Origin: a virus
Strand: one strand, 5' to 3'
IMG/VR virus record: IMGVR_UViG_3300037961_006825
Span: 1-64,000 of that record
DNA length: 64,000 bases
Under the pieces are notes generated by a model. It made no database searches. It saw nothing but the letters and a program-made list of their open reading frames with translations, and was not told the DNA's origin. Each line of letters opens with the position of its first letter. Position 1 is the first letter of the stretch. The position numbers were made by a program, and so were the translations under genes. This document shows, in pieces, positions 1-64,000 of the stretch.

Positions 1-17
1 TATTATAGATTAGTTCC

Positions 18-1067
18 TTATCTTAAACCTGTAGATTCAAAAACATCTCTTGCAACACCTGCTCTAAATCCACCTTCAATACCTTTTACAATAACTGATA
101 TAGCATTATGACTATGAAGACTTTCATTATGAGAAGCTACAATCTTAAAGTCTTTAATACGTGACTCGTTATTAAGTTTCTCAAACATTAATCGAACTGC
201 ATCTTCTACAAACTTAAGATATGCACCATTCTTTTCAGCAAATGCTTGCTCATCTTCTCTCTTAACCATAACTTGCGTTTCAGTTTGCAGAGCAGCTAAA
301 CATAACTCTTGAATATCTTCAATCCATAACATATCGTCAAAGCGTACACTTACTCTTGCAACACTTCTTTGACTATGAGGTACAGTAGCTCGATTACGAT
401 ACTTTTCAGCATGCTCACTTAACTCAAAACTACAAGGACAAGCAGAAGAGTAAACAAAGTCAAAATGAATATACTTTTTAAACTCACCATCTTTAGTAAG
501 ATCACCTTCAAATACTACATCATAATATTGATAACCTTCTAAACCACTACGTAAACTTTTTTGCTTAATAGGATATGAAATCTTAAGCATTATACGAGAA
601 TCAAATACTTTAAGATTTTCTTTATATGTTTCTAATACATCTTTAATTTTATCGATACTAAATATCTCATCTTTATGATCATAAAAACTTCTCATAATAC
701 GAGACATATTAATACCTTTCTTATGAGCTTCTAATGATACACTACCAGTTACACTAGTCTCTAATTCAATAGTTTTACCATCTCTCTTTTTATAATTAAG
801 AGGTAATCTAAAGTTATGTATACCAACTTGTTGAATCGGTACTGCAGCTCCTTGAATTAAGCTGGAAGGTCCATTTTGAAGATCGGGCAATGAAGATATA
901 TATTTCTTATCAGCATTAACATTATCATCATAAACTCTAATCGGAGGAAAATAACCTTTAGCAAATTCTTCACCCATAATTTCTTTAGCGATAACATCTT
1001 TTTCACCGGTAAGTTCATCGTCTTCACCTAACCAATCATAACCAGTATTAGTTTCTTTTTTACTCAT
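18..1067 (-). CDS. folE2: GTP cyclohydrolase FolE2 (type IB)
   Basis: Predicted to convert GTP to 7,8-dihydroneopterin triphosphate, the first step of both folate and 7-deazaguanine synthesis. The 349-residue protein has the FolE2 family pattern: the CPC metal/active-site motif at C210-P-C212, followed by SFELSEH, a conserved HSQRS block near residue 231 and the C-terminal ASHNESLHSHNA block near 311-322. Length is slightly above the family's usual 260-300 because of a charged N-terminal extension of about 60 residues. It faces away from queD and queE but belongs with them functionally. A host-type promoter lies just upstream. Family call is secure; use for DNA modification rather than folate is inferred from queD, queE, queF and dpdA in the same window. 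Confidence 0.93.
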   Translation of the reverse strand: MSKKETNTGYDWLGEDDELTGEKDVIAKEIMGEEFAKGYFPPIRVYDDNVNADKKYISSLPDLQNGPSSLIQGAAVPIQQVGIHNFRLPLNYKKRDGKTIELETSVTGSVSLEAHKKGINMSRIMRSFYDHKDEIFSIDKIKDVLETYKENLKVFDSRIMLKISYPIKQKSLRSGLEGYQYYDVVFEGDLTKDGEFKKYIHFDFVYSSACPCSFELSEHAEKYRNRATVPHSQRSVARVSVRFDDMLWIEDIQELCLAALQTETQVMVKREDEQAFAEKNGAYLKFVEDAVRLMFEKLNNESRIKDFKIVASHNESLHSHNAISVIVKGIEGGFRAGVARDVFESTGLR

Positions 1068-1076
1068 ATATGTATT

Positions 1077-1104
1077 ATTATAGAGTATAGATTAAATATT
1101 TCAA
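1077..1104 (-). promoter_or_regulatory. Host-type promoter of folE2
   Basis: On the minus strand a TTGAAA box (1099-1104) is followed after 16 bases by a perfect TATAAT (1077-1082). The folE2 ATG (1067-1065) is 9 bases further on, so only a leader of 0-3 bases is expected. Confidence 0.7.
1091..1098 (+). promoter_or_regulatory. Late-type promoter variant ATTAAATA
   Basis: ATTAAATA ends 7 bases before the ATG at 1106. It is a one-base variant of the T4-type late box TATAAATA and has the spacing used throughout this window. Confidence 0.45.
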
Positions 1105-1105
1105 G

Positions 1106-2803
1106 ATGAAGAACGAAAATTTATTTAACCAAATTGAAGAAGCCTTTGATCTAAAAGAAAAAAATGTAGATAAAATTTTTGAAGAAGGTAAATTTAAAAA
1201 AGTCTTAGAAGAAAGAACCACTGCTCCATTAGCTGGACAATCAGCTTTAGGTGATGTTACAAGAACTGCAACAGGCGCAACAGGATCTGCTATTGGAGGT
1301 ATTGGTAAAGGTATAGGAGCTGCTGCAAGAGGTGCAACAGCATTAGCTAGTAATTTATTTGGTAAAAATAGACAATTAAGAAGACAAGAAAAATTAAAAG
1401 CTGATCAAATGGCTCAAGATTTAAAGTTACAGAAAAAATTTGGTAAAAAAATAGCAGCTCAAGATCTTAAAAAAGCAAAACAAGATCAAAGATTAGCAAT
1501 GAAACAAGGTCAGCAAGCATTAAGGCAAGGTCAGCAAGCATTAAAACAAGGTGATCTTGCTGCGAAAGATCAAGCATTAGATTTAAAACGTAAGCGAACC
1601 GGATATGTATCACCGCAAGAAAGATTAGCAATGATGCAATCAGGTACACCTACACAAACCCCTGATACTTTAGAAGGTAAATCAGCTGCATTCAAAGAAG
1701 TTTATAGTGAAAATCCAGAATTCAAAAGATTAGTAGATAAAATTGCTGGAGGTCAAGAATTAACTTCTAGTGAAGCTGATCAGTATGAAAATTTTAAGAG
1801 AAAAATTGAAGGAATTAAAACTCAAACCGGAGAAACGTTAGGGGGCGAAGCTAAGAAAAAAGCTAAACAAGAAGAAAAAAGAATACGAGATGAAGAAAGA
1901 AAAAAAGCAGCAGACCAAGCTGCTGCAGCTGAAAAAGCTGTTAAAGAAAAAGAAAAAAAAGATTATCAAATTACTGTAAGAAAAGAAATTGATAGGTTAG
2001 ATCCTGACCTTAGAGCATTATTAGCTGCAAGAAATATTGTACAAGATTATGTAGAATATAAAATTGATAAAAATAAAACAAGTGACTCATTAAGACATGG
2101 TACTAAACCTAGTGAATTCCAAGATGATGTGTTTGAAGTTGTTAAAACTTTTATATTTGGTGGTGATTTACAATCAAAAGATGGTCAAGGTTCAGTCGCA
2201 TTAAAAGGAGATGATACTTTTGAGAAACATCGTCAAGATAAAAAAATATTTTTAAATAGATTTGATAGAGATGTAATGAAATTGATACCAACATATATGA
2301 ACCCTGGTGTTAGAACAAGGATTGCTAATAGAATTAAAGAAGTTTATGATACTGAAGTAGCTAAAATAGATAAAGAAGGTATGCCATCGAAGCTTGAAAT
2401 GAGAGATGATTTTAAAGCTGAACTTCAAGGTAAAATTAAAGATGAAATGGATAAAGATAAAAAATTACCTTCTGATGAAAAGAAGAAAAAAATTGAACCA
2501 ATAAAATTAAGTGCTAAAGCTAAGAAAGCTGCTATTTCTAATATATCTAAAAATATGACTGATAGAGCGGCAAAAATTAAAGTTTTATCTCCTGAAAAAT
2601 ATGTTGAAAGTATATTTAAAAAGAGAGGACCTAATGCTTTAAGAAATCCTAAAAATGTAGCTCGTAATTATAACAATTATATTCTTAAAAAAGAGAGAGA
2701 AAAGGGTGTTCAAAGAGAATTAAAATTAGAACATATGGTATTTGAAGAAAGAATAGAGTCCCTCTCTCAATCTCTCTTATCTAAAGATATTATAACTAAG
2801 TAA
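1106..2803 (+). CDS. Hypothetical lysine-rich, coiled-coil protein (possible virion protein)
   Basis: 565 residues with no family I recognise. Residues 1-40 are acidic/charged. Residues 50-100 are Gly/Ala/Thr-rich (a GATGSAIGGIGKGIG-type stretch). Residues 100-190 are strongly basic with 7-residue Q/A repeats, and residues 240-290 are a Lys/Glu-rich predicted coiled coil. The C-terminal 100 residues are basic. The composition resembles phage internal or structural proteins, and the upstream late-type box supports late expression, but neither point proves it. The start lies next to the folE2 promoter, so the two genes are divergently expressed from one short intergenic region. Function unknown. 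Confidence 0.75.
   Translation: MKNENLFNQIEEAFDLKEKNVDKIFEEGKFKKVLEERTTAPLAGQSALGDVTRTATGATGSAIGGIGKGIGAAARGATALASNLFGKNRQLRRQEKLKADQMAQDLKLQKKFGKKIAAQDLKKAKQDQRLAMKQGQQALRQGQQALKQGDLAAKDQALDLKRKRTGYVSPQERLAMMQSGTPTQTPDTLEGKSAAFKEVYSENPEFKRLVDKIAGGQELTSSEADQYENFKRKIEGIKTQTGETLGGEAKKKAKQEEKRIRDEERKKAADQAAAAEKAVKEKEKKDYQITVRKEIDRLDPDLRALLAARNIVQDYVEYKIDKNKTSDSLRHGTKPSEFQDDVFEVVKTFIFGGDLQSKDGQGSVALKGDDTFEKHRQDKKIFLNRFDRDVMKLIPTYMNPGVRTRIANRIKEVYDTEVAKIDKEGMPSKLEMRDDFKAELQGKIKDEMDKDKKLPSDEKKKKIEPIKLSAKAKKAAISNISKNMTDRAAKIKVLSPEKYVESIFKKRGPNALRNPKNVARNYNNYILKKEREKGVQRELKLEHMVFEERIESLSQSLLSKDIITK
1505..1552 (+). repeat. 21-bp tandem repeat in coding sequence
   Basis: CAAGGTCAGCAAGCATTAA occurs at 1505-1523 and 1526-1544, with a third partial copy at 1547. 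It encodes the heptad-like repeats KQGQQAL/RQGQQAL/KQGDLAA. Confidence 0.8.
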
Positions 2804-2810
2804 AAAACAA

Positions 2811-2836
2811 AATCAACTATTTTTTTTCAGTTGATT
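2811..2836. repeat. Inverted repeat between the 1106 gene and queD
   Basis: AATCAACT (2811-2818) and AGTTGATT (2829-2836) can form an 8-bp stem with a 10-base T-rich loop. Its right arm contains the TTGATT -35 box of the queD promoter. No U-run follows on the plus strand, so it could be an operator or weak terminator; on the minus strand it is followed by a T-rich tract. Confidence 0.5.
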
Positions 2837-2858
2837 ATAAAAAACTATATGCTATAAT
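2831..2858 (+). promoter_or_regulatory. Host-type promoter of queD
   Basis: TTGATT (2831-2836), 16-base spacer, TATAAT (2853-2858), then exactly 6 bases to the ATG at 2865. Transcription should start at or next to the ATG, giving a leaderless mRNA. Confidence 0.8.
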
Positions 2859-2864
2859 ATTTGT

Positions 2865-3542
2865 ATGAGCGCATTTAAGTCAACTAAAATTATTCCTATG
2901 GGATCTACCGCTTTTCGTCAATGGAGAGCTGAAAGTCATTGTCAATTTATTCATGGTTATCGTTTACAAACTAAAATTTGGTTTGGATTAAGTGAAGGAG
3001 CAACATTAGATGATAAAAATTGGGTATTTGACTTCGGTGGTTGTAAGGAGATTAAAAAATTATTAGAAGATCAGTTTGATCATACATTTTGCGCTGCAGC
3101 AGACGATCCAGAATTAGAAGTATTTAAGATGCTTGATAGTAAAGGTCTAATTCAACTAAGAATTATGGATGGAGTAGGTATTGAAAAGACTGCTGAATGG
3201 GTTTATACTGCAGTAAGTAATTATGTTAAAGAGTCTACTAAAGGTAGAGTAAAGATCGATAAGGTTGAAGTATGGGAGCATGAAGGTAATAGTGCAATAT
3301 ATGATACTAGACTAGATACTTTAAATAATCGTGCAGATAAATACGTTGATCAACGCGTAATCAGTAAAGAAAAGGCTCATGAAATGGCTATTGAAGAAAA
3401 TAAAGAGATTTTAAATAATCTTAAAAAAGAAAAGCCAATAGATCCTGAGTTAGATACAGGTAGAAAAAGTTCTTTAGGTTCAGATATACCGGTTTCAAAA
3501 GGTATGAGTAATCCGTTCCAAGGTACTTCATGGGGTAATTAA
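2865..3542 (+). CDS. queD: QueD-like 6-carboxy-tetrahydropterin synthase
   Basis: Member of the PTPS/QueD family, predicted to turn dihydroneopterin triphosphate (FolE2 product) into 6-carboxy-tetrahydropterin. Visible family features: catalytic-type Cys26 in SHCQFIHGY, the Asp-His pair D72-H73 in LEDQFDHTF, and the substrate-binding Glu region VEVWEHEG near 135-141. The usual HGH zinc motif reads HGY (H30, Y32), so one metal ligand must be supplied differently or is missing. Residues 150-225 form a charged, low-complexity tail not found in the roughly 120-140-residue bacterial enzymes. First gene after a strong host-type promoter, followed by a 65-residue ORF. Family call is good; catalytic competence is less certain because of the zinc-site change. 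Confidence 0.85.
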   Translation: MSAFKSTKIIPMGSTAFRQWRAESHCQFIHGYRLQTKIWFGLSEGATLDDKNWVFDFGGCKEIKKLLEDQFDHTFCAAADDPELEVFKMLDSKGLIQLRIMDGVGIEKTAEWVYTAVSNYVKESTKGRVKIDKVEVWEHEGNSAIYDTRLDTLNNRADKYVDQRVISKEKAHEMAIEENKEILNNLKKEKPIDPELDTGRKSSLGSDIPVSKGMSNPFQGTSWGN

Positions 3543-3550
3543 ATAATTAC

Positions 3551-3748
3551 ATGTTTGGTGCTAAAAAAGAACGTGATCCTAACTTAATTAAATTAGAACA
3601 AAGTGTTTTTAGTAGAATTAATCAAGAAATTCAAAAAGTACAACCTGAATTACCGGATACTGCTAAAAATGATGTAAATTTTGTAAGTTTTGAACAAGCT
3701 TTACGTGAATTAAGCGATATCAGCAAGTCTACTAACGATAAATCTTAA
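3551..3748 (+). CDS. Hypothetical 65-residue protein
   Basis: Small charged protein starting 8 bases after queD, probably in the same transcript. It has no recognisable motif or membrane segment. Its last 39 bases overlap the 3' end of the convergent phoH gene. Confidence 0.55.
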   Translation: MFGAKKERDPNLIKLEQSVFSRINQEIQKVQPELPDTAKNDVNFVSFEQALRELSDISKSTNDKS

Positions 3749-4453
3749 TATTTCACTACGAACCACTTCATTTTCAGTAAAATCGTATGCAAATATGCCA
3801 TTTTCTTGACATTCTGATGTATCAAAACAATCTTTTATACGTTTGAACCCTGATTTACCGTTAATATCACTTTGCAATGAGTCTCCTACTACGATATACT
3901 TGGTATCTTCACCAAATCTCGTTAAAACTGTAGTTAATTCATCAGTAGTCATGTTTTGAGCTTCATCTACTATAACGCAACTGTTGCGAAACGTTAAACC
4001 ACGTGTAAAATTAACAGGAATACACTTTATTATATGTTTATTCAATAAATTACTTTGAACAGAAGGGTCTAAAATTTCTTCTAGCTTATCGATTAAAGGT
4101 GCAGCCCACGGTTTAAACTTTTCTTCTAACTCTCCCGGTAATGCACCCATGCTTCGATTAGCGCTTTCAACTACTGAACGTATATAAACTATATTATTAA
4201 CTTTACCTTCGTTAAGGAGACGTAAAGCTGCTAATACTCCTATATATGTCTTAGCACTTCCTGCAGGACCATCAATAAATCCCATGCTAGTGTTATCATC
4301 TATTATAGTATCAAAAAATTCCTGTTGGATCTGATTGAGTTTATACTCTTTTTTGATATGGAAATCAGTATCCCAATCTTTTGATGCTAAGTTATGCAAA
4401 TCAAATATATCAGTTTCATTTGCCCGACGTGTAGAGATTTTCTTCTTCGCCAT
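3710..4453 (-). CDS. phoH: PhoH-like P-loop ATPase
   Basis: 247-residue PhoH-family ATPase, very common in marine phages, often linked to phosphate stress or RNA metabolism though its phage role is not settled. Walker A GPAGSAKT at residues 62-69, Walker B CVIVDEAQN in the middle of the chain, and a GDSLQSD block typical of PhoH. The N-terminal 30 residues are basic and Ser/Thr-rich. Upstream is a late-type box CATAAATA 6 bases from the ATG, so expression is probably late and leaderless. Cytoplasmic. Confidence 0.94.
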   Translation of the reverse strand: MAKKKISTRRANETDIFDLHNLASKDWDTDFHIKKEYKLNQIQQEFFDTIIDDNTSMGFIDGPAGSAKTYIGVLAALRLLNEGKVNNIVYIRSVVESANRSMGALPGELEEKFKPWAAPLIDKLEEILDPSVQSNLLNKHIIKCIPVNFTRGLTFRNSCVIVDEAQNMTTDELTTVLTRFGEDTKYIVVGDSLQSDINGKSGFKRIKDCFDTSECQENGIFAYDFTENEVVRSEILRFIVSRLADIA

Positions 4454-4459
4454 TAAAAT

Positions 4460-4467
4460 TATTTATG
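4460..4467 (-). promoter_or_regulatory. Late promoter of phoH
   Basis: On the minus strand CATAAATA lies 6 bases before the phoH ATG (4453). Confidence 0.6.
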
Positions 4468-4552
4468 GTAAAATACTTAAAAAATTCATTTTAAAATTAT
4501 TGATTATCGTCAAATAAATACTATACTATATAGATATAAAAAGGAACTAAAA

Positions 4553-4558
4553 TATAAT
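4553..4558 (+). promoter_or_regulatory. -10 box of queE operon
   Basis: Perfect TATAAT ends 6 bases before the queE ATG at 4565. The -35 region (TAGATA at 4531-4536) is weak. A purine-rich AAAAGGAACT at about 4540-4549 is upstream of the predicted start point and would not be in the mRNA. Confidence 0.6.
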
Positions 4559-4564
4559 TATATT

Positions 4565-5308
4565 ATGGCATTAGATACGTTAAGTTTAAGTGATGATAAA
4601 GTGTTTTATACTCTAGAAGGTGAAGGTTTGCATATTGGTCAACCTTCTGTCTTTATGAGATTAGCGATGTGTAATCTATCTTGTAAAGGTTTTGCATCTG
4701 AAGATTCACCGCATGGTTGTGATTCTTTTGTTTCATGGTCTATAAAAAATAAGTTTACGTTCGATGACTTAAATTTATATTTTGAAGAGCATGGTTATGA
4801 TGAAGCATTACGTAAAGGTGCTATATTAAAAATAACTGGCGGTGAGCCTATGTTACAGCAACGTAGATTATTAGAATGGTTACCTACTTTTGAAGAATGG
4901 TTTGGGTTTAAACCTCGTATAGACTTTGAAAGTAATGCTAGTATAATGCCTAAAGAAGAGTGGATAACTGATTGGAATGCTACTTTTACTTTATCTCCTA
5001 AGATGAGTAATAATGGTGATCCAGAAAAGATTAGATATAAGCCTGAAGTTTTAAAATGGCATAATAGTCATGATGAAAGTTGTTTCAAGTTTGTTATTAG
5101 TAATAATAATGATGTTAAAGAGTTATATGAAAAATATATTGACCCTGGTTATGTAAGTAAAGATAAGATATGGTTAATGCCTTGTTGTGGTAGTAGAGAT
5201 GAACATACTGAAAAATCTACTATGGTAGCAGAATTATGTAAAGAACATCATTTTAAATTTAGCCCTAGACTTCAATTAGTAATATGGGATATGGCTTTAA
5301 AGGTATGA
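4565..5308 (+). CDS. queE: 7-carboxy-7-deazaguanine synthase QueE (radical SAM)
   Basis: Radical SAM enzyme predicted to convert 6-carboxy-tetrahydropterin to 7-carboxy-7-deazaguanine (CDG). N-terminal FYTLEGEGLHIGQPSVFMR matches QueE, and the SAM-binding TGGEP is at residues 91-95. Cluster cysteines are C36, C40 and C52, spaced Cx3Cx11C instead of Cx3Cx2C. An expanded cluster loop is known in some QueE proteins, so the enzyme may still be active. 247 residues, near the family norm. First gene of an operon with speD, speD-like and speE; the next start is one base after the stop. Confidence 0.9.
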   Translation: MALDTLSLSDDKVFYTLEGEGLHIGQPSVFMRLAMCNLSCKGFASEDSPHGCDSFVSWSIKNKFTFDDLNLYFEEHGYDEALRKGAILKITGGEPMLQQRRLLEWLPTFEEWFGFKPRIDFESNASIMPKEEWITDWNATFTLSPKMSNNGDPEKIRYKPEVLKWHNSHDESCFKFVISNNNDVKELYEKYIDPGYVSKDKIWLMPCCGSRDEHTEKSTMVAELCKEHHFKFSPRLQLVIWDMALKV

Positions 5309-5309
5309 T

Positions 5310-5678
5310 GTGAGTTTAGCAAATCACCAGATTATAGATTTTTACGGTTGTGATAAAGATATTTTATCTAACTCTGATATTGTAAAAAGTTATTTTGTTA
5401 AGGCTGCTGAAATGTCTCATGCAACTATTGTATCTGAAAAGTTTCATGAATTTAGTCCATTCGGTTTAACAGGTGTATTAGTGATAACTGAAAGCCATAT
5501 CAGTATACATACTTGGCCTGAATATGGGTATGTAGCAATTGATGTATTTAGCTGCTGTGATAAATTAGATCATAAAAGATTAGTTGATGTTTTACAAACA
5601 CATTTTAAAGCAAAAAAGGTAAATTCAAAAAGTATAAAGAGAGGTAGACATGGACGAGCATTCATTCGAAAAGGATAA
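5310..5678 (+). CDS. speD: S-adenosylmethionine decarboxylase proenzyme (SpeD)
   Basis: Pyruvoyl enzyme producing decarboxylated SAM, the aminopropyl donor for spermidine. The self-cleavage region TESHISIHTWPEYG is intact: E61-S62 is the processing site, with S62 becoming the pyruvoyl group; H67 and the Cys of DVFSCC are the other usual catalytic residues. 122 residues, normal for the prokaryotic form. The start is GTG at 5310, right after the queE stop, with no in-frame ATG nearby. Followed by a second SpeD-like gene (29-base overlap) and speE. Confidence 0.93.
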   Translation: MSLANHQIIDFYGCDKDILSNSDIVKSYFVKAAEMSHATIVSEKFHEFSPFGLTGVLVITESHISIHTWPEYGYVAIDVFSCCDKLDHKRLVDVLQTHFKAKKVNSKSIKRGRHGRAFIRKG

Positions 5679-6030
5679 ATTATGGGGCATGTCAATGTCC
5701 TTAGATCTCTATAAATGTAATCCGGATACAATTCGAGATGCAGATAAGATTAAAGAATACGTAAAAGAGCTTTGTGATAATGTCATTGATATGAAAAGAT
5801 ATGGTGAATGTCAAGTAGTTCATTTCGGTGACGATCCGAAAGTTACAGGGTTTTCAATGACTCAATTAATTGAAACGTCTTTAGTATCAGGACATTTTGC
5901 TAATAATACTAATGCAGCATACTTAGATATATTTTCTTGTAAATGGTATGATATAGATAAAGTTAGAGATTTTAGTGAAAAGTTTTTTGAAGCTAAAGCA
6001 TCAATAACTAATTTAAGTAAACGACAATGA
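5650..6030 (+). CDS. Second, divergent SpeD-like protein
   Basis: 126 residues resembling the short SpeD-like proteins of T4-like marine phages. It keeps a candidate processing serine in ETSLVSGHF (S77, with H82 aligned to SpeD His67) and the Cys of YLDIFSC, but the residues flanking the cleavage serine are T-S-L rather than E-S-H. It may be a second decarboxylase or a partner of the first SpeD, as paired pro-enzyme/prozyme systems exist in other organisms; this is inference. It overlaps speD by 29 bases if started at 5650; ATGs at 5689 and 5695 would avoid the overlap. Confidence 0.82.
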   Translation: MDEHSFEKDKLWGMSMSLDLYKCNPDTIRDADKIKEYVKELCDNVIDMKRYGECQVVHFGDDPKVTGFSMTQLIETSLVSGHFANNTNAAYLDIFSCKWYDIDKVRDFSEKFFEAKASITNLSKRQ

Positions 6031-6848
6031 TAATAGATGATAGTTGGGATAAAAAGAATGGTAGTACTATTCTTATTGAAGGAGAACTTTTAGAGGAAGT
6101 TCGTTCAGAATATCAACACATTGAAGTGTATGATACAAAACGTTTTGGTAAACTTTTAAAACTTGACGGTGTTATTCAACTAACTGAATTTGATGAAGCT
6201 AATTATCATGAAATGATAGCTCATGTACCTTTACGTACTCATAATACACCTGATAATGTTTTAGTTATCGGTGGCGGTGACGGCGGGGCTGTTAGAGAAA
6301 TATTAAAACATAAACGAGTTAAAAATATTGATTTAGTAGAAATTGATAATGAAGTTATAAAAATATCAAAAAAATATTTTCCAGAAATATCATCTGGTTT
6401 AGAAGATAGTAAAGTTACTATTATGAATCAAGACGGTGCTGAGTATATTAAAAAATGTACTAATTTATATGATGTAATAATTATAGATTCTACTGATCCA
6501 TTTAGTGTAGGTGAATCGCTTTTTAAAGAAGAATTTTATTCTAATTTAAAAAAAGCATTAAAAGAAAGAGGTATAGTTATTTCTCAATCTGAAAGTATGT
6601 TTTATAATAAAGATTTAATTCAAGATATGTTTGAATTTAAACGTAAACATTTTAACGTTGTAAGATATTATTATACTTTAGTACCTACATATCCGTCAGG
6701 AACGATTGGCTTTCATTTTTGTTCAGATGGTCATTATTTACCTATTGATTTAAATGATGATTCTTTTGATAGAATGGAAGGCTTAAAATATTATAACGAA
6801 ATGATTCATAACAGTAGTTTTTTAACACCAAACGGAGTAAGTAATTAA
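6027..6848 (+). CDS. speE: Spermidine synthase (SpeE)
   Basis: Aminopropyltransferase making spermidine from putrescine and decarboxylated SAM. 273 residues, like bacterial SpeE. Diagnostic pieces: SEYQHIEVY near residue 28, LKLDGVIQLTEFDE near 44-57, the nucleotide-binding VIGGGDGG at 80-87 and the catalytic IIIDSTDPF block. ATG overlaps the previous stop (ATGATAA), showing translational coupling with the SpeD pair. No decarboxylase for putrescine formation is seen here, so putrescine would come from the host. Confidence 0.95.
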   Translation: MIIDDSWDKKNGSTILIEGELLEEVRSEYQHIEVYDTKRFGKLLKLDGVIQLTEFDEANYHEMIAHVPLRTHNTPDNVLVIGGGDGGAVREILKHKRVKNIDLVEIDNEVIKISKKYFPEISSGLEDSKVTIMNQDGAEYIKKCTNLYDVIIIDSTDPFSVGESLFKEEFYSNLKKALKERGIVISQSESMFYNKDLIQDMFEFKRKHFNVVRYYYTLVPTYPSGTIGFHFCSDGHYLPIDLNDDSFDRMEGLKYYNEMIHNSSFLTPNGVSN

Positions 6849-7499
6849 ATGGCACAATTAATATGTAATTTACCAAACAATAAAGTTTGGGTTAGAAAAG
6901 AATTCTTAAGAGATGGCAAAGATGGGCATGGTGAGTTTGTTGAAGGTCATTGGGTAACTGCTAAAAGCATAGTTGGTAGAGCATTTTATTTTGAAACTTA
7001 TCTACCAGAATATGGTGCAGTATTTGATAAACTACCTATTAATGCATTTGTTTCATCACCTGAAAAACCAGATAAAGATTACCCATTACATGACTTACAA
7101 TTTTGGAATTGTATGGATTATGGAGTAACTTGTATTTATAAACAATTTATTGGTAGTATGGATTTTGAAATCTTTACTAGATCACATGATATTGTAAAAG
7201 GTACTTATTTGTTTACTTTAGATAATTATCATGCATCAGCAGATGAAATAGATTATAGTTGTTCTGAGGTACCTGCAGAGCATAAATCATTTAATTGTTT
7301 GGAGTTAGAAAATGGACAATATGCATTGTATCCTAATAATAGAATGAGAGTTTATGATAATTCATTAACTCCTAAAACTCCAAAAATGCCAGACTTTTTA
7401 GTTAGTACTGACTATTATCAAGTAGAAAGCGGTTACGAATATCGTTTAGGTGATACAGATGAGTACTTCTGGAAAACAAAAGATAAAAAGGATAAATAA
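6849..7499 (+). CDS. Hypothetical protein, end of polyamine operon
   Basis: 216 residues, soluble, aromatic-rich and acidic at the C-terminus, without a domain I recognise. It starts directly after the speE stop and is probably co-transcribed. No signal peptide or membrane segment. Function unknown. Confidence 0.75.
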   Translation: MAQLICNLPNNKVWVRKEFLRDGKDGHGEFVEGHWVTAKSIVGRAFYFETYLPEYGAVFDKLPINAFVSSPEKPDKDYPLHDLQFWNCMDYGVTCIYKQFIGSMDFEIFTRSHDIVKGTYLFTLDNYHASADEIDYSCSEVPAEHKSFNCLELENGQYALYPNNRMRVYDNSLTPKTPKMPDFLVSTDYYQVESGYEYRLGDTDEYFWKTKDKKDK

Positions 7500-7504
7500 A
7501 AATT

Positions 7505-7708
7505 ATGAGTATATTAATATCATTAGTAGTATTCGTAGCTGGGTTCGTCGTCGGTGCACTCGTAACACGTAAAAATGTTGAAGAGGTAAATGCTGTAGTT
7601 GCAGAAGCAAAAGAGCTTGCAGCTAAAATCGATGCAAAGGTTGATGAGCTTAAAGATGAAAAGAAGCCTGCTACGAAAAGAGGCCGTAAGCCTGCAGCAA
7701 AGAAATAA
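7505..7708 (+). CDS. Small membrane-anchored protein with basic tail
   Basis: 67 residues: an N-terminal hydrophobic segment (residues 3-20, ISLVVFVAGFVVGALV), an Ala/Glu/Lys helix with coiled-coil character (25-50), and a tail KKPATKRGRKPAAKK resembling AT-hook or histone-like tails. It could tether nucleic acid or protein to the membrane (inference). It is followed by a clear terminator that ends the queE-speE transcript. Confidence 0.7.
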   Translation: MSILISLVVFVAGFVVGALVTRKNVEEVNAVVAEAKELAAKIDAKVDELKDEKKPATKRGRKPAAKK

Positions 7709-7728
7709 GTAATTTTTTTTGCTTTTCT

Positions 7729-7762
7729 AAACCCTGTTAATTAATTTTAGCAGGGTTTTTTT
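7729..7762 (+). terminator. Rho-independent terminator
   Basis: AAACCCTG (7729-7736) pairs with CAGGGTTT (7751-7758), followed by a T-run. It closes the queE-speD-speE operon. Confidence 0.88.
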
Positions 7763-8141
7763 ATAGATACTTAAGAGATAAATAATTGATAATTAAATGT
7801 ATCGTATTGTCAGTAATAATTAAAAGCCAAGTTGATAACCAAACTGGTACATCTTTATGATATCCATTAGTATCGCAATCTTTCCAACTAGGCCAATATT
7901 TGCAAGGAGCTATTTTTGTTTTTGCAAAGGCTATATATTTTGCAACTCCAAATCTATCGATTAAGAAATGGGTAAAGAAAATAGTAAACCAAGCAGCAAA
8001 TGAAGGCTGTAATAATAAAAACGGCAACGAGTAAACGAATGCATGGGTTGCAGCGGCTCTATTATTTTTAATTTTATGTAAAGCCATCCAATCACTTTGT
8101 AACAAGTAATCCCCTGTTAAGTGTAATATTAATTGTTCCAT
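7761..8141 (-). CDS. DUF3307 membrane protein
   Basis: 126 residues matching the DUF3307 family: N-terminal LHLTGDYLLQSDWMALHK, then hydrophobic segments around residues 32-62 and 100-122. DUF3307 proteins are small integral membrane proteins common in phages and bacteria; function unknown. It is the only minus-strand gene between the polyamine and curli regions, and it ends next to the terminator. Confidence 0.85.
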   Translation of the reverse strand: MEQLILHLTGDYLLQSDWMALHKIKNNRAAATHAFVYSLPFLLLQPSFAAWFTIFFTHFLIDRFGVAKYIAFAKTKIAPCKYWPSWKDCDTNGYHKDVPVWLSTWLLIITDNTIHLIINYLSLKYL

Positions 8142-8197
8142 AATCTAAATCTAAACCTTACCATATTATTTACTTATTGGGAAAGATAAGTCAACGT

Positions 8198-8205
8198 TAT
8201 AAATA
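8198..8205 (+). promoter_or_regulatory. Late promoter TATAAATA of the curli/cyclase operon
   Basis: Perfect T4-type late box ending 5 bases before the ATG at 8211. It is the first promoter of the operon that runs to 13991. Confidence 0.75.
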
Positions 8206-8210
8206 ATTAT

Positions 8211-8492
8211 ATGGAAGGTTTTATTAGATTTATGACCGAAGTTGGGTTTCCGATTGCAGGAGCTCTAGCTGGCGGTGTTTTCATCTTTATAATTTTAAAA
8301 TTTATATTAGAAGGTGTAAAAGGTTCTGTAGCCGGTCTTGGTGGTATGATTGGTAGTTTACAGAATAGAGTAGATGTAATGACAAATGAAATCGTTAAAA
8401 TTGATACATTAATTTCACATGCTTTTAATGTAGAACCAAACTTAGATAGAATAGCTGCTTCCGAAGGTAAAGAAGACGCAAGGAAAGATTAA
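8211..8492 (+). CDS. Small membrane protein, YvrJ-like N-terminus
   Basis: 93 residues with one strong transmembrane segment (about 10-35, VGFPIAGALAGGVFIFIILKF) and a helical tail. The GFPIA motif resembles the start of YvrJ-family small membrane proteins. The next gene looks like a diverged copy. First gene of the late curli/FecR/cyclase operon. Role unknown; a holin-like or envelope role is possible but not shown. Confidence 0.7.
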   Translation: MEGFIRFMTEVGFPIAGALAGGVFIFIILKFILEGVKGSVAGLGGMIGSLQNRVDVMTNEIVKIDTLISHAFNVEPNLDRIAASEGKEDARKD

Positions 8493-8494
8493 AA

Positions 8495-8812
8495 ATGGGT
8501 AATGCAGAAATAGATAGTATTTCAAAATTAGTAAATGATTTCGGGTTCCCGGTCATAGCAGCTATAGGTTTAGGCTATTTTGTGTATTACGTATGGCAAT
8601 GGGTAACTAAAGATATTTCTCCAGTAATAGGTGATTCAAAAAAGACGTTAATAGGTTTAATTGATAAAGTAAGAATGTTAGATAATGACATGATTCGTCT
8701 GAATATTAAACTAAAAATGATTCTTCAAGAACAGGAAAGAAAGAAGCACTTAGAAGATGATTACAATAAAAGACGAAACGAACTTGATAAACTTATTAAT
8801 GAGAGTAAATAA
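8495..8812 (+). CDS. Small membrane protein, paralogue of the preceding gene
   Basis: 105 residues. A transmembrane segment follows a GFPVIAAIGLGYF motif (residues 17-35), then a long charged coiled-coil tail. Layout and motif match the gene just upstream, 2 bases away, suggesting duplication. It precedes csgF by 5 bases, so both small membrane proteins are likely co-expressed with the curli genes. Confidence 0.7.
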   Translation: MGNAEIDSISKLVNDFGFPVIAAIGLGYFVYYVWQWVTKDISPVIGDSKKTLIGLIDKVRMLDNDMIRLNIKLKMILQEQERKKHLEDDYNKRRNELDKLINESK

Positions 8813-8817
8813 TTTTT

Positions 8818-9291
8818 ATGAAATGTATTCTAATACTTTTTATACCTATTTTATGTTTTGGAAGTGAAATAGTTTTTCAATTTAAATCTCCTACATTTAA
8901 CGGGGTAGGTTATTCAGCTCACGAATTAGCTAAAGAGCAAATTACTTTTAACAGAAAGAAAAGTATAGCAGATGAGTTAGAAGCTATAGCTTTACAAGCT
9001 CAATTAGCAGAAGATAGATCAGCTTTAAATACTTTTTTGTCAAATGTTCAAGCAAGAATTTATTCTGAATTAGCTAAGCAAGTAACTGAGCAATTATTTT
9101 CAGATGACGGAGCTGAATCAGGTACTTTTACTTTAGAAGGTAATCAAATTACTTGGTATAAATCAGCAGATGATAATATTGTATTAACTGTAGCAGATCT
9201 AATAGCTGGTACAACTACTGAAATTATTATACCAGTTGGTACATTATTTATACCGTTAGAAACAACTACAGGTACTACAGGTGATGATTAA
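8818..9291 (+). CDS. csgF: CsgF-like curli assembly protein
   Basis: 157 residues with a signal peptide (cleavage after about residue 15, FCFG-SE) and the CsgF start IVFQFKSPTFNG, the region that in characterised CsgF inserts into the CsgG pore. The middle helix and beta-rich C-terminus (TWYKSADDNIVLTVAD) also match. In bacteria CsgF sits at the CsgG secretion channel and couples secretion to nucleation of amyloid on the surface. It directly precedes csgG and overlaps it by a few bases. The C-terminal tail is Thr/Gly-rich. Confidence 0.88.
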   Translation: MKCILILFIPILCFGSEIVFQFKSPTFNGVGYSAHELAKEQITFNRKKSIADELEAIALQAQLAEDRSALNTFLSNVQARIYSELAKQVTEQLFSDDGAESGTFTLEGNQITWYKSADDNIVLTVADLIAGTTTEIIIPVGTLFIPLETTTGTTGDD

Positions 9292-10135
9292 AAATTTAAT
9301 TTTAGCATTTAGTTTATTTTTTATTGCAGGGTGTGTTTCAACACCAACTTATAATAGTCCTTATATTCAAAGACCACCTTATTTAATTGAACAAGGTGAA
9401 ATGAAAAAAATGGAAAAAGCTCCTATATATGTTGCTGTTTATAAATTTACTGATTTAACCGGTCAAAGAAAATCTACAGATAATTTTGCAAGTTTTTCTT
9501 CTGCAGTAACTCAAGGAGGTGAAGCTTGGGTAATTGAATCATTAATGGAAGCTGGTAATGGTCAATGGTTTAAAGTAGTAGAAAGAGCAGGTTTAGCTAA
9601 TCTACTAAATGAAAGAAATATAATTAAAAATACCCAAGAAGATTTTTCTGATAAACCTCCTCAAATAAAACCTTTATTATATGCAGGTATATTAATTGAA
9701 GGGGGAATTATTTCATATGAAAGTAATATTGTATCTGGCGGAGCAGGTGCTAGTTATTTAGGTATAGGTCTCTCAAAACAATACAGAAAAGATAATGTTA
9801 CAGTATCAATGAGAATGGTTAGTACTGTGTCGGGGGAAGTATTACTATCATCAACAGTAAGTAAAACTATTTTAAGTGTAGGTTTAGGTGGTACTTTATT
9901 CAAATATTTTGATACAGATAAATTAGGTTTAGGTGATTTTAATGAATATGGTGAAGCTGAAATAGGTTTTGCAAGAAATGAAAGAGTTTCAATGGCAACA
10001 AGAAAAGCTATAGATGCGTGTATAATTGATTTAGTATTACAAGGTCACGATGCTAAATTATGGAAATTATTAGAACCAATTCCAGAGCCAGAAGTTGAAC
10101 CTATTTTAGATTTGAAATCAAATAAAAGTAAGTAA
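9284..10135 (+). CDS. csgG: CsgG-like curli secretion channel lipoprotein
   Basis: CsgG forms a nonameric outer-membrane pore that secretes curli subunits. The lipoprotein signal LILAFSLFFIAGC has a clear lipobox. The body has CsgG features: IYVAVYKFTDLTGQ, a WFKVVERAGLANLLNER block, the IKPLLYAGILIEGGI region and VTVSMRMVSTVSGEVL. Length fits the family (about 277-285). I start it at ATG 9284; an in-frame GTG at 9281 is immediately upstream. It overlaps csgF and is followed by the curlin-like gene. No csgE is seen, so periplasmic gating may differ or be host-supplied. Confidence 0.93.
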   Translation: MIKNLILAFSLFFIAGCVSTPTYNSPYIQRPPYLIEQGEMKKMEKAPIYVAVYKFTDLTGQRKSTDNFASFSSAVTQGGEAWVIESLMEAGNGQWFKVVERAGLANLLNERNIIKNTQEDFSDKPPQIKPLLYAGILIEGGIISYESNIVSGGAGASYLGIGLSKQYRKDNVTVSMRMVSTVSGEVLLSSTVSKTILSVGLGGTLFKYFDTDKLGLGDFNEYGEAEIGFARNERVSMATRKAIDACIIDLVLQGHDAKLWKLLEPIPEPEVEPILDLKSNKSK

Positions 10136-10139
10136 TTTA

Positions 10140-10147
10140 TATAAATA
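10140..10147 (+). promoter_or_regulatory. Late promoter TATAAATA of the curlin-like gene
   Basis: Perfect late box ending 5 bases before ATG 10153. It would give extra, leaderless transcription of the curlin-like, FecR and cyclase genes. Confidence 0.72.
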
Positions 10148-10152
10148 CTTAT

Positions 10153-10959
10153 ATGAAGAAAATTACATTTATATCAATATTAGCGTTAGTTACCTCGTTA
10201 GCATATGCAAATAACGAGATTTACTTAGAACAGGAAGGTACAACAGGTACTTTTAATATTACTCAAATCGGTTCATCAAATAGAATCGGTCAATCAACTG
10301 ACATTTCAACAATTAAAGGTAATGATAGTATCTTTAATTTATCTCAATTAGGTAATAGTAATGCATTAGACATCAATTGGGATGGTAAAGAAACTACTTT
10401 TGATCTTTATATTGAAGGTGATGGTAATACACAAGACTTAGTAGTTACAGGGGATGGTAATGATTTTGATAATGTTATTTTAGGTAATAATAACTCTTTA
10501 ACAGTTTCAAAAGACCCAACTTCTGACGATGCTTCAAGTATTTCAGATCAAACATTTAATAATTATATTATTGGTGATAGTAACTCTTTAGATTTTTATC
10601 TTGATTCGAATGTTAATGCTGTAGTTGATATTACAATTGCAGGTAGTAGTAATGATTTAACATCAATTCAAGAAGGTGGTAACTTAGGAGTAGGTCATTC
10701 ACAAACACTTGAATTACAAGGTAGTGGTAATACAGTAGAGTTAGTACAAAGTGGTTCAGAATCTCAAACATTAGAATTAACTCACTACGGTCATGACACA
10801 ACATTTACAATTATTCAATCAGATGGAACGTATACAGCTGGTTTAGAAGGTGCTAATGTAATAAGTAATTTTGATGGAAGTTATTCAGCAGTTTATGCAC
10901 AACCTGGTTTCTTACTTGGCTCAGTACCTGAAGCAACAGCCGGTGCTGACGGTAACTAA
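10153..10959 (+). CDS. Curlin-like amyloid repeat protein
   Basis: 268 residues. Signal peptide MKKITFISILALVTSLAYA, then imperfect repeats of about 20-25 residues of the type FNITQIGSSN, FNLSQLGNSN, LELQGSGNT and VELVQSGSES, resembling the Q-x-G-x-x-N curlin repeats of CsgA/CsgB. With csgF and csgG immediately upstream, this is the likely secreted substrate. The repeats are more degenerate than in E. coli CsgA and the C-terminus (YAQPGFLLGSVPEATAGADGN) is not repeat-like, so whether it forms fibrils is unproven. Predicted extracellular. Confidence 0.82.
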   Translation: MKKITFISILALVTSLAYANNEIYLEQEGTTGTFNITQIGSSNRIGQSTDISTIKGNDSIFNLSQLGNSNALDINWDGKETTFDLYIEGDGNTQDLVVTGDGNDFDNVILGNNNSLTVSKDPTSDDASSISDQTFNNYIIGDSNSLDFYLDSNVNAVVDITIAGSSNDLTSIQEGGNLGVGHSQTLELQGSGNTVELVQSGSESQTLELTHYGHDTTFTIIQSDGTYTAGLEGANVISNFDGSYSAVYAQPGFLLGSVPEATAGADGN

Positions 10960-11872
10960 ATCTTTAATTTTATTTTTCTTCATTTGTTTAACCTCTTCTG
11001 CTGCTGGTTCAGTTGGAGAGGTTTTCCATCAAACAAGACAAGCTCAAATTACTAGAGGAGCAGATAAAATTTTAACTGAAGTAGGTACTGAAGTTGAAAT
11101 GGGTGATAAAATAGAAACATTAAAAGGTAGTATCACTATAGTATTCGTTGATAAAACTGAGGTAACTATATCAGAATATTCAAAACTTATAATAGATGAA
11201 TTTGTATATGATGCTAATAGTAATAAAGGAAAAATTAATTTAAAAGCAGGTTTAGGTAAATTAAAATATACTTCAGGTATAATGGCTAATAAAGAAAATA
11301 TTAGAATAACGACTCCTACTGCATCAGTTTCTGTTAGAGGTACTGATTTTGAAACTACTGTAAATGAAGCTGGCTCAAGTACTTTTACATTACTACCTTC
11401 AATAGCTGCTGATGGGTCAACGTATGTTGGAGTTATTGAAGTTTTTAATGCAACCGGTGCTGTTGTATTAGATACTGCTTTCGAAGTAACTACTGTATCA
11501 TCATCTTATACACCACCTACTCCTCCAGTAATTAACAGAGCAAGATTAAATGAAGCTATAGAAAAAAGAGATAATCAAAATGAAGAAATAAATGAAACCG
11601 AATCAGTAGATGATGAAGAATTAGATTTAGATAGTGAAAAAGACGCTTTAGATGAATCTTTAATACAGTTAATGGAAGAAGATAATTCAAATGGATTATT
11701 TTATGAAGAAGATGACAAAGCAATATTTGAATCTGTAGATGGAGAGAATAAAGTTAAATTAATAGTAGATAAAGATTCAAATGTCTCACTAAAATATGAT
11801 AATAAAGGAGTTATAACTGAAGGTAATCACAACAGTGGTGGTAACGTAATTATAAATATTATACAACAATGA
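10943..11872 (+). CDS. FecR-domain protein
   Basis: A signal peptide (KSLILFFFICLTSSAAG) precedes a FecR domain: GDKIETLKGSITIVFVD, TEVTISEYSKLII, the LKAGLGKLKYTSG block and ITTPTASVSVRGTDF. After it come an acidic Glu/Asp-rich region and a C-terminal VIINIIQQ segment. Secreted or periplasmic. I prefer the GTG at 10943, because it places the signal peptide at the N-terminus and reduces the overlap with the curlin-like gene to 17 bases; an in-frame ATG at 10871 would add a non-signal extension. In bacteria, FecR-domain proteins are often encoded beside CHASE2-cyclases, as here. A ligand-sensing role for the cyclase is inference. Confidence 0.8.
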   Translation: MLTVTKSLILFFFICLTSSAAGSVGEVFHQTRQAQITRGADKILTEVGTEVEMGDKIETLKGSITIVFVDKTEVTISEYSKLIIDEFVYDANSNKGKINLKAGLGKLKYTSGIMANKENIRITTPTASVSVRGTDFETTVNEAGSSTFTLLPSIAADGSTYVGVIEVFNATGAVVLDTAFEVTTVSSSYTPPTPPVINRARLNEAIEKRDNQNEEINETESVDDEELDLDSEKDALDESLIQLMEEDNSNGLFYEEDDKAIFESVDGENKVKLIVDKDSNVSLKYDNKGVITEGNHNSGGNVIINIIQQ

Positions 11873-13911
11873 AGTTAAAAAAACTAAAACCATTTTTATG
11901 GTGTATGTTTATTGCATTAATATTTTCTGCAATAAGAATATACGATCCATACCCGGTAGAAATAATTAGACTTAAAGGTTTAGATTTTTATCAAAGGCAA
12001 CAAGAAGCAAAAATATCTCAAGAAATTAGTATTGTAGAAATAGATGAAGCAAGTTTAGAGCAATATGGTCAGTGGCCTTGGAAAAGAGATATTTTATCTA
12101 ATGGTATAATAAAAGCATTTGAAAATAATGCAGCTTTAGTAGTATTACCAATATTATTTGCTGAAGAAGATAGACTAGGTGGTGATGAATTTTTTATACA
12201 AACAATACAAAATTATCCTGTAGTTACTTCGCAATCAGCTTCATTGAAAGGTAAGGGTAAAGTAGTACCAAGAGGTATATCTACTATTGGTACGGGGTTA
12301 TATAATTGGTTATATGACTATCCAGCAGGTATAGGACCGTTAGATAGTATAGGTAAATATTCAGCAGGGGTAGGTATGCTTTTAACAGCTCCAGAGTTAG
12401 ATGGCGTTGTGAGAAGGCTACCTTTACTTATACAAATTAATGGAGAACCTTACCCTACAATACCTTTAGAAGTTTTACGATTATTCGGAGGTGAACAATC
12501 TTATCAGGTAAAAGTTGATGAAATGGGAATAAATAAAGTTAGAGTATTAGGTGTAAATACTATTGATACTGACCAACATTCTCGAGTTTGGATAAACTTT
12601 AATAATGAATTTAATAAAATATCATTCATAGATAATGATTGGACAAGTTTAGAAAATAAGATTGTTGTAATTGCTTTAACAGCTGAAGGATTATCTAACT
12701 CAGTTGCAACACCAATTAAGGTTAGCAATGGTCATGAATTAAATATGCAGGTTTTACAAATGTTAATTGACGGCAATACTTTAAATAGACCAGTTGACGC
12801 AACTATAAATGAAGTTCTTATAACTTTAGGTATAAGTTTAATTTTAACTTTAGGTGCATTATTTTTATTATATTATATAAATGTATTTTTATTACTTATT
12901 ACAGTAATTTTATTACCTTATACAGGGTTTTACCTCTTTAATAACTATAATTTACTTTACGACTATACATATCCTTTATATTCAACATTTATAATTTTTA
13001 CAATAGCTATTTTCTTTAGATTTATTCATGAATTTAAAGGTAGAATGTTAATAAAAAAACAATTTGAACATTATCTTGCCCCTGAAATAGTTAAAAAACT
13101 TCAAAAGAATCCTGATATGTTAAAATTAGGAGGTGATACACAGGACTTAACTATTTTATTTTCTGATATCAGAGGGTTTACTACTATAAGTGAGCAATTC
13201 AAAGATAATCCACAAGGATTAACTGATTTAATTAATAGATATCTTACACCTATGACTCAAATAGTTATGGAATCAGGCGGTACTATTGACAAGTATATTG
13301 GAGATGCTTTAATGGCGTTTTGGAATGCACCTATACCAGAAGATAAGACGTCACATAGAATAAAAGCTATAGAAGTTGCAATAAAAATGCAATCTGAGTT
13401 GGAAAAACTTAATATACAATTAGTAGAAGAAGGTAAAAAGGAACTTGCAATAGGTATTGGTATTAATACTGGAACAGTTGTGGTAGGTAATATGGGATCT
13501 GATCAAAGATTTGATTATACTTGCTTAGGAGATGCTGTAAATTTATCAGCTAGACTTGAAGGGCAAACTAAATCATATGGCGTGGGTATATTATTAGGTG
13601 AAGAAACTATAAAACATATTGAAGATAAATTTAAATTTATTGAGTTAGATAAAATTGCAGTGAAGGGTAAAAAAGAAGGTAAATATGTATATACAGTTTT
13701 AGATAAATTTAACCATACTTTACATAATGCATTTTTAGAGTACTATAAGAATAGAAAATGGAAACAAGCTTTATTGACAATAGAGAAGATTTTTGATAAA
13801 GGTACACAGCTTGAGTTTTACTATAAAGAAATGGAAAAAAGAGTTGTTGATTTAGCTAAAAATGATCCAGGTGAAGATTGGGATCAAGTATATAGATTAA
13901 AGACAAAATGA
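11869..13911 (+). CDS. Membrane class III adenylate cyclase with CHASE2 sensor
   Basis: 680 residues: N-terminal transmembrane helix (about 8-24), periplasmic CHASE2 domain (about 30-305, with VEIDEASLEQYGQWPW and LVVLPILFAEED), three transmembrane helices (about 312-385), then a cytoplasmic class III nucleotidyl cyclase domain (about 425-600). Catalytic residues visible: metal-binding Asp in LFSDIRGFTT and in YIGDALMAFW, the specificity lysine in TIDKYIGD, and Asn/Arg in DAVNLSARLEG. The active site looks complete and most like bacterial adenylate cyclases. ATG overlaps the FecR stop (ATGA). A membrane cyclase in a phage is highly unusual. cAMP rather than cGMP as product is inferred from motif type. 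Confidence 0.93.
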   Translation: MKLKKLKPFLWCMFIALIFSAIRIYDPYPVEIIRLKGLDFYQRQQEAKISQEISIVEIDEASLEQYGQWPWKRDILSNGIIKAFENNAALVVLPILFAEEDRLGGDEFFIQTIQNYPVVTSQSASLKGKGKVVPRGISTIGTGLYNWLYDYPAGIGPLDSIGKYSAGVGMLLTAPELDGVVRRLPLLIQINGEPYPTIPLEVLRLFGGEQSYQVKVDEMGINKVRVLGVNTIDTDQHSRVWINFNNEFNKISFIDNDWTSLENKIVVIALTAEGLSNSVATPIKVSNGHELNMQVLQMLIDGNTLNRPVDATINEVLITLGISLILTLGALFLLYYINVFLLLITVILLPYTGFYLFNNYNLLYDYTYPLYSTFIIFTIAIFFRFIHEFKGRMLIKKQFEHYLAPEIVKKLQKNPDMLKLGGDTQDLTILFSDIRGFTTISEQFKDNPQGLTDLINRYLTPMTQIVMESGGTIDKYIGDALMAFWNAPIPEDKTSHRIKAIEVAIKMQSELEKLNIQLVEEGKKELAIGIGINTGTVVVGNMGSDQRFDYTCLGDAVNLSARLEGQTKSYGVGILLGEETIKHIEDKFKFIELDKIAVKGKKEGKYVYTVLDKFNHTLHNAFLEYYKNRKWKQALLTIEKIFDKGTQLEFYYKEMEKRVVDLAKNDPGEDWDQVYRLKTK

Positions 13912-13991
13912 TGAAGATAGTTTTACTTTTAGGAATTTTTGCATTAAGTTTTATTGTTATTTTTATAAGCGAAAAATCTAATAAAAATTAA
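13908..13991 (+). CDS. 27-residue membrane peptide
   Basis: Tiny ORF whose ATG overlaps the cyclase stop (ATGATGA). It encodes MMKIVLLLGIFALSFIVIF followed by a short charged tail, i.e. one transmembrane helix. Tight coupling and hydrophobicity suggest a real micropeptide, possibly a cyclase partner. It converges with the next gene, overlapping by 4 bases. Confidence 0.5.
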   Translation: MMKIVLLLGIFALSFIVIFISEKSNKN

Positions 13992-14335
13992 TTAGAACTT
14001 GGTGATTTTAATTCAAAACGCCATTTAGGTGGATAGTTAATTATTGTACCACCTTCATCATTTTCTTCAATAAGAGTAGTAACTTGATCATTATCATAAG
14101 CTTTCTTTAATAATTTTATATCAATTTCAATTTGATCTACTCTATTAACTAAAGAAGTCCACATTGCTATTTCATCAGAATTATCTATAGTATAAACTTC
14201 TGTTTCTATAATCTTTTCAACTAATTCTTTTTCACCTGATTTAGGTTTAAACATACTTAGCATAATACTGCCTAGTAAAACTATAGATAGACTTACAAAA
14301 ATAAGTAAAGCATTATCTTTTAACTTCTCAATCAT
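13988..14335 (-). CDS. Hypothetical single-pass membrane protein
   Basis: 115 residues: one N-terminal transmembrane helix (about 8-30, ALLIFVSLSIVLLGSIMLSMF) and a mostly helical extracytoplasmic or cytoplasmic tail. Next to a holin-like gene on the same strand, so a lysis-associated role (for example an Rz-like spanin partner) is possible, but no lipobox or second spanin is evident. Late-type box 6 bases upstream. Confidence 0.65.
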   Translation of the reverse strand: MIEKLKDNALLIFVSLSIVLLGSIMLSMFKPKSGEKELVEKIIETEVYTIDNSDEIAMWTSLVNRVDQIEIDIKLLKKAYDNDQVTTLIEENDEGGTIINYPPKWRFELKSPSSN

Positions 14336-14341
14336 TAAAAA

Positions 14342-14349
14342 TATTTAGA
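14342..14349 (-). promoter_or_regulatory. Late-type box TCTAAATA
   Basis: Lies 6 bases before ATG 14335 on the minus strand; one or two bases off the late consensus. Confidence 0.45.
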
Positions 14350-14359
14350 ATACTATTTT

Positions 14360-14839
14360 TTATTTTCCACCTGGGGTAAAGTAGAATCCGACGATAGCTC
14401 CCAGAGTGGCGATCGAGACAAGAGAAATGTGTCCCGTTGTGATAACCGTTGTGATATCGCTCCCGGAGGGGAATTTAACAAGTCCCCAAAGGAGGGTGAA
14501 GGCTTCTTTTGATTCGGGAGGGGTGAATGTGACCAATTCGACTCCTGGGAAGAGGGTGCAGAGAACTGAAATGACTGCGAAGTTTGACATCCCGATAAGA
14601 GCAATAAGCCTACGAGTATGACGGGTAAACATACCATGGTCTGCATTAGCATCACCAAATACCGCTTTTTGAAAATCCACGTCTGCTTTATGCATTGCCA
14701 TGTCTCTAACGAGCTCTCGTTTAGCAGCGGTTTCTTTAGCTGCTGTAATGCCTTGGAAAACTCCTCCAAGTATTTTAAGCATAGAGCCCATACCGGTTGC
14801 ACCAAGCGTTGATAATAACATTGTAATAAGTCCTGACAT
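14360..14839 (-). CDS. Holin-like membrane protein
   Basis: 159 residues with an N-terminal amphipathic/hydrophobic segment (1-30), a charged middle (38-75) and two transmembrane helices (about 77-97 and 130-152). The layout resembles three-segment phage holin-like proteins. It has a Shine-Dalgarno (GGAAG, 5 bases before ATG), unlike most genes here. The reading frame is chosen over an overlapping frame because of its coherent membrane topology and SD. Local base composition is clearly more GC-rich than the surroundings, which suggests recent acquisition or different selection. Holin function is inference. Confidence 0.7.
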   Translation of the reverse strand: MSGLITMLLSTLGATGMGSMLKILGGVFQGITAAKETAAKRELVRDMAMHKADVDFQKAVFGDANADHGMFTRHTRRLIALIGMSNFAVISVLCTLFPGVELVTFTPPESKEAFTLLWGLVKFPSGSDITTVITTGHISLVSIATLGAIVGFYFTPGGK

Positions 14840-14864
14840 ATCATTTTACTTCCAAAAAACTGTA

Positions 14865-14878
14865 TATAAATATTTATA
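14865..14878. promoter_or_regulatory. Palindromic bidirectional late promoter
   Basis: TATAAATATTTATA is a perfect palindrome containing TATAAATA on both strands. Plus copy (14865-14872) is 5 bases from the Nudix ATG. Minus copy (14871-14878) is 31 bases from the holin-like ATG, giving that mRNA a leader with an SD. Confidence 0.7.
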
Positions 14879-15300
14879 TGCAAATGCCAAGTTTCAAACT
14901 CTTATTCGAACGACCTAAAAATGATAGTAATTTATCAGCTAAAACTATAGCAACTTATAGGAAAAGAATATTGCTTCTTAAAAATAAAGATAACTCTTAC
15001 GAATTACCTGGTGGTCACGTAAAGATAGGAGAGCCTATAATTGCAGGAGCTACAAGAGAGTTTTTTGAAGAAACTGGTATTCAATTATATAAATTAAAAC
15101 TAATAAAAAAATCAAAAGAACGTGCATTATTTTATGCAAGCTTAAATACTAATATAGTTAAATTAAGTGATGAGCATGTTGGGTATGTATTTGTAAAACC
15201 AAGTGAAGTATTCATATATCCTTTATCACCTAAAGCTAGAAATGATTTAAAAATAATTAAAAAAGAGAAAAAACAAAAAAAAGATGAAATGGAATTTTGA
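14878..15300 (+). CDS. Nudix hydrolase
   Basis: 140 residues with a full Nudix box GGHVKIGEP(x)6REFFEETGI at about 45-68. Nudix enzymes hydrolyse nucleoside diphosphate derivatives; the substrate cannot be told from sequence (oxidised dNTP, ADP-ribose, RNA cap and others are possible). The N-terminus MQMPSFKLLFE resembles the leading segments of nearby small genes. The lysine-rich C-terminus overlaps the next ORF by 17 bases. Confidence 0.9.
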   Translation: MQMPSFKLLFERPKNDSNLSAKTIATYRKRILLLKNKDNSYELPGGHVKIGEPIIAGATREFFEETGIQLYKLKLIKKSKERALFYASLNTNIVKLSDEHVGYVFVKPSEVFIYPLSPKARNDLKIIKKEKKQKKDEMEF

Positions 15301-15652
15301 TATATTAGTTGAAAGTATTTTACTAGAAGCTGATCCTAAAAAAGGTACAGGTAAAAAACCTAAAGGTTCGGGTAGAAGATTATATACTGATGAAAATCCA
15401 AAAGATACAGTAAGTGTTAAATTTAGTACAGCTTCAGATATAAGACAAACTTTAAGTAAACAATCTTTTAAAAATAAATCTCATGCAAGACAATCTCAAA
15501 TAATAAATTTAATTCATCAAAGGGTAAGAGCTGCTAAAGGTAGAACAAAAGACCCTGTTAAGAAAAAAAGACTTAACGCTGCTTATAGTTATATAAGTAA
15601 AAGAAAAGAAGCAAGTAAACGTAAAACGCAACGGATGAAAAAAAATAAATGA
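15284..15652 (+). CDS. Basic protein with possible capsid-targeting leader
   Basis: 122 residues, strongly basic (Lys/Arg-rich throughout), so probably nucleic-acid binding. The N-terminus NFDILVESILLEADPKK resembles T4 internal-protein targeting peptides, with LLE-A matching the gp21 protease rule (L/I-x-E followed by A or G). If cleaved, it would be an internal head protein packed with DNA. A domain GSGRRLYTDENPKDTV is of a kind seen in other marine T4-like phages; function unknown. Overlaps the Nudix gene upstream and the next gene by 4 bases. Confidence 0.7.
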   Translation: MKWNFDILVESILLEADPKKGTGKKPKGSGRRLYTDENPKDTVSVKFSTASDIRQTLSKQSFKNKSHARQSQIINLIHQRVRAAKGRTKDPVKKKRLNAAYSYISKRKEASKRKTQRMKKNK

Positions 15653-15849
15653 TTAACTTTCAAACATATTTCGAAAATTATGCTGACGGTAAACGTAAAG
15701 GTAAAAGTAGACCTGGTAGAGTTAAGCGCGCTGGTGCTAGCTGTAAAGGGTCAGTATCTGAACTAAGACGTAAAGCTAAAAAATATGGTGGTGAAAAAGG
15801 TAAGATGTATCATTGGTGTGCTAATATGAAAGGTGGTAAAAAGAAATGA
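15649..15849 (+). CDS. Small basic protein, two cysteines
   Basis: 66 residues, about one third Lys/Arg. Motifs GKSRPGRVKRAGASC and MYHWCANMK are of a type I associate with conserved marine T4-like phage proteins. N-terminus MINFQTYFENYADG resembles neighbouring leaders. Likely DNA-binding or virion internal; not proven. Overlaps the genes on both sides by 4 bases. Confidence 0.7.
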   Translation: MINFQTYFENYADGKRKGKSRPGRVKRAGASCKGSVSELRRKAKKYGGEKGKMYHWCANMKGGKKK

Positions 15850-16469
15850 GTTACGATTCAGTTACAGAATTATTTTTAGAAAAATATGAAGGTATTAAAC
15901 CAGTTAAATTACCTTATGCGCTTGATGCTTTAGAGCCTTATATAGATGCTGAAACGATGAATTTACATTTTAATAAACACTATAAAGGTTACGTTAAAAA
16001 ATTAAATGCAGCTTTACCAGCTACAAATAAACAAGATTTATTATCAATTATTAAAAAAGCTAAATCTAAAAAAGATGCTATTCGTAACAATGCTGGCGGT
16101 GCTTATAATCATCAGTTATTTTGGTTTATGATGTCTCCAGATAGAAAACCTATCTCAGGTGAAATAAAAGATCTTATTGAAAAACAATATAAAAGTTTCG
16201 ATAACTTTAAAGCTAAATTCGTTGAAGAAGCTTTAGCCCATTTCGGGTCAGGTTGGTTATGGTTAGTTAAAAAAGGAAATAAACTTGAAATGATATCTAC
16301 AGATAATCAAGATAATCCTTTAATGACTTCTGATGTAACTATCCTTTTAGGAGTAGATGTTTGGGAGCATGCTTATTACAAAAAGTATGGACCAAATAGA
16401 GAAAAATATCTTAAGCAATTTTTAAAAATTGTAAATTGGGATTATTGTAATCAGCAATTAACTCAATAA
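15846..16469 (+). CDS. Superoxide dismutase, Mn-type
   Basis: Fe/Mn-family superoxide dismutase, disproportionating superoxide to H2O2 and O2. All four metal ligands are visible: H41 (NLHFNKH), H89 (GGAYNHQLFW), D171 and H175 (GVDVWEHAYY). G85 and Q155 (STDNQDNPLM) are at the positions that distinguish Mn from Fe enzymes, favouring Mn. The core begins at residue 20 (VKLPYALDALEPYIDAETM); residues 1-19 (MSYDSVTELFLEKYEG...) are an extra leader. Last gene of the Nudix operon, overlapping by 4 bases. Phage-borne SODs are rare. Cytoplasmic or packaged (inference). Confidence 0.95.
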   Translation: MSYDSVTELFLEKYEGIKPVKLPYALDALEPYIDAETMNLHFNKHYKGYVKKLNAALPATNKQDLLSIIKKAKSKKDAIRNNAGGAYNHQLFWFMMSPDRKPISGEIKDLIEKQYKSFDNFKAKFVEEALAHFGSGWLWLVKKGNKLEMISTDNQDNPLMTSDVTILLGVDVWEHAYYKKYGPNREKYLKQFLKIVNWDYCNQQLTQ

Positions 16470-17203
16470 TCAAATGAAGGTGTTGAATTATTGTAATCAT
16501 TAATTAAAGCAATAATATCATTTTTCATATAGTTAACACTAATAGGTCTCCATATATCATATAACTGACTATCGTCTGTATTCGCAAATTGTTTAGATTT
16601 ATCTTTATAAAATATTACACAACCTGCGCATTTTTTATTAGTTGCTTTTTCATACAAATAAGCATACATTGATAATTGTAAAGCGTATGTATTAAATTCA
16701 CAAACCGTAAGATGACATAAAGGCCCTAACATATAGTCATTAAACGTACTAGTATAATTAAAACGTTTATTAGTTTTAAAATCTCCTATAAAAAATCTAT
16801 CTTTATTTTCATAAATTAAATCTGCAGTACCAGCAATAAAATTATCTAAATCAAATAGTTGTTCTTCAGATTTAAATTCTCCGTAACCTCTAAATAGAGA
16901 TTTAGCCCACATATCATAAGACTTATATAATGTTGAATATTCATCTTCTTCTTTACCTTCAACGAGATAATCTTCCATTACTTTATGTATTGATGTACCG
17001 TAATCACAAGCTCTATTTTTTTCTTGCTCCCACATATCAAGTACAAACTCAACATCTAAACCTTCTCGATTAGCAACTCTCGTTGCATTTTCCATTTTAT
17101 CGAAAACAGGTTTATATTTACCCAACAATGTAGTAACTGAAATTAGTTCTTTACCGGTTTTCTCACAAGTATATCTATGCTTTACAGGATCAAATTTAAC
17201 CAT
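16463..17203 (-). CDS. PD-(D/E)XK family nuclease
   Basis: 246 residues. Core motif GTADLIYENKDRFFIGDFKTNK provides the catalytic Asp and D-x-K of the RecB/Cas4-like PD-(D/E)XK nucleases. The C-terminal YALQLSMYAYLYEKA helix carries the Q-x3-Y motif of that subgroup. The Cys residues near C197 and C212 are too few for a clear Fe-S cluster. Probably an exonuclease in DNA processing or host DNA breakdown. Transcribed from a strong promoter divergent from the P-loop kinase gene. Confidence 0.85.
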   Translation of the reverse strand: MVKFDPVKHRYTCEKTGKELISVTTLLGKYKPVFDKMENATRVANREGLDVEFVLDMWEQEKNRACDYGTSIHKVMEDYLVEGKEEDEYSTLYKSYDMWAKSLFRGYGEFKSEEQLFDLDNFIAGTADLIYENKDRFFIGDFKTNKRFNYTSTFNDYMLGPLCHLTVCEFNTYALQLSMYAYLYEKATNKKCAGCVIFYKDKSKQFANTDDSQLYDIWRPISVNYMKNDIIALINDYNNSTPSFDY

Positions 17204-17209
17204 AAGACT

Positions 17210-17253
17210 ATTATAGTATAAAAACTTGATATATCAAGATAATATATTAAAAT
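17210..17253. promoter_or_regulatory. Divergent host-type promoters sharing a palindromic -35
   Basis: Perfect 14-bp palindrome CTTGATATATCAAG (17225-17238) supplies a TTGATA -35 to both strands. Minus: TTGATA at 17232-17237, 16 bases, TATAAT at 17210-17215, 6 bases to ATG 17203. Plus: TTGATA at 17226-17231, 16 bases, TAAAAT at 17248-17253, 6 bases to ATG 17260. Confidence 0.8.
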
Positions 17254-17259
17254 ATATAT

Positions 17260-18054
17260 ATGAGAATAGCAATCTGTGGAACAGCAAATATGGGTAAGAG
17301 TACCCTTATTAATGATTTTATAAAAGCATTTCCGACTTATGAAGCGGATATTGAAACGTATCGAAAAAAAATAGTTGATGAGGAATTACCTCATAGTAAA
17401 GAAACAAATAAAGATACGCAATGGAAAGTTCTTAATCATATGATTGATAGACTACAGAGTTATTCAAAAGATGACCATGTAATCTTTGACAGATGCCCGT
17501 TAGATAATTTAGTTTATTCATTATGGTCATTAGAAAAAGGAGCAAGTGATATTGATGATGACTTTATTTCTAAGTGTTTACCTTTAGTTAGAGAAAGTAT
17601 GAGTCATTTAGATATTATATTTTTCTTACCTATCAGCAAATATAATAAAATGACAATTGAAAGTGATGGTATGAGAGAAACTGATACTAAATATATTGCT
17701 GAAATAGATGCATTTTTTAAAGTTATTCAAAGGCATTATAATGAAAATCCTCAAGAAAATCCTTTCTTTCCAAGAGATGATATGCCAGGATTTATTGAAA
17801 TTTTTGGAAATAGAGAAGAACGTATTGCAATGATTAAACTATACGTTGATGTAGAAGGTGATCTCATAGGCGGTAACGATGAAGATTTAGCTAATTTATT
17901 AGCTCAAAGTGCAGGTGGGGTAGGTCTCGATGAAACTACAAATGCTATGGAAAATTTAATTAAAGCGCAAAAAGAAGCTGATAAAACTGAAAAAGAAGTA
18001 AAAGTACAATTACAGGATATTAAAAACTTCTTAAAAGATGGCGGTAAAATTTAA
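17260..18054 (+). CDS. P-loop kinase-like NTPase (AAA_28/NadR-kinase type)
   Basis: 264 residues. Walker A GTANMGKST at 7-15 and the FDRCPLDNLVYSLW block are typical of the AAA_28/NadR-like kinases that phosphorylate nucleotides or nucleosides. The C-terminal 60 residues are an acidic then coiled-coil tail absent from the shorter relative at 46788. Substrate unknown; deoxynucleotide salvage is plausible. Strong leaderless-type promoter shared with the nuclease gene. Confidence 0.82.
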   Translation: MRIAICGTANMGKSTLINDFIKAFPTYEADIETYRKKIVDEELPHSKETNKDTQWKVLNHMIDRLQSYSKDDHVIFDRCPLDNLVYSLWSLEKGASDIDDDFISKCLPLVRESMSHLDIIFFLPISKYNKMTIESDGMRETDTKYIAEIDAFFKVIQRHYNENPQENPFFPRDDMPGFIEIFGNREERIAMIKLYVDVEGDLIGGNDEDLANLLAQSAGGVGLDETTNAMENLIKAQKEADKTEKEVKVQLQDIKNFLKDGGKI

Positions 18055-18602
18055 AGAACCGGTCCAGCACTTAACATTATATAATATTGTCTTCTAACAC
18101 CACCATTTAATATTTCAATAGGTAATAGCGAAGGATTAAAAGTAGTCAACTTATGATTAGGAAATCCAAGTTCCTCATCACCATTATTAGCTGTAACTGA
18201 GTGAGTATACATTTCAAATTCTTTTACCATAGCTATATTTTGACCAGGAAAGTCTGGCATACCAGATACAAATGCTGTTGTAGTATTTGGTTCTACAGCT
18301 AAAACTGGGTTAAAAAGTGGTGTCTGATCATTAGGTTGCGCGCATATAGCAACTGTAAATGTATTATCAAGGATTGCAGCTGGTTTAAAAAAGGTATCAC
18401 TAACTATAGATGATATTCCTCTTATTCTTGTATCGTAACTAGAGAAAGCTACTGCAAATGTAGTGTTCTCTAAACCAATAACGAAGTTATCAAAATCTAA
18501 TGTTGCAGTTGAGTTAGGAGTTTGAATTAATAATAAATCTCCCGTGTTAACTTCGTTAATAAGAGGTAACTGTTTTATACTTATATCTTGTGTTGACATC
18601 AT
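18051..18602 (-). CDS. Putative virion-associated protein
   Basis: 183 residues, soluble and beta-rich. The start ISIKQLPLINEVNTGDLLLIQTPN resembles N-termini of structural proteins in marine myoviruses. No enzymatic motif. Two adjacent ATGs exist (18602 and 18599); the second is 6 bases from the late-type box AATAAATA, matching the spacing elsewhere, so 18599 is the likelier start. Overlaps the previous gene's end by 4 bases, convergently. Confidence 0.65.
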   Translation of the reverse strand: MMSTQDISIKQLPLINEVNTGDLLLIQTPNSTATLDFDNFVIGLENTTFAVAFSSYDTRIRGISSIVSDTFFKPAAILDNTFTVAICAQPNDQTPLFNPVLAVEPNTTTAFVSGMPDFPGQNIAMVKEFEMYTHSVTANNGDEELGFPNHKLTTFNPSLLPIEILNGGVRRQYYIMLSAGPVL

Positions 18603-18620
18603 AATTATTTATTATAAAAT
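18593..18620 (+). promoter_or_regulatory. Strong host-type promoter of the glycan operon
   Basis: Consensus TTGACA (18593-18598), 16 bases, TAAAAT (18615-18620), 6 bases to ATG 18627. The -35 lies within the first codons of the opposite-strand gene. Confidence 0.8.
18606..18613 (-). promoter_or_regulatory. Late-type box AATAAATA
   Basis: Minus-strand box 6 bases from ATG 18599, interleaved with the early promoter of the glycan operon on the other strand. Confidence 0.5.
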
Positions 18621-18626
18621 ATATAT

Positions 18627-19460
18627 ATGTCAAAGATTGGATTAGGAATAGTTACCTGTGACCGACCAGATTTTTTATCAAAATGTATAGAAGGCATTGA
18701 TCTTGACCTATTTCATCGTCGCGTTATAGTAAATGACGGTAAAATGCCAGTAAAACATAATCGTTTTAATATTATTAATAATGAAGAAAATTTAGGGGTT
18801 GGCAAGTCAAAAAATAAAATATTACAAGATTTATACAATAATGATTGCGATTATATCTTTTTACTTGAAGATGATATGATTGTACACGACAATATAGTAT
18901 TTCAAAAGTATATAGATGCATCTAAAAGATCAGGTATACAACATTTCAATTACGGTCCTGGCTCTCCATTCAATAGAAAACAAAATGTAGCTTTTGATTT
19001 GCATAATCGACATGAATTAGATCAGCATTCTGATCCTGTACCACGAAAAATTATTGATTATGGTAATAATGTAAAGGTTTCACTTTTTACCCATACAGTT
19101 GCAATGTTTTCGTTTTTTACGCGTAAGTGTATAGAAGAATGTGGATATTTAGATGAAGATTTTTATAACGCGTGGGAGCATGTAGATCATACTTATAGAA
19201 TAGCAAAAGCTGGGTTACACCCTCCATTTTGGTGGTTTGCTGATATTTATAATAGTCACGATTTAATTAGTGAAGCTCCGCAAGCAATTGATAAATCCTC
19301 TATTGCAGAAAATAAAGAACAGTGGGAAAAAAACGTTTTTGGTGGTATAGAAATATATAAAAAGAAACATGGACATGTACCTAATCAACCTCCTTTAGTT
19401 AATGAATCTGAAATACCAAGTATTTTAAAGGAAATAAAAAATAAATATGCAACAAGATAA
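18627..19460 (+). CDS. Family 2-type glycosyltransferase
   Basis: 277 residues with a GT-A fold pattern: GLGIVTCDRPDFL start, nucleotide-sugar region NLGVGKSKNKIL, metal-binding EDD in IFLLEDDMIV (about 85) and a late acidic/His region AWEHVDHTYRI. Donor and acceptor unknown. First gene of a surface-glycan cassette running to 28382; overlaps the next by 14 bases. Confidence 0.87.
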   Translation: MSKIGLGIVTCDRPDFLSKCIEGIDLDLFHRRVIVNDGKMPVKHNRFNIINNEENLGVGKSKNKILQDLYNNDCDYIFLLEDDMIVHDNIVFQKYIDASKRSGIQHFNYGPGSPFNRKQNVAFDLHNRHELDQHSDPVPRKIIDYGNNVKVSLFTHTVAMFSFFTRKCIEECGYLDEDFYNAWEHVDHTYRIAKAGLHPPFWWFADIYNSHDLISEAPQAIDKSSIAENKEQWEKNVFGGIEIYKKKHGHVPNQPPLVNESEIPSILKEIKNKYATR

Positions 19461-20367
19461 ACCAAAAGATCCTTCTATTAGTATTGTAATGACTCATTTT
19501 AATAGAGCTCATCTATTAGAAAGAACATTACATACTTTCACGTATAATAAAACAAGAGATTTTGAAATAGTTATTGTAGATGATGCAAGTGAGACTGATG
19601 AGTGGGAAAAGTTAATAAATTTAATTAGTGAATATAAACAACATTTTAAGTTTAGAGTTTTTAGAATTAGAGAAAATAGTAAGTGGTATTCCAATCCATG
19701 TATACCTTTTAATATTGCATTAAAACAGGCTAAAGGTAAAATTATTATAATACAGAATCCAGAATGTTTACATGTTGGCAATATTATTGATTATGTGCAT
19801 AAACGACTTGATGCATTTGATTCCGACGAAGCTATTCCACATAGAAAATTTATGTCTTTTGCTTGTTATAATATTGATAAGAATCAAACCGAGTCATTAG
19901 CTCCTAACCCTACACCAGAAGAGGTTTTAAAAACTATTAACCCGGTAAATAATAATCCTATTACACATTGTGAAGAACCGGGTTGGTATGATCATTCTAA
20001 ATATAGACCTTTAGCATATCATTGGTGCAATGCAATAGCAAATGAAGATTTTAAAAAATTAAAATATTTCGATGAGAGATATGCTTTTGGTACAGCTTAT
20101 GATGATGATGAATTAGCATGGAGAGTTAAAAAACTATTATACTCATATAATGAAGGTATTAATAATCCTTTAGTAGTGCATCAATGGCACGGTTTGGGTA
20201 ATTATTATAAAAATCCTAATCAAGCAGAAAATCAAATGAAACAAGATTACAATCACAAGTTTTATGAAACAATTACTAAAAGTGAACAAAGAGGAAAATA
20301 TAATCCTGATAATATAAGAAATGATTTATCTGAAAAAGTAGAATATGATATAGTATCAGGTGTATAA
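19447..20367 (+). CDS. Family 2 glycosyltransferase
   Basis: 306 residues. GT2 start SISIVMTHFNRAHLLERTL and VIVDDASETDEW are clear. The usual DxD position reads IIIQNPEC, so the metal site is unusual, but the C-terminal AYDDDELAWRV has the acidic catalytic motif. Adds a sugar in the same glycan pathway as its neighbours; specificity unknown. Confidence 0.9.
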   Translation: MQQDKPKDPSISIVMTHFNRAHLLERTLHTFTYNKTRDFEIVIVDDASETDEWEKLINLISEYKQHFKFRVFRIRENSKWYSNPCIPFNIALKQAKGKIIIIQNPECLHVGNIIDYVHKRLDAFDSDEAIPHRKFMSFACYNIDKNQTESLAPNPTPEEVLKTINPVNNNPITHCEEPGWYDHSKYRPLAYHWCNAIANEDFKKLKYFDERYAFGTAYDDDELAWRVKKLLYSYNEGINNPLVVHQWHGLGNYYKNPNQAENQMKQDYNHKFYETITKSEQRGKYNPDNIRNDLSEKVEYDIVSGV

Positions 20368-20370
20368 ATT

Positions 20371-21420
20371 ATGAAAAAAACAATAGTTACAGTTACAGGT
20401 ATTAGACCAGACTTTATACGTATGTCAGAAGTTTTTAAAAAACTTGATAAAGATTTTAATCATATATTAGTACACACAGGTCAGCATTATGATAAACTTC
20501 TTTCAGATGTATTTTTTGATGAACTTGATATAAGAAAACCTGATTATAATTTAAAGATTGGAAAACCGGGCGCTGAACATTTTCACCAATCAGCAGATTT
20601 ATCTGTTAAATTAATTGAATTACTAAGAAAGATAGGTAATGTAGATTGTGTAGTATTTTTAGGTGATTCAAATTCTGTATGTATAGCTCCTCAACTTAAA
20701 AAGGAAGGTTATAAAATAGCTCATATAGAAGCAGGTATGAGATCATATGATAAAAGAATGCTCGAGGAAGTTAATCGAGTAGTTTGCGATCATTGTAGCG
20801 ATTTTCTTTTCGTGTATCATGATAATTATAAAATAAAACTTTTCTATGAAAAAATAAATGAGCATATCTATACAGTGGGGAATACTATTGTTGAAGTTTT
20901 GAAAAAAGTTCATAAAAATAAGAAAAAGAAAACTTCTGATTATATCATTCTTGATATACATAGACCAGAGAATTTTAAATATAGAGATAGACTTATACAT
21001 ATATTAGATTTTGCAGATAATTTTAATTTACCGGTAAAGTTTTTAAACTTTAAACGAACTATGCAATATATAAAAGATTTTGAAATAGATATGAGTCTAT
21101 ATAAAAATATAAAAATTATTGATTTATTATCATATAAAAAATTTATTGATTTGCAGTATAATGCATATTGTATAATTAGTGATTCTGGTACAGCTCAAGA
21201 AGAACCGGCACTACTTAAAACTCCTGTTATAGTACCTAGAGATTATGCTGAAAGACCTGAATCAGTTGAATATGGATGTTCAATTGAAGTTAATGCTAAT
21301 AAAATTATACAGGTAGAAGCAGCAAAAAGTTTTATTGAAAATTATAACCCTAATATTGAATGGTTAGGAAATGGAAACACTAGTCAATTAATAGTAAATA
21401 AATTAAAAGAAATTTTATGA
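20371..21420 (+). CDS. wecB: UDP-N-acetylglucosamine 2-epimerase
   Basis: 349 residues, WecB/NeuC-type epimerase making UDP-ManNAc (or releasing ManNAc). Motifs: VTGIRPDFIRMSEV, LVHTGQHYDKLLSD, VVFLGDSNSV, HIEAGMRSYD, EVNRVVCDH and the C-terminal SDSGTAQEEPALLKTPVI. Catalytic acidic and histidine residues appear kept. ManNAc supply would feed surface polysaccharide or sialic-acid-type glycans. ATG follows the previous stop by 3 bases. Confidence 0.93.
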   Translation: MKKTIVTVTGIRPDFIRMSEVFKKLDKDFNHILVHTGQHYDKLLSDVFFDELDIRKPDYNLKIGKPGAEHFHQSADLSVKLIELLRKIGNVDCVVFLGDSNSVCIAPQLKKEGYKIAHIEAGMRSYDKRMLEEVNRVVCDHCSDFLFVYHDNYKIKLFYEKINEHIYTVGNTIVEVLKKVHKNKKKKTSDYIILDIHRPENFKYRDRLIHILDFADNFNLPVKFLNFKRTMQYIKDFEIDMSLYKNIKIIDLLSYKKFIDLQYNAYCIISDSGTAQEEPALLKTPVIVPRDYAERPESVEYGCSIEVNANKIIQVEAAKSFIENYNPNIEWLGNGNTSQLIVNKLKEIL

Positions 21421-22208
21421 ATAGAAAAAAGATAATAGGCTTCGGTCAGATGAGAAATGAGAGCGAGAATGGTAACCTAGAAAATTGGTTTAAATGTATG
21501 GAGCCTTGTGATCATATCTATATTTTTGATCAAGCGAGTACAGATAATAGTAAAGAAATCTATGAAAAATATAAAGATAGAACTACTGTTATATATAGTC
21601 CGACTAATAGATTTACCGAAGAACTATTATGTAAAGATGAATTATATAGATTAATGTTAAAGGAACATCCTGATGTAGATTGGGTATTATGGTTAGATGG
21701 GGATCTATTACTTGATGGAAGATTATTAGTAGATGATAATCTACAAAAATTATGTCATAAACTTGATGAAGCGAAAGTAGACCTTCCTTGTTTTGGTCAT
21801 TATAATTTATGGAGATCAGATAAATGGTATAGGAAAGATAATGCTTACCATGATTTACATATGCATTGGTTCCCTTTATGGGGTCAACCGCAAAATAAAT
21901 GGTTTGATAGACAACCTGGATTACATCACGGACAAGTACCTCAAGGTACAACTAAACATGCACAGGTTGATGTTAACGTGATTCATTTCGGGTTTAAAAA
22001 TGAAGAAAAAATTGTTAATAAATATTTACACTATAAAAGTTTAGGGCAATCTGGATGGGCATTAGATAGATTAGTTGACGAAAGTACACTAGATGTCGGT
22101 GAAGTCCCGAGTCATATATATCCGAAATGGTTTAAAATAGAAGACGATCAATCACCTTTAAATAAACCAAAATTAATAGATAAATACAAAGAAAAAATAT
22201 TTAGTTAA
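21417..22208 (+). CDS. Glycosyltransferase, family 2-like
   Basis: 263 residues. GFGQMRNESENGNLENWFK and YIFDQASTDNSKEI are the nucleotide-binding start; LWLDGDLLLDG (about 98) carries DGD in place of DxD. Rich in Trp, His and Tyr in the acceptor half. ATG overlaps the epimerase stop (ATGA). Likely same glycan pathway. Confidence 0.85.
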   Translation: MNRKKIIGFGQMRNESENGNLENWFKCMEPCDHIYIFDQASTDNSKEIYEKYKDRTTVIYSPTNRFTEELLCKDELYRLMLKEHPDVDWVLWLDGDLLLDGRLLVDDNLQKLCHKLDEAKVDLPCFGHYNLWRSDKWYRKDNAYHDLHMHWFPLWGQPQNKWFDRQPGLHHGQVPQGTTKHAQVDVNVIHFGFKNEEKIVNKYLHYKSLGQSGWALDRLVDESTLDVGEVPSHIYPKWFKIEDDQSPLNKPKLIDKYKEKIFS

Positions 22209-22210
22209 TT

Positions 22211-23707
22211 ATGAATATTACTACTTTAGGTCATGCAGGTCTATGGATAGAAACAAAAGATCTTAAAGTTTTATGCGATCCATGGCATTTTAAAAACCCA
22301 GCTTTTTTTAATACCTGGCATGTTTATCCGGATAATAGTAACGTAGATTGGGATCATATACTTGAAAAAACCGATATTGTTTTTGTATCTCATGTACATA
22401 AAGATCATTTTGATGAAAAAATATTAACTGATTTATTAGAAAAAAATAATGACGTAAAAGTATTATTACCAGATTTTAGATTCTGCGAACTTAAAAAAGA
22501 TTTCGAAAAAATTGGATATAAAAATTTTATTATAAAAGAATACAAAAAGGGAGATACCACAATAGTAACGTATCCGTCTGAAACTATCGATAGGGAAAGA
22601 GAAGATAGTAGTATTTGTGTAAATGATGGTAGTAAAACTTTTTTAAATTTTAATGATTCTACTATAACCCCTGAACATAAAGATAATATAATAAAAAGAT
22701 TCAAAAAAATTGACTGGGCTGCTGGTCAATTTTCCGGAGCTAACTGGTGGCCTTCATGTTATGAATATAATGAAGATAAAAAACTTGAATTAATTTTATC
22801 ATATAAAAAACGCAAGATTGATCATTATAAAAGAATGATTGATTATTTAGGGGTTAAAAAAATGATACCAATAGCTGGACCTCCTTGTTTTCTTCAAAAT
22901 AATTTAAATGAATTAAACTATAGAGAAAATAAGAAAAGTATATTTTTTGATAATTGGGATGTACCTGAATTTAATTTAATGAAACAAGTATATAGAACAT
23001 TACCTGGTGATAGATATACTTTTTCATCCATAAAAGATATTAAAGATAGACCATTCGATAAAGAGGAATTTATTAAAAATAATTTATACGATTTTAATTA
23101 TGATGTATCAAACGATGAAATAAAAAAAATTGATAAAAAAATATTTTCTTTATTTAGCGATTTATTATCAAATAATACCTGGTTAAGCAAGTATATTAAA
23201 TGTAAAATTTACTTAAATGTAGAAAATTATAAAACTTTTTGTTTAGATTTTAAAAATGCAAAAGTATCTACAGAAGACGAAATTATTAAAAAAGGAATTT
23301 ATTATATTATAAATTTTAAACAAAAAGTAATTTACGATTTACTTTTTAAAAATATAACTGATTGGGAAGAAGCATTTTTAAGTTGTACATGTACATTTGA
23401 AAGAAAACCTGATTTATATAATCCATGGATATTATCATTTTTTAGAAATCTTAATAATGATAGATTACAAAAAATATATGAAATAACCCAATCCAGTGAA
23501 GTATTAGAAGGTAAAATGATAGTTGGTGATTATGAGGTAAATAGGTATTGCCCTCATCAACAATATGATTTAATGTATCATAGTAAAATAGATCTTGAAA
23601 ATGGGACTATACAGTGTTTAGGACACGGTTGGAAATGGGACTTAGAAACCTGTGAAGGTATAAATTGTGCTGCAAAAATTATTTGTAATAGAATAATACG
23701 TAAGTAA
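22211..23707 (+). CDS. Metallo-beta-lactamase fold protein fused to a Rieske domain
   Basis: 498 residues. The N-terminal half is a UlaG-like MBL fold: GHAGLWIETKDLKVLCDPW, then metal motif SHVHKDHFD (about 59-67). The C-terminus is a Rieske [2Fe-2S] site: CPH near 448-450 and CLGH near 470-473, followed by GWKWDLETCEG. The same two modules occur in CMP-N-acetylneuraminate hydroxylase (CMAH), there with the Rieske part first. A mono-oxygenase or hydroxylase acting on a sugar nucleotide is plausible given the flanking epimerase and glycosyltransferases. Substrate unproven. Confidence 0.88.
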   Translation: MNITTLGHAGLWIETKDLKVLCDPWHFKNPAFFNTWHVYPDNSNVDWDHILEKTDIVFVSHVHKDHFDEKILTDLLEKNNDVKVLLPDFRFCELKKDFEKIGYKNFIIKEYKKGDTTIVTYPSETIDREREDSSICVNDGSKTFLNFNDSTITPEHKDNIIKRFKKIDWAAGQFSGANWWPSCYEYNEDKKLELILSYKKRKIDHYKRMIDYLGVKKMIPIAGPPCFLQNNLNELNYRENKKSIFFDNWDVPEFNLMKQVYRTLPGDRYTFSSIKDIKDRPFDKEEFIKNNLYDFNYDVSNDEIKKIDKKIFSLFSDLLSNNTWLSKYIKCKIYLNVENYKTFCLDFKNAKVSTEDEIIKKGIYYIINFKQKVIYDLLFKNITDWEEAFLSCTCTFERKPDLYNPWILSFFRNLNNDRLQKIYEITQSSEVLEGKMIVGDYEVNRYCPHQQYDLMYHSKIDLENGTIQCLGHGWKWDLETCEGINCAAKIICNRIIRK

Positions 23708-23727
23708 TTGATCTTCAATTTTTAGTT

Positions 23728-23735
23728 TTTAAATA
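23728..23735 (+). promoter_or_regulatory. Late-type box TTTAAATA
   Basis: Ends 6 bases before ATG 23742, in a 34-base gap inside the glycan cassette. A weaker match, but at standard spacing. Confidence 0.35.
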
Positions 23736-23741
23736 ATAGTA

Positions 23742-24488
23742 ATGATAAAGAAAAACGTTGAAATAATTACCTTAATTTATAAAAGTGTAGACTATTTACG
23801 TTTCATTGTTGAACAAATGAAATCAGATAGATGCAAAGCAGAAGGTTGGGATGTAGGTATAAGAGTTGTAGCTAATGATGCAACGCCTGAAGTTTTAGAT
23901 GAACTTAAAAAATTAGATATACCTTATACTATTCATAATAACTTTTGGACTAATGAATTTTATCTTAATAAAGTATATAGAGCATATAATTATGCAGTAA
24001 TAACTAGTGAGTATGATAATGTAGTTTTAATTAATTCAGATTATGTTATCGGTGAAAACTTTTTAACTAATTTATTAAAACATCACGATGGGGTAAATAT
24101 ACCTTGTGGTAGACTTATTGAAAGTGGTAAGATGCCTTCAGGTGAAAATGCTATTAATATGGGTCAGAATGATTTTGGTAGATCTCCAAAAAATATTGAT
24201 AAAGAAGGTTTTGACAACTGGGTTAAAAATAATGCAGAAGATAAAACTTTACCAGGTGGGTTGTTTATGCCAGTTGTATTAGAAAGAAAAACATTTATCG
24301 ACAGTTGCATGTACCCTTTAGGTAATATATATCATAACGGTATAGGTACTGCAAACTTTGGTGGAAAATATGTGCAGTCAGGTGATGATTTTTATTTTAA
24401 AAGAGTTTTAGCTAAAAGAGGTATGAAACATATAACTGTTTGCGATTCATGCGTCTATCACATTATAGAGGGTGAAAAAGACGAATAA
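23742..24488 (+). CDS. Glycosyltransferase-like protein (GT-A)
   Basis: 248 residues. Start VEIITLIYKSVDYLRFIVEQM and VVLINSDYVIG (in place of DxD) are GT2-like, and the late AKRGMKHITVCDSCVYHI segment fits a catalytic C-terminus. Weaker match than its neighbours, but the context supports glycan assembly. Confidence 0.78.
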   Translation: MIKKNVEIITLIYKSVDYLRFIVEQMKSDRCKAEGWDVGIRVVANDATPEVLDELKKLDIPYTIHNNFWTNEFYLNKVYRAYNYAVITSEYDNVVLINSDYVIGENFLTNLLKHHDGVNIPCGRLIESGKMPSGENAINMGQNDFGRSPKNIDKEGFDNWVKNNAEDKTLPGGLFMPVVLERKTFIDSCMYPLGNIYHNGIGTANFGGKYVQSGDDFYFKRVLAKRGMKHITVCDSCVYHIIEGEKDE

Positions 24489-24991
24489 TGATTAGACATG
24501 AAGAATTTATAGAAGCTATTGCAGTTATTAAAAGACCTAAATCATATTTAGAATTAGGATTATACCAAGGTGATACTATCAATAGAATATCAAAATATTT
24601 TAAAAATAAAGAAAATATTGTTGGGGTTGATATGCTTCTTGAACCTATAATAGATGGTACGTTTCATAAAATGTCTACTGATGATTTTTTTAAACAAAAT
24701 AAAAAAAACTTTGATATGATTTTTATTGATGCTGATCACAGATATGAAAGTGTTAAAAAAGATTTTAAAAACTCTATAAAAATTTTAAACCCAGGTGGTG
24801 TAATTTTATTACATGATACTGACCCAGAGAATGATAATTTATTTAATGACGGTTATTGTGGCGATTGTTATAAAATAGTAAAAGAATTAGAAGAGGATGA
24901 AAGATATAATATAACAACATTACCTATCGAAGAAGCTGGGTTATCAATTGTAACAAGAAAAAATGAAACGAGAACACAAATAAGAAAATGA
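24488..24991 (+). CDS. SAM-dependent methyltransferase (class I)
   Basis: 167 residues, Methyltransf_24/cephalosporin-hydroxylase-like: YLELGLYQGDTINRI (SAM site), IVGVDML, FDMIFIDADHRYESVKKD and GVILLHDTDPEND. Such enzymes often O-methylate sugars; a sugar target is inferred from position. Overlaps the preceding gene by one base and the following by 4. Confidence 0.87.
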   Translation: MIRHEEFIEAIAVIKRPKSYLELGLYQGDTINRISKYFKNKENIVGVDMLLEPIIDGTFHKMSTDDFFKQNKKNFDMIFIDADHRYESVKKDFKNSIKILNPGGVILLHDTDPENDNLFNDGYCGDCYKIVKELEEDERYNITTLPIEEAGLSIVTRKNETRTQIRK

Positions 24992-25911
24992 AAGGTTGGT
25001 TAGTACACGATTACATGACATGTATACCTAATACTAGAACATTATGGTATGATTTAGTTGATTGGTTACCACATTTAGAAGATAAGTGTAATAATGGAGA
25101 GTTAATGAGACTTCCAGAACATGTTGACCAACTATTAAAGCATAATGAAGAACCAGATTATGTAATCCGCAATGCATCCTATTGGCCTACATATGCTTTT
25201 TCTAAATCTAAAATTATTTCTATTCTCCAAGATTTTAGAGATGAACCAACTCTAAAGCAATGGCAACTTGATGTTTGTAATGGTAGTGATAAAGTTATAG
25301 CAGTTTCTAATTATGTAAAGGAAAAATTTTCTGATGATATTGATAAAGAAAATGTAGAAGTTTTACCTATCGGTACAGATTTTAATTTTTTTAAACCGCA
25401 AGAAGTAGATAATGAGTTTGATATATTACCAAATTCAATTTTATGGATAGGAGATTATAATAATAATCCAAAAGGGTTTGATATATTAAAACAAATAATT
25501 AAAAATACTAACTATAATTTTTGTATAGTTTTAAAATCAAATATAAAATTTGAACATAAACGTATTAGATGTTTCAATAGAATTTCTCATGAAAAATTAG
25601 TTAGAATTATGAACAATTGTAAAGCAGTTTTATGTACTAGCAGAGAAGAAACATTACATTTATCATCAATAGAAGCTGCAGCTTGTAACCTACCAGTTAT
25701 AACATCTAATATAGGAATACATTATAATGTTAAATCAGGTGTATGGGGGGAAAATGTACCAACTTTTGATTATAATGACTATATTACTTCAATAGATAAG
25801 GTTTTTAATAATATAAAAAATTATACACCAAGAGATTATTTTAATGAAAGATATAGTATATCTGCATTAAAAGAAAAATGGTTAAAAATGATTAATGAAG
25901 TTATTGATTAA
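24988..25911 (+). CDS. Family 4 (GT-B) glycosyltransferase
   Basis: 307 residues. GT-B pattern: DKVIAVSNYVKEKF, VLPIGTDFNFFKP, SILWIGDYNNNPKGFDIL (start of the C-terminal Rossmann domain) and the donor-binding SSIEAAACNLPVITS with the E-x7-E type region. Shorter than typical GT4 (350-400). Donor sugar unknown. Confidence 0.88.
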   Translation: MKGWLVHDYMTCIPNTRTLWYDLVDWLPHLEDKCNNGELMRLPEHVDQLLKHNEEPDYVIRNASYWPTYAFSKSKIISILQDFRDEPTLKQWQLDVCNGSDKVIAVSNYVKEKFSDDIDKENVEVLPIGTDFNFFKPQEVDNEFDILPNSILWIGDYNNNPKGFDILKQIIKNTNYNFCIVLKSNIKFEHKRIRCFNRISHEKLVRIMNNCKAVLCTSREETLHLSSIEAAACNLPVITSNIGIHYNVKSGVWGENVPTFDYNDYITSIDKVFNNIKNYTPRDYFNERYSISALKEKWLKMINEVID

Positions 25912-25931
25912 TCGTAAAAGTATACTATAAT
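25904..25931 (+). promoter_or_regulatory. Internal host-type promoter
   Basis: TTGATT (25904-25909, inside the end of the previous gene), 16 bases, TATAAT (25926-25931), 7 bases to ATG 25939. Separately drives the sugar-nucleotide genes. Confidence 0.75.
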
Positions 25932-25938
25932 ATAATAT

Positions 25939-26892
25939 ATGAAAATTTTAGTAGTAGGTGGAGCTGGTTATATAGGCGGATATTTAGTTGATCAACTAAT
26001 TGAAAAAGGTCATGAACCTATCGTATATGATAATATTCTTTATGAAGATCGTTATTTAAAAGATGTACCTTTTATTAGAGGTGATATAAGAGATACGTAT
26101 AAATTAGTTGAAGCTGCTGAAGATTGTGATGTAGTGGTTTTAGCTGCAGCGTTAGTTGGAGACCCAGCTTGTAGTGTTGATAAAAATCTAACTGATAGAA
26201 TTAATTATCAGGCTATTAAAAGAGCTTGTGAAGATTTACCTAAAGATATACATGTTATTTTTATGTCAACTTGTTCGGTATACGGAGCTCAAGACGATGT
26301 ATTAGATGAAGAAAGTAGTACAAATCCTTTAAGTGAATATGCAGTTACTAAGTTAAAAGCTGAAGATCATATTAAAGAGAGAAACGGTACTATCTTTAGA
26401 TTAGGAACGGTATATGGTGTAGGCGATGCAATGAGTAGAATAAGATTAGACTTAGTAGTAAATGTTTTAACTTATAATGCAATAAAGAATGGAAACATAA
26501 CTGTAAACGGTGGAGATCAATGGAGACCTATTATTTCAGTAAAAGATATATCAGGGTATATAATTGAAGCGGCACAAAGAAAACCTAATGATACCTTTAT
26601 TCTCTCTTATGAGAATACTACTATAAAACAATTAGGTGAATTAGTTGTTAAAGAGTTACCTGGTACAGAAATAAAATATACTGAAATATCTTTTCAAGAC
26701 GCACGTAATTATAAAGTATGTGCTAAAAAAGCAGAAGATTATTTTGATTATATGGCAAAATGGTCTCCTGCAGAAGAAATTAAACAGATGGAAAAAATCT
26801 TTAGAGAAGAAAGATTAAAAAATCCGGATGATGAAATTTATAGTAATGGTAAATATCTTGCAGAGTTAAAACGAACAAATGGATTTAATTAA
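25939..26892 (+). CDS. NAD-dependent sugar epimerase/dehydratase
   Basis: 317-residue extended SDR: VVGGAGYIGGYLVDQL (NAD site), the catalytic SEYAVTKLKAE (Y-x3-K) and STCSVYG. Closest in style to GalE/UDP-glucuronate decarboxylase-like epimerases. Acts on a nucleotide sugar for the glycan cassette; exact reaction unknown. Confidence 0.9.
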   Translation: MKILVVGGAGYIGGYLVDQLIEKGHEPIVYDNILYEDRYLKDVPFIRGDIRDTYKLVEAAEDCDVVVLAAALVGDPACSVDKNLTDRINYQAIKRACEDLPKDIHVIFMSTCSVYGAQDDVLDEESSTNPLSEYAVTKLKAEDHIKERNGTIFRLGTVYGVGDAMSRIRLDLVVNVLTYNAIKNGNITVNGGDQWRPIISVKDISGYIIEAAQRKPNDTFILSYENTTIKQLGELVVKELPGTEIKYTEISFQDARNYKVCAKKAEDYFDYMAKWSPAEEIKQMEKIFREERLKNPDDEIYSNGKYLAELKRTNGFN

Positions 26893-27115
26893 TATGAGCG
26901 CGCACTTAAAAGCAATAGTAAAAAAACTAGAAGGCCAGCGAGACATTGAGCTTGCTGATTTAGATACCTACTTAACAAAGCAGGTAGCAATTGGTGAACA
27001 TCCTGATATAGGTGTTGAAATAGAAAAGAAAATTGAAAAAATTGATGAGTTAGATTCAAAAATAGATACAATTCAAAAATATTTTAATAATAGTCAAATG
27101 GAATTATTAGGGTGA
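26879..27115 (+). CDS. Small coiled-coil protein
   Basis: 78 residues, highly charged and helical, predicted coiled coil over residues 40-72. No known domain. ATG 26879 overlaps the previous gene by 14 bases; ATG 26894 (MSAHLKAIV) lies 2 bases after the previous stop and is a good alternative. Confidence 0.6.
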   Translation: MDLINMSAHLKAIVKKLEGQRDIELADLDTYLTKQVAIGEHPDIGVEIEKKIEKIDELDSKIDTIQKYFNNSQMELLG

Positions 27116-27534
27116 ATGAAATAAATGAAATAAAAGGCGGCGTTGCTGTTGATGATAGAGGGTCGGTTAGATTTGTAAATGATTTTGACTTTAAAAATGT
27201 AAAACGCTTTTATCAAGTCAGTAATCATAAAGAAGGTTTTATTAGAGCTTGGCATGGTCATAAAAAAGAAGGTAAGTATGTTTATGTTGCAAAAGGTTCA
27301 GCTTTAATCGGAGCTGTAAAATTAGACGGTACTAATAATCCTCATAAATTTATACTATCATCTCAATCGCCGAAAGTTATTTATATACCACCTGGTTATG
27401 CAAATGGATTTAAAAATTTAGAAGAAGATACCATTGTTCAATTCTTCTCTACTTCAACCTTGGAGGAAAGTTTAGGAGATGATTATCGATATGATCACGA
27501 TCATTGGAATATTTGGGAGGAAGATTATAGATGA
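27112..27534 (+). CDS. RmlC-like cupin (dTDP-sugar 3,5-epimerase family)
   Basis: 140 residues. Cupin core with RmlC-type motifs: FIRAWHGHKKEGKYVYVAKG, YIPPGYANGFKNL and DHDHWNIWEED. RmlC epimerises dTDP-4-keto-6-deoxyglucose, and with the RmlD-like gene next to it a rhamnose-like deoxysugar is likely. Starts with GTG at 27112 overlapping the previous stop; no in-frame ATG fits. Confidence 0.85.
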   Translation: MNEINEIKGGVAVDDRGSVRFVNDFDFKNVKRFYQVSNHKEGFIRAWHGHKKEGKYVYVAKGSALIGAVKLDGTNNPHKFILSSQSPKVIYIPPGYANGFKNLEEDTIVQFFSTSTLEESLGDDYRYDHDHWNIWEEDYR

Positions 27535-28382
27535 ATATATTAGTTTTAGGTGCAAAAGGAATGTTAGGTAGATATGTTGCAACATATCTTAATAAAAATA
27601 AAGATTATCAAATTTATTGTACTGATAGAAGACATTTAGATGTCTCTAAAGTAGATAGAGATGATATATTATCACAACTTATGTTTCCAGAAAATGGTAA
27701 GGATATAAAAATTGATTTAGTTATAAATTGTATTGGTATGATTAAACCTGTAATTGCTAAAACTTCTATGAGTGAAGCAATAAAGGTTAATACTTTATTT
27801 CCACATTTAGTAAGTGAAGTATGTAAAGAACATGATATTAAATTTATACACGTAACTACTGACTGTGTATATACAGGTAGTTTGGCAGACTTTACTTTAG
27901 GTTATGATGAAATGGATATACATGATGCTGAAGATGATTACGGTCTAACTAAATTTTTAGGTGAACCAAAAAATTGTACTGTTATTAGAACATCTATAAT
28001 TGGTGAAGAAGTTGGTCAATCTCGTTCATTAATTGAATGGATAAAGAATCAAAGAAACGGTAAAGCAAATGGTTATACTAATCATTATTGGAATGGAGTA
28101 ACTTGTTTGCAGTTTGCTAAAATTGTTGAACGTATGATTGAAACTGATAATTTTTGGGAAGGTACTAAACATATTCACTCTGATGCTGTTGATAAATTTC
28201 AGTTAGTAGAAATGATAAATAAAATTTATAATTTAAATATTGAAGTTACTCCAGTAGAAGGTCCTTCATTTTGTAATCGATCGTTATCATCAGTATACGA
28301 AGATACAGAAAAATTAAATACTGAAACTTTAGAAACACAAATTAAAGAATTAGCTAAATTTTCGGATGAACTCTATGCATGA
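27531..28382 (+). CDS. RmlD-like dTDP-4-dehydrorhamnose reductase family
   Basis: 283 residues. NAD(P) site VLGAKGMLGRYVATYL, Asn-Cys region VINCIGMIKP, catalytic DYGLTKFLGE (Y-x3-K). Reductase step of a deoxysugar pathway, paired with the RmlC-like cupin (4-base overlap). RmlA and RmlB are not in the window. Confidence 0.88.
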   Translation: MNILVLGAKGMLGRYVATYLNKNKDYQIYCTDRRHLDVSKVDRDDILSQLMFPENGKDIKIDLVINCIGMIKPVIAKTSMSEAIKVNTLFPHLVSEVCKEHDIKFIHVTTDCVYTGSLADFTLGYDEMDIHDAEDDYGLTKFLGEPKNCTVIRTSIIGEEVGQSRSLIEWIKNQRNGKANGYTNHYWNGVTCLQFAKIVERMIETDNFWEGTKHIHSDAVDKFQLVEMINKIYNLNIEVTPVEGPSFCNRSLSSVYEDTEKLNTETLETQIKELAKFSDELYA

Positions 28383-28578
28383 AACCAAAACTCGTTCTAT
28401 AACGAAAACCGTAGCATGGAGAATAGTTGCAACACTTAATAGTTTTTTAGTATTAGTATTTTTTAGTAATATTTTAACTTCTAATTTAGGTAAAGCTATA
28501 ATGATGAATATAACCGGATTTTTTATCTATTACATTTATGAACGAATCTGGAATATGATAAAGTGGGGTAAAGAATAA
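28366..28578 (+). CDS. DUF2061 small membrane protein
   Basis: 70 residues. SITKTVAWRIVATLNSFLVLVFF, then a second helix ending YYIYERIWNMIKWG, matching DUF2061 (two helices, W-R and ERIW signatures). Function unknown. ATG 28375 (MHETK) would shorten the overlap with rmlD to 8 bases and fits the family start better. Confidence 0.82.
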   Translation: MNSMHETKTRSITKTVAWRIVATLNSFLVLVFFSNILTSNLGKAIMMNITGFFIYYIYERIWNMIKWGKE

Positions 28579-28670
28579 TGGATTTTGAATTTTTAATGAA
28601 AATATTTTTATTTGCATCAGTATCAATTATTATCTTAATGATGTATTTCAATAATGATAATTTACTATGA
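28578..28670 (+). CDS. 30-residue membrane peptide
   Basis: ATG shares a base with the previous stop (TAATG). Encodes a peptide with one hydrophobic helix (LMKIFLFASVSIIILMMYF). Chained by overlap to genes on both sides, which argues that it is translated. Confidence 0.5.
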   Translation: MDFEFLMKIFLFASVSIIILMMYFNNDNLL

Positions 28671-28840
28671 TAGCATATAAAGTAATTGTTTGGAGAATTT
28701 TTTCTATTATAGTTTGTACAATAACAGCTAGGATATGGTTTGGTGATTGGCATGCTACAGTTTTTGGAATTTTTATTAGTATTTTTTTAACAATACTACA
28801 TTATTTCTTTGAAAAAATATGGAACAGGTATATAATATAA
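28667..28840 (+). CDS. Second DUF2061-like membrane protein
   Basis: 57 residues, ATG overlapping the previous stop (ATGA). Two hydrophobic helices with a WRIFSIIVCTITARIW start and FEKIWNRY end, the same layout as the DUF2061 gene 90 bases upstream. Probably a diverged duplicate. The stop overlaps the promoter of the DUF366 gene. Confidence 0.65.
   Translation: MIAYKVIVWRIFSIIVCTITARIWFGDWHATVFGIFISIFLTILHYFFEKIWNRYII
28809..28836 (+). promoter_or_regulatory. Host-type promoter of the DUF366 gene
   Basis: TTGAAA (28809-28814), 16 bases, TATAAT (28831-28836), 7 bases to ATG 28844. The whole promoter lies within the preceding small ORF. Confidence 0.75.
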
Positions 28841-28843
28841 AGT

Positions 28844-29434
28844 ATGATAATTAAAGATATTAAAGTTTATGATGGGCCGCTAATTCATAAAAGATTCGCT
28901 TATAACTTCTTTCGTAAAAATACTTTACCGATTGGTAATATAATAGCGTTTAGATGTCCGATGGATGTAGAAGTAGGCGGTATGATTGATCAAGAAGATG
29001 TATTGCAAAATGATTATATTCGTAGCGATGATGCGATGAATTTTTGTTGGGAGATCCCTAACTTAGATAAACTTGGAGCTGTAGCGTTTCAACGACTTTT
29101 AAATACTCAGATTGCTAATATTTTATCTTCAACATATATTAAAAAGCCTATTGAAGTAGATGGAGACGACTTAATGGTTCATCATGAGTTTACTGGTAGC
29201 GATGGTGAGTTGCGAGACGTTGGTAAATGTAGTGTTAGTATAACTTATTCAAAAGATAATGTTGCAATTGGTCATACAGGAATTAATATCGATGCAGGTC
29301 GTGGTGCTCCTCCTTTTGCTTATAGTACTAAGCTTACTGATGAGCAGGCTGAAAAATTTATGCAAGATGTTATAGATATTTTTTATGCAATGGCAGATGA
29401 TATGTTTATAGCAACTACTAAAATTAATCTATGA
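28844..29434 (+). CDS. DUF366 family protein
   Basis: 196 residues matching DUF366, a family best known from archaea: YDGPLIHKRFAYNFF, NIIAFRCPMDVEVGGMIDQEDV, IRSDDAMNF, and KCSVSITYSKDNVAIGHTGINI. The biochemical role is unknown. In a phage that encodes most of a 7-deazaguanine DNA-modification pathway, a tailoring or precursor role is worth testing, but this is speculation from co-occurrence. Early, leaderless-type promoter. Confidence 0.82.
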   Translation: MIIKDIKVYDGPLIHKRFAYNFFRKNTLPIGNIIAFRCPMDVEVGGMIDQEDVLQNDYIRSDDAMNFCWEIPNLDKLGAVAFQRLLNTQIANILSSTYIKKPIEVDGDDLMVHHEFTGSDGELRDVGKCSVSITYSKDNVAIGHTGINIDAGRGAPPFAYSTKLTDEQAEKFMQDVIDIFYAMADDMFIATTKINL

Positions 29435-29793
29435 CGATATTTCAATATATAAATAGTTTACTTTATAGTAAAAAGAAAATAGATATGAACTGTGATGATG
29501 AATCACAGTTTAATCTTTTTATGGTGAATAGATGGAGTAGTATGTATTCTAAAGAAGTAGCTAATTATATAAACGAAACAAGCAATAAATTTTGGAGTTT
29601 ATTTGACGATAAACAAAATCAATACAAATATCTTTATAATATTTTACCAAGATTAAAGTATAAAAGAATACAATATATAAAGAAACTTAAAAAAGAAAAA
29701 GTTAAGAAACAAGACGAACCTATACTTCCGGAATTCATTTCTAAGAAAGAATATAAACAATATGTTGAATTGGAAAATATATTGAGTAAATAG
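29431..29793 (+). CDS. Clamp-loader small subunit (gp62-like)
   Basis: 120 residues. The block SQFNLFMVNRWSSMYSKEVANYINE followed by YKYLYNILPRLKYKRIQYIKK matches the small clamp-loader subunit of T4-like marine phages, which with gp44 loads the gp45 sliding clamp. Short length is normal for marine relatives. Overlaps the DUF366 gene by 4 bases. Confidence 0.78.
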   Translation: MTIFQYINSLLYSKKKIDMNCDDESQFNLFMVNRWSSMYSKEVANYINETSNKFWSLFDDKQNQYKYLYNILPRLKYKRIQYIKKLKKEKVKKQDEPILPEFISKKEYKQYVELENILSK

Positions 29794-29797
29794 TAGT

Positions 29798-30259
29798 ATG
29801 GGACAAGTTAATATTGACGTTTTAGCTCCGCAAAAGAAAATAATTGACTTAGATGGAGCGCATAATGAAAGTTTAGATAATCTAATTACAGATGATTATG
29901 TATTAGATTTTATTTTCGATGATATCTTACTAATTGAATTTATCGATGAGGTTAATGACGGTGCAGGTGATGCAGTAATGAGAGGTGGTGTATATATACC
30001 TACCAATGCAATCCAAAGGGCGTGGCGCAAAGGTAAAATTATTTTAGCAGGTCCAGAAGCAAAATATGCAAAGAAAGGCGATGTCGTTGTTTTTCCTAAT
30101 AATTTAGGAGTTGGTATTTCAAATACTGAAATAGGTGGTTATGGACATTTACGTAAAGGAATCTTTTTAAATGAAAGTAGATTATTCGGTATTTGTAATA
30201 AAAAGGTAAAGGTAAATGAAAGTAAATCTCGCAAGTCTAAGAAACGTTCTACAAAGTAA
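29798..30259 (+). CDS. GroES-like co-chaperonin (gp31-type)
   Basis: 153 residues. Beta-barrel pattern of Cpn10/gp31: DDILLIEFIDEV, then GVYIPTNAIQRAWRKGKIILAGP, KKGDVVVFPNNLGVG and FLNESRLFGI. The mobile-loop region is a short Asp/Gly-rich segment. In T4, gp31 replaces GroES to fold the capsid protein. The C-terminal 15 residues are basic. It overlaps the next gene by 44 bases. Call rests on fold pattern, not close identity. Confidence 0.72.
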   Translation: MGQVNIDVLAPQKKIIDLDGAHNESLDNLITDDYVLDFIFDDILLIEFIDEVNDGAGDAVMRGGVYIPTNAIQRAWRKGKIILAGPEAKYAKKGDVVVFPNNLGVGISNTEIGGYGHLRKGIFLNESRLFGICNKKVKVNESKSRKSKKRSTK

Positions 30260-30593
30260 CGTTTGTGAAATAGTATTTGCGAAGAGAAGACCGAAACCAA
30301 ATGATTCTCCGACTCGTAGAATGCTATGCACATTAGATCAATCTATATTAAATAGTGTTAATGGTCGTATAACCTTAAACTTTAAACCTCCTTCTGGTCC
30401 TCCAAAGTATAATCCTGAATCTAAAAATTTATTACTTGTGTGGGATATTCTAATGCAAGGGTGGAGAATGGTAAGTTGTGATGATGTTGAAATAGTAAAT
30501 ACTATTCCTGGTAATGATGATTTCTGGACTTACTTTAACGAAAATATTTTAACAATGGAAGCTGATGAAAAACGTCAGTATATGGGTACATGA
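30216..30593 (+). CDS. WYL_2/Sm-like SH3 beta-barrel protein
   Basis: 125 residues: LRNVLQSNVCEIVFAKRRPKPNDSPTRRMLCT, FKPPSGPPKYNPESKNLLLVWDI and GWRMVSCDDV match the WYL_2 (former DUF2693) proteins common in T4-like phages. Possibly nucleic-acid binding. Function unknown. Confidence 0.8.
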   Translation: MKVNLASLRNVLQSNVCEIVFAKRRPKPNDSPTRRMLCTLDQSILNSVNGRITLNFKPPSGPPKYNPESKNLLLVWDILMQGWRMVSCDDVEIVNTIPGNDDFWTYFNENILTMEADEKRQYMGT

Positions 30594-30928
30594 AGTTTGA
30601 GCGTATAGAAAAAGATTTACAAAATTTACTATTAAGAGATATTGTAATTTTTAATGATAAAAAGACCTTTAAAAGGGGTAAATTAATTATCTTTAAAGTT
30701 AAAGAATTTTATTATGTTCTAACTCTAAAAAATGAAAAAAATGAATTAAGAGAATATGAATTACCATACCCGTTCAAACATGAATGGAAAGAAGATCATT
30801 TAATTTTTGACTACTCAATACAAAACTTTCATCAACATAATCAATTTGTTGAATTTAAAACTAAAATATTCAAACCCTCTTCAAAGAATAAAATACTAAA
30901 TACAACAGTTGTTTTATCAGCAATTTAG
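30590..30928 (+). CDS. Hypothetical protein
   Basis: 112 residues, basic, mixed alpha/beta, no recognised motif. Overlaps the upstream gene by 4 bases, so it is the last gene of the DUF366-gp62-gp31 operon. Confidence 0.65.
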   Translation: MKFERIEKDLQNLLLRDIVIFNDKKTFKRGKLIIFKVKEFYYVLTLKNEKNELREYELPYPFKHEWKEDHLIFDYSIQNFHQHNQFVEFKTKIFKPSSKNKILNTTVVLSAI

Positions 30929-30936
30929 TATATAAT
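30909..30936 (+). promoter_or_regulatory. Host-type promoter of the helicase gene
   Basis: TTGTTT (30909-30914), 16 bases, TATAAT (30931-30936), 6 bases to ATG 30943. Overlaps the end of the previous ORF. Confidence 0.75.
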
Positions 30937-30942
30937 CATTAT

Positions 30943-32571
30943 ATGCTGAGTAAGTATCTAAATAAGTTTCCGCATAGGTATAATCCAAGTACGCAGCAAA
31001 TAAAACTAATTAAAAAGATTGAACATGCATTCAATCGTGGACATAAATTTGTTATATGCAGTGCACCTACAGGAAGTGGAAAGAGTTTTATATCAAAAAC
31101 TTTAGCTAATGTATCTAATGAACCAACTGAAGTGTTTAGAGATTTGATTGAAACATATCAAGCATTTAAAATGGATTCTGTTGGTAATTATACTAATGAG
31201 TTAGAATGCATGGATGAACCTCCATCAGGTGCATTTGCATTAACCATAACTAAATCTTTACAAGATCAATATTTGCAATTATTTAGTGATAGTGCGATAA
31301 TGAAAGGTAAAAGTAATTATACGAGTACTTTAGACCCTAATATAGATGTTGAAATGGAATCATCAGTAATGCCGAAAAAAGTTTTAGATGATCATAGAAT
31401 GTCTCATAAGTGTCCTTATCATAATGCACGTAACGCAGGTTTATTAGAAAAGTTTGGTGTACTTAATTATAAGATGTTTTTATCTTTACCTGATCATGTT
31501 AAACGTAAAAATTTTATTATATGTGATGAAGCATCTGAACTTGAGGATGAAATAGTAAAGCAATATTCAGTTTTCATTGATCCTGATAGATTAAAATTAT
31601 TAGGAGTTAAAGTACCTAATCTTTATTCAGTAAAGCAAGAAGCAGTGCATAAATGGGTATGTTCATGCATGGTATTAATAAGTGAGTATGTTAATACTTT
31701 AACTAATAGAAGTAATAATAAAAGAATAAAACTTAGTAATAGTGAAAATATTAAATTGACCTATCTTAAAAATTTACATCGTAGTTTAAACTTAATCGAT
31801 GATACTTGGGAAGAATGTGAGTATGTTGTTCAACGTGAAGGTAAAACAGTTAAAGTAATGCCTCTTAAAGTAGATGTATTATCAAAGTATATTTTTAAAC
31901 ATGCTGATAACGTATTATTAATGTCAGCTACTATTATTGATCATGAGCATTTTGCTAAAAGTTTAGGTATTACTCAGTATGAGTATGTAGAATCTGATAG
32001 TACTTTTGACCCTAAAAAAGCTCCGATATATATTAATACTAAACAAAAAATTAATCATTATAATCTTAAAAAAGTATTACCTAAGATAGTAAAGCAAATT
32101 GAAGATGTATGTCAAGAGCATGAATTTGAAAAGGGTATAATACATACACATACCGGATTTATTGCTTCTTACTTGCAGAATCATTTAACAAGTAAAAGAT
32201 TTCTTTATCGTGATCAGCATACACGTAATGAAGAAATATTAGAGCAGCATTCTAAAAGTAAAAATCCTACTGTACTGGTAAGTCCATCATTAGGTTTAGG
32301 TATTGATTTACGAGATGATCTTGCAAGGTTTCAAATTATTATTAAAGCTCCTTATTTACCTCTCGGGGATAATAGAATTAAAAAATTATTTGAACAAGAT
32401 AAGAAATGGTATACTAATAAAATGCTTAGTAATGTAGTTCAGCAATGCGGTAGAGGGATAAGAAGTAAACAAGATTATTGTACTACGTATATTTTAGATT
32501 CAAGTATATCTGATGCAATAATAAGGAGTAAAAAATATTTACCTAAGTATTTTTTAGAAAGGTTCGTGTAA
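30943..32571 (+). CDS. XPD/DinG-like superfamily 2 helicase
   Basis: 542 residues. Walker A APTGSGKS at 41-48, DEAS box in FIICDEASELEDE (about 195), LLMSATI (motif III) and QQCGRGIRSKQD (motif VI) identify a DinG/Rad3-type 5'-3' DNA helicase. The Fe-S region is recognisable (MKGKSNY...CPYHNAR...NYKMFL), but three of the four cluster cysteines are missing; only the one before PYHNAR remains. So it probably lacks the usual [4Fe-4S] cluster. Likely in replication or repair. It is followed directly by a gene whose ATG overlaps its stop. Confidence 0.88.
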   Translation: MLSKYLNKFPHRYNPSTQQIKLIKKIEHAFNRGHKFVICSAPTGSGKSFISKTLANVSNEPTEVFRDLIETYQAFKMDSVGNYTNELECMDEPPSGAFALTITKSLQDQYLQLFSDSAIMKGKSNYTSTLDPNIDVEMESSVMPKKVLDDHRMSHKCPYHNARNAGLLEKFGVLNYKMFLSLPDHVKRKNFIICDEASELEDEIVKQYSVFIDPDRLKLLGVKVPNLYSVKQEAVHKWVCSCMVLISEYVNTLTNRSNNKRIKLSNSENIKLTYLKNLHRSLNLIDDTWEECEYVVQREGKTVKVMPLKVDVLSKYIFKHADNVLLMSATIIDHEHFAKSLGITQYEYVESDSTFDPKKAPIYINTKQKINHYNLKKVLPKIVKQIEDVCQEHEFEKGIIHTHTGFIASYLQNHLTSKRFLYRDQHTRNEEILEQHSKSKNPTVLVSPSLGLGIDLRDDLARFQIIIKAPYLPLGDNRIKKLFEQDKKWYTNKMLSNVVQQCGRGIRSKQDYCTTYILDSSISDAIIRSKKYLPKYFLERFV

Positions 32572-33077
32572 TGAAAAAATTAAGACTTAATGAGTATATT
32601 GTTAAACCATATGAAAAAAAATATTTCGAAGAAATAATTGACTTATTTTATATTTTTAATCAATCAGCTAAAATACCTGAATATAATGGTATGTTTGAAT
32701 ATGATAATGAAGAAGAACAAAAAGAACATCTAAGAGGATGTTTTAATCAATTGTTAGAAGAAACTGAAGGAACTTTTTTAATAGTAGATACCTCAAATGA
32801 TAAAGTTTTTGGTTATACGTCTTACGGTCCTGATAATGGTGAAATTAATTTAACTTTAGCTTTTACGTCTCCTTTATATGTTTTTTGGACCGGTATCCGA
32901 GCTTATCAAAAATTAATTAATACTATTTGTATTTTTAAACACGTTGATAGAGTAGTTTCAAAAGTGTATAGAGATAGAGTCGGTAAATATATGGACTTTT
33001 TGCATCGTTATTTTAAAATAGAGGTTGAAGATTGTACTGATGGTCCTGGGTATCAAGTAACAATGTATAAGAATTAA
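32571..33077 (+). CDS. Hypothetical protein, possible GNAT fold
   Basis: 168 residues. N-terminal YIVKPYEKKYFEEIIDLFYIFNQ, the central FLIVDTSNDKVFGYTSYGP and the later VDRVVSKVYRDRVGKYMDFLHRYFKIE have the order expected of a GNAT acetyltransferase, but the acetyl-CoA loop is not clear. No firm function. Confidence 0.6.
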   Translation: MKKLRLNEYIVKPYEKKYFEEIIDLFYIFNQSAKIPEYNGMFEYDNEEEQKEHLRGCFNQLLEETEGTFLIVDTSNDKVFGYTSYGPDNGEINLTLAFTSPLYVFWTGIRAYQKLINTICIFKHVDRVVSKVYRDRVGKYMDFLHRYFKIEVEDCTDGPGYQVTMYKN

Positions 33078-33078
33078 T

Positions 33079-34332
33079 ATGTGTGGTTTTGTTTGTACAA
33101 ATAAAGATTTAGAATATAGTAAATCGAATAAAAAAATTAAATCTAGAGGTCCTGATTTTACTAATTCAGTAAAGCTAGATAAGTTTAATATTGTTCATAA
33201 CCTTCTTGATATATCAGGATTAAAAATATTACAACCTATTACAAAAGATAATATAACTATTTTCTTTAATGGGGAAATATATGAACCGTATAATGAAGTA
33301 GAAAGTAAAACTATAATTCCTTTATATAAAGAATATGGAGAAAAGTTTATAGAAAAAATAAACGGTGAATATGCTTTAGTAATTATAGATCATTCAAAAC
33401 AGTTAATTTTAGCTTATAGTGATATTTTTGCAACTAAACCATTATTTTATTCAGTAAATGGAGATGATATTGGTATTAGCTCTTATAAATCTGAATTAGA
33501 TATATTAAAATTTAAAGAAATAAAAAGAATTAAACCATCCACTTACGTTAAAATAAATTTAAAAAATAATGAATATAGCGAATCTATTCATAGTAATTTC
33601 AATTTAGAAGAAAAAAATAACTCATATGATTCATGTATAGATGCTTTAAGTAATGCATTTAAAATAAGATGTAATAAACCAGCTGGCGTTGGGTTGAGCT
33701 CAGGACACGATTCAGGTGGCATATTAAAGTGGTCAGTTAATAATAAAAATAAAAATAGTTTCTTTTTTGTAGAAACTGATAATGAAGATTTATCTGTAAT
33801 GCAAGAAAGGTATAAAATTTGTGAAAATAATAAACTACCTTTACATTTAATTGATTATAAAAAAAATCTTACTTTAAATGAAATAATGGAACATAAACTT
33901 CTTGAACTAAAAATGGAAGAATATGAATTATTTAAAAATGAAGTTTCAACTACTTTAATATCTAAATTGCTAAGAACTGTAAAAGCTAAAAAATTAAATG
34001 TTTTTATATCCGGTCAAGGTAGTGATGAGATTTTATCTAATTATAAATCAGGACCTTTTGTAAAAAATTTACAAAAACAATTTCCATGGAAAAATTTTTA
34101 TGAAGGTGCTAATAGACATTTTATAGATCAATTAGAATATATTGGTGGATGTTATGGTATTGAAACACGCTACCCATATTTAGATAAAAACTTTGTTCAA
34201 GAATTTTTATGGCTTTCAAAAGAAAAAAAGAATGAAAAATATAAAAACGTTTTATCAGAATATTTAAATGATTTATCAGTTAGTGATATCAAGTATGGTT
34301 TTAGAATAAATAATATTAATGCAAACGTTTGA
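33079..34332 (+). CDS. asnB: Asparagine synthetase B-like (glutamine-hydrolysing)
   Basis: 417 residues. Class II glutamine amidotransferase with catalytic Cys2 (MCGF), RGPD and FFNGEIYE, then an Asn_synthase domain with the PP-loop GLSSGHDSGG, SGQGSDEI and RYPYLDKNFVQEFL. Shorter than E. coli AsnB (554), and the PP-loop differs slightly from SGGxDS. I considered a Gat-QueC fusion and rejected it because of the GxGSDE and YPYLD motifs. Might amidate a carboxylate other than aspartate. Confidence 0.87.
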   Translation: MCGFVCTNKDLEYSKSNKKIKSRGPDFTNSVKLDKFNIVHNLLDISGLKILQPITKDNITIFFNGEIYEPYNEVESKTIIPLYKEYGEKFIEKINGEYALVIIDHSKQLILAYSDIFATKPLFYSVNGDDIGISSYKSELDILKFKEIKRIKPSTYVKINLKNNEYSESIHSNFNLEEKNNSYDSCIDALSNAFKIRCNKPAGVGLSSGHDSGGILKWSVNNKNKNSFFFVETDNEDLSVMQERYKICENNKLPLHLIDYKKNLTLNEIMEHKLLELKMEEYELFKNEVSTTLISKLLRTVKAKKLNVFISGQGSDEILSNYKSGPFVKNLQKQFPWKNFYEGANRHFIDQLEYIGGCYGIETRYPYLDKNFVQEFLWLSKEKKNEKYKNVLSEYLNDLSVSDIKYGFRINNINANV

Positions 34333-34837
34333 AGAATATTATAATGAACAAATGCTTAATGAAGGAAAAATAGGTAAAGCATTAGCGACAGGGGCGTTAG
34401 CTGCGAGTATGATGGCTGGTACAGCTCAAGGTGCTATTTTTAATAATAATCCGGGCAACATAAGAAGTTCACCGACTCAATGGAATGGTGAAATAACTAA
34501 ACCTGGAGAAGCATTTGAAAGATTCGAATCTATGCCATATGGTATTAGAGCGTCAGCAAGAATTCTTAGAACTTATGGTAGTAAATATAATATAAAAACT
34601 ATTAATCAGATAATTGATAGATATGCACCACCAGAAGATAATAACCCTAATAATGCTAATTATGCACGTCATGTATCCAATGGTTCAGGGTTTGGTGTTG
34701 ATGAAGAAATTAACTTAAACGATCCAGCAGTTTTAATGAAATTAATGAGACCTATCTTTGAATTTGAAAATGGTAGAAAAGAAGCTGATAAAATATCAGA
34801 TGAAGATATTCAAAAAGGTGTCAAGATGGCATTTTAA
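34319..34837 (+). CDS. Lysozyme-like (structural protein P5-type) with possible capsid-targeting leader
   Basis: 172 residues. Core IFNNNPGNIRSS...YGIRASARILRTY...INQIIDRYAPPEDNN...NYARHV matches a phage domain often annotated structural protein P5, with lytic-transglycosylase-like character. The N-terminus MQTFEEYYNEQMLNEG strongly resembles T4 capsid-targeting sequences, with LNE-G fitting the gp21 cleavage rule, so this may be an internal, DNA-ejected peptidoglycan enzyme. A hydrophobic Ala/Met/Gly segment (22-40) follows. Start overlaps asnB by 14 bases. Confidence 0.78.
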   Translation: MQTFEEYYNEQMLNEGKIGKALATGALAASMMAGTAQGAIFNNNPGNIRSSPTQWNGEITKPGEAFERFESMPYGIRASARILRTYGSKYNIKTINQIIDRYAPPEDNNPNNANYARHVSNGSGFGVDEEINLNDPAVLMKLMRPIFEFENGRKEADKISDEDIQKGVKMAF

Positions 34838-35024
34838 TTTTTAAGGTTTTAACTTTACCTTTTCTTTGACCTTTGAATCCCCTAACTACTTTTGAATTAC
34901 TTGGTTTACCTAATTGATCATTTTGGTTTGTAAACTTACCAGGTAAAACTTTGCTACGTTTATTAGTATCTACTGGAGCTTTGAAATCTTCTAAAAACTT
35001 ATCAACTAAACCATTGAATTTCAT
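34821..35024 (-). CDS. Small basic protein
   Basis: 67 residues, very Lys/Arg-rich C-terminal half (RGFKGQRKGKVKTLKIK), no known domain. Supported by a perfect late box TATAAATA 7 bases upstream. Possibly virion-internal or DNA-binding; unknown. Confidence 0.6.
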   Translation of the reverse strand: MKFNGLVDKFLEDFKAPVDTNKRSKVLPGKFTNQNDQLGKPSNSKVVRGFKGQRKGKVKTLKIKMPS

Positions 35025-35041
35025 ATATAATTATTTATAAT
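35014..35041 (+). promoter_or_regulatory. Host-type promoter
   Basis: TTGAAT (35014-35019), 16 bases, TATAAT (35036-35041), 6 bases to ATG 35048. Its -10 overlaps the minus-strand late box at 35032-35039. Confidence 0.78.
35032..35039 (-). promoter_or_regulatory. Late promoter TATAAATA
   Basis: Minus-strand late box 7 bases before ATG 35024, overlapping the plus-strand early -10 box. Confidence 0.7.
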
Positions 35042-35047
35042 AGATAT

Positions 35048-35404
35048 ATGCGAAAATCTTTAAAGCTGAAATGTATAGTAACTGGAAAGGATAGTTTATT
35101 TTCCGGAGACTATCTTAAGAAAAAAATCGAAGAGTATGGTGATGTTGAATCATTAGAAAAATTATATGTAAGTAGAGACGTTAAAACGTTATTAAGAAGA
35201 GGTTATGGAATAAATGAAATAAGAAATATTCTTAATGTTAGTGAAGACGTAAACTTACCTGATAAAAATATTATTGATGAAGTTGAAAGTAAATTTAAAA
35301 TATCTGGTTTAAAATTACCAACATTTAACGATAATCTTTCCGGCTTTACATATAATAAGTCAGATAAAGAAGTTGAAAACTTTATAAATAATCATATAAT
35401 ATAA
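35048..35404 (+). CDS. Hypothetical protein
   Basis: 118 residues. Start RKSLKLKCIVTGKDSLFSGDYLKKKIEEYG and middle YVSRDVKTLLRRGYGINEIRNIL recall a conserved small protein of marine T4-like phages of unknown function; only one Cys of a possible zinc knuckle is present. Early promoter, first gene of an operon leading to nrdA. Confidence 0.68.
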   Translation: MRKSLKLKCIVTGKDSLFSGDYLKKKIEEYGDVESLEKLYVSRDVKTLLRRGYGINEIRNILNVSEDVNLPDKNIIDEVESKFKISGLKLPTFNDNLSGFTYNKSDKEVENFINNHII

Positions 35405-35406
35405 TT

Positions 35407-35628
35407 ATGAATTTCAACGTACGTATAGATGGAAGCAAGTTAATTATCTTTAATGTAGTTAACGGTGCTATACATAAAGTAATAAGCTTACCTACAGGAG
35501 CTACATATAGTGGTCCTATAGTATCAGGAGATGTAGCAACAGTTAGTATACATTACAAAAACGGTACTAACAGATCTAGAACATATAATTTAAAGACAGG
35601 ATCACTTAAGAGTGATATAGGAATGTAA
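35407..35628 (+). CDS. Hypothetical beta-rich protein
   Basis: 73 residues, repeated beta-strand pattern (FNVRIDGSKLIIFNVVNG, ATVSIHYKNG), probably a small beta-barrel or sandwich. No function suggested. Chained to neighbours by a one-base overlap. Confidence 0.6.
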   Translation: MNFNVRIDGSKLIIFNVVNGAIHKVISLPTGATYSGPIVSGDVATVSIHYKNGTNRSRTYNLKTGSLKSDIGM

Positions 35629-36140
35629 TGATAGATATTGCGTTAGTAGACGACCCTGTTGATATGGATAAATTTAAATTAAGAAGCATAGAAAAAGCTT
35701 CTTTATTCCTTGGATTTATTATTAAAAATAAATATGATGAAGAAAGATTATCTATTAATGAAATTTATAGTCCTGAAAAATTTAGTATTGGATATAAAGA
35801 AAATGATAATATAAAATTACTACCTCTCTATGGTATTTTTGTTAGTCTTAATGATCTTAGTAATAAGTTAAGTAAGTTAATTATACGGCAGGAGAGATAT
35901 GAGAGCGTAATGAATCTTAACATGTTTACCAATTTATTAGAAGAGTTTAATTTATCATGTAATGATAGTTATTGTCATTTTTATAAAGGTATTTACCCTA
36001 TTGATAATAAGCATTTTGATAAGTTAACTGATGATAGAATAGGTAATGATAAACGCATATTTCAACATATGCTTGGTCTAAATGAAAATAAATTCGATTT
36101 TCAAAAGTTTGGTAGCTTAAAACTACTACTTCTAACATAA
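35628..36140 (+). CDS. Hypothetical protein upstream of nrdA
   Basis: 170 residues, mixed alpha/beta, no recognised domain or membrane segment. Ends 9 bases before nrdA. Confidence 0.65.
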   Translation: MIDIALVDDPVDMDKFKLRSIEKASLFLGFIIKNKYDEERLSINEIYSPEKFSIGYKENDNIKLLPLYGIFVSLNDLSNKLSKLIIRQERYESVMNLNMFTNLLEEFNLSCNDSYCHFYKGIYPIDNKHFDKLTDDRIGNDKRIFQHMLGLNENKFDFQKFGSLKLLLLT

Positions 36141-36149
36141 TTATTATAT

Positions 36150-38408
36150 ATGAACGTATTGAAGAGAAATGGTGAACTTGTCCCTTATGATGTTGATAAA
36201 ATTCATAAGTCAGTAAATTGGGCAATAGGTGATATAAAAGGCGTAACTGCATCTGATATAGAGATTAATGCTAATCTTCAGAAAAGAGATGGTATGACGT
36301 CGACTGAAATACATAACGTATTAATTGATTCTGCAGCTAATCTAATATCTCTAGATAGTCCTAACTATCAATATGTTGCAAGTAGATTACTATCTGCTCA
36401 GTTACGCAAGGATGTATGGGGTGGAAAAAATCCTCCTAAGCTTTTAGATTTTATTAATAAAAATGTTCATGAATATGATGTATATGATGAAGATATTTTA
36501 ATGTTATATACTGATGATGAAGTTAATAAGTTAGATGAATACATTGATCATGAAAGAGATAATAATTTTACATATGCTGGTATGCGTCAATTGTGTGATA
36601 AATACCTTATTCAAGATAGAGAATCTGGTAAGATATATGAAACTCCTCAGTTTGCATATATGATTATTGCAATGGTATGCTTCGGTAAATATACTAATTC
36701 AGTTAGAATGAATTACGTAAAAAGAGCATATGATTATTTTTCTAAGTTCAAAATTAATATACCAACTCCTCTAATGGCAGGGGTTAGAAGTAAAATTAAG
36801 CAATATGCTTCATGTTGTCTTATTGACGTTGATGATACTCTACCTTCTATATTTTCTTCTTCTACTGCTGCAGGGTATGCAACAGGTTCAAGATATGGTA
36901 TTGGTTTAAATATGGGTCGTATCAGACCTTTAAACTCTCCAATAAGAAACGGTGAAGTTATTCATACCGGAGTTATTCCTTTTCTTAAGTTAATGGAATC
37001 TACGGTAAAGTCTTGTCATCAGAATGGCATTAGAGGGGGTTCAGCTACTGTTAACTTTCCTTTCTGGCATTATGAAGTCGAAGATATTATGGTATTAAAA
37101 AATAATTCAGGTACTGATGATAATAGAGTTCGTAAGTTAGACTATTGCATACAGTTCAGTGAATTATTTTATAAACGATTCTTAAAAAATGAAGATATAA
37201 CTCTATTTTCTCCATATGAAGCAAAAGATCTTTATGATGCTTTTGGTCATGAAAACTTTGATGAACTATATGAGCAGTACGAAAGAAAGACTAGTTTAAA
37301 ATTTAAAAAGACAGTTAAAGCAAGACAGCTTATGTCTTTATTTGTTAAAGAGAGAGTTGAAACGGGTAGAATATATTACATGAATATAGATCATTGTAAC
37401 CAAAGATCAGCTTGGGATACAGATGTTAAAATGACTAATTTATGTGTTGAAGTATTGCATCCAACTAAACCAATGCAACATGTTGATGATAATGATGCTG
37501 AAATTGGTATTTGTATTTTATCTGCTATTAATGTATTAGAGATACAATCTGATGCAGAAATGGAAAAGGTATGTGATGTGATTGTTAGATTATTAGATCA
37601 ACTTATTGACTATCAAGATTACTTTTTACCAGCTGCTAAAAACTTTACCCGAAACAGAAGATCATTAGGAGTTGGTATAACTAACTTTGCAGCTTATCTT
37701 GCTAAGAACGGTGCAAAATATGATGATGAAGAAGCACCGAACATTGCAAGTAACTTAATGGAAAAAGTTCAATACTATTTGCTTCTATCTTCAAATACTT
37801 TAGCAAAAGAAAAAGGTAAATGTCCTAAGTTTCATGAAACAAAATATAGTAAAGGATGGTTACCTCACGATACATATAAAACTGAATTAGATGAATTTGT
37901 AACTGTTAAACCATATATGGATTGGGAATATTTAAGAGAACAAATTAAAGAGCATGGGTTGAGACATAGTACTGTATCAGCTATTATGCCTTGTGAGAGT
38001 TCATCTGTCATACAGAGTTCAACTAATGGTATAGAACCAATTAGGAATTATATTACCTATAAGAAATCTAAAGCTCGTACGTTGCCTGTAATTGTACCTA
38101 ATTATCATCATTATAAGAATAAGTATACTTTAGCTTATGATATGGAAGACAATCAAGGTTTAATTAAAGTAGTTGCTGCTTTACAGAAATGGGTTGATAT
38201 GAGTATTAGTGCGAATCTTTATTATAATTATGCTCATTATGAAGGTGGAGCATTGCCTGATGCAAAAGTTATTAAAGAGCTTTTACTATCATATAAGCTT
38301 GGTTGGAGAACTGGATATTATCTCAATACTGATGATGGAGATAAACAAAGTAGTGCTGAAGAAATAAACGAAGAAGAAGGATGCGAATCAGGGGCATGCG
38401 CATTATAA
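36150..38408 (+). CDS. nrdA: Ribonucleotide reductase alpha subunit (class Ia)
   Basis: 752 residues. ATP-cone at the N-terminus (VLKRNGELVPYDVDKIHKSVNWA), catalytic-barrel motifs SCCLIDVDD, RGGSATVNFPFWH, NLCVEVLHPT and MPCESSSVIQSSTNGIEP, and the C-terminal redox tail CESGAC. Reduces ribonucleotides to deoxyribonucleotides for phage DNA. Full length (E. coli 761), no intein. The stop codon TAA is part of the late box that precedes the ferredoxin gene. Confidence 0.97.
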   Translation: MNVLKRNGELVPYDVDKIHKSVNWAIGDIKGVTASDIEINANLQKRDGMTSTEIHNVLIDSAANLISLDSPNYQYVASRLLSAQLRKDVWGGKNPPKLLDFINKNVHEYDVYDEDILMLYTDDEVNKLDEYIDHERDNNFTYAGMRQLCDKYLIQDRESGKIYETPQFAYMIIAMVCFGKYTNSVRMNYVKRAYDYFSKFKINIPTPLMAGVRSKIKQYASCCLIDVDDTLPSIFSSSTAAGYATGSRYGIGLNMGRIRPLNSPIRNGEVIHTGVIPFLKLMESTVKSCHQNGIRGGSATVNFPFWHYEVEDIMVLKNNSGTDDNRVRKLDYCIQFSELFYKRFLKNEDITLFSPYEAKDLYDAFGHENFDELYEQYERKTSLKFKKTVKARQLMSLFVKERVETGRIYYMNIDHCNQRSAWDTDVKMTNLCVEVLHPTKPMQHVDDNDAEIGICILSAINVLEIQSDAEMEKVCDVIVRLLDQLIDYQDYFLPAAKNFTRNRRSLGVGITNFAAYLAKNGAKYDDEEAPNIASNLMEKVQYYLLLSSNTLAKEKGKCPKFHETKYSKGWLPHDTYKTELDEFVTVKPYMDWEYLREQIKEHGLRHSTVSAIMPCESSSVIQSSTNGIEPIRNYITYKKSKARTLPVIVPNYHHYKNKYTLAYDMEDNQGLIKVVAALQKWVDMSISANLYYNYAHYEGGALPDAKVIKELLLSYKLGWRTGYYLNTDDGDKQSSAEEINEEEGCESGACAL

Positions 38409-38411
38409 ATA
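38404..38411 (+). promoter_or_regulatory. Late promoter TATAAATA overlapping the nrdA stop
   Basis: Perfect late box containing the nrdA TAA stop, 7 bases before ferredoxin ATG 38419. Confidence 0.65.
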
Positions 38412-38418
38412 CTTAAAG

Positions 38419-38649
38419 ATGGCTGATAAAGAAGAGAAACAGCCAGAGAATGTTCCTGGCAAATTCTACGTTGATGAACAATGTATAGATTGCGACATGT
38501 GTAGAGATCATGCCCCGGAGTTTTTTATGCGCAGTGATGATGGAGGTTATTCTTACGTTTATAATCAACCTAAAAATGATAATGAAATCGAATTATGTGA
38601 AGAAGCTTTGCAAGATTGCCCTGTAGAAGCAATAGGAAATGATGGATAA
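38419..38649 (+). CDS. Single-cluster ferredoxin
   Basis: 76 residues. Cluster ligands CIDCDMC at the N-terminal side and CPVEAIG at the C-terminal side give one [4Fe-4S] or [3Fe-4S] cluster. Acidic, cytoplasmic. Its place between nrdA and nrdB suggests electron supply to, or radical maintenance of, the ribonucleotide reductase, as YfaE-type ferredoxins do for class Ia enzymes; that analogy is inference, since YfaE is a [2Fe-2S] protein. Confidence 0.9.
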   Translation: MADKEEKQPENVPGKFYVDEQCIDCDMCRDHAPEFFMRSDDGGYSYVYNQPKNDNEIELCEEALQDCPVEAIGNDG

Positions 38650-38667
38650 TTTTTTAACTAAAGCTAT

Positions 38668-38675
38668 AATAAATA
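38668..38675 (+). promoter_or_regulatory. Promoter region of nrdB (AATAAATA / TATAAT overlap)
   Basis: AATAAATA (38668-38675) is 7 bases from ATG 38683. An overlapping TATAAT (38665-38670) is 12 bases away. Either or both may be used. Confidence 0.45.
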
Positions 38676-38682
38676 AAGTAAT

Positions 38683-39744
38683 ATGGAGACTGTATTGAAC
38701 ACAAAAAATGTAGACACAACTAAACAACCAATGTTTTTAGGAGAAGATCTAGCTCTGCAAAGATATGATAGATTTAAATATCCTAAATTTTTCGATCTAT
38801 GGAGAAAGCAAGAGGAATTTCATTGGTTACCAGAAGAAGTTTCATTAACTAAAGATCGTAACGATTATGAGAATTTAACTGAAACTGAGAAATTTATCTT
38901 TAATAGTAACTTAAGATGGCAAACTATGACTGATAGTATGTTATCAAGAAGTATTCATAATATTAAAAATTATGTATCGAACCCTGAATTAGAAATTTGT
39001 ATGACCACATGGGCTAGATTTGAAACTATTCATAGTTACTCATATACATATTTGTTGCAAAATATTACAAAAGACGCTACTGCTTTTTTTGATAGTATTT
39101 TAGAAGATAAAAATATTGTTACTAGAGCAACTGAAATTAGTTCTGCTTATAATAAACTTTTAGGAGATGATAGTAATGATATTAAACAAAAAATATTCAA
39201 TGCAGTATTATCAACTCAAATTACTGAAGGTTTAGCTTTTTACGTTTCATTCGCATGTTCATACTTTTTCGGATATAAAGGTAAAATGGAAGGTAATGCT
39301 AAAATTATTGGATTAATTGCACGTGATGAAAACTTACATGCTGCTATTACTCAAAATATTATTAAGAACTGGCGTCAAAATGAAGATGAAGGTTTTTCTA
39401 AAATCTTAAAAGATAATGAACAAAAGGTTTATGATATGTATGGGTTAGCTGTAGAGAATGAAAAGAAATGGGCTGAATATTTATTTTCACAAGGTTCATT
39501 ATTAGGTCTAAATGCAGATATGCTAAACGGTTACATTGAATGGTTAGCTAATAATAGACTTAAATCTTTAGGATATGATAAAATATTCGATGCACCTACC
39601 AATCCGATCGGCGGTTGGTTAAATAGTTTTTCAGATAGTTCTAAAGTTCAAGTAGCACCGCAAGAAACTGAAATAAGTTCTTATAAGATAGGTGCGAGAG
39701 ATACTGAAATAAGTGAATCAGAATTTGAAGATTTTGATCTATAA
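38683..39744 (+). CDS. nrdB: Ribonucleotide reductase beta subunit (class Ia)
   Basis: 353 residues. Diiron and radical residues visible: WARFETIHSYSYTYLLQ (Glu, His and the radical Tyr in E-x2-H-x3-Y spacing) and the second set EGLAFYVSFACSYFF and ARDENLHAAITQ. The C-terminal SEFEDFDL is the type of tail that docks into NrdA. Supplies the tyrosyl radical for NrdA. Confidence 0.96.
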   Translation: METVLNTKNVDTTKQPMFLGEDLALQRYDRFKYPKFFDLWRKQEEFHWLPEEVSLTKDRNDYENLTETEKFIFNSNLRWQTMTDSMLSRSIHNIKNYVSNPELEICMTTWARFETIHSYSYTYLLQNITKDATAFFDSILEDKNIVTRATEISSAYNKLLGDDSNDIKQKIFNAVLSTQITEGLAFYVSFACSYFFGYKGKMEGNAKIIGLIARDENLHAAITQNIIKNWRQNEDEGFSKILKDNEQKVYDMYGLAVENEKKWAEYLFSQGSLLGLNADMLNGYIEWLANNRLKSLGYDKIFDAPTNPIGGWLNSFSDSSKVQVAPQETEISSYKIGARDTEISESEFEDFDL

Positions 39745-39745
39745 C

Positions 39746-39773
39746 TTGACTTGTATTAAATAGACTATATAAT
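39746..39773 (+). promoter_or_regulatory. Strong host-type promoter
   Basis: TTGACT (39746-39751), 16 bases, TATAAT (39768-39773). The ATG at 39776 is only 2 bases away and probably upstream of the start point; ATG 39782 is 8 bases away and fits better. Confidence 0.82.
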
Positions 39774-39781
39774 TTATGACT

Positions 39782-40528
39782 ATGAATAAAAAATACATCA
39801 TCATTGGAGCATTGGTTGCTATCGTTGCATTTTTTACAATGTGCGGTAAAGCTGAAGCTCAAGAAGTAAAACAAGAGAAGACATGGAGTGTCAATACTGA
39901 AGTAGGTTATTACGAATCAAGAATCTCCGGAGGATTGGTTGGAGCAGAAGATGCCCCGTACGTAAAAGCTTCTACGAAAATTGGCGATTTTTATGGCTTA
40001 TCGCTCGTAGGTGGGATCGAATATGTTGATGATCCTGATGCTTACGAATTGCACGGTTCAATTGGAACTGTTCTAGATACACCTATCGGTGATATCGATA
40101 CAAGATTAGTTGCACATAATAAACAAGGTAGCGATGCTACATTTGAATTAGTTGGAGCTTATATTGTAAACTTATTTAGCTTTGTAGAAACAGAGTTAAG
40201 TTTAAGCGTAGAAAATGGATCAGAAGCTGTTGATACTACTTTAGATCCTATCTATACCCCTGCTGTAGTATTATCAAAGACCTTTAATACTGGTACTTTT
40301 GATCTTATTGTAGGTGGTGAATATGGACAATCATTCGGTTATGATGAAGACTATGAATACATTCATGGATTTGCAAGACTTGAAACGATTGTTAATGATG
40401 CTGCTAAGTTATTTGTTCAAGGTAATTGGATTAATAGTGATGTAGTATTCGCAGATGGAATTACTTATGCTGATGCACAACTTGATTGGGATCAATCAGT
40501 TAATGTTGGGTTAGCATTTACCTTCTAA
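39782..40528 (+). CDS. Predicted outer-membrane beta-barrel protein
   Basis: 248 residues from ATG 39782 (an upstream ATG at 39776 adds MT). Signal peptide MNKKYIIIGALVAIVAFF...AEAQ, then alternating beta-strands with aromatic girdles (WSVNTEVGYYESR, GLSLVGGIEYV, SFVETELSLSVENG, AKLFVQGNWIN), ending VNVGLAFTF with the C-terminal Phe signal of outer-membrane barrels. About 10-12 strands. Could alter host surface, block superinfection or act as a porin; no family name can be assigned. Strong promoter and a terminator make it a single-gene unit. Confidence 0.78.
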   Translation: MNKKYIIIGALVAIVAFFTMCGKAEAQEVKQEKTWSVNTEVGYYESRISGGLVGAEDAPYVKASTKIGDFYGLSLVGGIEYVDDPDAYELHGSIGTVLDTPIGDIDTRLVAHNKQGSDATFELVGAYIVNLFSFVETELSLSVENGSEAVDTTLDPIYTPAVVLSKTFNTGTFDLIVGGEYGQSFGYDEDYEYIHGFARLETIVNDAAKLFVQGNWINSDVVFADGITYADAQLDWDQSVNVGLAFTF

Positions 40529-40545
40529 TTTTATTTAGACACAAT

Positions 40546-40582
40546 GAGCCCTCTACTGAGAAATCGGCAGAGGGCTTTTTTT
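40546..40582 (+). terminator. Rho-independent terminator
   Basis: GCCCTCT (40548-40554) pairs with AGAGGGC (40569-40575), followed by seven T. Ends the outer-membrane protein transcript. Confidence 0.92.
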
Positions 40583-40585
40583 GTA

Positions 40586-40759
40586 TTACTTGCTCCAAGC
40601 AGAGCCACGGTACATACCGTGCTTTACTTCTGTAGCAGGTTTTACTTTATTCGGATCGTAAGTGTTTCCTCTGTAAGAAGCGATGCCGGGTTTCTTTGCC
40701 ACCGCTTGTTCAGAATTTTCCACTTTCGCTCCTCTATACTGCATGTATCGAGTTGCCAT
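40586..40759 (-). CDS. 57-residue YRG-repeat peptide under riboswitch control (DUF4278-like)
   Basis: Small protein with three Y-R-G motifs (MQYRGAKV, ASYRGNTYD, GMYRGSAW), resembling DUF4278-type peptides. Such short genes are the usual targets of the downstream-peptide/glnA class of RNA motifs in cyanobacteria and their phages. It has an SD (AAAAGGA, 9 bases before ATG), unlike most genes here. It is too short for a 60-residue cutoff, and the larger ORF on the opposite strand is not credible. Role probably in adjusting nitrogen or photosynthate metabolism, by analogy only. Confidence 0.78.
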   Translation of the reverse strand: MATRYMQYRGAKVENSEQAVAKKPGIASYRGNTYDPNKVKPATEVKHGMYRGSAWSK

Positions 40760-40780
40760 AGTTTATTTTCCTTTTACGGT

Positions 40781-40860
40781 GCGTTCCTTCCCCTACCCCA
40801 TATTTCTTTCATAGAACTATGTACAGAAAATAGGGTACTTCCGCCCTTTCGGGTGAACGA
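40781..40860 (-). promoter_or_regulatory. Glutamine-type riboswitch (glnA/downstream-peptide RNA)
   Basis: Read on the minus strand: CGTTCACCC, a GAAA-capped CCC/GGG hairpin, the conserved CGGAAGTA, a long stem (ACCCTATTTTCT with AGAAATATGGGGT, one bulge), then AGGGGAAGGAACGC closing P1 (CGTTC with GAACG). Order and conserved blocks match the glnA/downstream-peptide RNA family that binds L-glutamine. It lies 21 bases upstream of the YRG-peptide ATG, so glutamine would control that gene. Confidence 0.85.
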
Positions 40861-40903
40861 GTTATATATATATTTATTATTTTAATATAGTTCCTCAAGT
40901 TCT

Positions 40904-40911
40904 TATAAATA
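40904..40911 (+). promoter_or_regulatory. Late promoter TATAAATA
   Basis: Late box 8 bases before ATG 40920. Confidence 0.65.
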
Positions 40912-40919
40912 ATTTTGTT

Positions 40920-41171
40920 ATGGAAATTATACTATACACAATCGTTTGGCTTTCACTTGGAGGTTTATTTGCTACTATTTTACTAGCAAATGATCCTTAT
41001 GTTAAAGCTAAAAAAATAGCTGATATCGCTTTAGAGCGTATCGAAATATTAAAGCATAAGTGGCTTGAATCTGAAAAAGCCGGTTATGATATTGGCATAG
41101 AAAATGCTCAAAAATCATGGAAAAAAAATCATGCTAAAGACTGGCGAAAAAGCCGGAAGAAAGCTGCTTAA
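40920..41171 (+). CDS. Small membrane-anchored protein
   Basis: 83 residues. N-terminal transmembrane helix (2-24, EIILYTIVWLSLGGLFATILLA), then a basic helical cytoplasmic tail rich in Lys, Trp and Arg. No known family. Followed by a strong terminator, so transcribed alone from its late promoter. Confidence 0.65.
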   Translation: MEIILYTIVWLSLGGLFATILLANDPYVKAKKIADIALERIEILKHKWLESEKAGYDIGIENAQKSWKKNHAKDWRKSRKKAA

Positions 41172-41186
41172 TTAATTAGAAAATTC

Positions 41187-41219
41187 AAGCCAGTCTCAAA
41201 TATTTGAGGCTGGCTTTTT
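41187..41219 (+). terminator. Rho-independent terminator
   Basis: AAGCCAGTCTCAAA (41187-41200) pairs with TTTGAGGCTGGCTT over about 14 bp (one T-G pair), followed by TTTTT. Confidence 0.93.
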
Positions 41220-41230
41220 AATATAATAAC

Positions 41231-41257
41231 TTGTCTTTCAAGGAACTGTGATATAAT
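41231..41257 (+). promoter_or_regulatory. Host-type promoter of 58-residue gene
   Basis: TTGTCT (41231-41236), 15 bases, TATAAT (41252-41257), 6 bases to ATG 41264. Confidence 0.6.
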
Positions 41258-41263
41258 TGTTAT

Positions 41264-41440
41264 ATGAGTAGAGCAGGAAAACAACAAGTAGTTAGCAATA
41301 GAACACGAAATATTCAAAACGGTGCATATACTGATATATTCCGTAGAGAAGAAGAACAAGAACGTACAAGACGAAGAAACTTAAATCGTATGTATAATAA
41401 TAACTACCACGGCGGGTATACTTGTAAAATAAAATGGTAG
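41264..41440 (+). CDS. 58-residue Arg/Asn-rich protein
   Basis: Basic, Arg/Asn-rich small protein (SRAGKQQVVSNRTRN, RREEEQERTRRRNLN) ending YTCKIKW. No family. Below common length cutoffs but supported by a well-placed promoter and clean boundaries between a terminator and the hsp20 promoter. It is preferred over the opposite-strand ORF. Confidence 0.6.
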   Translation: MSRAGKQQVVSNRTRNIQNGAYTDIFRREEEQERTRRRNLNRMYNNNYHGGYTCKIKW

Positions 41441-41441
41441 T

Positions 41442-41449
41442 TATAAATA
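41442..41449 (+). promoter_or_regulatory. Late promoter of hsp20
   Basis: TATAAATA ends 7 bases before ATG 41457. Confidence 0.72.
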
Positions 41450-41456
41450 TTTTTCT

Positions 41457-41873
41457 ATGACTAGACTAACTACATACAGAGGAGACAACCCATTAAAAAT
41501 CATTGAGGATAGCTTAAACGGTATGCTCAATCTAACACCGGTCTTCCATAACTTGGAAGAAGTATACAAAACTGGCGATATCGTAAGATTCGCTTCAACA
41601 AAAGATGGCCTGAATATTCAAATTGATATTCCGGGCTGTAAAAAACAAGACCTTGATCTTGATGTTGATTCTGATCAACGTGAAGTGTACATCAAAGGTA
41701 AGCGTACCGTCAAAACTAATGACGGTGAAGAGACCCAGACTATGAATAGAAGTTTTTCTATTGGTAGAGAATACGATCTTAATAAAATTAAGTTTACGTA
41801 TGAATATGGTGTACTCGAAGTATCAGTACCTAGAAGAAAAAAAGAAGAGTATATTAAAAAATATACTGTTTAA
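41457..41873 (+). CDS. hsp20: Small heat-shock protein Hsp20
   Basis: 138 residues. Alpha-crystallin domain: LNIQIDIPGCKKQDLDLDVDSD, REVYIKGKR, FSIGREYDLNKIKFTYEYGVLEVSVPR. A holdase chaperone and a well-known marine T4-like phage gene, thought to help virion protein folding. Late promoter directly upstream. Confidence 0.95.
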   Translation: MTRLTTYRGDNPLKIIEDSLNGMLNLTPVFHNLEEVYKTGDIVRFASTKDGLNIQIDIPGCKKQDLDLDVDSDQREVYIKGKRTVKTNDGEETQTMNRSFSIGREYDLNKIKFTYEYGVLEVSVPRRKKEEYIKKYTV

Positions 41874-41875
41874 TA

Positions 41876-41883
41876 TATAAATA
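41876..41883 (+). promoter_or_regulatory. Late promoter with 65-base G-rich leader
   Basis: TATAAATA 65 bases upstream of ATG 41949. The leader contains GGTAGGGGAG (41890-41899) and GGGGTTGGTTGGTGGG (41916-41931), a two-tetrad G-quadruplex-type sequence in an otherwise AT-rich genome. Confidence 0.6.
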
Positions 41884-41948
41884 GTTACTGGTAGGGGAGT
41901 ACGCAATTGTAAACTGGGGTTGGTTGGTGGGAACATTTTACAAATATC

Positions 41949-42206
41949 ATGACAATTTTCGGGTGGATATATACTATAGCATTTTCAATATGCTATATTC
42001 CTCAAATAGTAAAAACTTTTAAAACTAAAAAAGTAGAAGATATTAGTATAAGTTTATTTACATTATCTATAGTTGGCTATGGCAGCGCATTAGTGTATAG
42101 CATTACGGAGCTTAACGCTCCTTTAGTTTTAATAATTAACTATACATTTGGCGGTATATGTAGCTTAACTATGATTCTCCTGTATTATCTATATAAATCT
42201 AAATAG
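41949..42206 (+). CDS. SemiSWEET/PQ-loop membrane protein
   Basis: 85 residues, three transmembrane helices: MTIFGWIYTIAFSICYIPQIVKTFKTKKVEDIS has the PQ-loop motif (IPQ), followed by helices at about 32-50 and 58-80. Length and layout match bacterial SemiSWEET sugar transporters, which work as dimers. Sugar transport in infected cells is an inference. A 65-base G-rich leader precedes it. Its end overlaps the convergent gp5-like gene by 8 bases. Confidence 0.82.
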   Translation: MTIFGWIYTIAFSICYIPQIVKTFKTKKVEDISISLFTLSIVGYGSALVYSITELNAPLVLIINYTFGGICSLTMILLYYLYKSK

Positions 42207-44562
42207 ATACGTTTATAGCTTGAGATTTATCTGTGTTAAATTGTGATGATGCTGGTACATTACAACCATGACTCATTTTTGATTTAATTGTTGAATTTCT
42301 TAAACTTTTATTACTATCAACTAATGTCATTGGAATACCTGCTGTGGTATGTGAATGAGGGTAAACTTCAATAGAATTAGGATCTGGGAAAGGTTGAACC
42401 TTTCCTCTATTAAACGCTATTAGATCAATTGAATTTGTTACTACTGGCATAGCTTCATCAAATTTAATAAAACCAGTACCTAATGTTACCCCTGATACAT
42501 TTACCGTAGCACCTCTAGGTATAAAACCTATAACGCATGAACTAACAAGACCTTTTGTTGGTTGACCACTGGCTTTTGATGTACCACCTGTAGTAAACTC
42601 TGCAGGAGCAGTAATATGTTGAACTGACATCTCTCCTTCAACATGTAACCCTCCACCAACAATTATATTATTTTGAACTCCTAAACTACCTTCAACAAAT
42701 ATTTGTCTTTTTCTTTTATTTCTAAGTTTTAAAATATTAGCAGAAATATTAACATAATCACCATCAATATTAACGCCATATTCAGATCCAATATTTACTT
42801 GATCACCAGCTATATTTGTAACTGAACCTGATACATTAGTTGGTCCTGATGATTTTAATTGTAACCCACCTGCACCAACCATTAGATTGTATTTGTTAGC
42901 AACATTTAAATTATAAGTACCACCTGGCATATCTTGAACATCCACATATTCAATTAATGCTGCTGGTTCTCTATTTTTATAAACCCCGTTAGTACCAACA
43001 ATCATTTCAGAAGTAACTAACTTACCTACCGGATCAACTCTTATACTACCATAGTCGTTCATTACCATGCCAATAGTTTCAATTTTGTTCTTAGCTATTT
43101 CTACAAATTCATTTCCACCTACACCCATTTCTTTTTCCAGATCCATTAACTCTTCTAATTTTTGAATTATTTGATCTTTAAGATTATTAACATTAGGATC
43201 TTCATCATAGGTACCGCCAGATGATGTTACTGGTATAGGTAATCCGGTCTCTTTAGTATAATTTCTCCTATCAGTTGCATTTGTTTGTTGTTGACCCTGA
43301 GCAGGTGATGCAAATTTAGCTACTAAATCATTTACGTTTTCAAAAATAGGATTTAAAAATCCACTAACTATTGAACCTATATTAATAGAAGATGCTATGC
43401 TTGAAAATCCTGAATCTTCAAAAGTATTTTTATTGTTTAAAGCAAAAACTTGATCACTAAATACAGGATATTCTGGATCTTTACCAACTTTTTGTTGCTT
43501 AATACTATTTCGTTTAATTATTACATTACCACTATTATCAGTTACATTATAAGAAAATGTTCTTCTTTTTGGAAAAAGTTGTTTAGTATCTTGAATAGGT
43601 GCAAAAGTATCTCTCCATTGCTCATAAATTTCTTTATTTAAATTACCAATTTTTTTATACTTATCTCTAACTATTATTTCATCTAAATTCTTACCTGTGT
43701 ATTCATTTCTAAACCCTTTTGTAGTATGGTAACTATCAGCTAATACTAATTTTTGATCATTCTTTGAAGCTAATTCAATACTAGTATGATTATTCATTTC
43801 TTTAAATGACCCTGAATATTGAGTTATTCTGACCTTTTCATTAAAATCAGTATTATTAATTTCTATAGCTCCCCCTTTTTGATTTAAAACATATTTGTTT
43901 CTATACGTTTTTACATTTTCATCTAGTTCGGATAGCGAGGCATCAAAATTTTCAAACTTACCCGGATAATCTACATCATTATCATATATACCCTGCCAGT
44001 CATTTATACCGTATGCTGCAGCCATTACAACTGGAAAGTTGTAATCTCCTTCTCTAAAAAATACATAAACGTGAGCTCCTACTGAAGGTATACCAAATGA
44101 CCCTTTAGCTTTATTAGAATATGTATTTGGTTTATACATATATGAATAAGGATTTACATTATTAATATTATTTTCGTTTTTATCAAAAGCATCTTTCAAT
44201 CTAAAAGAACTTTGATCATAAATTTCTCCACTTGAAGCAGTGTTTTCATTTAAAAAGTTTTCATACTTATTAGCATCTGAAACAGAAGATTTACTTGCAT
44301 AACTATTATATCTTCCTGATGCGTCTTCACTTGTTAATGGAGCAGCTATTTCAGCCCAAGGTAAAGTTTTTTTCAATTCTTTCATTATCGGATTTAGATC
44401 ATTATTGATAAACTTGAAAGATTTATTTGTATTATCTCCAATCCATTCACTATATACGGCAGGTGATACACTCGGTACATATACTTTAACCCTACCTCTT
44501 TTTTTAGGGTCATTATTTTGTACCACTATACCAAGATATATATTATTAAATTTATCCATCAT
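42199..44562 (-). CDS. Baseplate hub/spike protein, gp5-like
   Basis: 787 residues. N-terminal OB-fold typical of T4 gp5/VgrG: LGIVVQNNDPKKRGRVKVYVP, PSVGAHVYVFFREGDYNFPVVM. The middle is charged and possibly disordered (380-480), and the C-terminal half has beta-helix/spike repeats (GPTNVSGSVTNIAGDQVNIGSEYGVNIDGDYV). No lysozyme domain is evident, unlike T4 gp5. Two starts, ATG 44562 and 44559; the latter fits the 6-base spacing from the late box AGTAAATA. Part of the virion block. Confidence 0.83.
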   Translation of the reverse strand: MMDKFNNIYLGIVVQNNDPKKRGRVKVYVPSVSPAVYSEWIGDNTNKSFKFINNDLNPIMKELKKTLPWAEIAAPLTSEDASGRYNSYASKSSVSDANKYENFLNENTASSGEIYDQSSFRLKDAFDKNENNINNVNPYSYMYKPNTYSNKAKGSFGIPSVGAHVYVFFREGDYNFPVVMAAAYGINDWQGIYDNDVDYPGKFENFDASLSELDENVKTYRNKYVLNQKGGAIEINNTDFNEKVRITQYSGSFKEMNNHTSIELASKNDQKLVLADSYHTTKGFRNEYTGKNLDEIIVRDKYKKIGNLNKEIYEQWRDTFAPIQDTKQLFPKRRTFSYNVTDNSGNVIIKRNSIKQQKVGKDPEYPVFSDQVFALNNKNTFEDSGFSSIASSINIGSIVSGFLNPIFENVNDLVAKFASPAQGQQQTNATDRRNYTKETGLPIPVTSSGGTYDEDPNVNNLKDQIIQKLEELMDLEKEMGVGGNEFVEIAKNKIETIGMVMNDYGSIRVDPVGKLVTSEMIVGTNGVYKNREPAALIEYVDVQDMPGGTYNLNVANKYNLMVGAGGLQLKSSGPTNVSGSVTNIAGDQVNIGSEYGVNIDGDYVNISANILKLRNKRKRQIFVEGSLGVQNNIIVGGGLHVEGEMSVQHITAPAEFTTGGTSKASGQPTKGLVSSCVIGFIPRGATVNVSGVTLGTGFIKFDEAMPVVTNSIDLIAFNRGKVQPFPDPNSIEVYPHSHTTAGIPMTLVDSNKSLRNSTIKSKMSHGCNVPASSQFNTDKSQAINVSI

Positions 44563-44565
44563 ATG

Positions 44566-44573
44566 TATTTACT
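44566..44573 (-). promoter_or_regulatory. Late-type box AGTAAATA (gp5-like)
   Basis: Minus-strand box 6 bases from ATG 44559. Confidence 0.5.
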
Positions 44574-44580
44574 TTAAAAA

Positions 44581-45960
44581 TTATACTATTCCATTAGAGC
44601 TAACTTGATAATCTTCTAATTTAGGACTATTGTATCTTACATTATATTTGTTACCATCTACTGTTATAAAACTCCACGTATTGCTAACTCCTAAATTTTC
44701 TTCCGAACCAGGCTCTAAAACTGTAACATCTGAACTATTAATTATGATACCTGCATTTTTTAAAATTTCAATATAAGTTCTTCTATTTCCTGAAATTTCC
44801 GGAAAACGATCATCTTGAATAGAAAAATTATTTTTTATTAAACATAAAAGTATTGCATATTGATCTCTACTTCCGAACACGTCATTGTAATTTATATCTA
44901 ATACGCTATCTAAATTTGAAAATCTATCAGGTAAACCTCCCCCTGCCATAAAATCATAGAACTCAGTCTCATCTAATGGATCCAAACTCACAACTTCATA
45001 ATTTTCATCTGTAATTTGAGATAAAGATAATAACTCTTTATCCTTTAACAGTTTAAATTTTCTAAATCTACCTCTAAAATTTTCAAACTCACTATAAGAT
45101 ACATCAATTTTATTTTTTACATAATTTTGTATTTCTGGGTCATAAACTGGCCTAGCTTGTACTTCTTTTTCATTATTAAAAAAGCTCAAATTCGGTCTAT
45201 TAAATGGTTTTTTATCAATAGTTTTTATACTATCTAATTCAGCTTTTTGAGTCATAACTGGAGATACAAAAGTAGATGTTTCAGATGCAATTTCATTTGT
45301 AAATGTAGTACCTAATTCAGTCATTACTGAATCTTTAAAATCAGGATCAACATTAATATCTCTTATCACCCTATTTGAAAAATTTTGAAGATTATCTTTT
45401 AATGATTGAGATGCTGAGCCTGATATCAACCCAACTTCTGCTTCTTCAATATTTTTATAATTAACAACTTCTCTAACATTTTTGATAGTTTCTGCTACAT
45501 CTTTACCTATACCAACTATTGCTTCATTAAAAATTTCAGCAGAATTTGCTATAGTATCTACTGCTTCTGTAATTGTATCGCTTATAGTACCAATTAATGT
45601 ACTAACTGCATCTTTAAGTTGTTGCACTACACCATTAACTGCTTCTGCTATTTTTTCTTTAATTTTCTTTTTTACTTTTTTGATTACTTCTTTAGTAGAA
45701 AAACCAACCGGATTTGTAACTAATTGAAATACCATCATACCGGTTTCTACTAATTTTTTAGCAGTTTCTATACCTTGAATCAATCTTTCCTGTATTTGCA
45801 TTCTAATCTTAGCTGCGGCGATAGCAGCTTGATTTATAGGCGCTAATGCTTGCTTAACTTTTAGTTGCATTGCATTACCAAATGTTCTAACAGGGTTACC
45901 TATAGACGTTTGTCTAATACTTGATATCTGATCATTTATACTTTTTAAATTGTTAGGCAT
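44581..45960 (-). CDS. Structural protein next to the hub gene
   Basis: 459 residues. The N-terminal 170 residues are a long Ala/Ile/Val/Lys amphipathic helical region (MQIQERLIQGIETAKKLV, IADAVNGVV-type repeats); the C-terminal 150 are globular. No family recognised. Position and direction with the gp5-like gene suggest a baseplate or hub-associated virion protein. Late-type box 7 bases upstream. Confidence 0.68.
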   Translation of the reverse strand: MPNNLKSINDQISSIRQTSIGNPVRTFGNAMQLKVKQALAPINQAAIAAAKIRMQIQERLIQGIETAKKLVETGMMVFQLVTNPVGFSTKEVIKKVKKKIKEKIAEAVNGVVQQLKDAVSTLIGTISDTITEAVDTIANSAEIFNEAIVGIGKDVAETIKNVREVVNYKNIEEAEVGLISGSASQSLKDNLQNFSNRVIRDINVDPDFKDSVMTELGTTFTNEIASETSTFVSPVMTQKAELDSIKTIDKKPFNRPNLSFFNNEKEVQARPVYDPEIQNYVKNKIDVSYSEFENFRGRFRKFKLLKDKELLSLSQITDENYEVVSLDPLDETEFYDFMAGGGLPDRFSNLDSVLDINYNDVFGSRDQYAILLCLIKNNFSIQDDRFPEISGNRRTYIEILKNAGIIINSSDVTVLEPGSEENLGVSNTWSFITVDGNKYNVRYNSPKLEDYQVSSNGIV

Positions 45961-45967
45961 ATATTAA

Positions 45968-45975
45968 TATTTACT
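45968..45975 (-). promoter_or_regulatory. Late-type box AGTAAATA
   Basis: Minus-strand box 7 bases before ATG 45960, back to back with the dpdA early promoter. Confidence 0.5.
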
Positions 45976-46002
45976 TGATAATTATGTTTTATATACTATA
46001 AT
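45975..46002 (+). promoter_or_regulatory. Host-type promoter of the dpdA-queF operon
   Basis: TTGATA (45975-45980), 16 bases, TATAAT (45997-46002), 6 bases to ATG 46009. Confidence 0.8.
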
Positions 46003-46008
46003 TATAGT

Positions 46009-46791
46009 ATGTTAGTATCTCATGAAAGCCCTATAAGTATGCTCGAGAAATCGAGAGATTATAATGATTATGATTATGCTTTAGTCCATCTCTTTGAGTC
46101 TCATCCAAAGTATTATGATTTCTTTAAAGAATCATTATTAATGGATAGAGATGTATTATTAGATAATAGTATATTTGAGTTAGGTGAAGCATTTGATCAT
46201 AAGAAATTTGCTAAGTATGTTAAAGAATTAAAACCTACTTATTATATAGTACCTGATGTATTAGAAAATGGTTATGAAACTATTAAACATTATATTGAGT
46301 TTTGTTCAGAATATACTGATTTACCTGGTAGTAAAATAGGTGTAGTTCAAGGTAAAACGTATGATGAGTTAGTTGATTGTTATCGCTTTATGGAGCAAAA
46401 TGCTGATTATATTGCTATTAGTTTTGATTATAGTTATTATGTTACTACTGGGTTTGGTAAAACTAAACTTGAAAGATGGTGTAATGGTAGGCAAAGATTT
46501 ATAAAGCATCTAAAAGATGACGGTGTATGGAATTGTCATAAACCTCATCATTTGTTAGGTTGTTCATTAGCAAGAGAGTTTAAAGCTTATGTAGGAGATA
46601 ACTCTATAAGATCTGTTGATACATCTAATCCTATAGTTGCAGGTATTAAGGAACTAAGATATAATAGTGATTTAGGATTGAATGATAAACCTTCTATAAA
46701 ATTAGCAGATTTAATTGATACAAAAGTTAATGCAAGTCAAGTAGAAGATATAATGTATAACGTAGGAAAATTTAAAAATATAGTTACATGA
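46009..46791 (+). CDS. dpdA: DpdA-like DNA 7-deazaguanine transglycosylase
   Basis: 260 residues of the TGT-related phage family DpdA, which exchanges guanine in DNA for a 7-deazaguanine base. Recognisable: VSHESPISMLEKSRDYNDYDYALVHL-type start, LLDNSIFELGEAF (active-site region), YIVPDVLENG, IGVVQGKTYDEL, YIAISFDYSYY, HHLLGCSLAREF and SVDTSNPIVAGI. Clearly shorter than tRNA-TGT (about 370) and without its zinc site. First gene of an early operon with a kinase and queF. DNA as substrate is known for the family; the base inserted here is inferred. Confidence 0.85.
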   Translation: MLVSHESPISMLEKSRDYNDYDYALVHLFESHPKYYDFFKESLLMDRDVLLDNSIFELGEAFDHKKFAKYVKELKPTYYIVPDVLENGYETIKHYIEFCSEYTDLPGSKIGVVQGKTYDELVDCYRFMEQNADYIAISFDYSYYVTTGFGKTKLERWCNGRQRFIKHLKDDGVWNCHKPHHLLGCSLAREFKAYVGDNSIRSVDTSNPIVAGIKELRYNSDLGLNDKPSIKLADLIDTKVNASQVEDIMYNVGKFKNIVT

Positions 46792-47342
46792 TAATTACTT
46801 TTACAGGAGCTCAAAGTACTGGTAAATCTACTTTACTAGATAAATGTACGTATGATGGTAGGTTTAATTGCTATAGCTTCGTACCTGAAATAACTAGAAA
46901 GTTAAAGAAAAAATATAACTTAACTATAAATGAAAATGGTGATGAATATACTCAATTATTTTGTATTAATAGTCATTTAGAAAATTATCTAAGTCATAAA
47001 AATAGTAAGGTGGTATTAGATAGATGTGCATTAGATGCTTTAGTTTATACGACTTATCAATATCATACTGGTAAAGTTAATGAATGGGTAATGGATTATG
47101 CAACTAATTTATTTGAGAGTTTAAAAGATAAATATGATATTATTTTTTATACTGAACCTGATATTGATTTAGTTGATGACGGTGAAAGAAGTAGTAGTAA
47201 TGAGTTTAGAGATACTATTGTTAAACTATTTGAGGAAGCAATAGATCATTATAATTTAAAAGTAGTACGATTAAAAGGTACTGTTGAAGAACGTATGGTA
47301 ACAATATATAAAACTTTAGATAAAATTAATTATGGCAAATAA
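46788..47342 (+). CDS. P-loop kinase-like NTPase (AAA_28/NadR-kinase type)
   Basis: 184 residues. GAQSTGKSTLLDKC (Walker A), LDRCALDALVYTTYQY, FYTEPDIDLVDDGERSSS and a C-terminal RLKGTVEERM match the AAA_28/NadR-like kinases; related to the gene at 17260. Sandwiched between dpdA and queF with 4- and 11-base overlaps, so it may phosphorylate or salvage a modified nucleoside (inference). Confidence 0.83.
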   Translation: MIITFTGAQSTGKSTLLDKCTYDGRFNCYSFVPEITRKLKKKYNLTINENGDEYTQLFCINSHLENYLSHKNSKVVLDRCALDALVYTTYQYHTGKVNEWVMDYATNLFESLKDKYDIIFYTEPDIDLVDDGERSSSNEFRDTIVKLFEEAIDHYNLKVVRLKGTVEERMVTIYKTLDKINYGK

Positions 47343-48261
47343 AACATTAGATAATAGTAGGATAAGTAAGCATTTAGGTCAAACGTCTCAATATAAGAGT
47401 CAGTATGATCCTGAGTTATTGGTAAGAGAGCCTCGTAGTAATAATCGAGAATATTTGAATATATTTGATGATGATTTACCTTTCGTGGGATCAGATACGT
47501 GGAATGCATATGAGTGTTCGTTTCTTTTAGATAACGGATGCCCTGTAACTGGGATTGTAAAATGTGTGTATCCTTGTAGTAGTAAGTATATTGTTGAGAG
47601 TAAAAGTATTAAGTTATATTTTAATTCCTTTAATATGACTAAAATAGCTGCTGATAGAGATGTAGCTATTAGTTCTTTTGAAAATACTGCAAGTAAAGAT
47701 TTAAGTAAGTTACTAGAGACTGAAGTTAAGGTATCATTTCAAGACGGGGCTCGTGTAAATAATACTTATAATAGTCCTAATGGTGCTTGGGATATAGATC
47801 AATATATAAACGTAGATCATTTAGAAGATCAAAAAGATTATATTTATAATCAGTATACTGAAGACCCGAGCTTATTAGAAGGAATAACTCGTCAAAGAGA
47901 TCTAAAGCAATATTTTTATTCCGGGTTGCTTAAAAGTAACTGTCGTGTAACTTCTCAACCTGATTGGGGTGATGTATTTATATACATTAAATCTAAGTAT
48001 GCTATTGATGCGCATAGCATTAAAAAGTATATTGTATCTTATAGAGATGAGTGTCATTTTCATGAAGAGATCTGCGAATGTTTTTATAAACGTTTAAAAG
48101 ATGCATTTGATCCTTCTGAACTTTTAGTTATGTGTTTATACGCTCGTAGAGGTGGTATTGATATTAACCCTGTAAGAGCGTCGAATCAAGATCTAATTGA
48201 TGAATTTGCTGGTAGTTTAGTCGATCCAGATGTAGTTCATATTAAAACTTCTAAACAATAA
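47332..48261 (+). CDS. queF: QueF 7-cyano-7-deazaguanine reductase
   Basis: 309 residues, bimodular (two T-fold halves) like E. coli QueF. Predicted to reduce preQ0 to preQ1 with NADPH. Visible: NADPH motif VESKSIKLYFNSF (89-100), catalytic Cys204 in LLKSNCRVT, D211 in QPDWGD, and H244-E245 in HFHEEICE. Follows dpdA and the kinase. It implies a preQ1-type base as the end product, provided preQ0 comes from a QueC encoded elsewhere or by the host. Confidence 0.93.
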   Translation: MANKTLDNSRISKHLGQTSQYKSQYDPELLVREPRSNNREYLNIFDDDLPFVGSDTWNAYECSFLLDNGCPVTGIVKCVYPCSSKYIVESKSIKLYFNSFNMTKIAADRDVAISSFENTASKDLSKLLETEVKVSFQDGARVNNTYNSPNGAWDIDQYINVDHLEDQKDYIYNQYTEDPSLLEGITRQRDLKQYFYSGLLKSNCRVTSQPDWGDVFIYIKSKYAIDAHSIKKYIVSYRDECHFHEEICECFYKRLKDAFDPSELLVMCLYARRGGIDINPVRASNQDLIDEFAGSLVDPDVVHIKTSKQ

Positions 48262-48266
48262 TATAT

Positions 48267-48443
48267 ATGTCAAAAAAAATATTGCAAGGCCGTACACAAT
48301 ATAAAGGTGTTGGTAAATTATATGGTCGTAGTTCTGGAGAAATGGTCTTCAACGAACATGTAGGTTACAAAGTAACACCTAAGCTTAACCAAGCTATCAA
48401 TAAAAATTTGCAAAAAAAGAGCCTCAACTCTAAAAAGAGCTGA
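48267..48443 (+). CDS. 58-residue protein after queF
   Basis: MSKKILQGRTQYKGVGKLYGRSS... basic small protein with no family. Starts 5 bases after queF, so probably co-transcribed. Its 3' end overlaps the terminator of the capsid gene on the other strand. Confidence 0.55.
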   Translation: MSKKILQGRTQYKGVGKLYGRSSGEMVFNEHVGYKVTPKLNQAINKNLQKKSLNSKKS

Positions 48444-48449
48444 GACTCT
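48411..48449 (-). terminator. Terminator of the major capsid gene
   Basis: On the minus strand a long imperfect hairpin (AGAGTCTCAGCTC with GAGTTGAGGCTCT; plus positions 48418-48449) is followed by a run of seven T (48412-48418 as A on plus). It lies inside the 58-residue plus-strand gene. Confidence 0.75.
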
Positions 48450-48471
48450 ACGCAAATGTATAAGAACGAAC

Positions 48472-50001
48472 TTATGCAAAATACACGCTGTTTGTACCAG
48501 GTGTGAATGCAGATCCGAGTCCTGTACAAATGATTACGTGGTAGTAAAGGTTAGCACCAAAGATATTATCAACGACGCCATAACGAGTAAGCAAGCCTAC
48601 TCTAGGAGCGAAGTCGTTAGGACCAATTGTGCGTTGTACCATTACAGGAATGTAAGGACAGTAGATAATACCAGTGTCATAGAACTCAGGTCCTTTGTAT
48701 CCTAATAGGATATATTCAGGAGCTGTAGAAGCTGCGGCACTGAAATCATTACCAATTGTTTGTCCTTCTGTTCTTGTATCACGATAAACATTGAAACGTC
48801 CACCAAGGTTACCGATCTTAGCAACACCTACTGGCTGTGTATTAACGTTACCTTGAACTGGTACCCACTGGAATTCAGGGAGCATTTCCAAGATAGCGCA
48901 AACACGTGGAGTAGCAACTAAGAAGTTAGCAGCACCACGTCTGTTTCTAACAGCAATACGGTTAGCTTCGACGATTACTCTTTGATATAAGTCTCTGTTA
49001 CGCTCAACAATCCAACGTCCGTCAGCAGAAGCAGGTGACCAGATAGAATATCCAGTACCTTTTTGTGCATTAAGAGCAGTTTGAATCATACGGATCAACA
49101 TTTCACGATCGATCTCAGCCTGAATTTCATATGACATAGCATTTGTTAACTCAGTATCGATATCGATTCCGTTCATGTTTTTAAGATCCTGTTCTAATTC
49201 AACTGACCATCTAGCGCCTAAGCGTCTAGTACCGGCTTCTACAGCAGTCTTCTCAAACGAAACTTCCATTGTAGGAATTTTGTTTGTGATTTCGAAGTTC
49301 TTTAGAAGTGCTGCAACACCCTTATCGTTAGCATCGATTGTAAAATCATCGTTACCAGATAAGTATGTTGAAGTTTGTCCGGTATAACCAGTTACTAGCT
49401 CTTGGAAACCAGCTTCTTTAGCAGAAGCAGCGGTTGCAGCAGTGCTATCAGCACCGGAACCAGGGTTACCAGAAATTTGATCGCTATCGAAGCCATCAAC
49501 ACCAGTTCCACCTAAAGTTTCACCAGAGTAACGGTAACGTAATGCGAACGCTAGACCAACTGGTCCGGCCATTGGTTGAACACCAACAATCTCATTTGTA
49601 ATTAACTCGGGAAAAGTACGTCTAATCATTGGAATCAAGATCTTAGGCAGACGAGCGTCACCAGAAGCGTAAGTATCTTCGCCAGGTGTACCACCGACTG
49701 TTGCTCGATTGTTCCAAGAAGTTGCAGTATCACCTAAAGAACCAGTTTGTGAACCAGCACCATGTCCAGCTGCTACAGATGAACCACCAATATTACTCAC
49801 AGGAGTATAGTTAGGTCCAGCTTCTTTCAAACACCATGTCTCTTGGTTTTCCAAAAGCATAGCAGTGTTTAAACGTGTATGGCTGTCTTCGATAGGAGCA
49901 ACACTCTTTGAAGTGTAATCTAATACAGGAGCCCATTTCTCTAATAGTTGAGAAGCTCTTGATTCGTCAATATATGCCTGTGTAGGTCTAATTGAATTCA
50001 T
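48472..50001 (-). CDS. gp23: Major capsid protein (gp23-like)
   Basis: 509 residues; the shell protein of T4-like heads. N-terminal SRASQLLEKWAPVLD and the RLNTAMLLENQ block are classic, followed by GSQTGSLGDTATSWNNRA, the cross-phage PMAGPVGLAFALRY and the C-terminal VDNIFGANLYYHVI. T4 gp23 is cleaved by gp21 to gp23*; a site of the L/I-x-E type is expected near residue 60. Richer in GC and Ala/Gly codons than its neighbours, consistent with high expression. A 70-80-base leader has an SD (AAAGGA). Confidence 0.97.
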   Translation of the reverse strand: MNSIRPTQAYIDESRASQLLEKWAPVLDYTSKSVAPIEDSHTRLNTAMLLENQETWCLKEAGPNYTPVSNIGGSSVAAGHGAGSQTGSLGDTATSWNNRATVGGTPGEDTYASGDARLPKILIPMIRRTFPELITNEIVGVQPMAGPVGLAFALRYRYSGETLGGTGVDGFDSDQISGNPGSGADSTAATAASAKEAGFQELVTGYTGQTSTYLSGNDDFTIDANDKGVAALLKNFEITNKIPTMEVSFEKTAVEAGTRRLGARWSVELEQDLKNMNGIDIDTELTNAMSYEIQAEIDREMLIRMIQTALNAQKGTGYSIWSPASADGRWIVERNRDLYQRVIVEANRIAVRNRRGAANFLVATPRVCAILEMLPEFQWVPVQGNVNTQPVGVAKIGNLGGRFNVYRDTRTEGQTIGNDFSAAASTAPEYILLGYKGPEFYDTGIIYCPYIPVMVQRTIGPNDFAPRVGLLTRYGVVDNIFGANLYYHVIICTGLGSAFTPGTNSVYFA

Positions 50002-50078
50002 GATAGATTTTTTCCTTTTGTTTTATCGACCCCAAGGGATTTTATTCCCAGGTAACTTAGAATGAAATTCTCAACTAA
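50002..50078 (-). promoter_or_regulatory. Structured leader of the capsid gene with SD
   Basis: 77 bases between gp22 and gp23. On the minus strand: AGAAT/ATTCT and GGGA..TCCC hairpins, then AAAAGGAAAAAA as an SD before ATG 50001. No TATAAATA at leaderless spacing, unlike neighbouring genes. Confidence 0.55.
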
Positions 50079-50936
50079 TTAGTATTTGGAAAGTTCATCA
50101 AGATATGGACTATTAGGCTTAGGTTGCTCTGCTGTAGCACTTTCATATACTACATCAACCTTTTCCATATCACTGTAAGCTTCTTCTTTCAAAGTCTCGA
50201 GCCTATCGCTTTCTTTCTTCTTAAAGAGCTTAACCGTATAATCAAAGTTTTCATTGATAAACGATGCACTCTTTCCTTTAAATGCTTTCTCAACAAACTT
50301 CTTAGCTTTACTATCAAGTTTAGCTGATTTACTTTCAATTAAGTATTGAGCTTTTGTTTGCTCTAATTCTTTTTTGATTTTAGCATTCTCTTCTACGACA
50401 GACTCAAGCTTTTCATTAGCTTCATTTATTTGCTTATGACCATCTACAACAGCTTCTTTAATGCTTTCTTTTTCTAAAGCACTATCAACTGCTAAATGAC
50501 TTCTAAGACTTTCTAATACCTTAACTGCTTTTGTATTCTTTACTGCTTCTTGAACACTTTCAGAAGGTACGGTTTCTTCTAGATAAACATCTAGATAATC
50601 GGAAATTGATTCAACTAAGCTTTGTTTAAAGCTTGCAGCATCATCATTTAATGCTGTTTCATATTTTTCAATTACAAGTTTTAATTTTTCAGCTCTATCA
50701 CTATCTAAAGCTTCAACCACTCTTTCTAATTTTTCTGTATGATCACTATCGATCTTTTCTATTAATTGTTCTAGCTTTGTTGAATAAAGTTCATCTTGAT
50801 CCTGTAAAGCTTTCTCCACGTGAATTTCAACTCTATCATTTACTTTAGCTTCGAAAACTTTTTCAATTTCAGATAGAACTTCTTCATTCAACGCTCCGTT
50901 AGTGGCTTCTCCTAGTATTGTTTTGATATCACTCAT
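50079..50936 (-). CDS. gp22: Prohead core scaffold (gp22-like)
   Basis: 285 residues, almost entirely alpha-helical, Glu/Lys-rich with heptad-type repeats (SDHTEKLERVVEALDSDRAEKL), as in T4 gp22. Forms the assembly core of the prohead and is degraded by gp21. Located between gp21 and gp23 as in T4. Late box TATAAATA 22 bases upstream, inside the small core gene. Confidence 0.92.
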   Translation of the reverse strand: MSDIKTILGEATNGALNEEVLSEIEKVFEAKVNDRVEIHVEKALQDQDELYSTKLEQLIEKIDSDHTEKLERVVEALDSDRAEKLKLVIEKYETALNDDAASFKQSLVESISDYLDVYLEETVPSESVQEAVKNTKAVKVLESLRSHLAVDSALEKESIKEAVVDGHKQINEANEKLESVVEENAKIKKELEQTKAQYLIESKSAKLDSKAKKFVEKAFKGKSASFINENFDYTVKLFKKKESDRLETLKEEAYSDMEKVDVVYESATAEQPKPNSPYLDELSKY

Positions 50937-50938
50937 AA

Positions 50939-51091
50939 TTAAAAAATCTTTATATTATTATTTATAATCTTCTGCTCTATTTTCTTGTTAACTGCATCAG
51001 ATAAAGCAGCAGAAGCTGTTGCGTAGTCTCTTTTTTGTACATTTGATATAAATTTACTAATAGTTTTTTCTAAATTTGCAACTTTTTTCAT
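50939..51091 (-). CDS. Small prohead-core-like protein
   Basis: 50 residues MKKVANLEKTISKFISNVQKRDYATASAALSDAVNKKIEQKI..., helical and charged. It sits between gp21 and gp22; T4 also encodes small core proteins (gp67, gp68) in this neighbourhood, but upstream of gp21. ATG overlaps the gp21 stop by one base. Below common length cutoffs. Confidence 0.68.
   Translation of the reverse strand: MKKVANLEKTISKFISNVQKRDYATASAALSDAVNKKIEQKIINNNIKIF
50959..50966 (-). promoter_or_regulatory. Late promoter of gp22
   Basis: Minus-strand TATAAATA inside the small core gene, 22 bases from the gp22 ATG, so this mRNA keeps a short leader. Confidence 0.65.
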
Positions 51092-51759
51092 TATAATCCT
51101 TTAATAAATTTAATAATATTTTGTTTTAAATAATCATCTACATCTCTACCTGGTAGAGAAGTTAATGATTTCTCGAAATTATCATACGCTTCTTCAAATT
51201 GACCATACTTGTTAACAACGTACTGTTTACTTTCTAATATACCATTTACAAATGCTTTAGGAAATGATGGGTCTGCAACGCAGTCAATTGCTACTAATTT
51301 AAAGTCTTTAACTCTATTAACACCATCTTGACCTGATTCGGGTATCAATTGACCTAATGCTCTAGAACTCATACCTACTCTCACACCATCATTAATTAAA
51401 CTTCTTACGATTAAACCTGTTGGTGTAGATAGAACTTTACTTTTACCATAAAAAACATTACCGTCTTGAGACATTTCTGTAACTAAATGACATGCTCTTT
51501 CTAAATCAACGTCAGCAGTAGTAGGATGATTTAATTCTCCCATCGCGCGTCCTGTTTTAACCATTAGATTTTCATAACGTTTTACTTCACGTTGCATTTC
51601 TTCTAAAGGATATATTCTTTTATTACGATTTACACCTTCGGCCATCATATAAGGACCTTTAATATAAAAGTTTTTAGAGTCTTTACTATTGCCTTCTTCT
51701 ACAATATATTCAAACTCTTCTTTAGGAGCTGGTGTTTCGACTATTAAATTTAAACCCAT
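51091..51759 (-). CDS. gp21: Prohead protease (gp21-like)
   Basis: 222 residues; serine protease of the assemblin/herpesvirus-protease-like fold that cleaves head proteins at L/I-x-E sites. MAEGVNRNKRIYPLEEM, GELNHPTTADVD (catalytic His) and GVRVGMSSRALG (catalytic Ser) are present, as is FVADPSFPKAF-type LVAIDCVADPSFP. Normal length. Its target motif also appears in the putative internal proteins at 15284 and 34319. Confidence 0.95.
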   Translation of the reverse strand: MGLNLIVETPAPKEEFEYIVEEGNSKDSKNFYIKGPYMMAEGVNRNKRIYPLEEMQREVKRYENLMVKTGRAMGELNHPTTADVDLERACHLVTEMSQDGNVFYGKSKVLSTPTGLIVRSLINDGVRVGMSSRALGQLIPESGQDGVNRVKDFKLVAIDCVADPSFPKAFVNGILESKQYVVNKYGQFEEAYDNFEKSLTSLPGRDVDDYLKQNIIKFIKGL

Positions 51760-51767
51760 GTTATTAA

Positions 51768-51775
51768 TATTTATA
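51768..51775 (-). promoter_or_regulatory. Late promoter of gp21
   Basis: Minus-strand TATAAATA, 8 bases before ATG 51759. Confidence 0.7.
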
Positions 51776-51820
51776 TTATTTATTACTTTTTAACAGGAAC
51801 TCAACGATATTATATTTTTA

Positions 51821-54241
51821 CTATGCATCTTTAATTTGTAGGTTACCTATTGATTTAAAGTCTCCGTCTTCTGACATTACCATATATCTGACTTTTAGAT
51901 AATAAACATCAGCACTAGTATTAGATGATATATTTACACTTGTTCTAAGAGCTAAAGCTCTATTACTATGAATTCTAGTTTGTGTATCCGGACCTTGATT
52001 TCTGTTATATAGCCAATCTCCATCTATAAGAGCAACTACTCTAGGTAATGATGTTAATTGAGAAAAAGTACCTGTTGTATCACTACTTGCAAATGTACCA
52101 ATTGAAATAGCTGCCTGACCGCTACCAGCCCATGAAACTCTAGTACCTCCGCTTTGAGATTTATAAACTTGTATTGAAACCGGTACAATGTATTTATTAG
52201 CACCGGGTGATGCTACTAGAATAACTGGATTTGTATTTTTATTAACAAGTCCTGCACCGGAAAGAGCAAAAGTATCAATTCTCATGTCTTCAACTATTTT
52301 ACCAGCGGTACCTACACCTAGACTAAATGCAGCTCCATTTACTGATCCTTCCTTACCGAAGAAGTTACCAGCTCCATAAGCACCCATCTTAACAAATGCA
52401 TTACCAGTAGAGGTACCATCATCAACAAATAAATTACCTCCACCGACGTTCAATCTATTACTTTTAATTATATCCTTAGCAGACATGTCATCAGTTGAGG
52501 TAAACCCGGTTGCTTTAACATTACCAGCGACTTCTAACATTTCACTTGGTGTTTTATCTCCAATACCAACACGCCCGGTATCTCCTTTAATGGTTACACG
52601 TTCGACAGGCCCATTATTGACATCTCCAGTAGCTAGTTGAATATCACCATGAGTATCATTACCACCAACAGAATTTAAAAAAAGATCATTTCCTTGCTGA
52701 TAAAATTGACCTGTACGCGGACCATCGCTACCATCAGAAAAATTTGATGAAAAGAAGCCTGAACCATTATCAACATCACCTTTTAAAGTTACACCAGCAC
52801 CGGTTTGAGTGGTTTCAAAACCGATAAATCCAGTACTAGTTATTTTTGAAGCTGATAAGTCTCCATTAGCTGATAAATTTCCAGTTACGTTAAATCCAGA
52901 TAATTCAAAACCTATATCTAAATTAGTTGATGATAATAATGTATTAGCAAGAATAGTATCTGCTTCCATTGTACCGGTAACAGTTAAGTCGCCATTCATA
53001 GTACCACCATTAGCATATTGCACTGCATTGGTACCACCACCAGAAGACATTTCAACATATCTTCTGAGACCTCTCATATCTTGAGAGAAATTTTCTGTAA
53101 CTTCTTTTATTAGCTCATCTTTAACTTGAGTTAATTCAACGTCTTGTATTTTTTCTTTTAATATAGTCTTATATTCAACAACCTCTTTATTATTAACAGC
53201 TGCTAATAATTTATTATATTCATCATTTTTCTTCTCTGATAATAATTTAAATTTTTCATTAAGCTTATTAAATTTATCATTAGAGTCTTCTAATATATCT
53301 TGAATTACTTTATTTTGTTTTTCTATCTTTTTATTATCTGCAACTTCTAAAAGAGTAATATTATTTTTTATTTCTTTTAATTCTTTGTTAGCTTCATTAA
53401 CTTTCTTTTTACTATCCTTTAAGAACTTTTCTTGTAAGTTTTCTAATAGTTTAGTTTCATTTGAAATATTATTAATATAATTTTCTACTAGTTCTGATAT
53501 TTCTGCATATTTACCTTCAACTACGTTGCTAATATTTTTAGATGTAAATTCTTTTAAACTTTTAACCTCGGTGATAAAATTGTCATACTTTTCATTTATT
53601 TCATTTGATAATTGTTTAGATCGTAATTGAATACTATCTTTATTTTCTTTATCTGTTTCTTTTAAAAACAATTGAAGCCTATCTTGTATATCATCTTTTA
53701 ACAATCTTAAATTTTTATCAAACTCTTCTTCTAAATGTTTTAACGTTTGATTCTTTTTTGTTTCTAATAAATCTATTTTTTCATTATAAATTTCATCATA
53801 CTTATCAAGTTTAATTTTTAATCTATCATCACTATATTTTTCTAATGTCTCTCCTAAAAAGTTTATCATTACATCAGATGTTTCGTTTTCTATTTTTTCA
53901 ATTAAAACTTGTTGATCCTCTTTAATAGTATTATCGGTAATTAAATTCTCTTGACTTTTTATTAAATGTAAATTAGTCTCGTTTATTTTAATATATGATT
54001 TATCACCATTAACTAGTACTGCATCAGTAACATATTTTTTACCTTTATATTTTAAATCGATATAAACTAGAGGGTCGCCATTAATTTCACCTACCTTCTC
54101 TAGTATTATTTTTTGGTCATTTAATGTACATTCAAATACATCTGAAAATGATTCTATTTTTTCACTTATTGAAATAACGTTTTGACTATCATTAGATAGT
54201 ATAAAATCAAATTCATTATTATTAATAATACATTTTTCCAT
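51821..54241 (-). CDS. Long tail fiber or whisker-like coiled-coil structural protein
   Basis: 806 residues. N-terminal 1-110 is globular; 110-390 is a very long Glu/Lys/Asn coiled coil (repeats such as EEFDKNLRLLKDDIQDRL); residues 400-640 have fiber repeats with GDLTVTGTMEADTI, NVTGNLSANGDLSAS and RVGIGDKTPSEMLEVAGN (as in tail-fiber proteins with S74-type C-termini); the C-terminal 150 residues are beta-rich. No chaperone domain is visible. Host-recognition role inferred. Confidence 0.82.
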   Translation of the reverse strand: MEKCIINNNEFDFILSNDSQNVISISEKIESFSDVFECTLNDQKIILEKVGEINGDPLVYIDLKYKGKKYVTDAVLVNGDKSYIKINETNLHLIKSQENLITDNTIKEDQQVLIEKIENETSDVMINFLGETLEKYSDDRLKIKLDKYDEIYNEKIDLLETKKNQTLKHLEEEFDKNLRLLKDDIQDRLQLFLKETDKENKDSIQLRSKQLSNEINEKYDNFITEVKSLKEFTSKNISNVVEGKYAEISELVENYINNISNETKLLENLQEKFLKDSKKKVNEANKELKEIKNNITLLEVADNKKIEKQNKVIQDILEDSNDKFNKLNEKFKLLSEKKNDEYNKLLAAVNNKEVVEYKTILKEKIQDVELTQVKDELIKEVTENFSQDMRGLRRYVEMSSGGGTNAVQYANGGTMNGDLTVTGTMEADTILANTLLSSTNLDIGFELSGFNVTGNLSANGDLSASKITSTGFIGFETTQTGAGVTLKGDVDNGSGFFSSNFSDGSDGPRTGQFYQQGNDLFLNSVGGNDTHGDIQLATGDVNNGPVERVTIKGDTGRVGIGDKTPSEMLEVAGNVKATGFTSTDDMSAKDIIKSNRLNVGGGNLFVDDGTSTGNAFVKMGAYGAGNFFGKEGSVNGAAFSLGVGTAGKIVEDMRIDTFALSGAGLVNKNTNPVILVASPGANKYIVPVSIQVYKSQSGGTRVSWAGSGQAAISIGTFASSDTTGTFSQLTSLPRVVALIDGDWLYNRNQGPDTQTRIHSNRALALRTSVNISSNTSADVYYLKVRYMVMSEDGDFKSIGNLQIKDA

Positions 54242-54246
54242 AACAA

Positions 54247-54254
54247 TATTTATA
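54247..54254 (-). promoter_or_regulatory. Late promoter of the fiber gene
   Basis: Minus-strand TATAAATA, 5 bases before ATG 54241. Confidence 0.72.
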
Positions 54255-54275
54255 AACTAATAAAGTCTATTCAAA

Positions 54276-54728
54276 TTACTTCCATCTTATATTCAATTCT
54301 TTCTCAGTTAAAATGATAAATTTATAACCTTTTTTGGAAGCATATTTTTTAGCTGCTTCCCATTTAGCTATATTCTGCACATACATTTTTCTTTCATATA
54401 ATAGAGTAGTTTTTCTTGCATATTTTCGAGTTTTAGGTTTAACTGTTTGACTACTTGGTTTTATTTCAATTAAGAACTTAGTTTTTTTACCTTTTTTATC
54501 TCTAAAAATAATATAGTTATCAATAAGATATCTATGAACTTTATTATCTAAGGGGTTCAAATAAGGTATAATAACATTTTCACTACCCCATTTTAATATA
54601 TTATCGTTCTTATCAGCCCATCTAAAAAATTTTAACTCCCATCCAGATCTATATTGCGGTAGTTTAGTACCTATATACTTTTCTTTATTAACAGGTCTAT
54701 AATATCCTTGATGGAAATTTCCCTTCAT
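54276..54728 (-). CDS. gp4: Head completion protein gp4-like
   Basis: 150 residues from ATG 54728, exactly the T4 gp4 length. MKGNFHQGYYRPVNKEKY, YRSGWELKFFRWADKN, ILKWGSENVIIPYLNPLD and FLIEIKPSSQTVKP follow T4 gp4. The E-x-K with nearby acidic residues recalls a nuclease-like core. Completes DNA-filled heads before neck attachment. A longer frame to 54818 adds 30 unrelated residues and is rejected; TTTAAATA 5 bases upstream of 54728 supports this start. Confidence 0.88.
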   Translation of the reverse strand: MKGNFHQGYYRPVNKEKYIGTKLPQYRSGWELKFFRWADKNDNILKWGSENVIIPYLNPLDNKVHRYLIDNYIIFRDKKGKKTKFLIEIKPSSQTVKPKTRKYARKTTLLYERKMYVQNIAKWEAAKKYASKKGYKFIILTEKELNIRWK

Positions 54729-54733
54729 ATTAA

Positions 54734-54741
54734 TATTTAAA
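54734..54741 (-). promoter_or_regulatory. Late-type box TTTAAATA (gp4)
   Basis: Minus-strand box 5 bases before ATG 54728. Confidence 0.5.
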
Positions 54742-54760
54742 GTGATATTTGTGGAAAATC

Positions 54761-54768
54761 TATAAATA
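54761..54768 (+). promoter_or_regulatory. Late promoter TATAAATA
   Basis: Plus-strand late box 5 bases before ATG 54774, divergent from gp4. Confidence 0.7.
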
Positions 54769-54773
54769 TTGAT

Positions 54774-55292
54774 ATGACGTTTGAAGAAAAAATTATTAAA
54801 AATAGTTCTATTAGACAAAAGAACTTAATGAGACCTGCTTTAATTGCAACTGAAAAACCAGATACAGGCGTAACTATTCTAAAGAAAGGTGCATATTACC
54901 TTATAAAAGACTCAGCTGATATTACGGTGAAGTATTTACCATTATTATGCTATGGTAGTTTTTCTGCACCTATAAGTGATTTGAAAGGAAAATTTACTCA
55001 AGCTGAAATTATTGACTTTGTAGGTAGAGCTAAAGAAGAAAGCTTTACTAATCAGTTACTCAATATTATATTAACTGATATAGGGTGTACTCAACCTATA
55101 ACACAAATAGTAGATGATGATAAAACTGATGAATTAGATTTATCATTTGATGATGATGAAGACGTATACGGTGATTACGAAACTGAAGAAGAAACATCAG
55201 TTACTACAACTACTACAACTACTGAAGTTATTGATATAGAAGATGCTAGTGTAGTTATTCAAAAGCTTATTGAAGTATTTGCAGCTAAATAA
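54774..55292 (+). CDS. Hypothetical acidic protein within the virion block
   Basis: 172 residues. The N-terminal 110 are globular; the rest is very acidic with a Thr run (TTTTTTT) near residues 146-152. Probably a virion or assembly protein because it has a late promoter and sits between fiber and gp4 genes. Its stop abuts the stop of the convergent fiber gene. No family. Confidence 0.65.
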   Translation: MTFEEKIIKNSSIRQKNLMRPALIATEKPDTGVTILKKGAYYLIKDSADITVKYLPLLCYGSFSAPISDLKGKFTQAEIIDFVGRAKEESFTNQLLNIILTDIGCTQPITQIVDDDKTDELDLSFDDDEDVYGDYETEEETSVTTTTTTTEVIDIEDASVVIQKLIEVFAAK

Positions 55293-58200
55293 TTAAACAC
55301 TTATCTTTAAAGTTGCACCATCTCTATATACCACTCCTGGTACACCTGGATCTGATGTTGGTAAGGCTGCTGCACTTAAGTATAACGTTTGAGCGTGTAA
55401 CATATTAGCTGATACCGATGTTATATGTTCACCTCCAGCAATAACCGTATTACAATGTTCACCACCACCTCCGCTGCCACTACCTAATATATTATTACAT
55501 TTACCACCTAATACAGCAGAACTATTAATATAGTCTTGTATACAATTTTTAAATCCACCTAATATAGTTGAATATGATGTATTACCATTACCTACACCTC
55601 TACCTATTGAACTGCAATATCCTCCTATAATAGAAGAATAATCAGACGCTTCTCCAAGGCAGTTAAATCCACCTGATGCAACTTGCCCTCTTGCAAGACA
55701 TGTTTGATTTTGTATACCACCTAATACTACATTATCTTGGCCATTAGCTGTATTAAATGAACCAGCTAGTACAGCATTGTTAAATCCAAACGTATTAATA
55801 TTATTAAATTCACCTGCTAATATAGCAGAGTTTTTAGATTCAATCGTATCAATCCGGTTAAAAAATCCTCCTAGAACTGTTGACCCTGACGATGCAACAA
55901 CATTACTTGAACCACCTACTATAACTGAATGATTTCCAAAAGCTGAATTGTCTTTACCGTTTATAACTACGTTAAAACTATCTCCTGCGCTTACACCGAC
56001 GATGTTATTTGAACCATTACCTATTAAACCACAATTACCTTTTACAGTATTATTAAATCCTCCTAATATAATACTATGCTCACCATTAGCAATACCTCTT
56101 TGACCTATAGTGTTTCCACGACCAGCTAAAATTGCTGAATCAGTAGCGCCATCAGTAATAATACCACTAATAGCATTAACAATAGTGCCATTAAATGCAC
56201 CTGATAAGATTTGATTACCTCTACCACCACCTATGAACGATCCAGATGCTGCAATATAATTTGTAAAACCTGCACCGATAATTGAGTCATTAACTACGTC
56301 TTGCCCTGGCCCATCTATTACACTATATATTTCATTTTTACATCCTACTAATATAGCATTGCTATTACCGCAAATTATATTACATTCACCACCGCCCATA
56401 AAGTTGAACGTGCCCATTTGATAAGTACCACCTGGTGGACATTTTATAGGTGTAATACAGTTTTTTAACCCTCCTGTAATAGTTGATTCGGTGGCCATTA
56501 TTTGATTTTGTTTACCACCTCCAATAAATGAATATTCTATATTACAATTATCACTGTTACATATTTTATTTGCAAAACCTCCACCAATAGTATTACCATA
56601 ATTTGATGTACAAGCACCATCCAATATTGTATTAGTTGATCCAATACAATTATCAAAACCACCACCTATAAAGCTAACATCACCGTAAATACAATTTCTT
56701 ATACCGGATGCGACTGTACTTGCACCGTTATAGCCTTTGACCATATTATTGTAACCTGATCCTATAAAGTTAAAGTGACCAGAACATATTTCATTACTAC
56801 AACCTGCTACTATGGCATTTCCAGTTGCTCTTGGAAATACTCCAATAAGACCTCGAGTACCACACATTATATTTCCAGTACCGCCGCCGATAAATGTATA
56901 ATCACCTCTAGAAGTATTATTAATACCACCTCCGATAAATGAATCTTGACCGCTTATACTATTACATTTACCACCTGCAATTGTTCCCCCACATGTATCA
57001 GGGCCACCAAATATAGTTCCACTTACCCCTGATATAATAGTACCGTCTGGGGCATCAACTACTCCACTTACCCCTCCTACAATTGTACCATCAGCACCTG
57101 CAGATGCAATAACATTAAATGTTCCTCCACCAATATTACCACCAGATGCATGGATTGTATTATTTTGACCGCCTACTATACTAGCTCCAGATTCTCCTCC
57201 TGATAACCCAGGGTATGCTGATACGTTTATAGTATTTGTATCTGAACCAACTACTAATTCACCACCTGATATAGTAGTTGAACCTGATGTACCGTCTCCC
57301 GAAACTACAACCGTTGCTGTTGTACCTGAAGGTGATGTTACTACAACAGTACCTGGATCTGTTAAATCTATACCTATATTAGCACTAGCAGTTCCTGAAG
57401 TACTATCTCCAAAACCTAAATTACCACCTGATAAAAATACATCATTACCACCGGTATTACCTCCTGAAACTATTACCGTATTAGAAGATATTGTAACGAA
57501 ATCAGTTTGTAAGGATCCTCCGGATAAAGTAACATTACCTATACCAGAATTACCTCCGCTAATAAACACATTATTAGATGAAATAGTAACTAAATCTGTC
57601 TGTAAAGAGCCTCCTGATAAAATTACATTACCAAAATCATTATTATTACCACCAGAAACAATAACTGTATTAGATGAAATCGTTACGTTATCTGTTTGCA
57701 ATGCACCACCTGATAAAACAACATTACCAAAATTATTTGTATTACCACCTGAAACAAAAATAGTGTTAGATGATACTGTTACGTTATCTGTTTGTAATGC
57801 CCCGCCCGATAAAACTACGTTACCTGCATTTGAAAACCCGTCTGCGCTAACTACTACACAAAATGAAGAAATAGTTACGCCATCTGTTTTTAATGCTCCG
57901 CCAGATAAAACTACATTACCAAAATCGTTTGTATTACCACCTGAAATAACAACAGTATTAGATGAAACTGTTACGTTATCTGTTTGTAAAGAGCCACCCG
58001 ACAGAACTACATTACCAAAATCGTTTGTATTGCCACCTGAAATAACAACAGTATTAGATGAAATCGTCACGTTATCAGTTTGTAGGGAGCCACCTGATAA
58101 AACTACATTACCAAAATCGTTTGTATTACCACCTGAAACGGTAACTGCCTCTGGTAATAAAGTAACTACACTTTGACCATTTGATAAACTAACGGAAACA

Positions 58201-58334
58201 GATTCACCAAAGAACATGTTACCTTCATTTAAATTAGCTACGTTACTTATAAAATTGAAAAAATCCCCTTCTGTGGGTACTTTTCCGGTAAGAAACAATG
58301 CTGATAAATTGTTGCGAGTATAAGTGGTGCTCAT
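55293..58334 (-). CDS. Giant repetitive fiber protein with YadA-head-like repeats
   Basis: 1013 residues. Residues 1-60: virion-attachment region. Residues 60-300: about eight 32-residue Gly/Asn/Ser repeats (SSNTVVISGGNTNDFGNVVLSGG). Residues 330-960: many short IGGG-x2-N-x-I type repeats (for example SFIGGGFDNCIG) resembling the left-handed beta-roll of YadA/Hep_Hag adhesin heads, unusually rich in Cys. The C-terminal LPTSDPGVPGVVYRDGATLKIS motif closes many marine phage structural proteins. Probably a trimeric adhesin-like tail fiber. Confidence 0.85.
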   Translation of the reverse strand: MSTTYTRNNLSALFLTGKVPTEGDFFNFISNVANLNEGNMFFGESVSVSLSNGQSVVTLLPEAVTVSGGNTNDFGNVVLSGGSLQTDNVTISSNTVVISGGNTNDFGNVVLSGGSLQTDNVTVSSNTVVISGGNTNDFGNVVLSGGALKTDGVTISSFCVVVSADGFSNAGNVVLSGGALQTDNVTVSSNTIFVSGGNTNNFGNVVLSGGALQTDNVTISSNTVIVSGGNNNDFGNVILSGGSLQTDLVTISSNNVFISGGNSGIGNVTLSGGSLQTDFVTISSNTVIVSGGNTGGNDVFLSGGNLGFGDSTSGTASANIGIDLTDPGTVVVTSPSGTTATVVVSGDGTSGSTTISGGELVVGSDTNTINVSAYPGLSGGESGASIVGGQNNTIHASGGNIGGGTFNVIASAGADGTIVGGVSGVVDAPDGTIISGVSGTIFGGPDTCGGTIAGGKCNSISGQDSFIGGGINNTSRGDYTFIGGGTGNIMCGTRGLIGVFPRATGNAIVAGCSNEICSGHFNFIGSGYNNMVKGYNGASTVASGIRNCIYGDVSFIGGGFDNCIGSTNTILDGACTSNYGNTIGGGFANKICNSDNCNIEYSFIGGGKQNQIMATESTITGGLKNCITPIKCPPGGTYQMGTFNFMGGGECNIICGNSNAILVGCKNEIYSVIDGPGQDVVNDSIIGAGFTNYIAASGSFIGGGRGNQILSGAFNGTIVNAISGIITDGATDSAILAGRGNTIGQRGIANGEHSIILGGFNNTVKGNCGLIGNGSNNIVGVSAGDSFNVVINGKDNSAFGNHSVIVGGSSNVVASSGSTVLGGFFNRIDTIESKNSAILAGEFNNINTFGFNNAVLAGSFNTANGQDNVVLGGIQNQTCLARGQVASGGFNCLGEASDYSSIIGGYCSSIGRGVGNGNTSYSTILGGFKNCIQDYINSSAVLGGKCNNILGSGSGGGGEHCNTVIAGGEHITSVSANMLHAQTLYLSAAALPTSDPGVPGVVYRDGATLKISV
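57430..58150 (-). repeat. 96-bp tandem repeats in fiber gene
   Basis: About 7-8 imperfect direct repeats of 96 bases (32 codons) encode the SGGNTNDFGNVVLSGG(S/A)LQTDNVTISSNTVV unit type; adjacent copies at 57885-58150 are nearly identical. They favour recombination and length variation. Confidence 0.85.
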
Positions 58335-58341
58335 ATATCAA

Positions 58342-58349
58342 TATTTATA
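58342..58349 (-). promoter_or_regulatory. Late promoter of the repetitive fiber gene
   Basis: Minus-strand TATAAATA, 7 bases before ATG 58334. Confidence 0.72.
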
Positions 58350-58362
58350 GAATTTATGATAA

Positions 58363-59610
58363 TTATCCTACAAAGAAGAGTGGTGGATCTGCATCTCCTT
58401 GACCTGGAGTGCCTTCGTATAATTGTTGCTCTAAATCAGCTTTTTCTTGAAGACCTTCTTGCAATAGTCCATCGTTAAGCTGACCACCTCCAAATAATCC
58501 AGTACCTTGATATTTACCTCTTATTCTACCAACAACAATTTTAGTTAATGCTAATGAATATTGGTAAACCCAAAGCTCTTTAATGACGTCTCTTATAGGT
58601 CTTTCAACATAACAATCTAACACACCATAAAATCTAACTGTATTATTATTAGACCCTGGTTGAGGGTACATCCTTAATATTTGAGTACGTGGATCAAAGT
58701 CAAAAGTTCTTTCTATAGCTAATAATTTTTCTCTCGTCTCTAACCAATTTTTTAATGTATACCATGATACTAAATCAAATCCATAATTACCCATAGCATA
58801 ACTAAAATATGTCTGTTGAGCTAATGTTTGCTCAATTGTAAATAGTGTATTAATACCAGTTGTTGATCCTTCAGTAAAGTTTTTAACGTCTATAACTTTT
58901 CTATAATCCATTAGATCATAATCAAAACTGTTAACCATTTCCATTGAATAATTATTAGCATCATTTCTAACTTCACCAAGTAAGGTTACATCATGAGGTA
59001 CCGGTGCTTGGAAAAATCCTGTTAATATAACTGTATTAGATGACCCTATTTCGAAAGTTAAACCTAAAACTGCATTACCTATTGTAGCAAATTCTGAAGA
59101 TTTTTCTACACTAATAAACTCTTGATACAATGGAGCAGGTATAATTTCATTTCTACTGATACCTCCGCTTAAGAACGTACCGCTTAAAGATGGTATTGAT
59201 TGAAATAAGGTACCGTCAATAGCTGATAAACACAAATAGTTTCTTGTTGAAGATAAATCGGTATATTTTGTAAAAGTAGGGTTAGTAATAGATCTTGTTT
59301 CAAGAAAACTCGATTCCTTTACATCAGTTGCATTTAATGAAAATAAAGTATCAAGTTTTATACCATAATTTTTACGATATAAATTACTATCAAATACAAG
59401 ATACTCTCTTGTATAACCTGCAAATTTAGTAAAATATTCAGTTGCTATACTTATATTTTCAAATAATTGATCTCTATGAATTTCAACATTTACTGTAGGA
59501 TAACCTAATGATCTAATTATCCTATCACCTAAACGATTAAATGAATCTATTCTATTATTCAGATTAGTACTCTGAAACCCTGATATTGGCGCTATAGTGC
59601 AAGTTGACAT
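58363..59610 (-). CDS. Neck protein gp13-like
   Basis: 415 residues. LGDRIIRSLGYPTVNVEIHRDQLFENISIATEYF corresponds to the T4 gp13 start (LGAPIINVELTPDQI...A..Y), and the C-terminal half (ELWVYQYSLALTKIVVGRIRGKY, DPPLFFVG) matches marine myovirus neck proteins. Longer than T4 gp13 (309). Connects head to tail. Late-type box 7 bases upstream. Confidence 0.8.
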   Translation of the reverse strand: MSTCTIAPISGFQSTNLNNRIDSFNRLGDRIIRSLGYPTVNVEIHRDQLFENISIATEYFTKFAGYTREYLVFDSNLYRKNYGIKLDTLFSLNATDVKESSFLETRSITNPTFTKYTDLSSTRNYLCLSAIDGTLFQSIPSLSGTFLSGGISRNEIIPAPLYQEFISVEKSSEFATIGNAVLGLTFEIGSSNTVILTGFFQAPVPHDVTLLGEVRNDANNYSMEMVNSFDYDLMDYRKVIDVKNFTEGSTTGINTLFTIEQTLAQQTYFSYAMGNYGFDLVSWYTLKNWLETREKLLAIERTFDFDPRTQILRMYPQPGSNNNTVRFYGVLDCYVERPIRDVIKELWVYQYSLALTKIVVGRIRGKYQGTGLFGGGQLNDGLLQEGLQEKADLEQQLYEGTPGQGDADPPLFFVG

Positions 59611-59617
59611 ACATAAT

Positions 59618-59625
59618 TATTTAAT
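59618..59625 (-). promoter_or_regulatory. Late-type box ATTAAATA (gp13-like)
   Basis: Minus-strand box 7 bases from ATG 59610. Confidence 0.45.
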
Positions 59626-59645
59626 TAAAAAAGCGTTATCTTTCT

Positions 59646-59653
59646 ATTAAATA
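59646..59653 (+). promoter_or_regulatory. Late-type box ATTAAATA
   Basis: Plus-strand box 5 bases before ATG 59659, divergent from the gp13 promoter. Confidence 0.45.
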
Positions 59654-59658
59654 ATTAC

Positions 59659-60027
59659 ATGGCATATCCAATACCAAAATTATCAGATGCAGATGTACCT
59701 AATACGTACGTTAATAGAAATAAAAACTTTCAGTTTGCACAGTATGCAACGAATACAGCCTATACTGAATTATCAGCTATCGAATGTAGTGAAGCTACTA
59801 TTAAAAATTCTACCGGACAAACTTTAAATATTTTCGATGGATCACAATACGATAGGGGTTCAGATACTGAAATATATCAAGATTATAGAGCATTTGCATT
59901 AGACTCAAATGAAAGTATGGTTTTCAGAGGTATTACAAGTACAAGTCAATTAAGTGCAAGAACCGCTTCAGGTGCCGGAACGTTTTATGTTAGAACTGCA
60001 TTCTTTAGCAATTCAATCTCGACTTAA
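59659..60027 (+). CDS. Hypothetical virion-associated protein
   Basis: 122 residues, beta-rich, Ser/Thr-rich (TSTSQLSARTASGAGTFYVRTAFFS). No family known to me. Plus-strand gene within the minus-strand virion block; ends 3 bases from the portal stop. Confidence 0.65.
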   Translation: MAYPIPKLSDADVPNTYVNRNKNFQFAQYATNTAYTELSAIECSEATIKNSTGQTLNIFDGSQYDRGSDTEIYQDYRAFALDSNESMVFRGITSTSQLSARTASGAGTFYVRTAFFSNSIST

Positions 60028-60030
60028 TAA

Positions 60031-61749
60031 TTAAGTAGCAGGTTCAATAGGAGCAACTTCTGGAGCTGCATCAGCCCCTAATTCAGCAGGACCACCACCA
60101 AAGTCTGGAGGTGTCTCAGGATCAGTAGGTAATCCAGGTTGAGCTCCGCCTTGTAAAGGAGCAGCTGCTTCTTGATCTCTCCAATCAGGACCACCAGCAC
60201 CAATTTGCTGTAACTCCCATTGAAATTCTGCATCCTTACGTAAAAATTCTCTATTAGCTTTTATTTCTTGATCAGACCAACCAAGATATTTTTTCTGTGC
60301 ATATGTATTAGAAACAAACTCACCAGCTGCTAATTGATTATAGTTTGCAACTTTAAGTTCTAATTTTTGATTTTCTCTTAATTCATAAAAATTAGTAGGT
60401 ACATTAAATTCAATATGAACATTATTAGGCTTAATATCAAATTCTTCATATAAACCTTTTAATTTTAAATGAGTTAAGAAACCATTTTTAAGACCAGAAG
60501 CAAATTGCTGTTGCATTCTAATAATAAATCTTGCAAATTTAAGCTCTTCTCTTAAAATTTCATTACCATCACTAAATTGACTATCAGGATTTAATCTATT
60601 AAGAGGTACTTTAAGAGCTTTATATAGCTTATTAACAAAATACATTAAGTCTGCTAACTCACCTAAATTACTACCTCCAGGTATCTGAGTTACTGATGTA
60701 CCTTCTGATCCAGCTCTTTTAGCAAACCAGAAAGAATCAAGCATAGACTGAGGATTAAATTTTTGAACTTGACCAGATTGATTAGTATCAAATGTTTTCT
60801 TACTCCAATACTCAGCAACTAACTTTCTAAGATAAGCTTCTGCTTTAGGTGGAGCCATATTACCAACATCAACGTTAAATACTAAACGTTCTGGAGCTCT
60901 TACAAGCCTATATATAACAATTGCATCTTCTACTAACGAAAGCTGACGATATGCTCTTCTTGCATTTTCAATAAAAGGTAGTCTAAATGCTTTATCTTGA
61001 TTCCATATACCTGAATTAACATATGTTACTTGATTTTCATCCATAGGAATGAAATCAAACTTCATAATTTTTTCAGGCTTATTAGGATCAAAAATAGGTT
61101 TACGAAGAATATAACCTTTTATAATCATATTCTGAATATTATCGTAAATAGGATCAATTAAATCTGCTGGTAAAATTACTGAGCCTAAAATTCCTTCTTT
61201 AACATGGCCACCGTGGATAATATGCTCAAAGTATACTTCACCTTCTATTAATAATTGTCTAAAATATTCAAAACCTTTTTTATCTAAATTAAAATAATCA
61301 ATATATCGATTAAATTCTTCTTGTAAAGTATCTGCTACATTTTCATCTATATCCATATTTCTAAGATATAAATTAACAACATTTCCTTTTTCATCTATAT
61401 TAATACACTCATCGCAAATTTCATCTAGTGCATCACTGATTTCAGAAAAAGCAGCCATGATTCTATAATCACGTAAACGACCGCCTTTGTTTTCTTCTAT
61501 ATTTGCATAAACTAACTTATTATAGTTTCCATCAACGCTAACATGTCCTGATGGATTACTATTAAAATCATTATTATAAAATATACTATTTTTTGCTAAA
61601 GCTTCAGTTCTATTCATTCCAACATCTTGAAATGAGCTATACTTTGGATTTAAGTCATTAATAACATTATTAAAATCTAAAGATTGATAAGGCAATTTAT
61701 TTGCTATATTCTTAAAGAAACCACCGCTTTGTTGTTTTTCGTCAGCCAT
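60031..61749 (-). CDS. gp20: Portal protein (gp20-like)
   Basis: 572 residues; dodecameric DNA portal at the head vertex. SEISDALDEICDECINID, VYRLVRAPERLVFNVDVGN-type IVIYRLVRAPERLVF, MYFVNKLYKALKVPLNRL and RMQQQFASGLKNGFLTHLKLKG are gp20 hallmarks. The C-terminus is Pro/Gly/Ala-rich. Late-type box 6 bases upstream. Confidence 0.97.
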   Translation of the reverse strand: MADEKQQSGGFFKNIANKLPYQSLDFNNVINDLNPKYSSFQDVGMNRTEALAKNSIFYNNDFNSNPSGHVSVDGNYNKLVYANIEENKGGRLRDYRIMAAFSEISDALDEICDECINIDEKGNVVNLYLRNMDIDENVADTLQEEFNRYIDYFNLDKKGFEYFRQLLIEGEVYFEHIIHGGHVKEGILGSVILPADLIDPIYDNIQNMIIKGYILRKPIFDPNKPEKIMKFDFIPMDENQVTYVNSGIWNQDKAFRLPFIENARRAYRQLSLVEDAIVIYRLVRAPERLVFNVDVGNMAPPKAEAYLRKLVAEYWSKKTFDTNQSGQVQKFNPQSMLDSFWFAKRAGSEGTSVTQIPGGSNLGELADLMYFVNKLYKALKVPLNRLNPDSQFSDGNEILREELKFARFIIRMQQQFASGLKNGFLTHLKLKGLYEEFDIKPNNVHIEFNVPTNFYELRENQKLELKVANYNQLAAGEFVSNTYAQKKYLGWSDQEIKANREFLRKDAEFQWELQQIGAGGPDWRDQEAAAPLQGGAQPGLPTDPETPPDFGGGPAELGADAAPEVAPIEPAT

Positions 61750-61755
61750 TGTAAT

Positions 61756-61763
61756 TATTTAAT
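61756..61763 (-). promoter_or_regulatory. Late-type box ATTAAATA (gp20)
   Basis: Minus-strand box 6 bases from ATG 61749. Confidence 0.5.
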
Positions 61764-62953
61764 TAACTTTCTAAGATTATAAAGGTGTCGTTGCTACTAT
61801 AAGTTTGTGATGTTGTTGTTTTACTTGATATTGCATAACCTGCAGATAATGTATAAGGTACAAATTGTATAGTTGGATTATATGGTTGTGATGTATCTAA
61901 AGCGCTTAATTGAAATGATATTGTATTTGAATTTATTACTGTATAGTCTATAGGGTGACCGGTAATAGATTTACCACTATAATTATTATCGCTACCGCTA
62001 ACAAAATCTGTTATAGTAGATAGCTCTCTAGTAGAGGAATCAAAATATCGACCTGCATTAGTACTTAACAACATTCCATTAATTTTATCAAATCCTGTAC
62101 CATTTAATAAAACATTATGACTTGCTCCGTTAGCATCCATTCTTGCTAAATTTGGAATTGTAAAGTTATTCAATAATTGAATACCATTATAAAATATAGA
62201 TGTTATATCAGGTTTACCAGATACTGAAATATTTTCCGTATCATTATAATTATGAGCTGATAGAGTTGAGTAATTATCGTATGTTTCTAATAATCTTTCA
62301 TTATAAAAATTAGCATCAATTTTGAATATGTTACCTTCACCATCTGCTGTATCTTTAAATAACCAACCTTTAATAGTAAACGATGTATCAGCTGTTACTC
62401 TAGCTTTTTGAGAACCATTTGTTTCTACTGGATAATCTAAACTAACATCTCCTGACCATAATACTTCACTTCTTATTTCTTGATCTTTAGCTAAAGCAAA
62501 TTTTTCCGGAACTTTCCAAGATATAACTACATAAGGGTTACAAAAAGGAATAAAATTAGATAAAATCTGATCCATATCAGTTTGAAACTTAGTCATTATT
62601 GAACAACTGATATTAATATTAATAGGTACAGGAGCTTTAACTTTCCTTGATATTAAGTCTTGTTGAGGTAAAGCGGTACCTGCATAATGAAATCCGTCTA
62701 TCTTATTAAAAACTCTACTCGTATCTCTAGATATACCTGTTATGTTTATTGCAACTGCAGGTAATGTCATAGTTTTATTCAAATTGACTAAATCGTAAAG
62801 TACCCTCTGCTTAGGAGCATAAACATATCTTACATTTATTTTATCTTGCTCTTCTCTGGCTTTATTAAATCTACCAATAACAATGTCGTCAAACGCTGCA
62901 ACGAACTGCGTTATCATATCTTTAATTTCGAAATAAAAAGGTCGGGCTTTCAC
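61763..62953 (-). CDS. Tail sheath stabilizer (gp15-like) with C-terminal extension
   Basis: 396 residues. Residues 1-230 follow T4 gp15: FVAAFDDIVIGRFNK, INVRYVYAPKQRVLYDLVN, LPAVAINITGISRDTSRV, PVPININISCSIMTKFQTDMDQIL and SFTIKGWLF. Residues 240-396 form an extra beta-rich, Ig-like domain starting KPDITSIFYNGIQL, absent from T4 gp15 (272 residues). Start is GTG at 62953, supported by GATAAATA 5 bases upstream and family fit. Confidence 0.8.
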   Translation of the reverse strand: MKARPFYFEIKDMITQFVAAFDDIVIGRFNKAREEQDKINVRYVYAPKQRVLYDLVNLNKTMTLPAVAINITGISRDTSRVFNKIDGFHYAGTALPQQDLISRKVKAPVPININISCSIMTKFQTDMDQILSNFIPFCNPYVVISWKVPEKFALAKDQEIRSEVLWSGDVSLDYPVETNGSQKARVTADTSFTIKGWLFKDTADGEGNIFKIDANFYNERLLETYDNYSTLSAHNYNDTENISVSGKPDITSIFYNGIQLLNNFTIPNLARMDANGASHNVLLNGTGFDKINGMLLSTNAGRYFDSSTRELSTITDFVSGSDNNYSGKSITGHPIDYTVINSNTISFQLSALDTSQPYNPTIQFVPYTLSAGYAISSKTTTSQTYSSNDTFIILES

Positions 62954-62957
62954 TTAA

Positions 62958-63458
62958 TTATTTATCCCAAGGAAACACCATCCAGTTGTCTGAATGAAAA
63001 CTATTTCCATAAAATCCATCATTGAATTTTGAATTATAACGTTTAACAAGAGCACAATAACGTATATCTTTTATTTTTTTAAGATGATTATTAAGATAGT
63101 AATTAATAGCTTTAAATGTATCACCTGAGTCATTAATATCATCTACTACTAATACTCTACCCCATACAGTCGGTTTTTGTATCATAGCAAATTTTTCTGT
63201 ATCAGATTTAAATCCCATATCAGATAAATTTTTAATTAATTGTTTAAGTGTCTTGTTATCTTTATGCCTAGTATTAATACCTAAATTTTGTAAATTATAA
63301 ACTCCTAATTTATAACTTAAGATAGTAGCAGGTATTAACCCACCTCTACCTAATCCTATTATAGTATCGAACTTAAAATCGTGCCAGCTTATTTCATCAA
63401 TTATACGCTCAATTAAAAAATCTACATCTGACCATTTAAGTATAGTATTATTAAGCAT
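62958..63458 (-). CDS. Phosphoribosyltransferase
   Basis: 166 residues. PRTase fold: FDTIIGLGRGGLIPATILSYKLG and the PRPP-binding VLVVDDINDSGDTF. Resembles xanthine/hypoxanthine-type PRTases (Gpt-like); purine or 7-deazapurine salvage is possible. Early host-type promoter, unlike the late genes around it. Confidence 0.88.
   Translation of the reverse strand: MLNNTILKWSDVDFLIERIIDEISWHDFKFDTIIGLGRGGLIPATILSYKLGVYNLQNLGINTRHKDNKTLKQLIKNLSDMGFKSDTEKFAMIQKPTVWGRVLVVDDINDSGDTFKAINYYLNNHLKKIKDIRYCALVKRYNSKFNDGFYGNSFHSDNWMVFPWDK
62959..62966 (-). promoter_or_regulatory. Late promoter GATAAATA (gp15-like)
   Basis: Minus-strand late box 5 bases before the GTG at 62953, inside the 3' end of the phosphoribosyltransferase gene. 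Confidence 0.65.
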
Positions 63459-63464
63459 ATATTA

Positions 63465-63492
63465 ATTATAATATATAAAAGATAGAAATCAA
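63465..63492 (-). promoter_or_regulatory. Host-type promoter of the phosphoribosyltransferase gene
   Basis: On the minus strand TTGATT (63487-63492), 16 bases, TATAAT (63465-63470), 6 bases to ATG 63458. Confidence 0.8.
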
Positions 63493-63495
63493 GAA

Positions 63496-64000
63496 TTATT
63501 CACCATACTTAAGATTTAGCTTTTTTCTTCTTTGTTTAGCTATAGTAATTTTTCTTTTATATTGAGGCTTATCCATTATTTCTAAAACTTGTTGTAAAGC
63601 TTTACATTTATGGATAAAAGCTGAGTCCTTTTCAACTACTCTATGGATTACTTTACCTACTCCAAATTCTGGATATTGAGAGGTTGGTTCAATAGCATCA
63701 ACCATTTCTTCCAAATCACTTTTTATATTTTTTTGTAAATGAACTAAGTCCGTTCTATATAACCCCACTACTATAATTTCTGGATTTTCTGGTGTTACTT
63801 TGCTTTGTTCTGAATCGTAAATATAACCGTACGTTTTTTTATCTTCTTGATCTGATATTCCTGCTGGCATATATGGTACTCCTGTTTTTTGCGCATATGC
63901 TGTTGGTATATTTCCTTTAGCATATCCTGTTTTACTTTCATCTGGTATATATTTTAAATTCTTTCTATCTTTCTGTTGATCATATCCAATAGCACTTTGA
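63496..64000 (-). CDS. Hypothetical protein, runs off the window end
   Basis: The reading frame is open from 63496 to the edge (64000), so the true start lies outside and the ATG at 63870 is probably internal. The visible part is Lys/Tyr-rich with an N-terminal-side stretch (GYAKGNIPTAYAQKTGVPY) and a basic C-terminus (KRKITIAKQRRKKLNLKYGE). No family recognised; a virion protein by position. Confidence 0.6.
   Translation of the reverse strand, partial: QSAIGYDQQKDRKNLKYIPDESKTGYAKGNIPTAYAQKTGVPYMPAGISDQEDKKTYGYIYDSEQSKVTPENPEIIVVGLYRTDLVHLQKNIKSDLEEMVDAIEPTSQYPEFGVGKVIHRVVEKDSAFIHKCKALQQVLEIMDKPQYKRKITIAKQRRKKLNLKYGE

Follow-up and report, generated by a model that had tools for sequence, protein, structure and literature searches.

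The DNA of phage Dp-1 holds dPreQ1, and measured modification by 7-deazaguanines is partial in CAjan, at about 32% of G, and in Dp-1, at 1.7% (PMC6884629). The DNA of the Campylobacter Firehammerviruses CP220 and CPt10, in turn, holds dADG (PMC8306585), and a passage on the Firehammerviruses describes them as exchanging bases with "100% efficiency" and "into an existing DNA strand" (PMC10877033). The relevant passages of two further papers describe DpdA as acting on the polymer or after replication (PMC12783734, PMC12707154), and the first of them also outlines the nucleotide-level substitution route of the PurZ/Z-genome phages. The literature ascribes the replacement of all guanine by 7-deazaguanines in some phages to a swap on finished DNA, whereas the pairing of DpdA with a kinase reported here points to a nucleotide-level route, which this pairing makes directly testable.

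The window, that is, the whole stretch of DNA analysed, comprises bases 1-64,000 of the 74,204-base linear IMG/VR virus record IMGVR_UViG_3300037961_006825. The phage is judged to be T4-like from a gp23-type capsid gene (48472-50001) and from its match to the same gene of a relative, the contig G007. A sequence-only reading had proposed genes for FolE2, QueD, QueE, a DpdA-like protein, a P-loop kinase and QueF, and all six ORFs were recovered at the places it assigned to them. They do not form three loci, as that reading had it, but two neighbourhoods. The first, inside 5.3 kb, holds FolE2, the GTP cyclohydrolase of the first step from GTP (18-1067, minus strand; PF02649, 2.4e-73; NF010200, 276 bits vs a cut-off of 215), a QueD-like 6-carboxytetrahydropterin synthase (2865-3542, plus strand; PTPS, 5.2e-17; phrog_2389, 3.7e-34; TIGR03367 below its cut-off) and a QueE-like radical SAM 7-carboxy-7-deazaguanine synthase (4565-5308, plus strand; phrog_2076, 1.7e-43). 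The second holds, on the plus strand, a small-type DpdA, or DNA guanine/7-deazaguanine transglycosylase, assigned by homology and predicted fold (46009-46791), an AAA_28 P-loop kinase (46788-47342; 7.2e-20) and QueF, the nitrile reductase that converts preQ0 to preQ1 (47332-48261). This QueF is bimodular, with N- and C-terminal domains both over cut-off (PF14819, 3.1e-33; PF14489, 1.4e-21), and it matches TIGR03138 at 4.9e-73 with 246 bits, below the cut-off of 293. The NCBIfam models for QueE also score below their curated cut-offs, as do those for QueD and QueF, while the PTPS and QueF Pfam domains and the QueD and QueE PHROGs match well.

The dpdA and kinase genes overlap by ATGA, the kinase and queF genes by 11 bases, and the genes flanking the three lie on the minus strand. 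These overlaps make the operon sound, but its proposed early expression finds no backing: a promoter-like site with 11/12 consensus matches (45975-46002, plus strand), ending 7 bases before the dpdA start codon, is weak, since such sites occur in the operon region at chance density (18 found vs 17.7 expected) and give no sign of early transcription. In the first neighbourhood, FolE2 is by far the best conserved protein of the pathway among these phages: in 33 records its median identity to the window protein is 91.7%, vs 61.4% for QueE and 52.1% for QueD. Directly downstream of queE (5310-6848) lie an S-adenosylmethionine decarboxylase gene (PF02675) and then, by eye, a spermidine-synthase-like gene, followed at 7761-13911 by a block of CsgG-like, curlin-repeat-like, FecR-like and CHASE2/adenylate-cyclase-like genes, also recognised by eye. 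Similar genes stand between DpdA and a formyltransferase gene in relative G018 (L116, 2843-9026) and account for the 7-kb gap between DpdA and kinase in that contig.

The protein at 46009 has no match in Pfam or NCBIfam. A Campylobacter CP220-type phage protein shares 50% identity with it, and a Flavobacterium phage protein annotated as DpdA shares 49%; against the Firehammervirus DpdAs, identity is 49-51% over 99% of the query. By tblastn, DpdA was found in 32 phage records, 18 of them at 48.8-50.6% identity (14 Campylobacter, 4 Flavobacterium), with the remaining phage records among the matches listed at 24-29%. A model built from 43 sequences (pLDDT 95.7) retrieves a tRNA-guanine transglycosylase (TGT) in 50/50 of the Foldseek matches listed, and superposes on the DpdA crystal structure 7ui4 with Z 16.9 and rmsd 3.1 over 226 residues, and on 1iq8 with Z 17.4. 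As modelled, the window protein is a member of the TGT/DpdA transglycosylase superfamily with the TIM-barrel TGT fold, and its reading as a DpdA-type enzyme is upheld by the roughly 50% identity to annotated or known phage DpdAs, by this fold and by the match to 7ui4. The residues D52, D83, Q114-G115, G184 and D204 are invariant across the 43 sequences; judged by eye, they may correspond to the two catalytic Asp and the base-recognition residues of TGT. In profile comparisons, hhalign aligned DpdA with E. coli TGT at 2% probability only, pairing VQGK with IIQGS, and a profile search against PDB sequences found nothing. The protein is presumably a DpdA3, a subfamily linked with complete replacement of G. 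As a sign of a DNA or non-DNA substrate, pI and net charge proved uninformative: the 79 DpdAs are without exception acidic (median pI 5.40), and so are E. coli TGT (5.97) and most background proteins of the loci. Two related contigs show one in-frame TAG in DpdA (G013, 146095-146880; G012, 1-294), and the kinase of G012 (7205-7660) shows one in-frame TGA.

QueC was reported as missing by the sequence-only reading, which proposed looking for it in the rest of the genome. There are indeed 0 matches across the whole 74,204-base record, which is itself a fragment ending 17 bases past the stop of folE2. Among 50 FolE2-bearing relatives, picked from 80 mainly by length, 17 carry QueC, including 5/5 of those longer than 100 kb (G007, G013, G018, G043 and G048). 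All of these five except G043, which gave no DpdA match, also carry a window-type DpdA, and the distance from the 3′ end of folE2 to the queC lying past it is about 13, 19, 20 and 31 kb; in a 93-kb relative with DpdA (G009), the distance is about 37 kb. In G007 (127 kb), whose folE2 is 91% identical, queC is found 12.7 kb past the folE2 3′ end, beside recA-like and DNA polymerase genes identified by eye. The window ORFs have no match in this queC stretch and one weak match (41956) just outside it. A class-II glutamine amidotransferase-like gene stands directly beside this queC (L029, 11320-11952, minus strand, equivalent to G007 49320-49952). QueC is also present in CP220 and in the Flavobacterium phage immuto. 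Since the record stops just after folE2 and the long relatives with DpdA have queC beyond it, the missing QueC is almost certainly a truncation of the record, so that QueC is absent from the record without this being a real gap, and the window phage would carry the gene in the rest of its genome.

With QueF present and the absence of QueC most likely a truncation, the expected base is preQ1, as the sequence-only reading had put first, and a preQ1-type base in the DNA of this phage is highly likely. Its alternative, namely a phage devoid of QueC that incorporates CDG and leaves QueF unused, is scarcely credible. The lack of QueC in the 74,204-base record would fit it, and so would the Cellulophaga phage phiST, whose record encodes QueD, QueE, FolE and DpdA but gives no match to QueC; but 5/5 relatives longer than 100 kb have queC, the window record ends before the region concerned, and QueF is retained in 64/71 of the loci with the kinase in the stretch analysed, 6 of the other 7 having <1.5 kb of sequence left. 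A CDG-type base deduced from the missing QueC was therefore rejected.

The kinase between dpdA and queF, which the same reading flagged as foreign to the described pathway, proves to be a near-invariant partner of this type of DpdA. Its Walker A motif is GAQSTGKS, and its model (pLDDT 91.8) has the NadR kinase as best match (Z 17-19; top row Z 18.9, rmsd 2.4, 172 residues), with deoxyadenosine, deoxycytidine, human deoxyguanosine and thymidylate kinases at Z 16-17. As predicted, the fold is that of the deoxynucleoside kinases, thymidylate kinases (TMPK) and the NadR kinase, and the near-equal matches leave both nucleosides and nucleotides as possible substrates. A single-sequence search of the PDB gave nothing useful, a profile search returned NadR and TMPK weakly, and databases name window-type kinases thymidylate kinase. 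Glu34 is invariant in a 39-row alignment of the kinase and is not kept in CP220 or in the Campylobacter phage CC_R7, so one shared substrate for all these kinases is not assured. The conserved stretch DDGxRS resembles NadR. The window also encodes a paralogue of the operon kinase, a second AAA_28 kinase (17260-18054, plus strand; 1e-9), whose orthologues lie within 60 bases of queE in 30/39 relatives having both genes (in G007, at 65857-66537). In 50,697 phage records, this second kinase was found in only 14, all of Campylobacter phages bearing DpdA, one phage being split over segment records.

Among named phages, a close DpdA and a close kinase (34-38% identity) occur in exactly the same set of 18 records, several of these records being duplicates of one phage. 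Among viral contigs, of which the best 80 DpdA loci were taken and more exist, the kinase is present in 79/80 records with window-type DpdA, the exception being cut off at DpdA itself. It lies on the same strand, downstream and within a 6-kb stretch in 71 of these loci (directly adjoining DpdA in 46, separated from it by roughly one gene in 21, farther away in 4); the other 9 comprise 7 with the kinase about 7 kb downstream, 1 with the kinase cut by the contig end and 1 with DpdA at the contig end. After dereplication at <85% identity, 39/39 records have the kinase, 32 in the stretch and 7 elsewhere in the record (one cut). Reciprocally, DpdA is found in 78 of the best 80 kinase loci, and the other two contigs leave no more than 141 and 835 bases ahead of the kinase. 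Across the 50 FolE2 relatives, the kinase accompanies DpdA wherever DpdA is uncut, and kinases of its class do not occur in records lacking DpdA.

As a control, 80 loci with DpdA of the CAjan/Dp-1 type were taken; an HMM matched 74 of them, and 62 offered >1.5 kb of sequence on either side. A mechanical test, which asks for a same-strand gene of 110-300 aa with an N-terminal Walker A motif within three genes of DpdA, detects a kinase-like neighbour in 0/62 of these control loci, compared with 47/59 loci of the window type. Applied to other genes, the same test is positive in 4/405 cases in control loci vs 79/337 in window-type loci, an excess probably coming mostly from genes near the same kinase. 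The gene follows DpdA and not QueF: CP220 has the kinase without QueF, and only 4 of 57 phage records with QueF, all from Flavobacterium, have a close kinase. Altogether, the kinase is very probably a functional part of the modification system. That it would be a ribosylnicotinamide kinase raising NADPH for QueF is suggested by the NadR kinase in the top structural row and by the NadR-like DDGxRS stretch, but this role is very unlikely, as the CP220 kinase adjoins DpdA in a phage devoid of QueF and most QueF phage records have no window-type kinase; we accordingly disfavour it. A literature search of titles and abstract openings, a scope outside which the field's main papers fall and may describe it, returned no DpdA-kinase pairing. 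While base chemistry and enzyme family have been described before, that search turned up neither the pairing nor its absence in the control type nor its recurrence with unrelated kinases, and these are, to that extent, new.

This recurrence is observed beside other small DpdAs. In phiST, the Chryseobacterium phage MA9V-3 and contig L283, the gene directly upstream of DpdA encodes a kinase from a different family (phrog_19196, AAA_18), which is also found in L286 three genes away from DpdA, while L284 and L285 (2/6 of the phiST-type loci) have no kinase adjoining DpdA. The Bacillus phage BSTP12 and the Weizmannia phage Youna2 have a phrog_761 kinase directly upstream and a DNA polymerase directly downstream of DpdA; the BSTP12 DpdA, scanned against the viral contigs, gave no relative. 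In CC_R7, queC, DpdA, an AAA_28 kinase and DNA polymerase are consecutive, and the window-type HMMs find this kinase and not this DpdA. The Rhizobium phage RHph_I1_18 has no kinase adjoining DpdA. Because unrelated kinase families adjoin other small DpdAs, the pairing appears to have more than one origin.

Other genes of nucleotide metabolism occupy the same operons in some relatives. A PurN-like formyltransferase, presumably a DpdN, the enzyme for formyl-preQ1, occurs in 23 of the best 80 DpdA stretches, and in 19 it occupies the slot separating DpdA from the kinase. That slot holds a dATP/dGTP diphosphohydrolase-type protein (PF18909; 3.5e-19 and 3.6e-22 in two scanned) in 5 of the best 80 loci and, in 8 loci, a protein with sub-threshold similarity to DUF1599, the "Nucleotide modification associated domain 1" (E 0.0023, 0.02 and 0.068 in three of four stand-alone copies scanned), fused to the formyltransferase in 3 (L179, 6817-7722; L180, 2200-3126; L183, 2331-3239). 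The small ORF of the slot, taken by eye for MazG, gave only these sub-threshold DUF1599 matches, and one further copy had no Pfam match at E 0.1. Nucleotide pyrophosphohydrolase-like proteins are encoded nearby in immuto and phiST, whereas a universal MazG in these phages was rejected, as a search of 18 long records gave a single match, below cut-off, and none in the window record. The window operon itself contains no formyltransferase, PF18909, DUF1599-like or pyrophosphohydrolase gene.

From the gene identities, the folds and the linkage observed here, we infer the product, the substrates of DpdA and of the kinase, and the order of their action relative to replication. The pathway would start with the synthesis of preQ1 by FolE2, QueD, QueE, QueF and a QueC whose gene would lie past the point where the fragment stops. 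The small DpdA would then swap guanine for preQ1 on free deoxyguanosine or dGMP, and the kinase would phosphorylate the product towards preQ1-dNTP. Finally, the phage polymerase would incorporate preQ1-dNTP in place of the guanine nucleotide, which would account for the complete replacement in relatives. We favour this route because a dedicated kinase has no place in an exchange on finished DNA as the published passages describe it, and an obvious one in an exchange on a nucleoside or nucleotide. It is further favoured by the near-absolute linkage, the kinase fold, the association with DpdA and not QueF, the empty control, the unrelated kinases elsewhere, the PF18909 proteins and the second kinase by queE. 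Moreover, the measured partial modifiers, CAjan and Dp-1, are without the kinase and the reported full replacers have it, although this is an association only. Against the nucleotide-level route count the published polymer-level accounts, the fold that DpdA shares with the polymer-acting TGT and DpdA, the lack of a universal MazG, the three small DpdAs without an adjoining kinase (L284, L285 and RHph_I1_18), the variable Glu34 and the lack of a QueC match in the window phage's own record.

The conventional scheme, in which DpdA exchanges guanine for preQ1 in finished DNA and the co-transcribed kinase merely boosts the deoxynucleotide supply as a thymidylate- or deoxynucleoside-kinase-like helper, agrees with the passages calling DpdA post-replicative and with the thymidylate kinase name and fold. 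A general helper should not, however, track one type of DpdA so closely, nor would non-orthologous kinases be expected to recur beside other small DpdAs while the CAjan/Dp-1-type loci have none, and we regard this scheme as rather unlikely. Recycling, with DpdA acting on DNA and the kinase salvaging modified deoxynucleosides or nucleotides from DNA turnover, or re-phosphorylating a by-product of the pathway, would explain the linkage without altering the DpdA reaction and suits the resemblance of the kinase to nucleoside-acting enzymes, namely deoxynucleoside kinases and the NadR kinase. It leaves unexplained the dGTP diphosphohydrolase-type and MazG-like genes nearby in some phages and the second kinase beside queE, and appears improbable. 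The replacement of guanine by preQ1 in DNA through a small DpdA and a dedicated kinase, preferably by the nucleotide-level route, stands in our judgement at about even chances, and the step on which that route turns, a base exchange preceding polymerisation, marginally below them. More tentatively still, small DpdAs may in general swap the base on deoxyguanosine or dGMP instead of finished DNA, with one or two dedicated kinases and, in some phages, dGTP-clearing hydrolases leading to a modified dNTP used instead of dGTP; such a pathway would give full substitution and be widespread in marine T4-like phages. If true, these phages would provide enzymes for making modified dNTPs.

The closest known systems differ from the window phage in distinct ways. 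CP220 and CPt10 are likewise T4-like, with a DpdA about 50% identical, a related kinase directly downstream, and genes for QueD, QueE, QueC and GTP cyclohydrolase at dispersed sites. Unlike the window phage, however, CP220 has no QueF, so its product differs from the preQ1 that QueF predicts here. Phage immuto shares QueD, QueE, DpdA, kinase and QueF, with its cluster genes running in one direction and queC elsewhere, but it uses FolE instead of FolE2 and has two further genes, one for a nucleotide pyrophosphohydrolase upstream and one for a PurN-like formyltransferase separating DpdA from the kinase, neither of which is found there in the window. The PurZ/Z-genome phages would offer a likeness in the order of events, with conversion at the dGMP level, phosphorylation and incorporation, although their enzymes and their base are different and the nucleotide-level step is, for the window phage, a hypothesis. 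Finally, the CAjan/Dp-1-type DpdA is also a TGT-type transglycosylase, tied by experiment to dPreQ0 and dPreQ1, but it is longer (median 310 vs 266 aa), lacks the kinase neighbour in all 62 loci and goes with partial modification.
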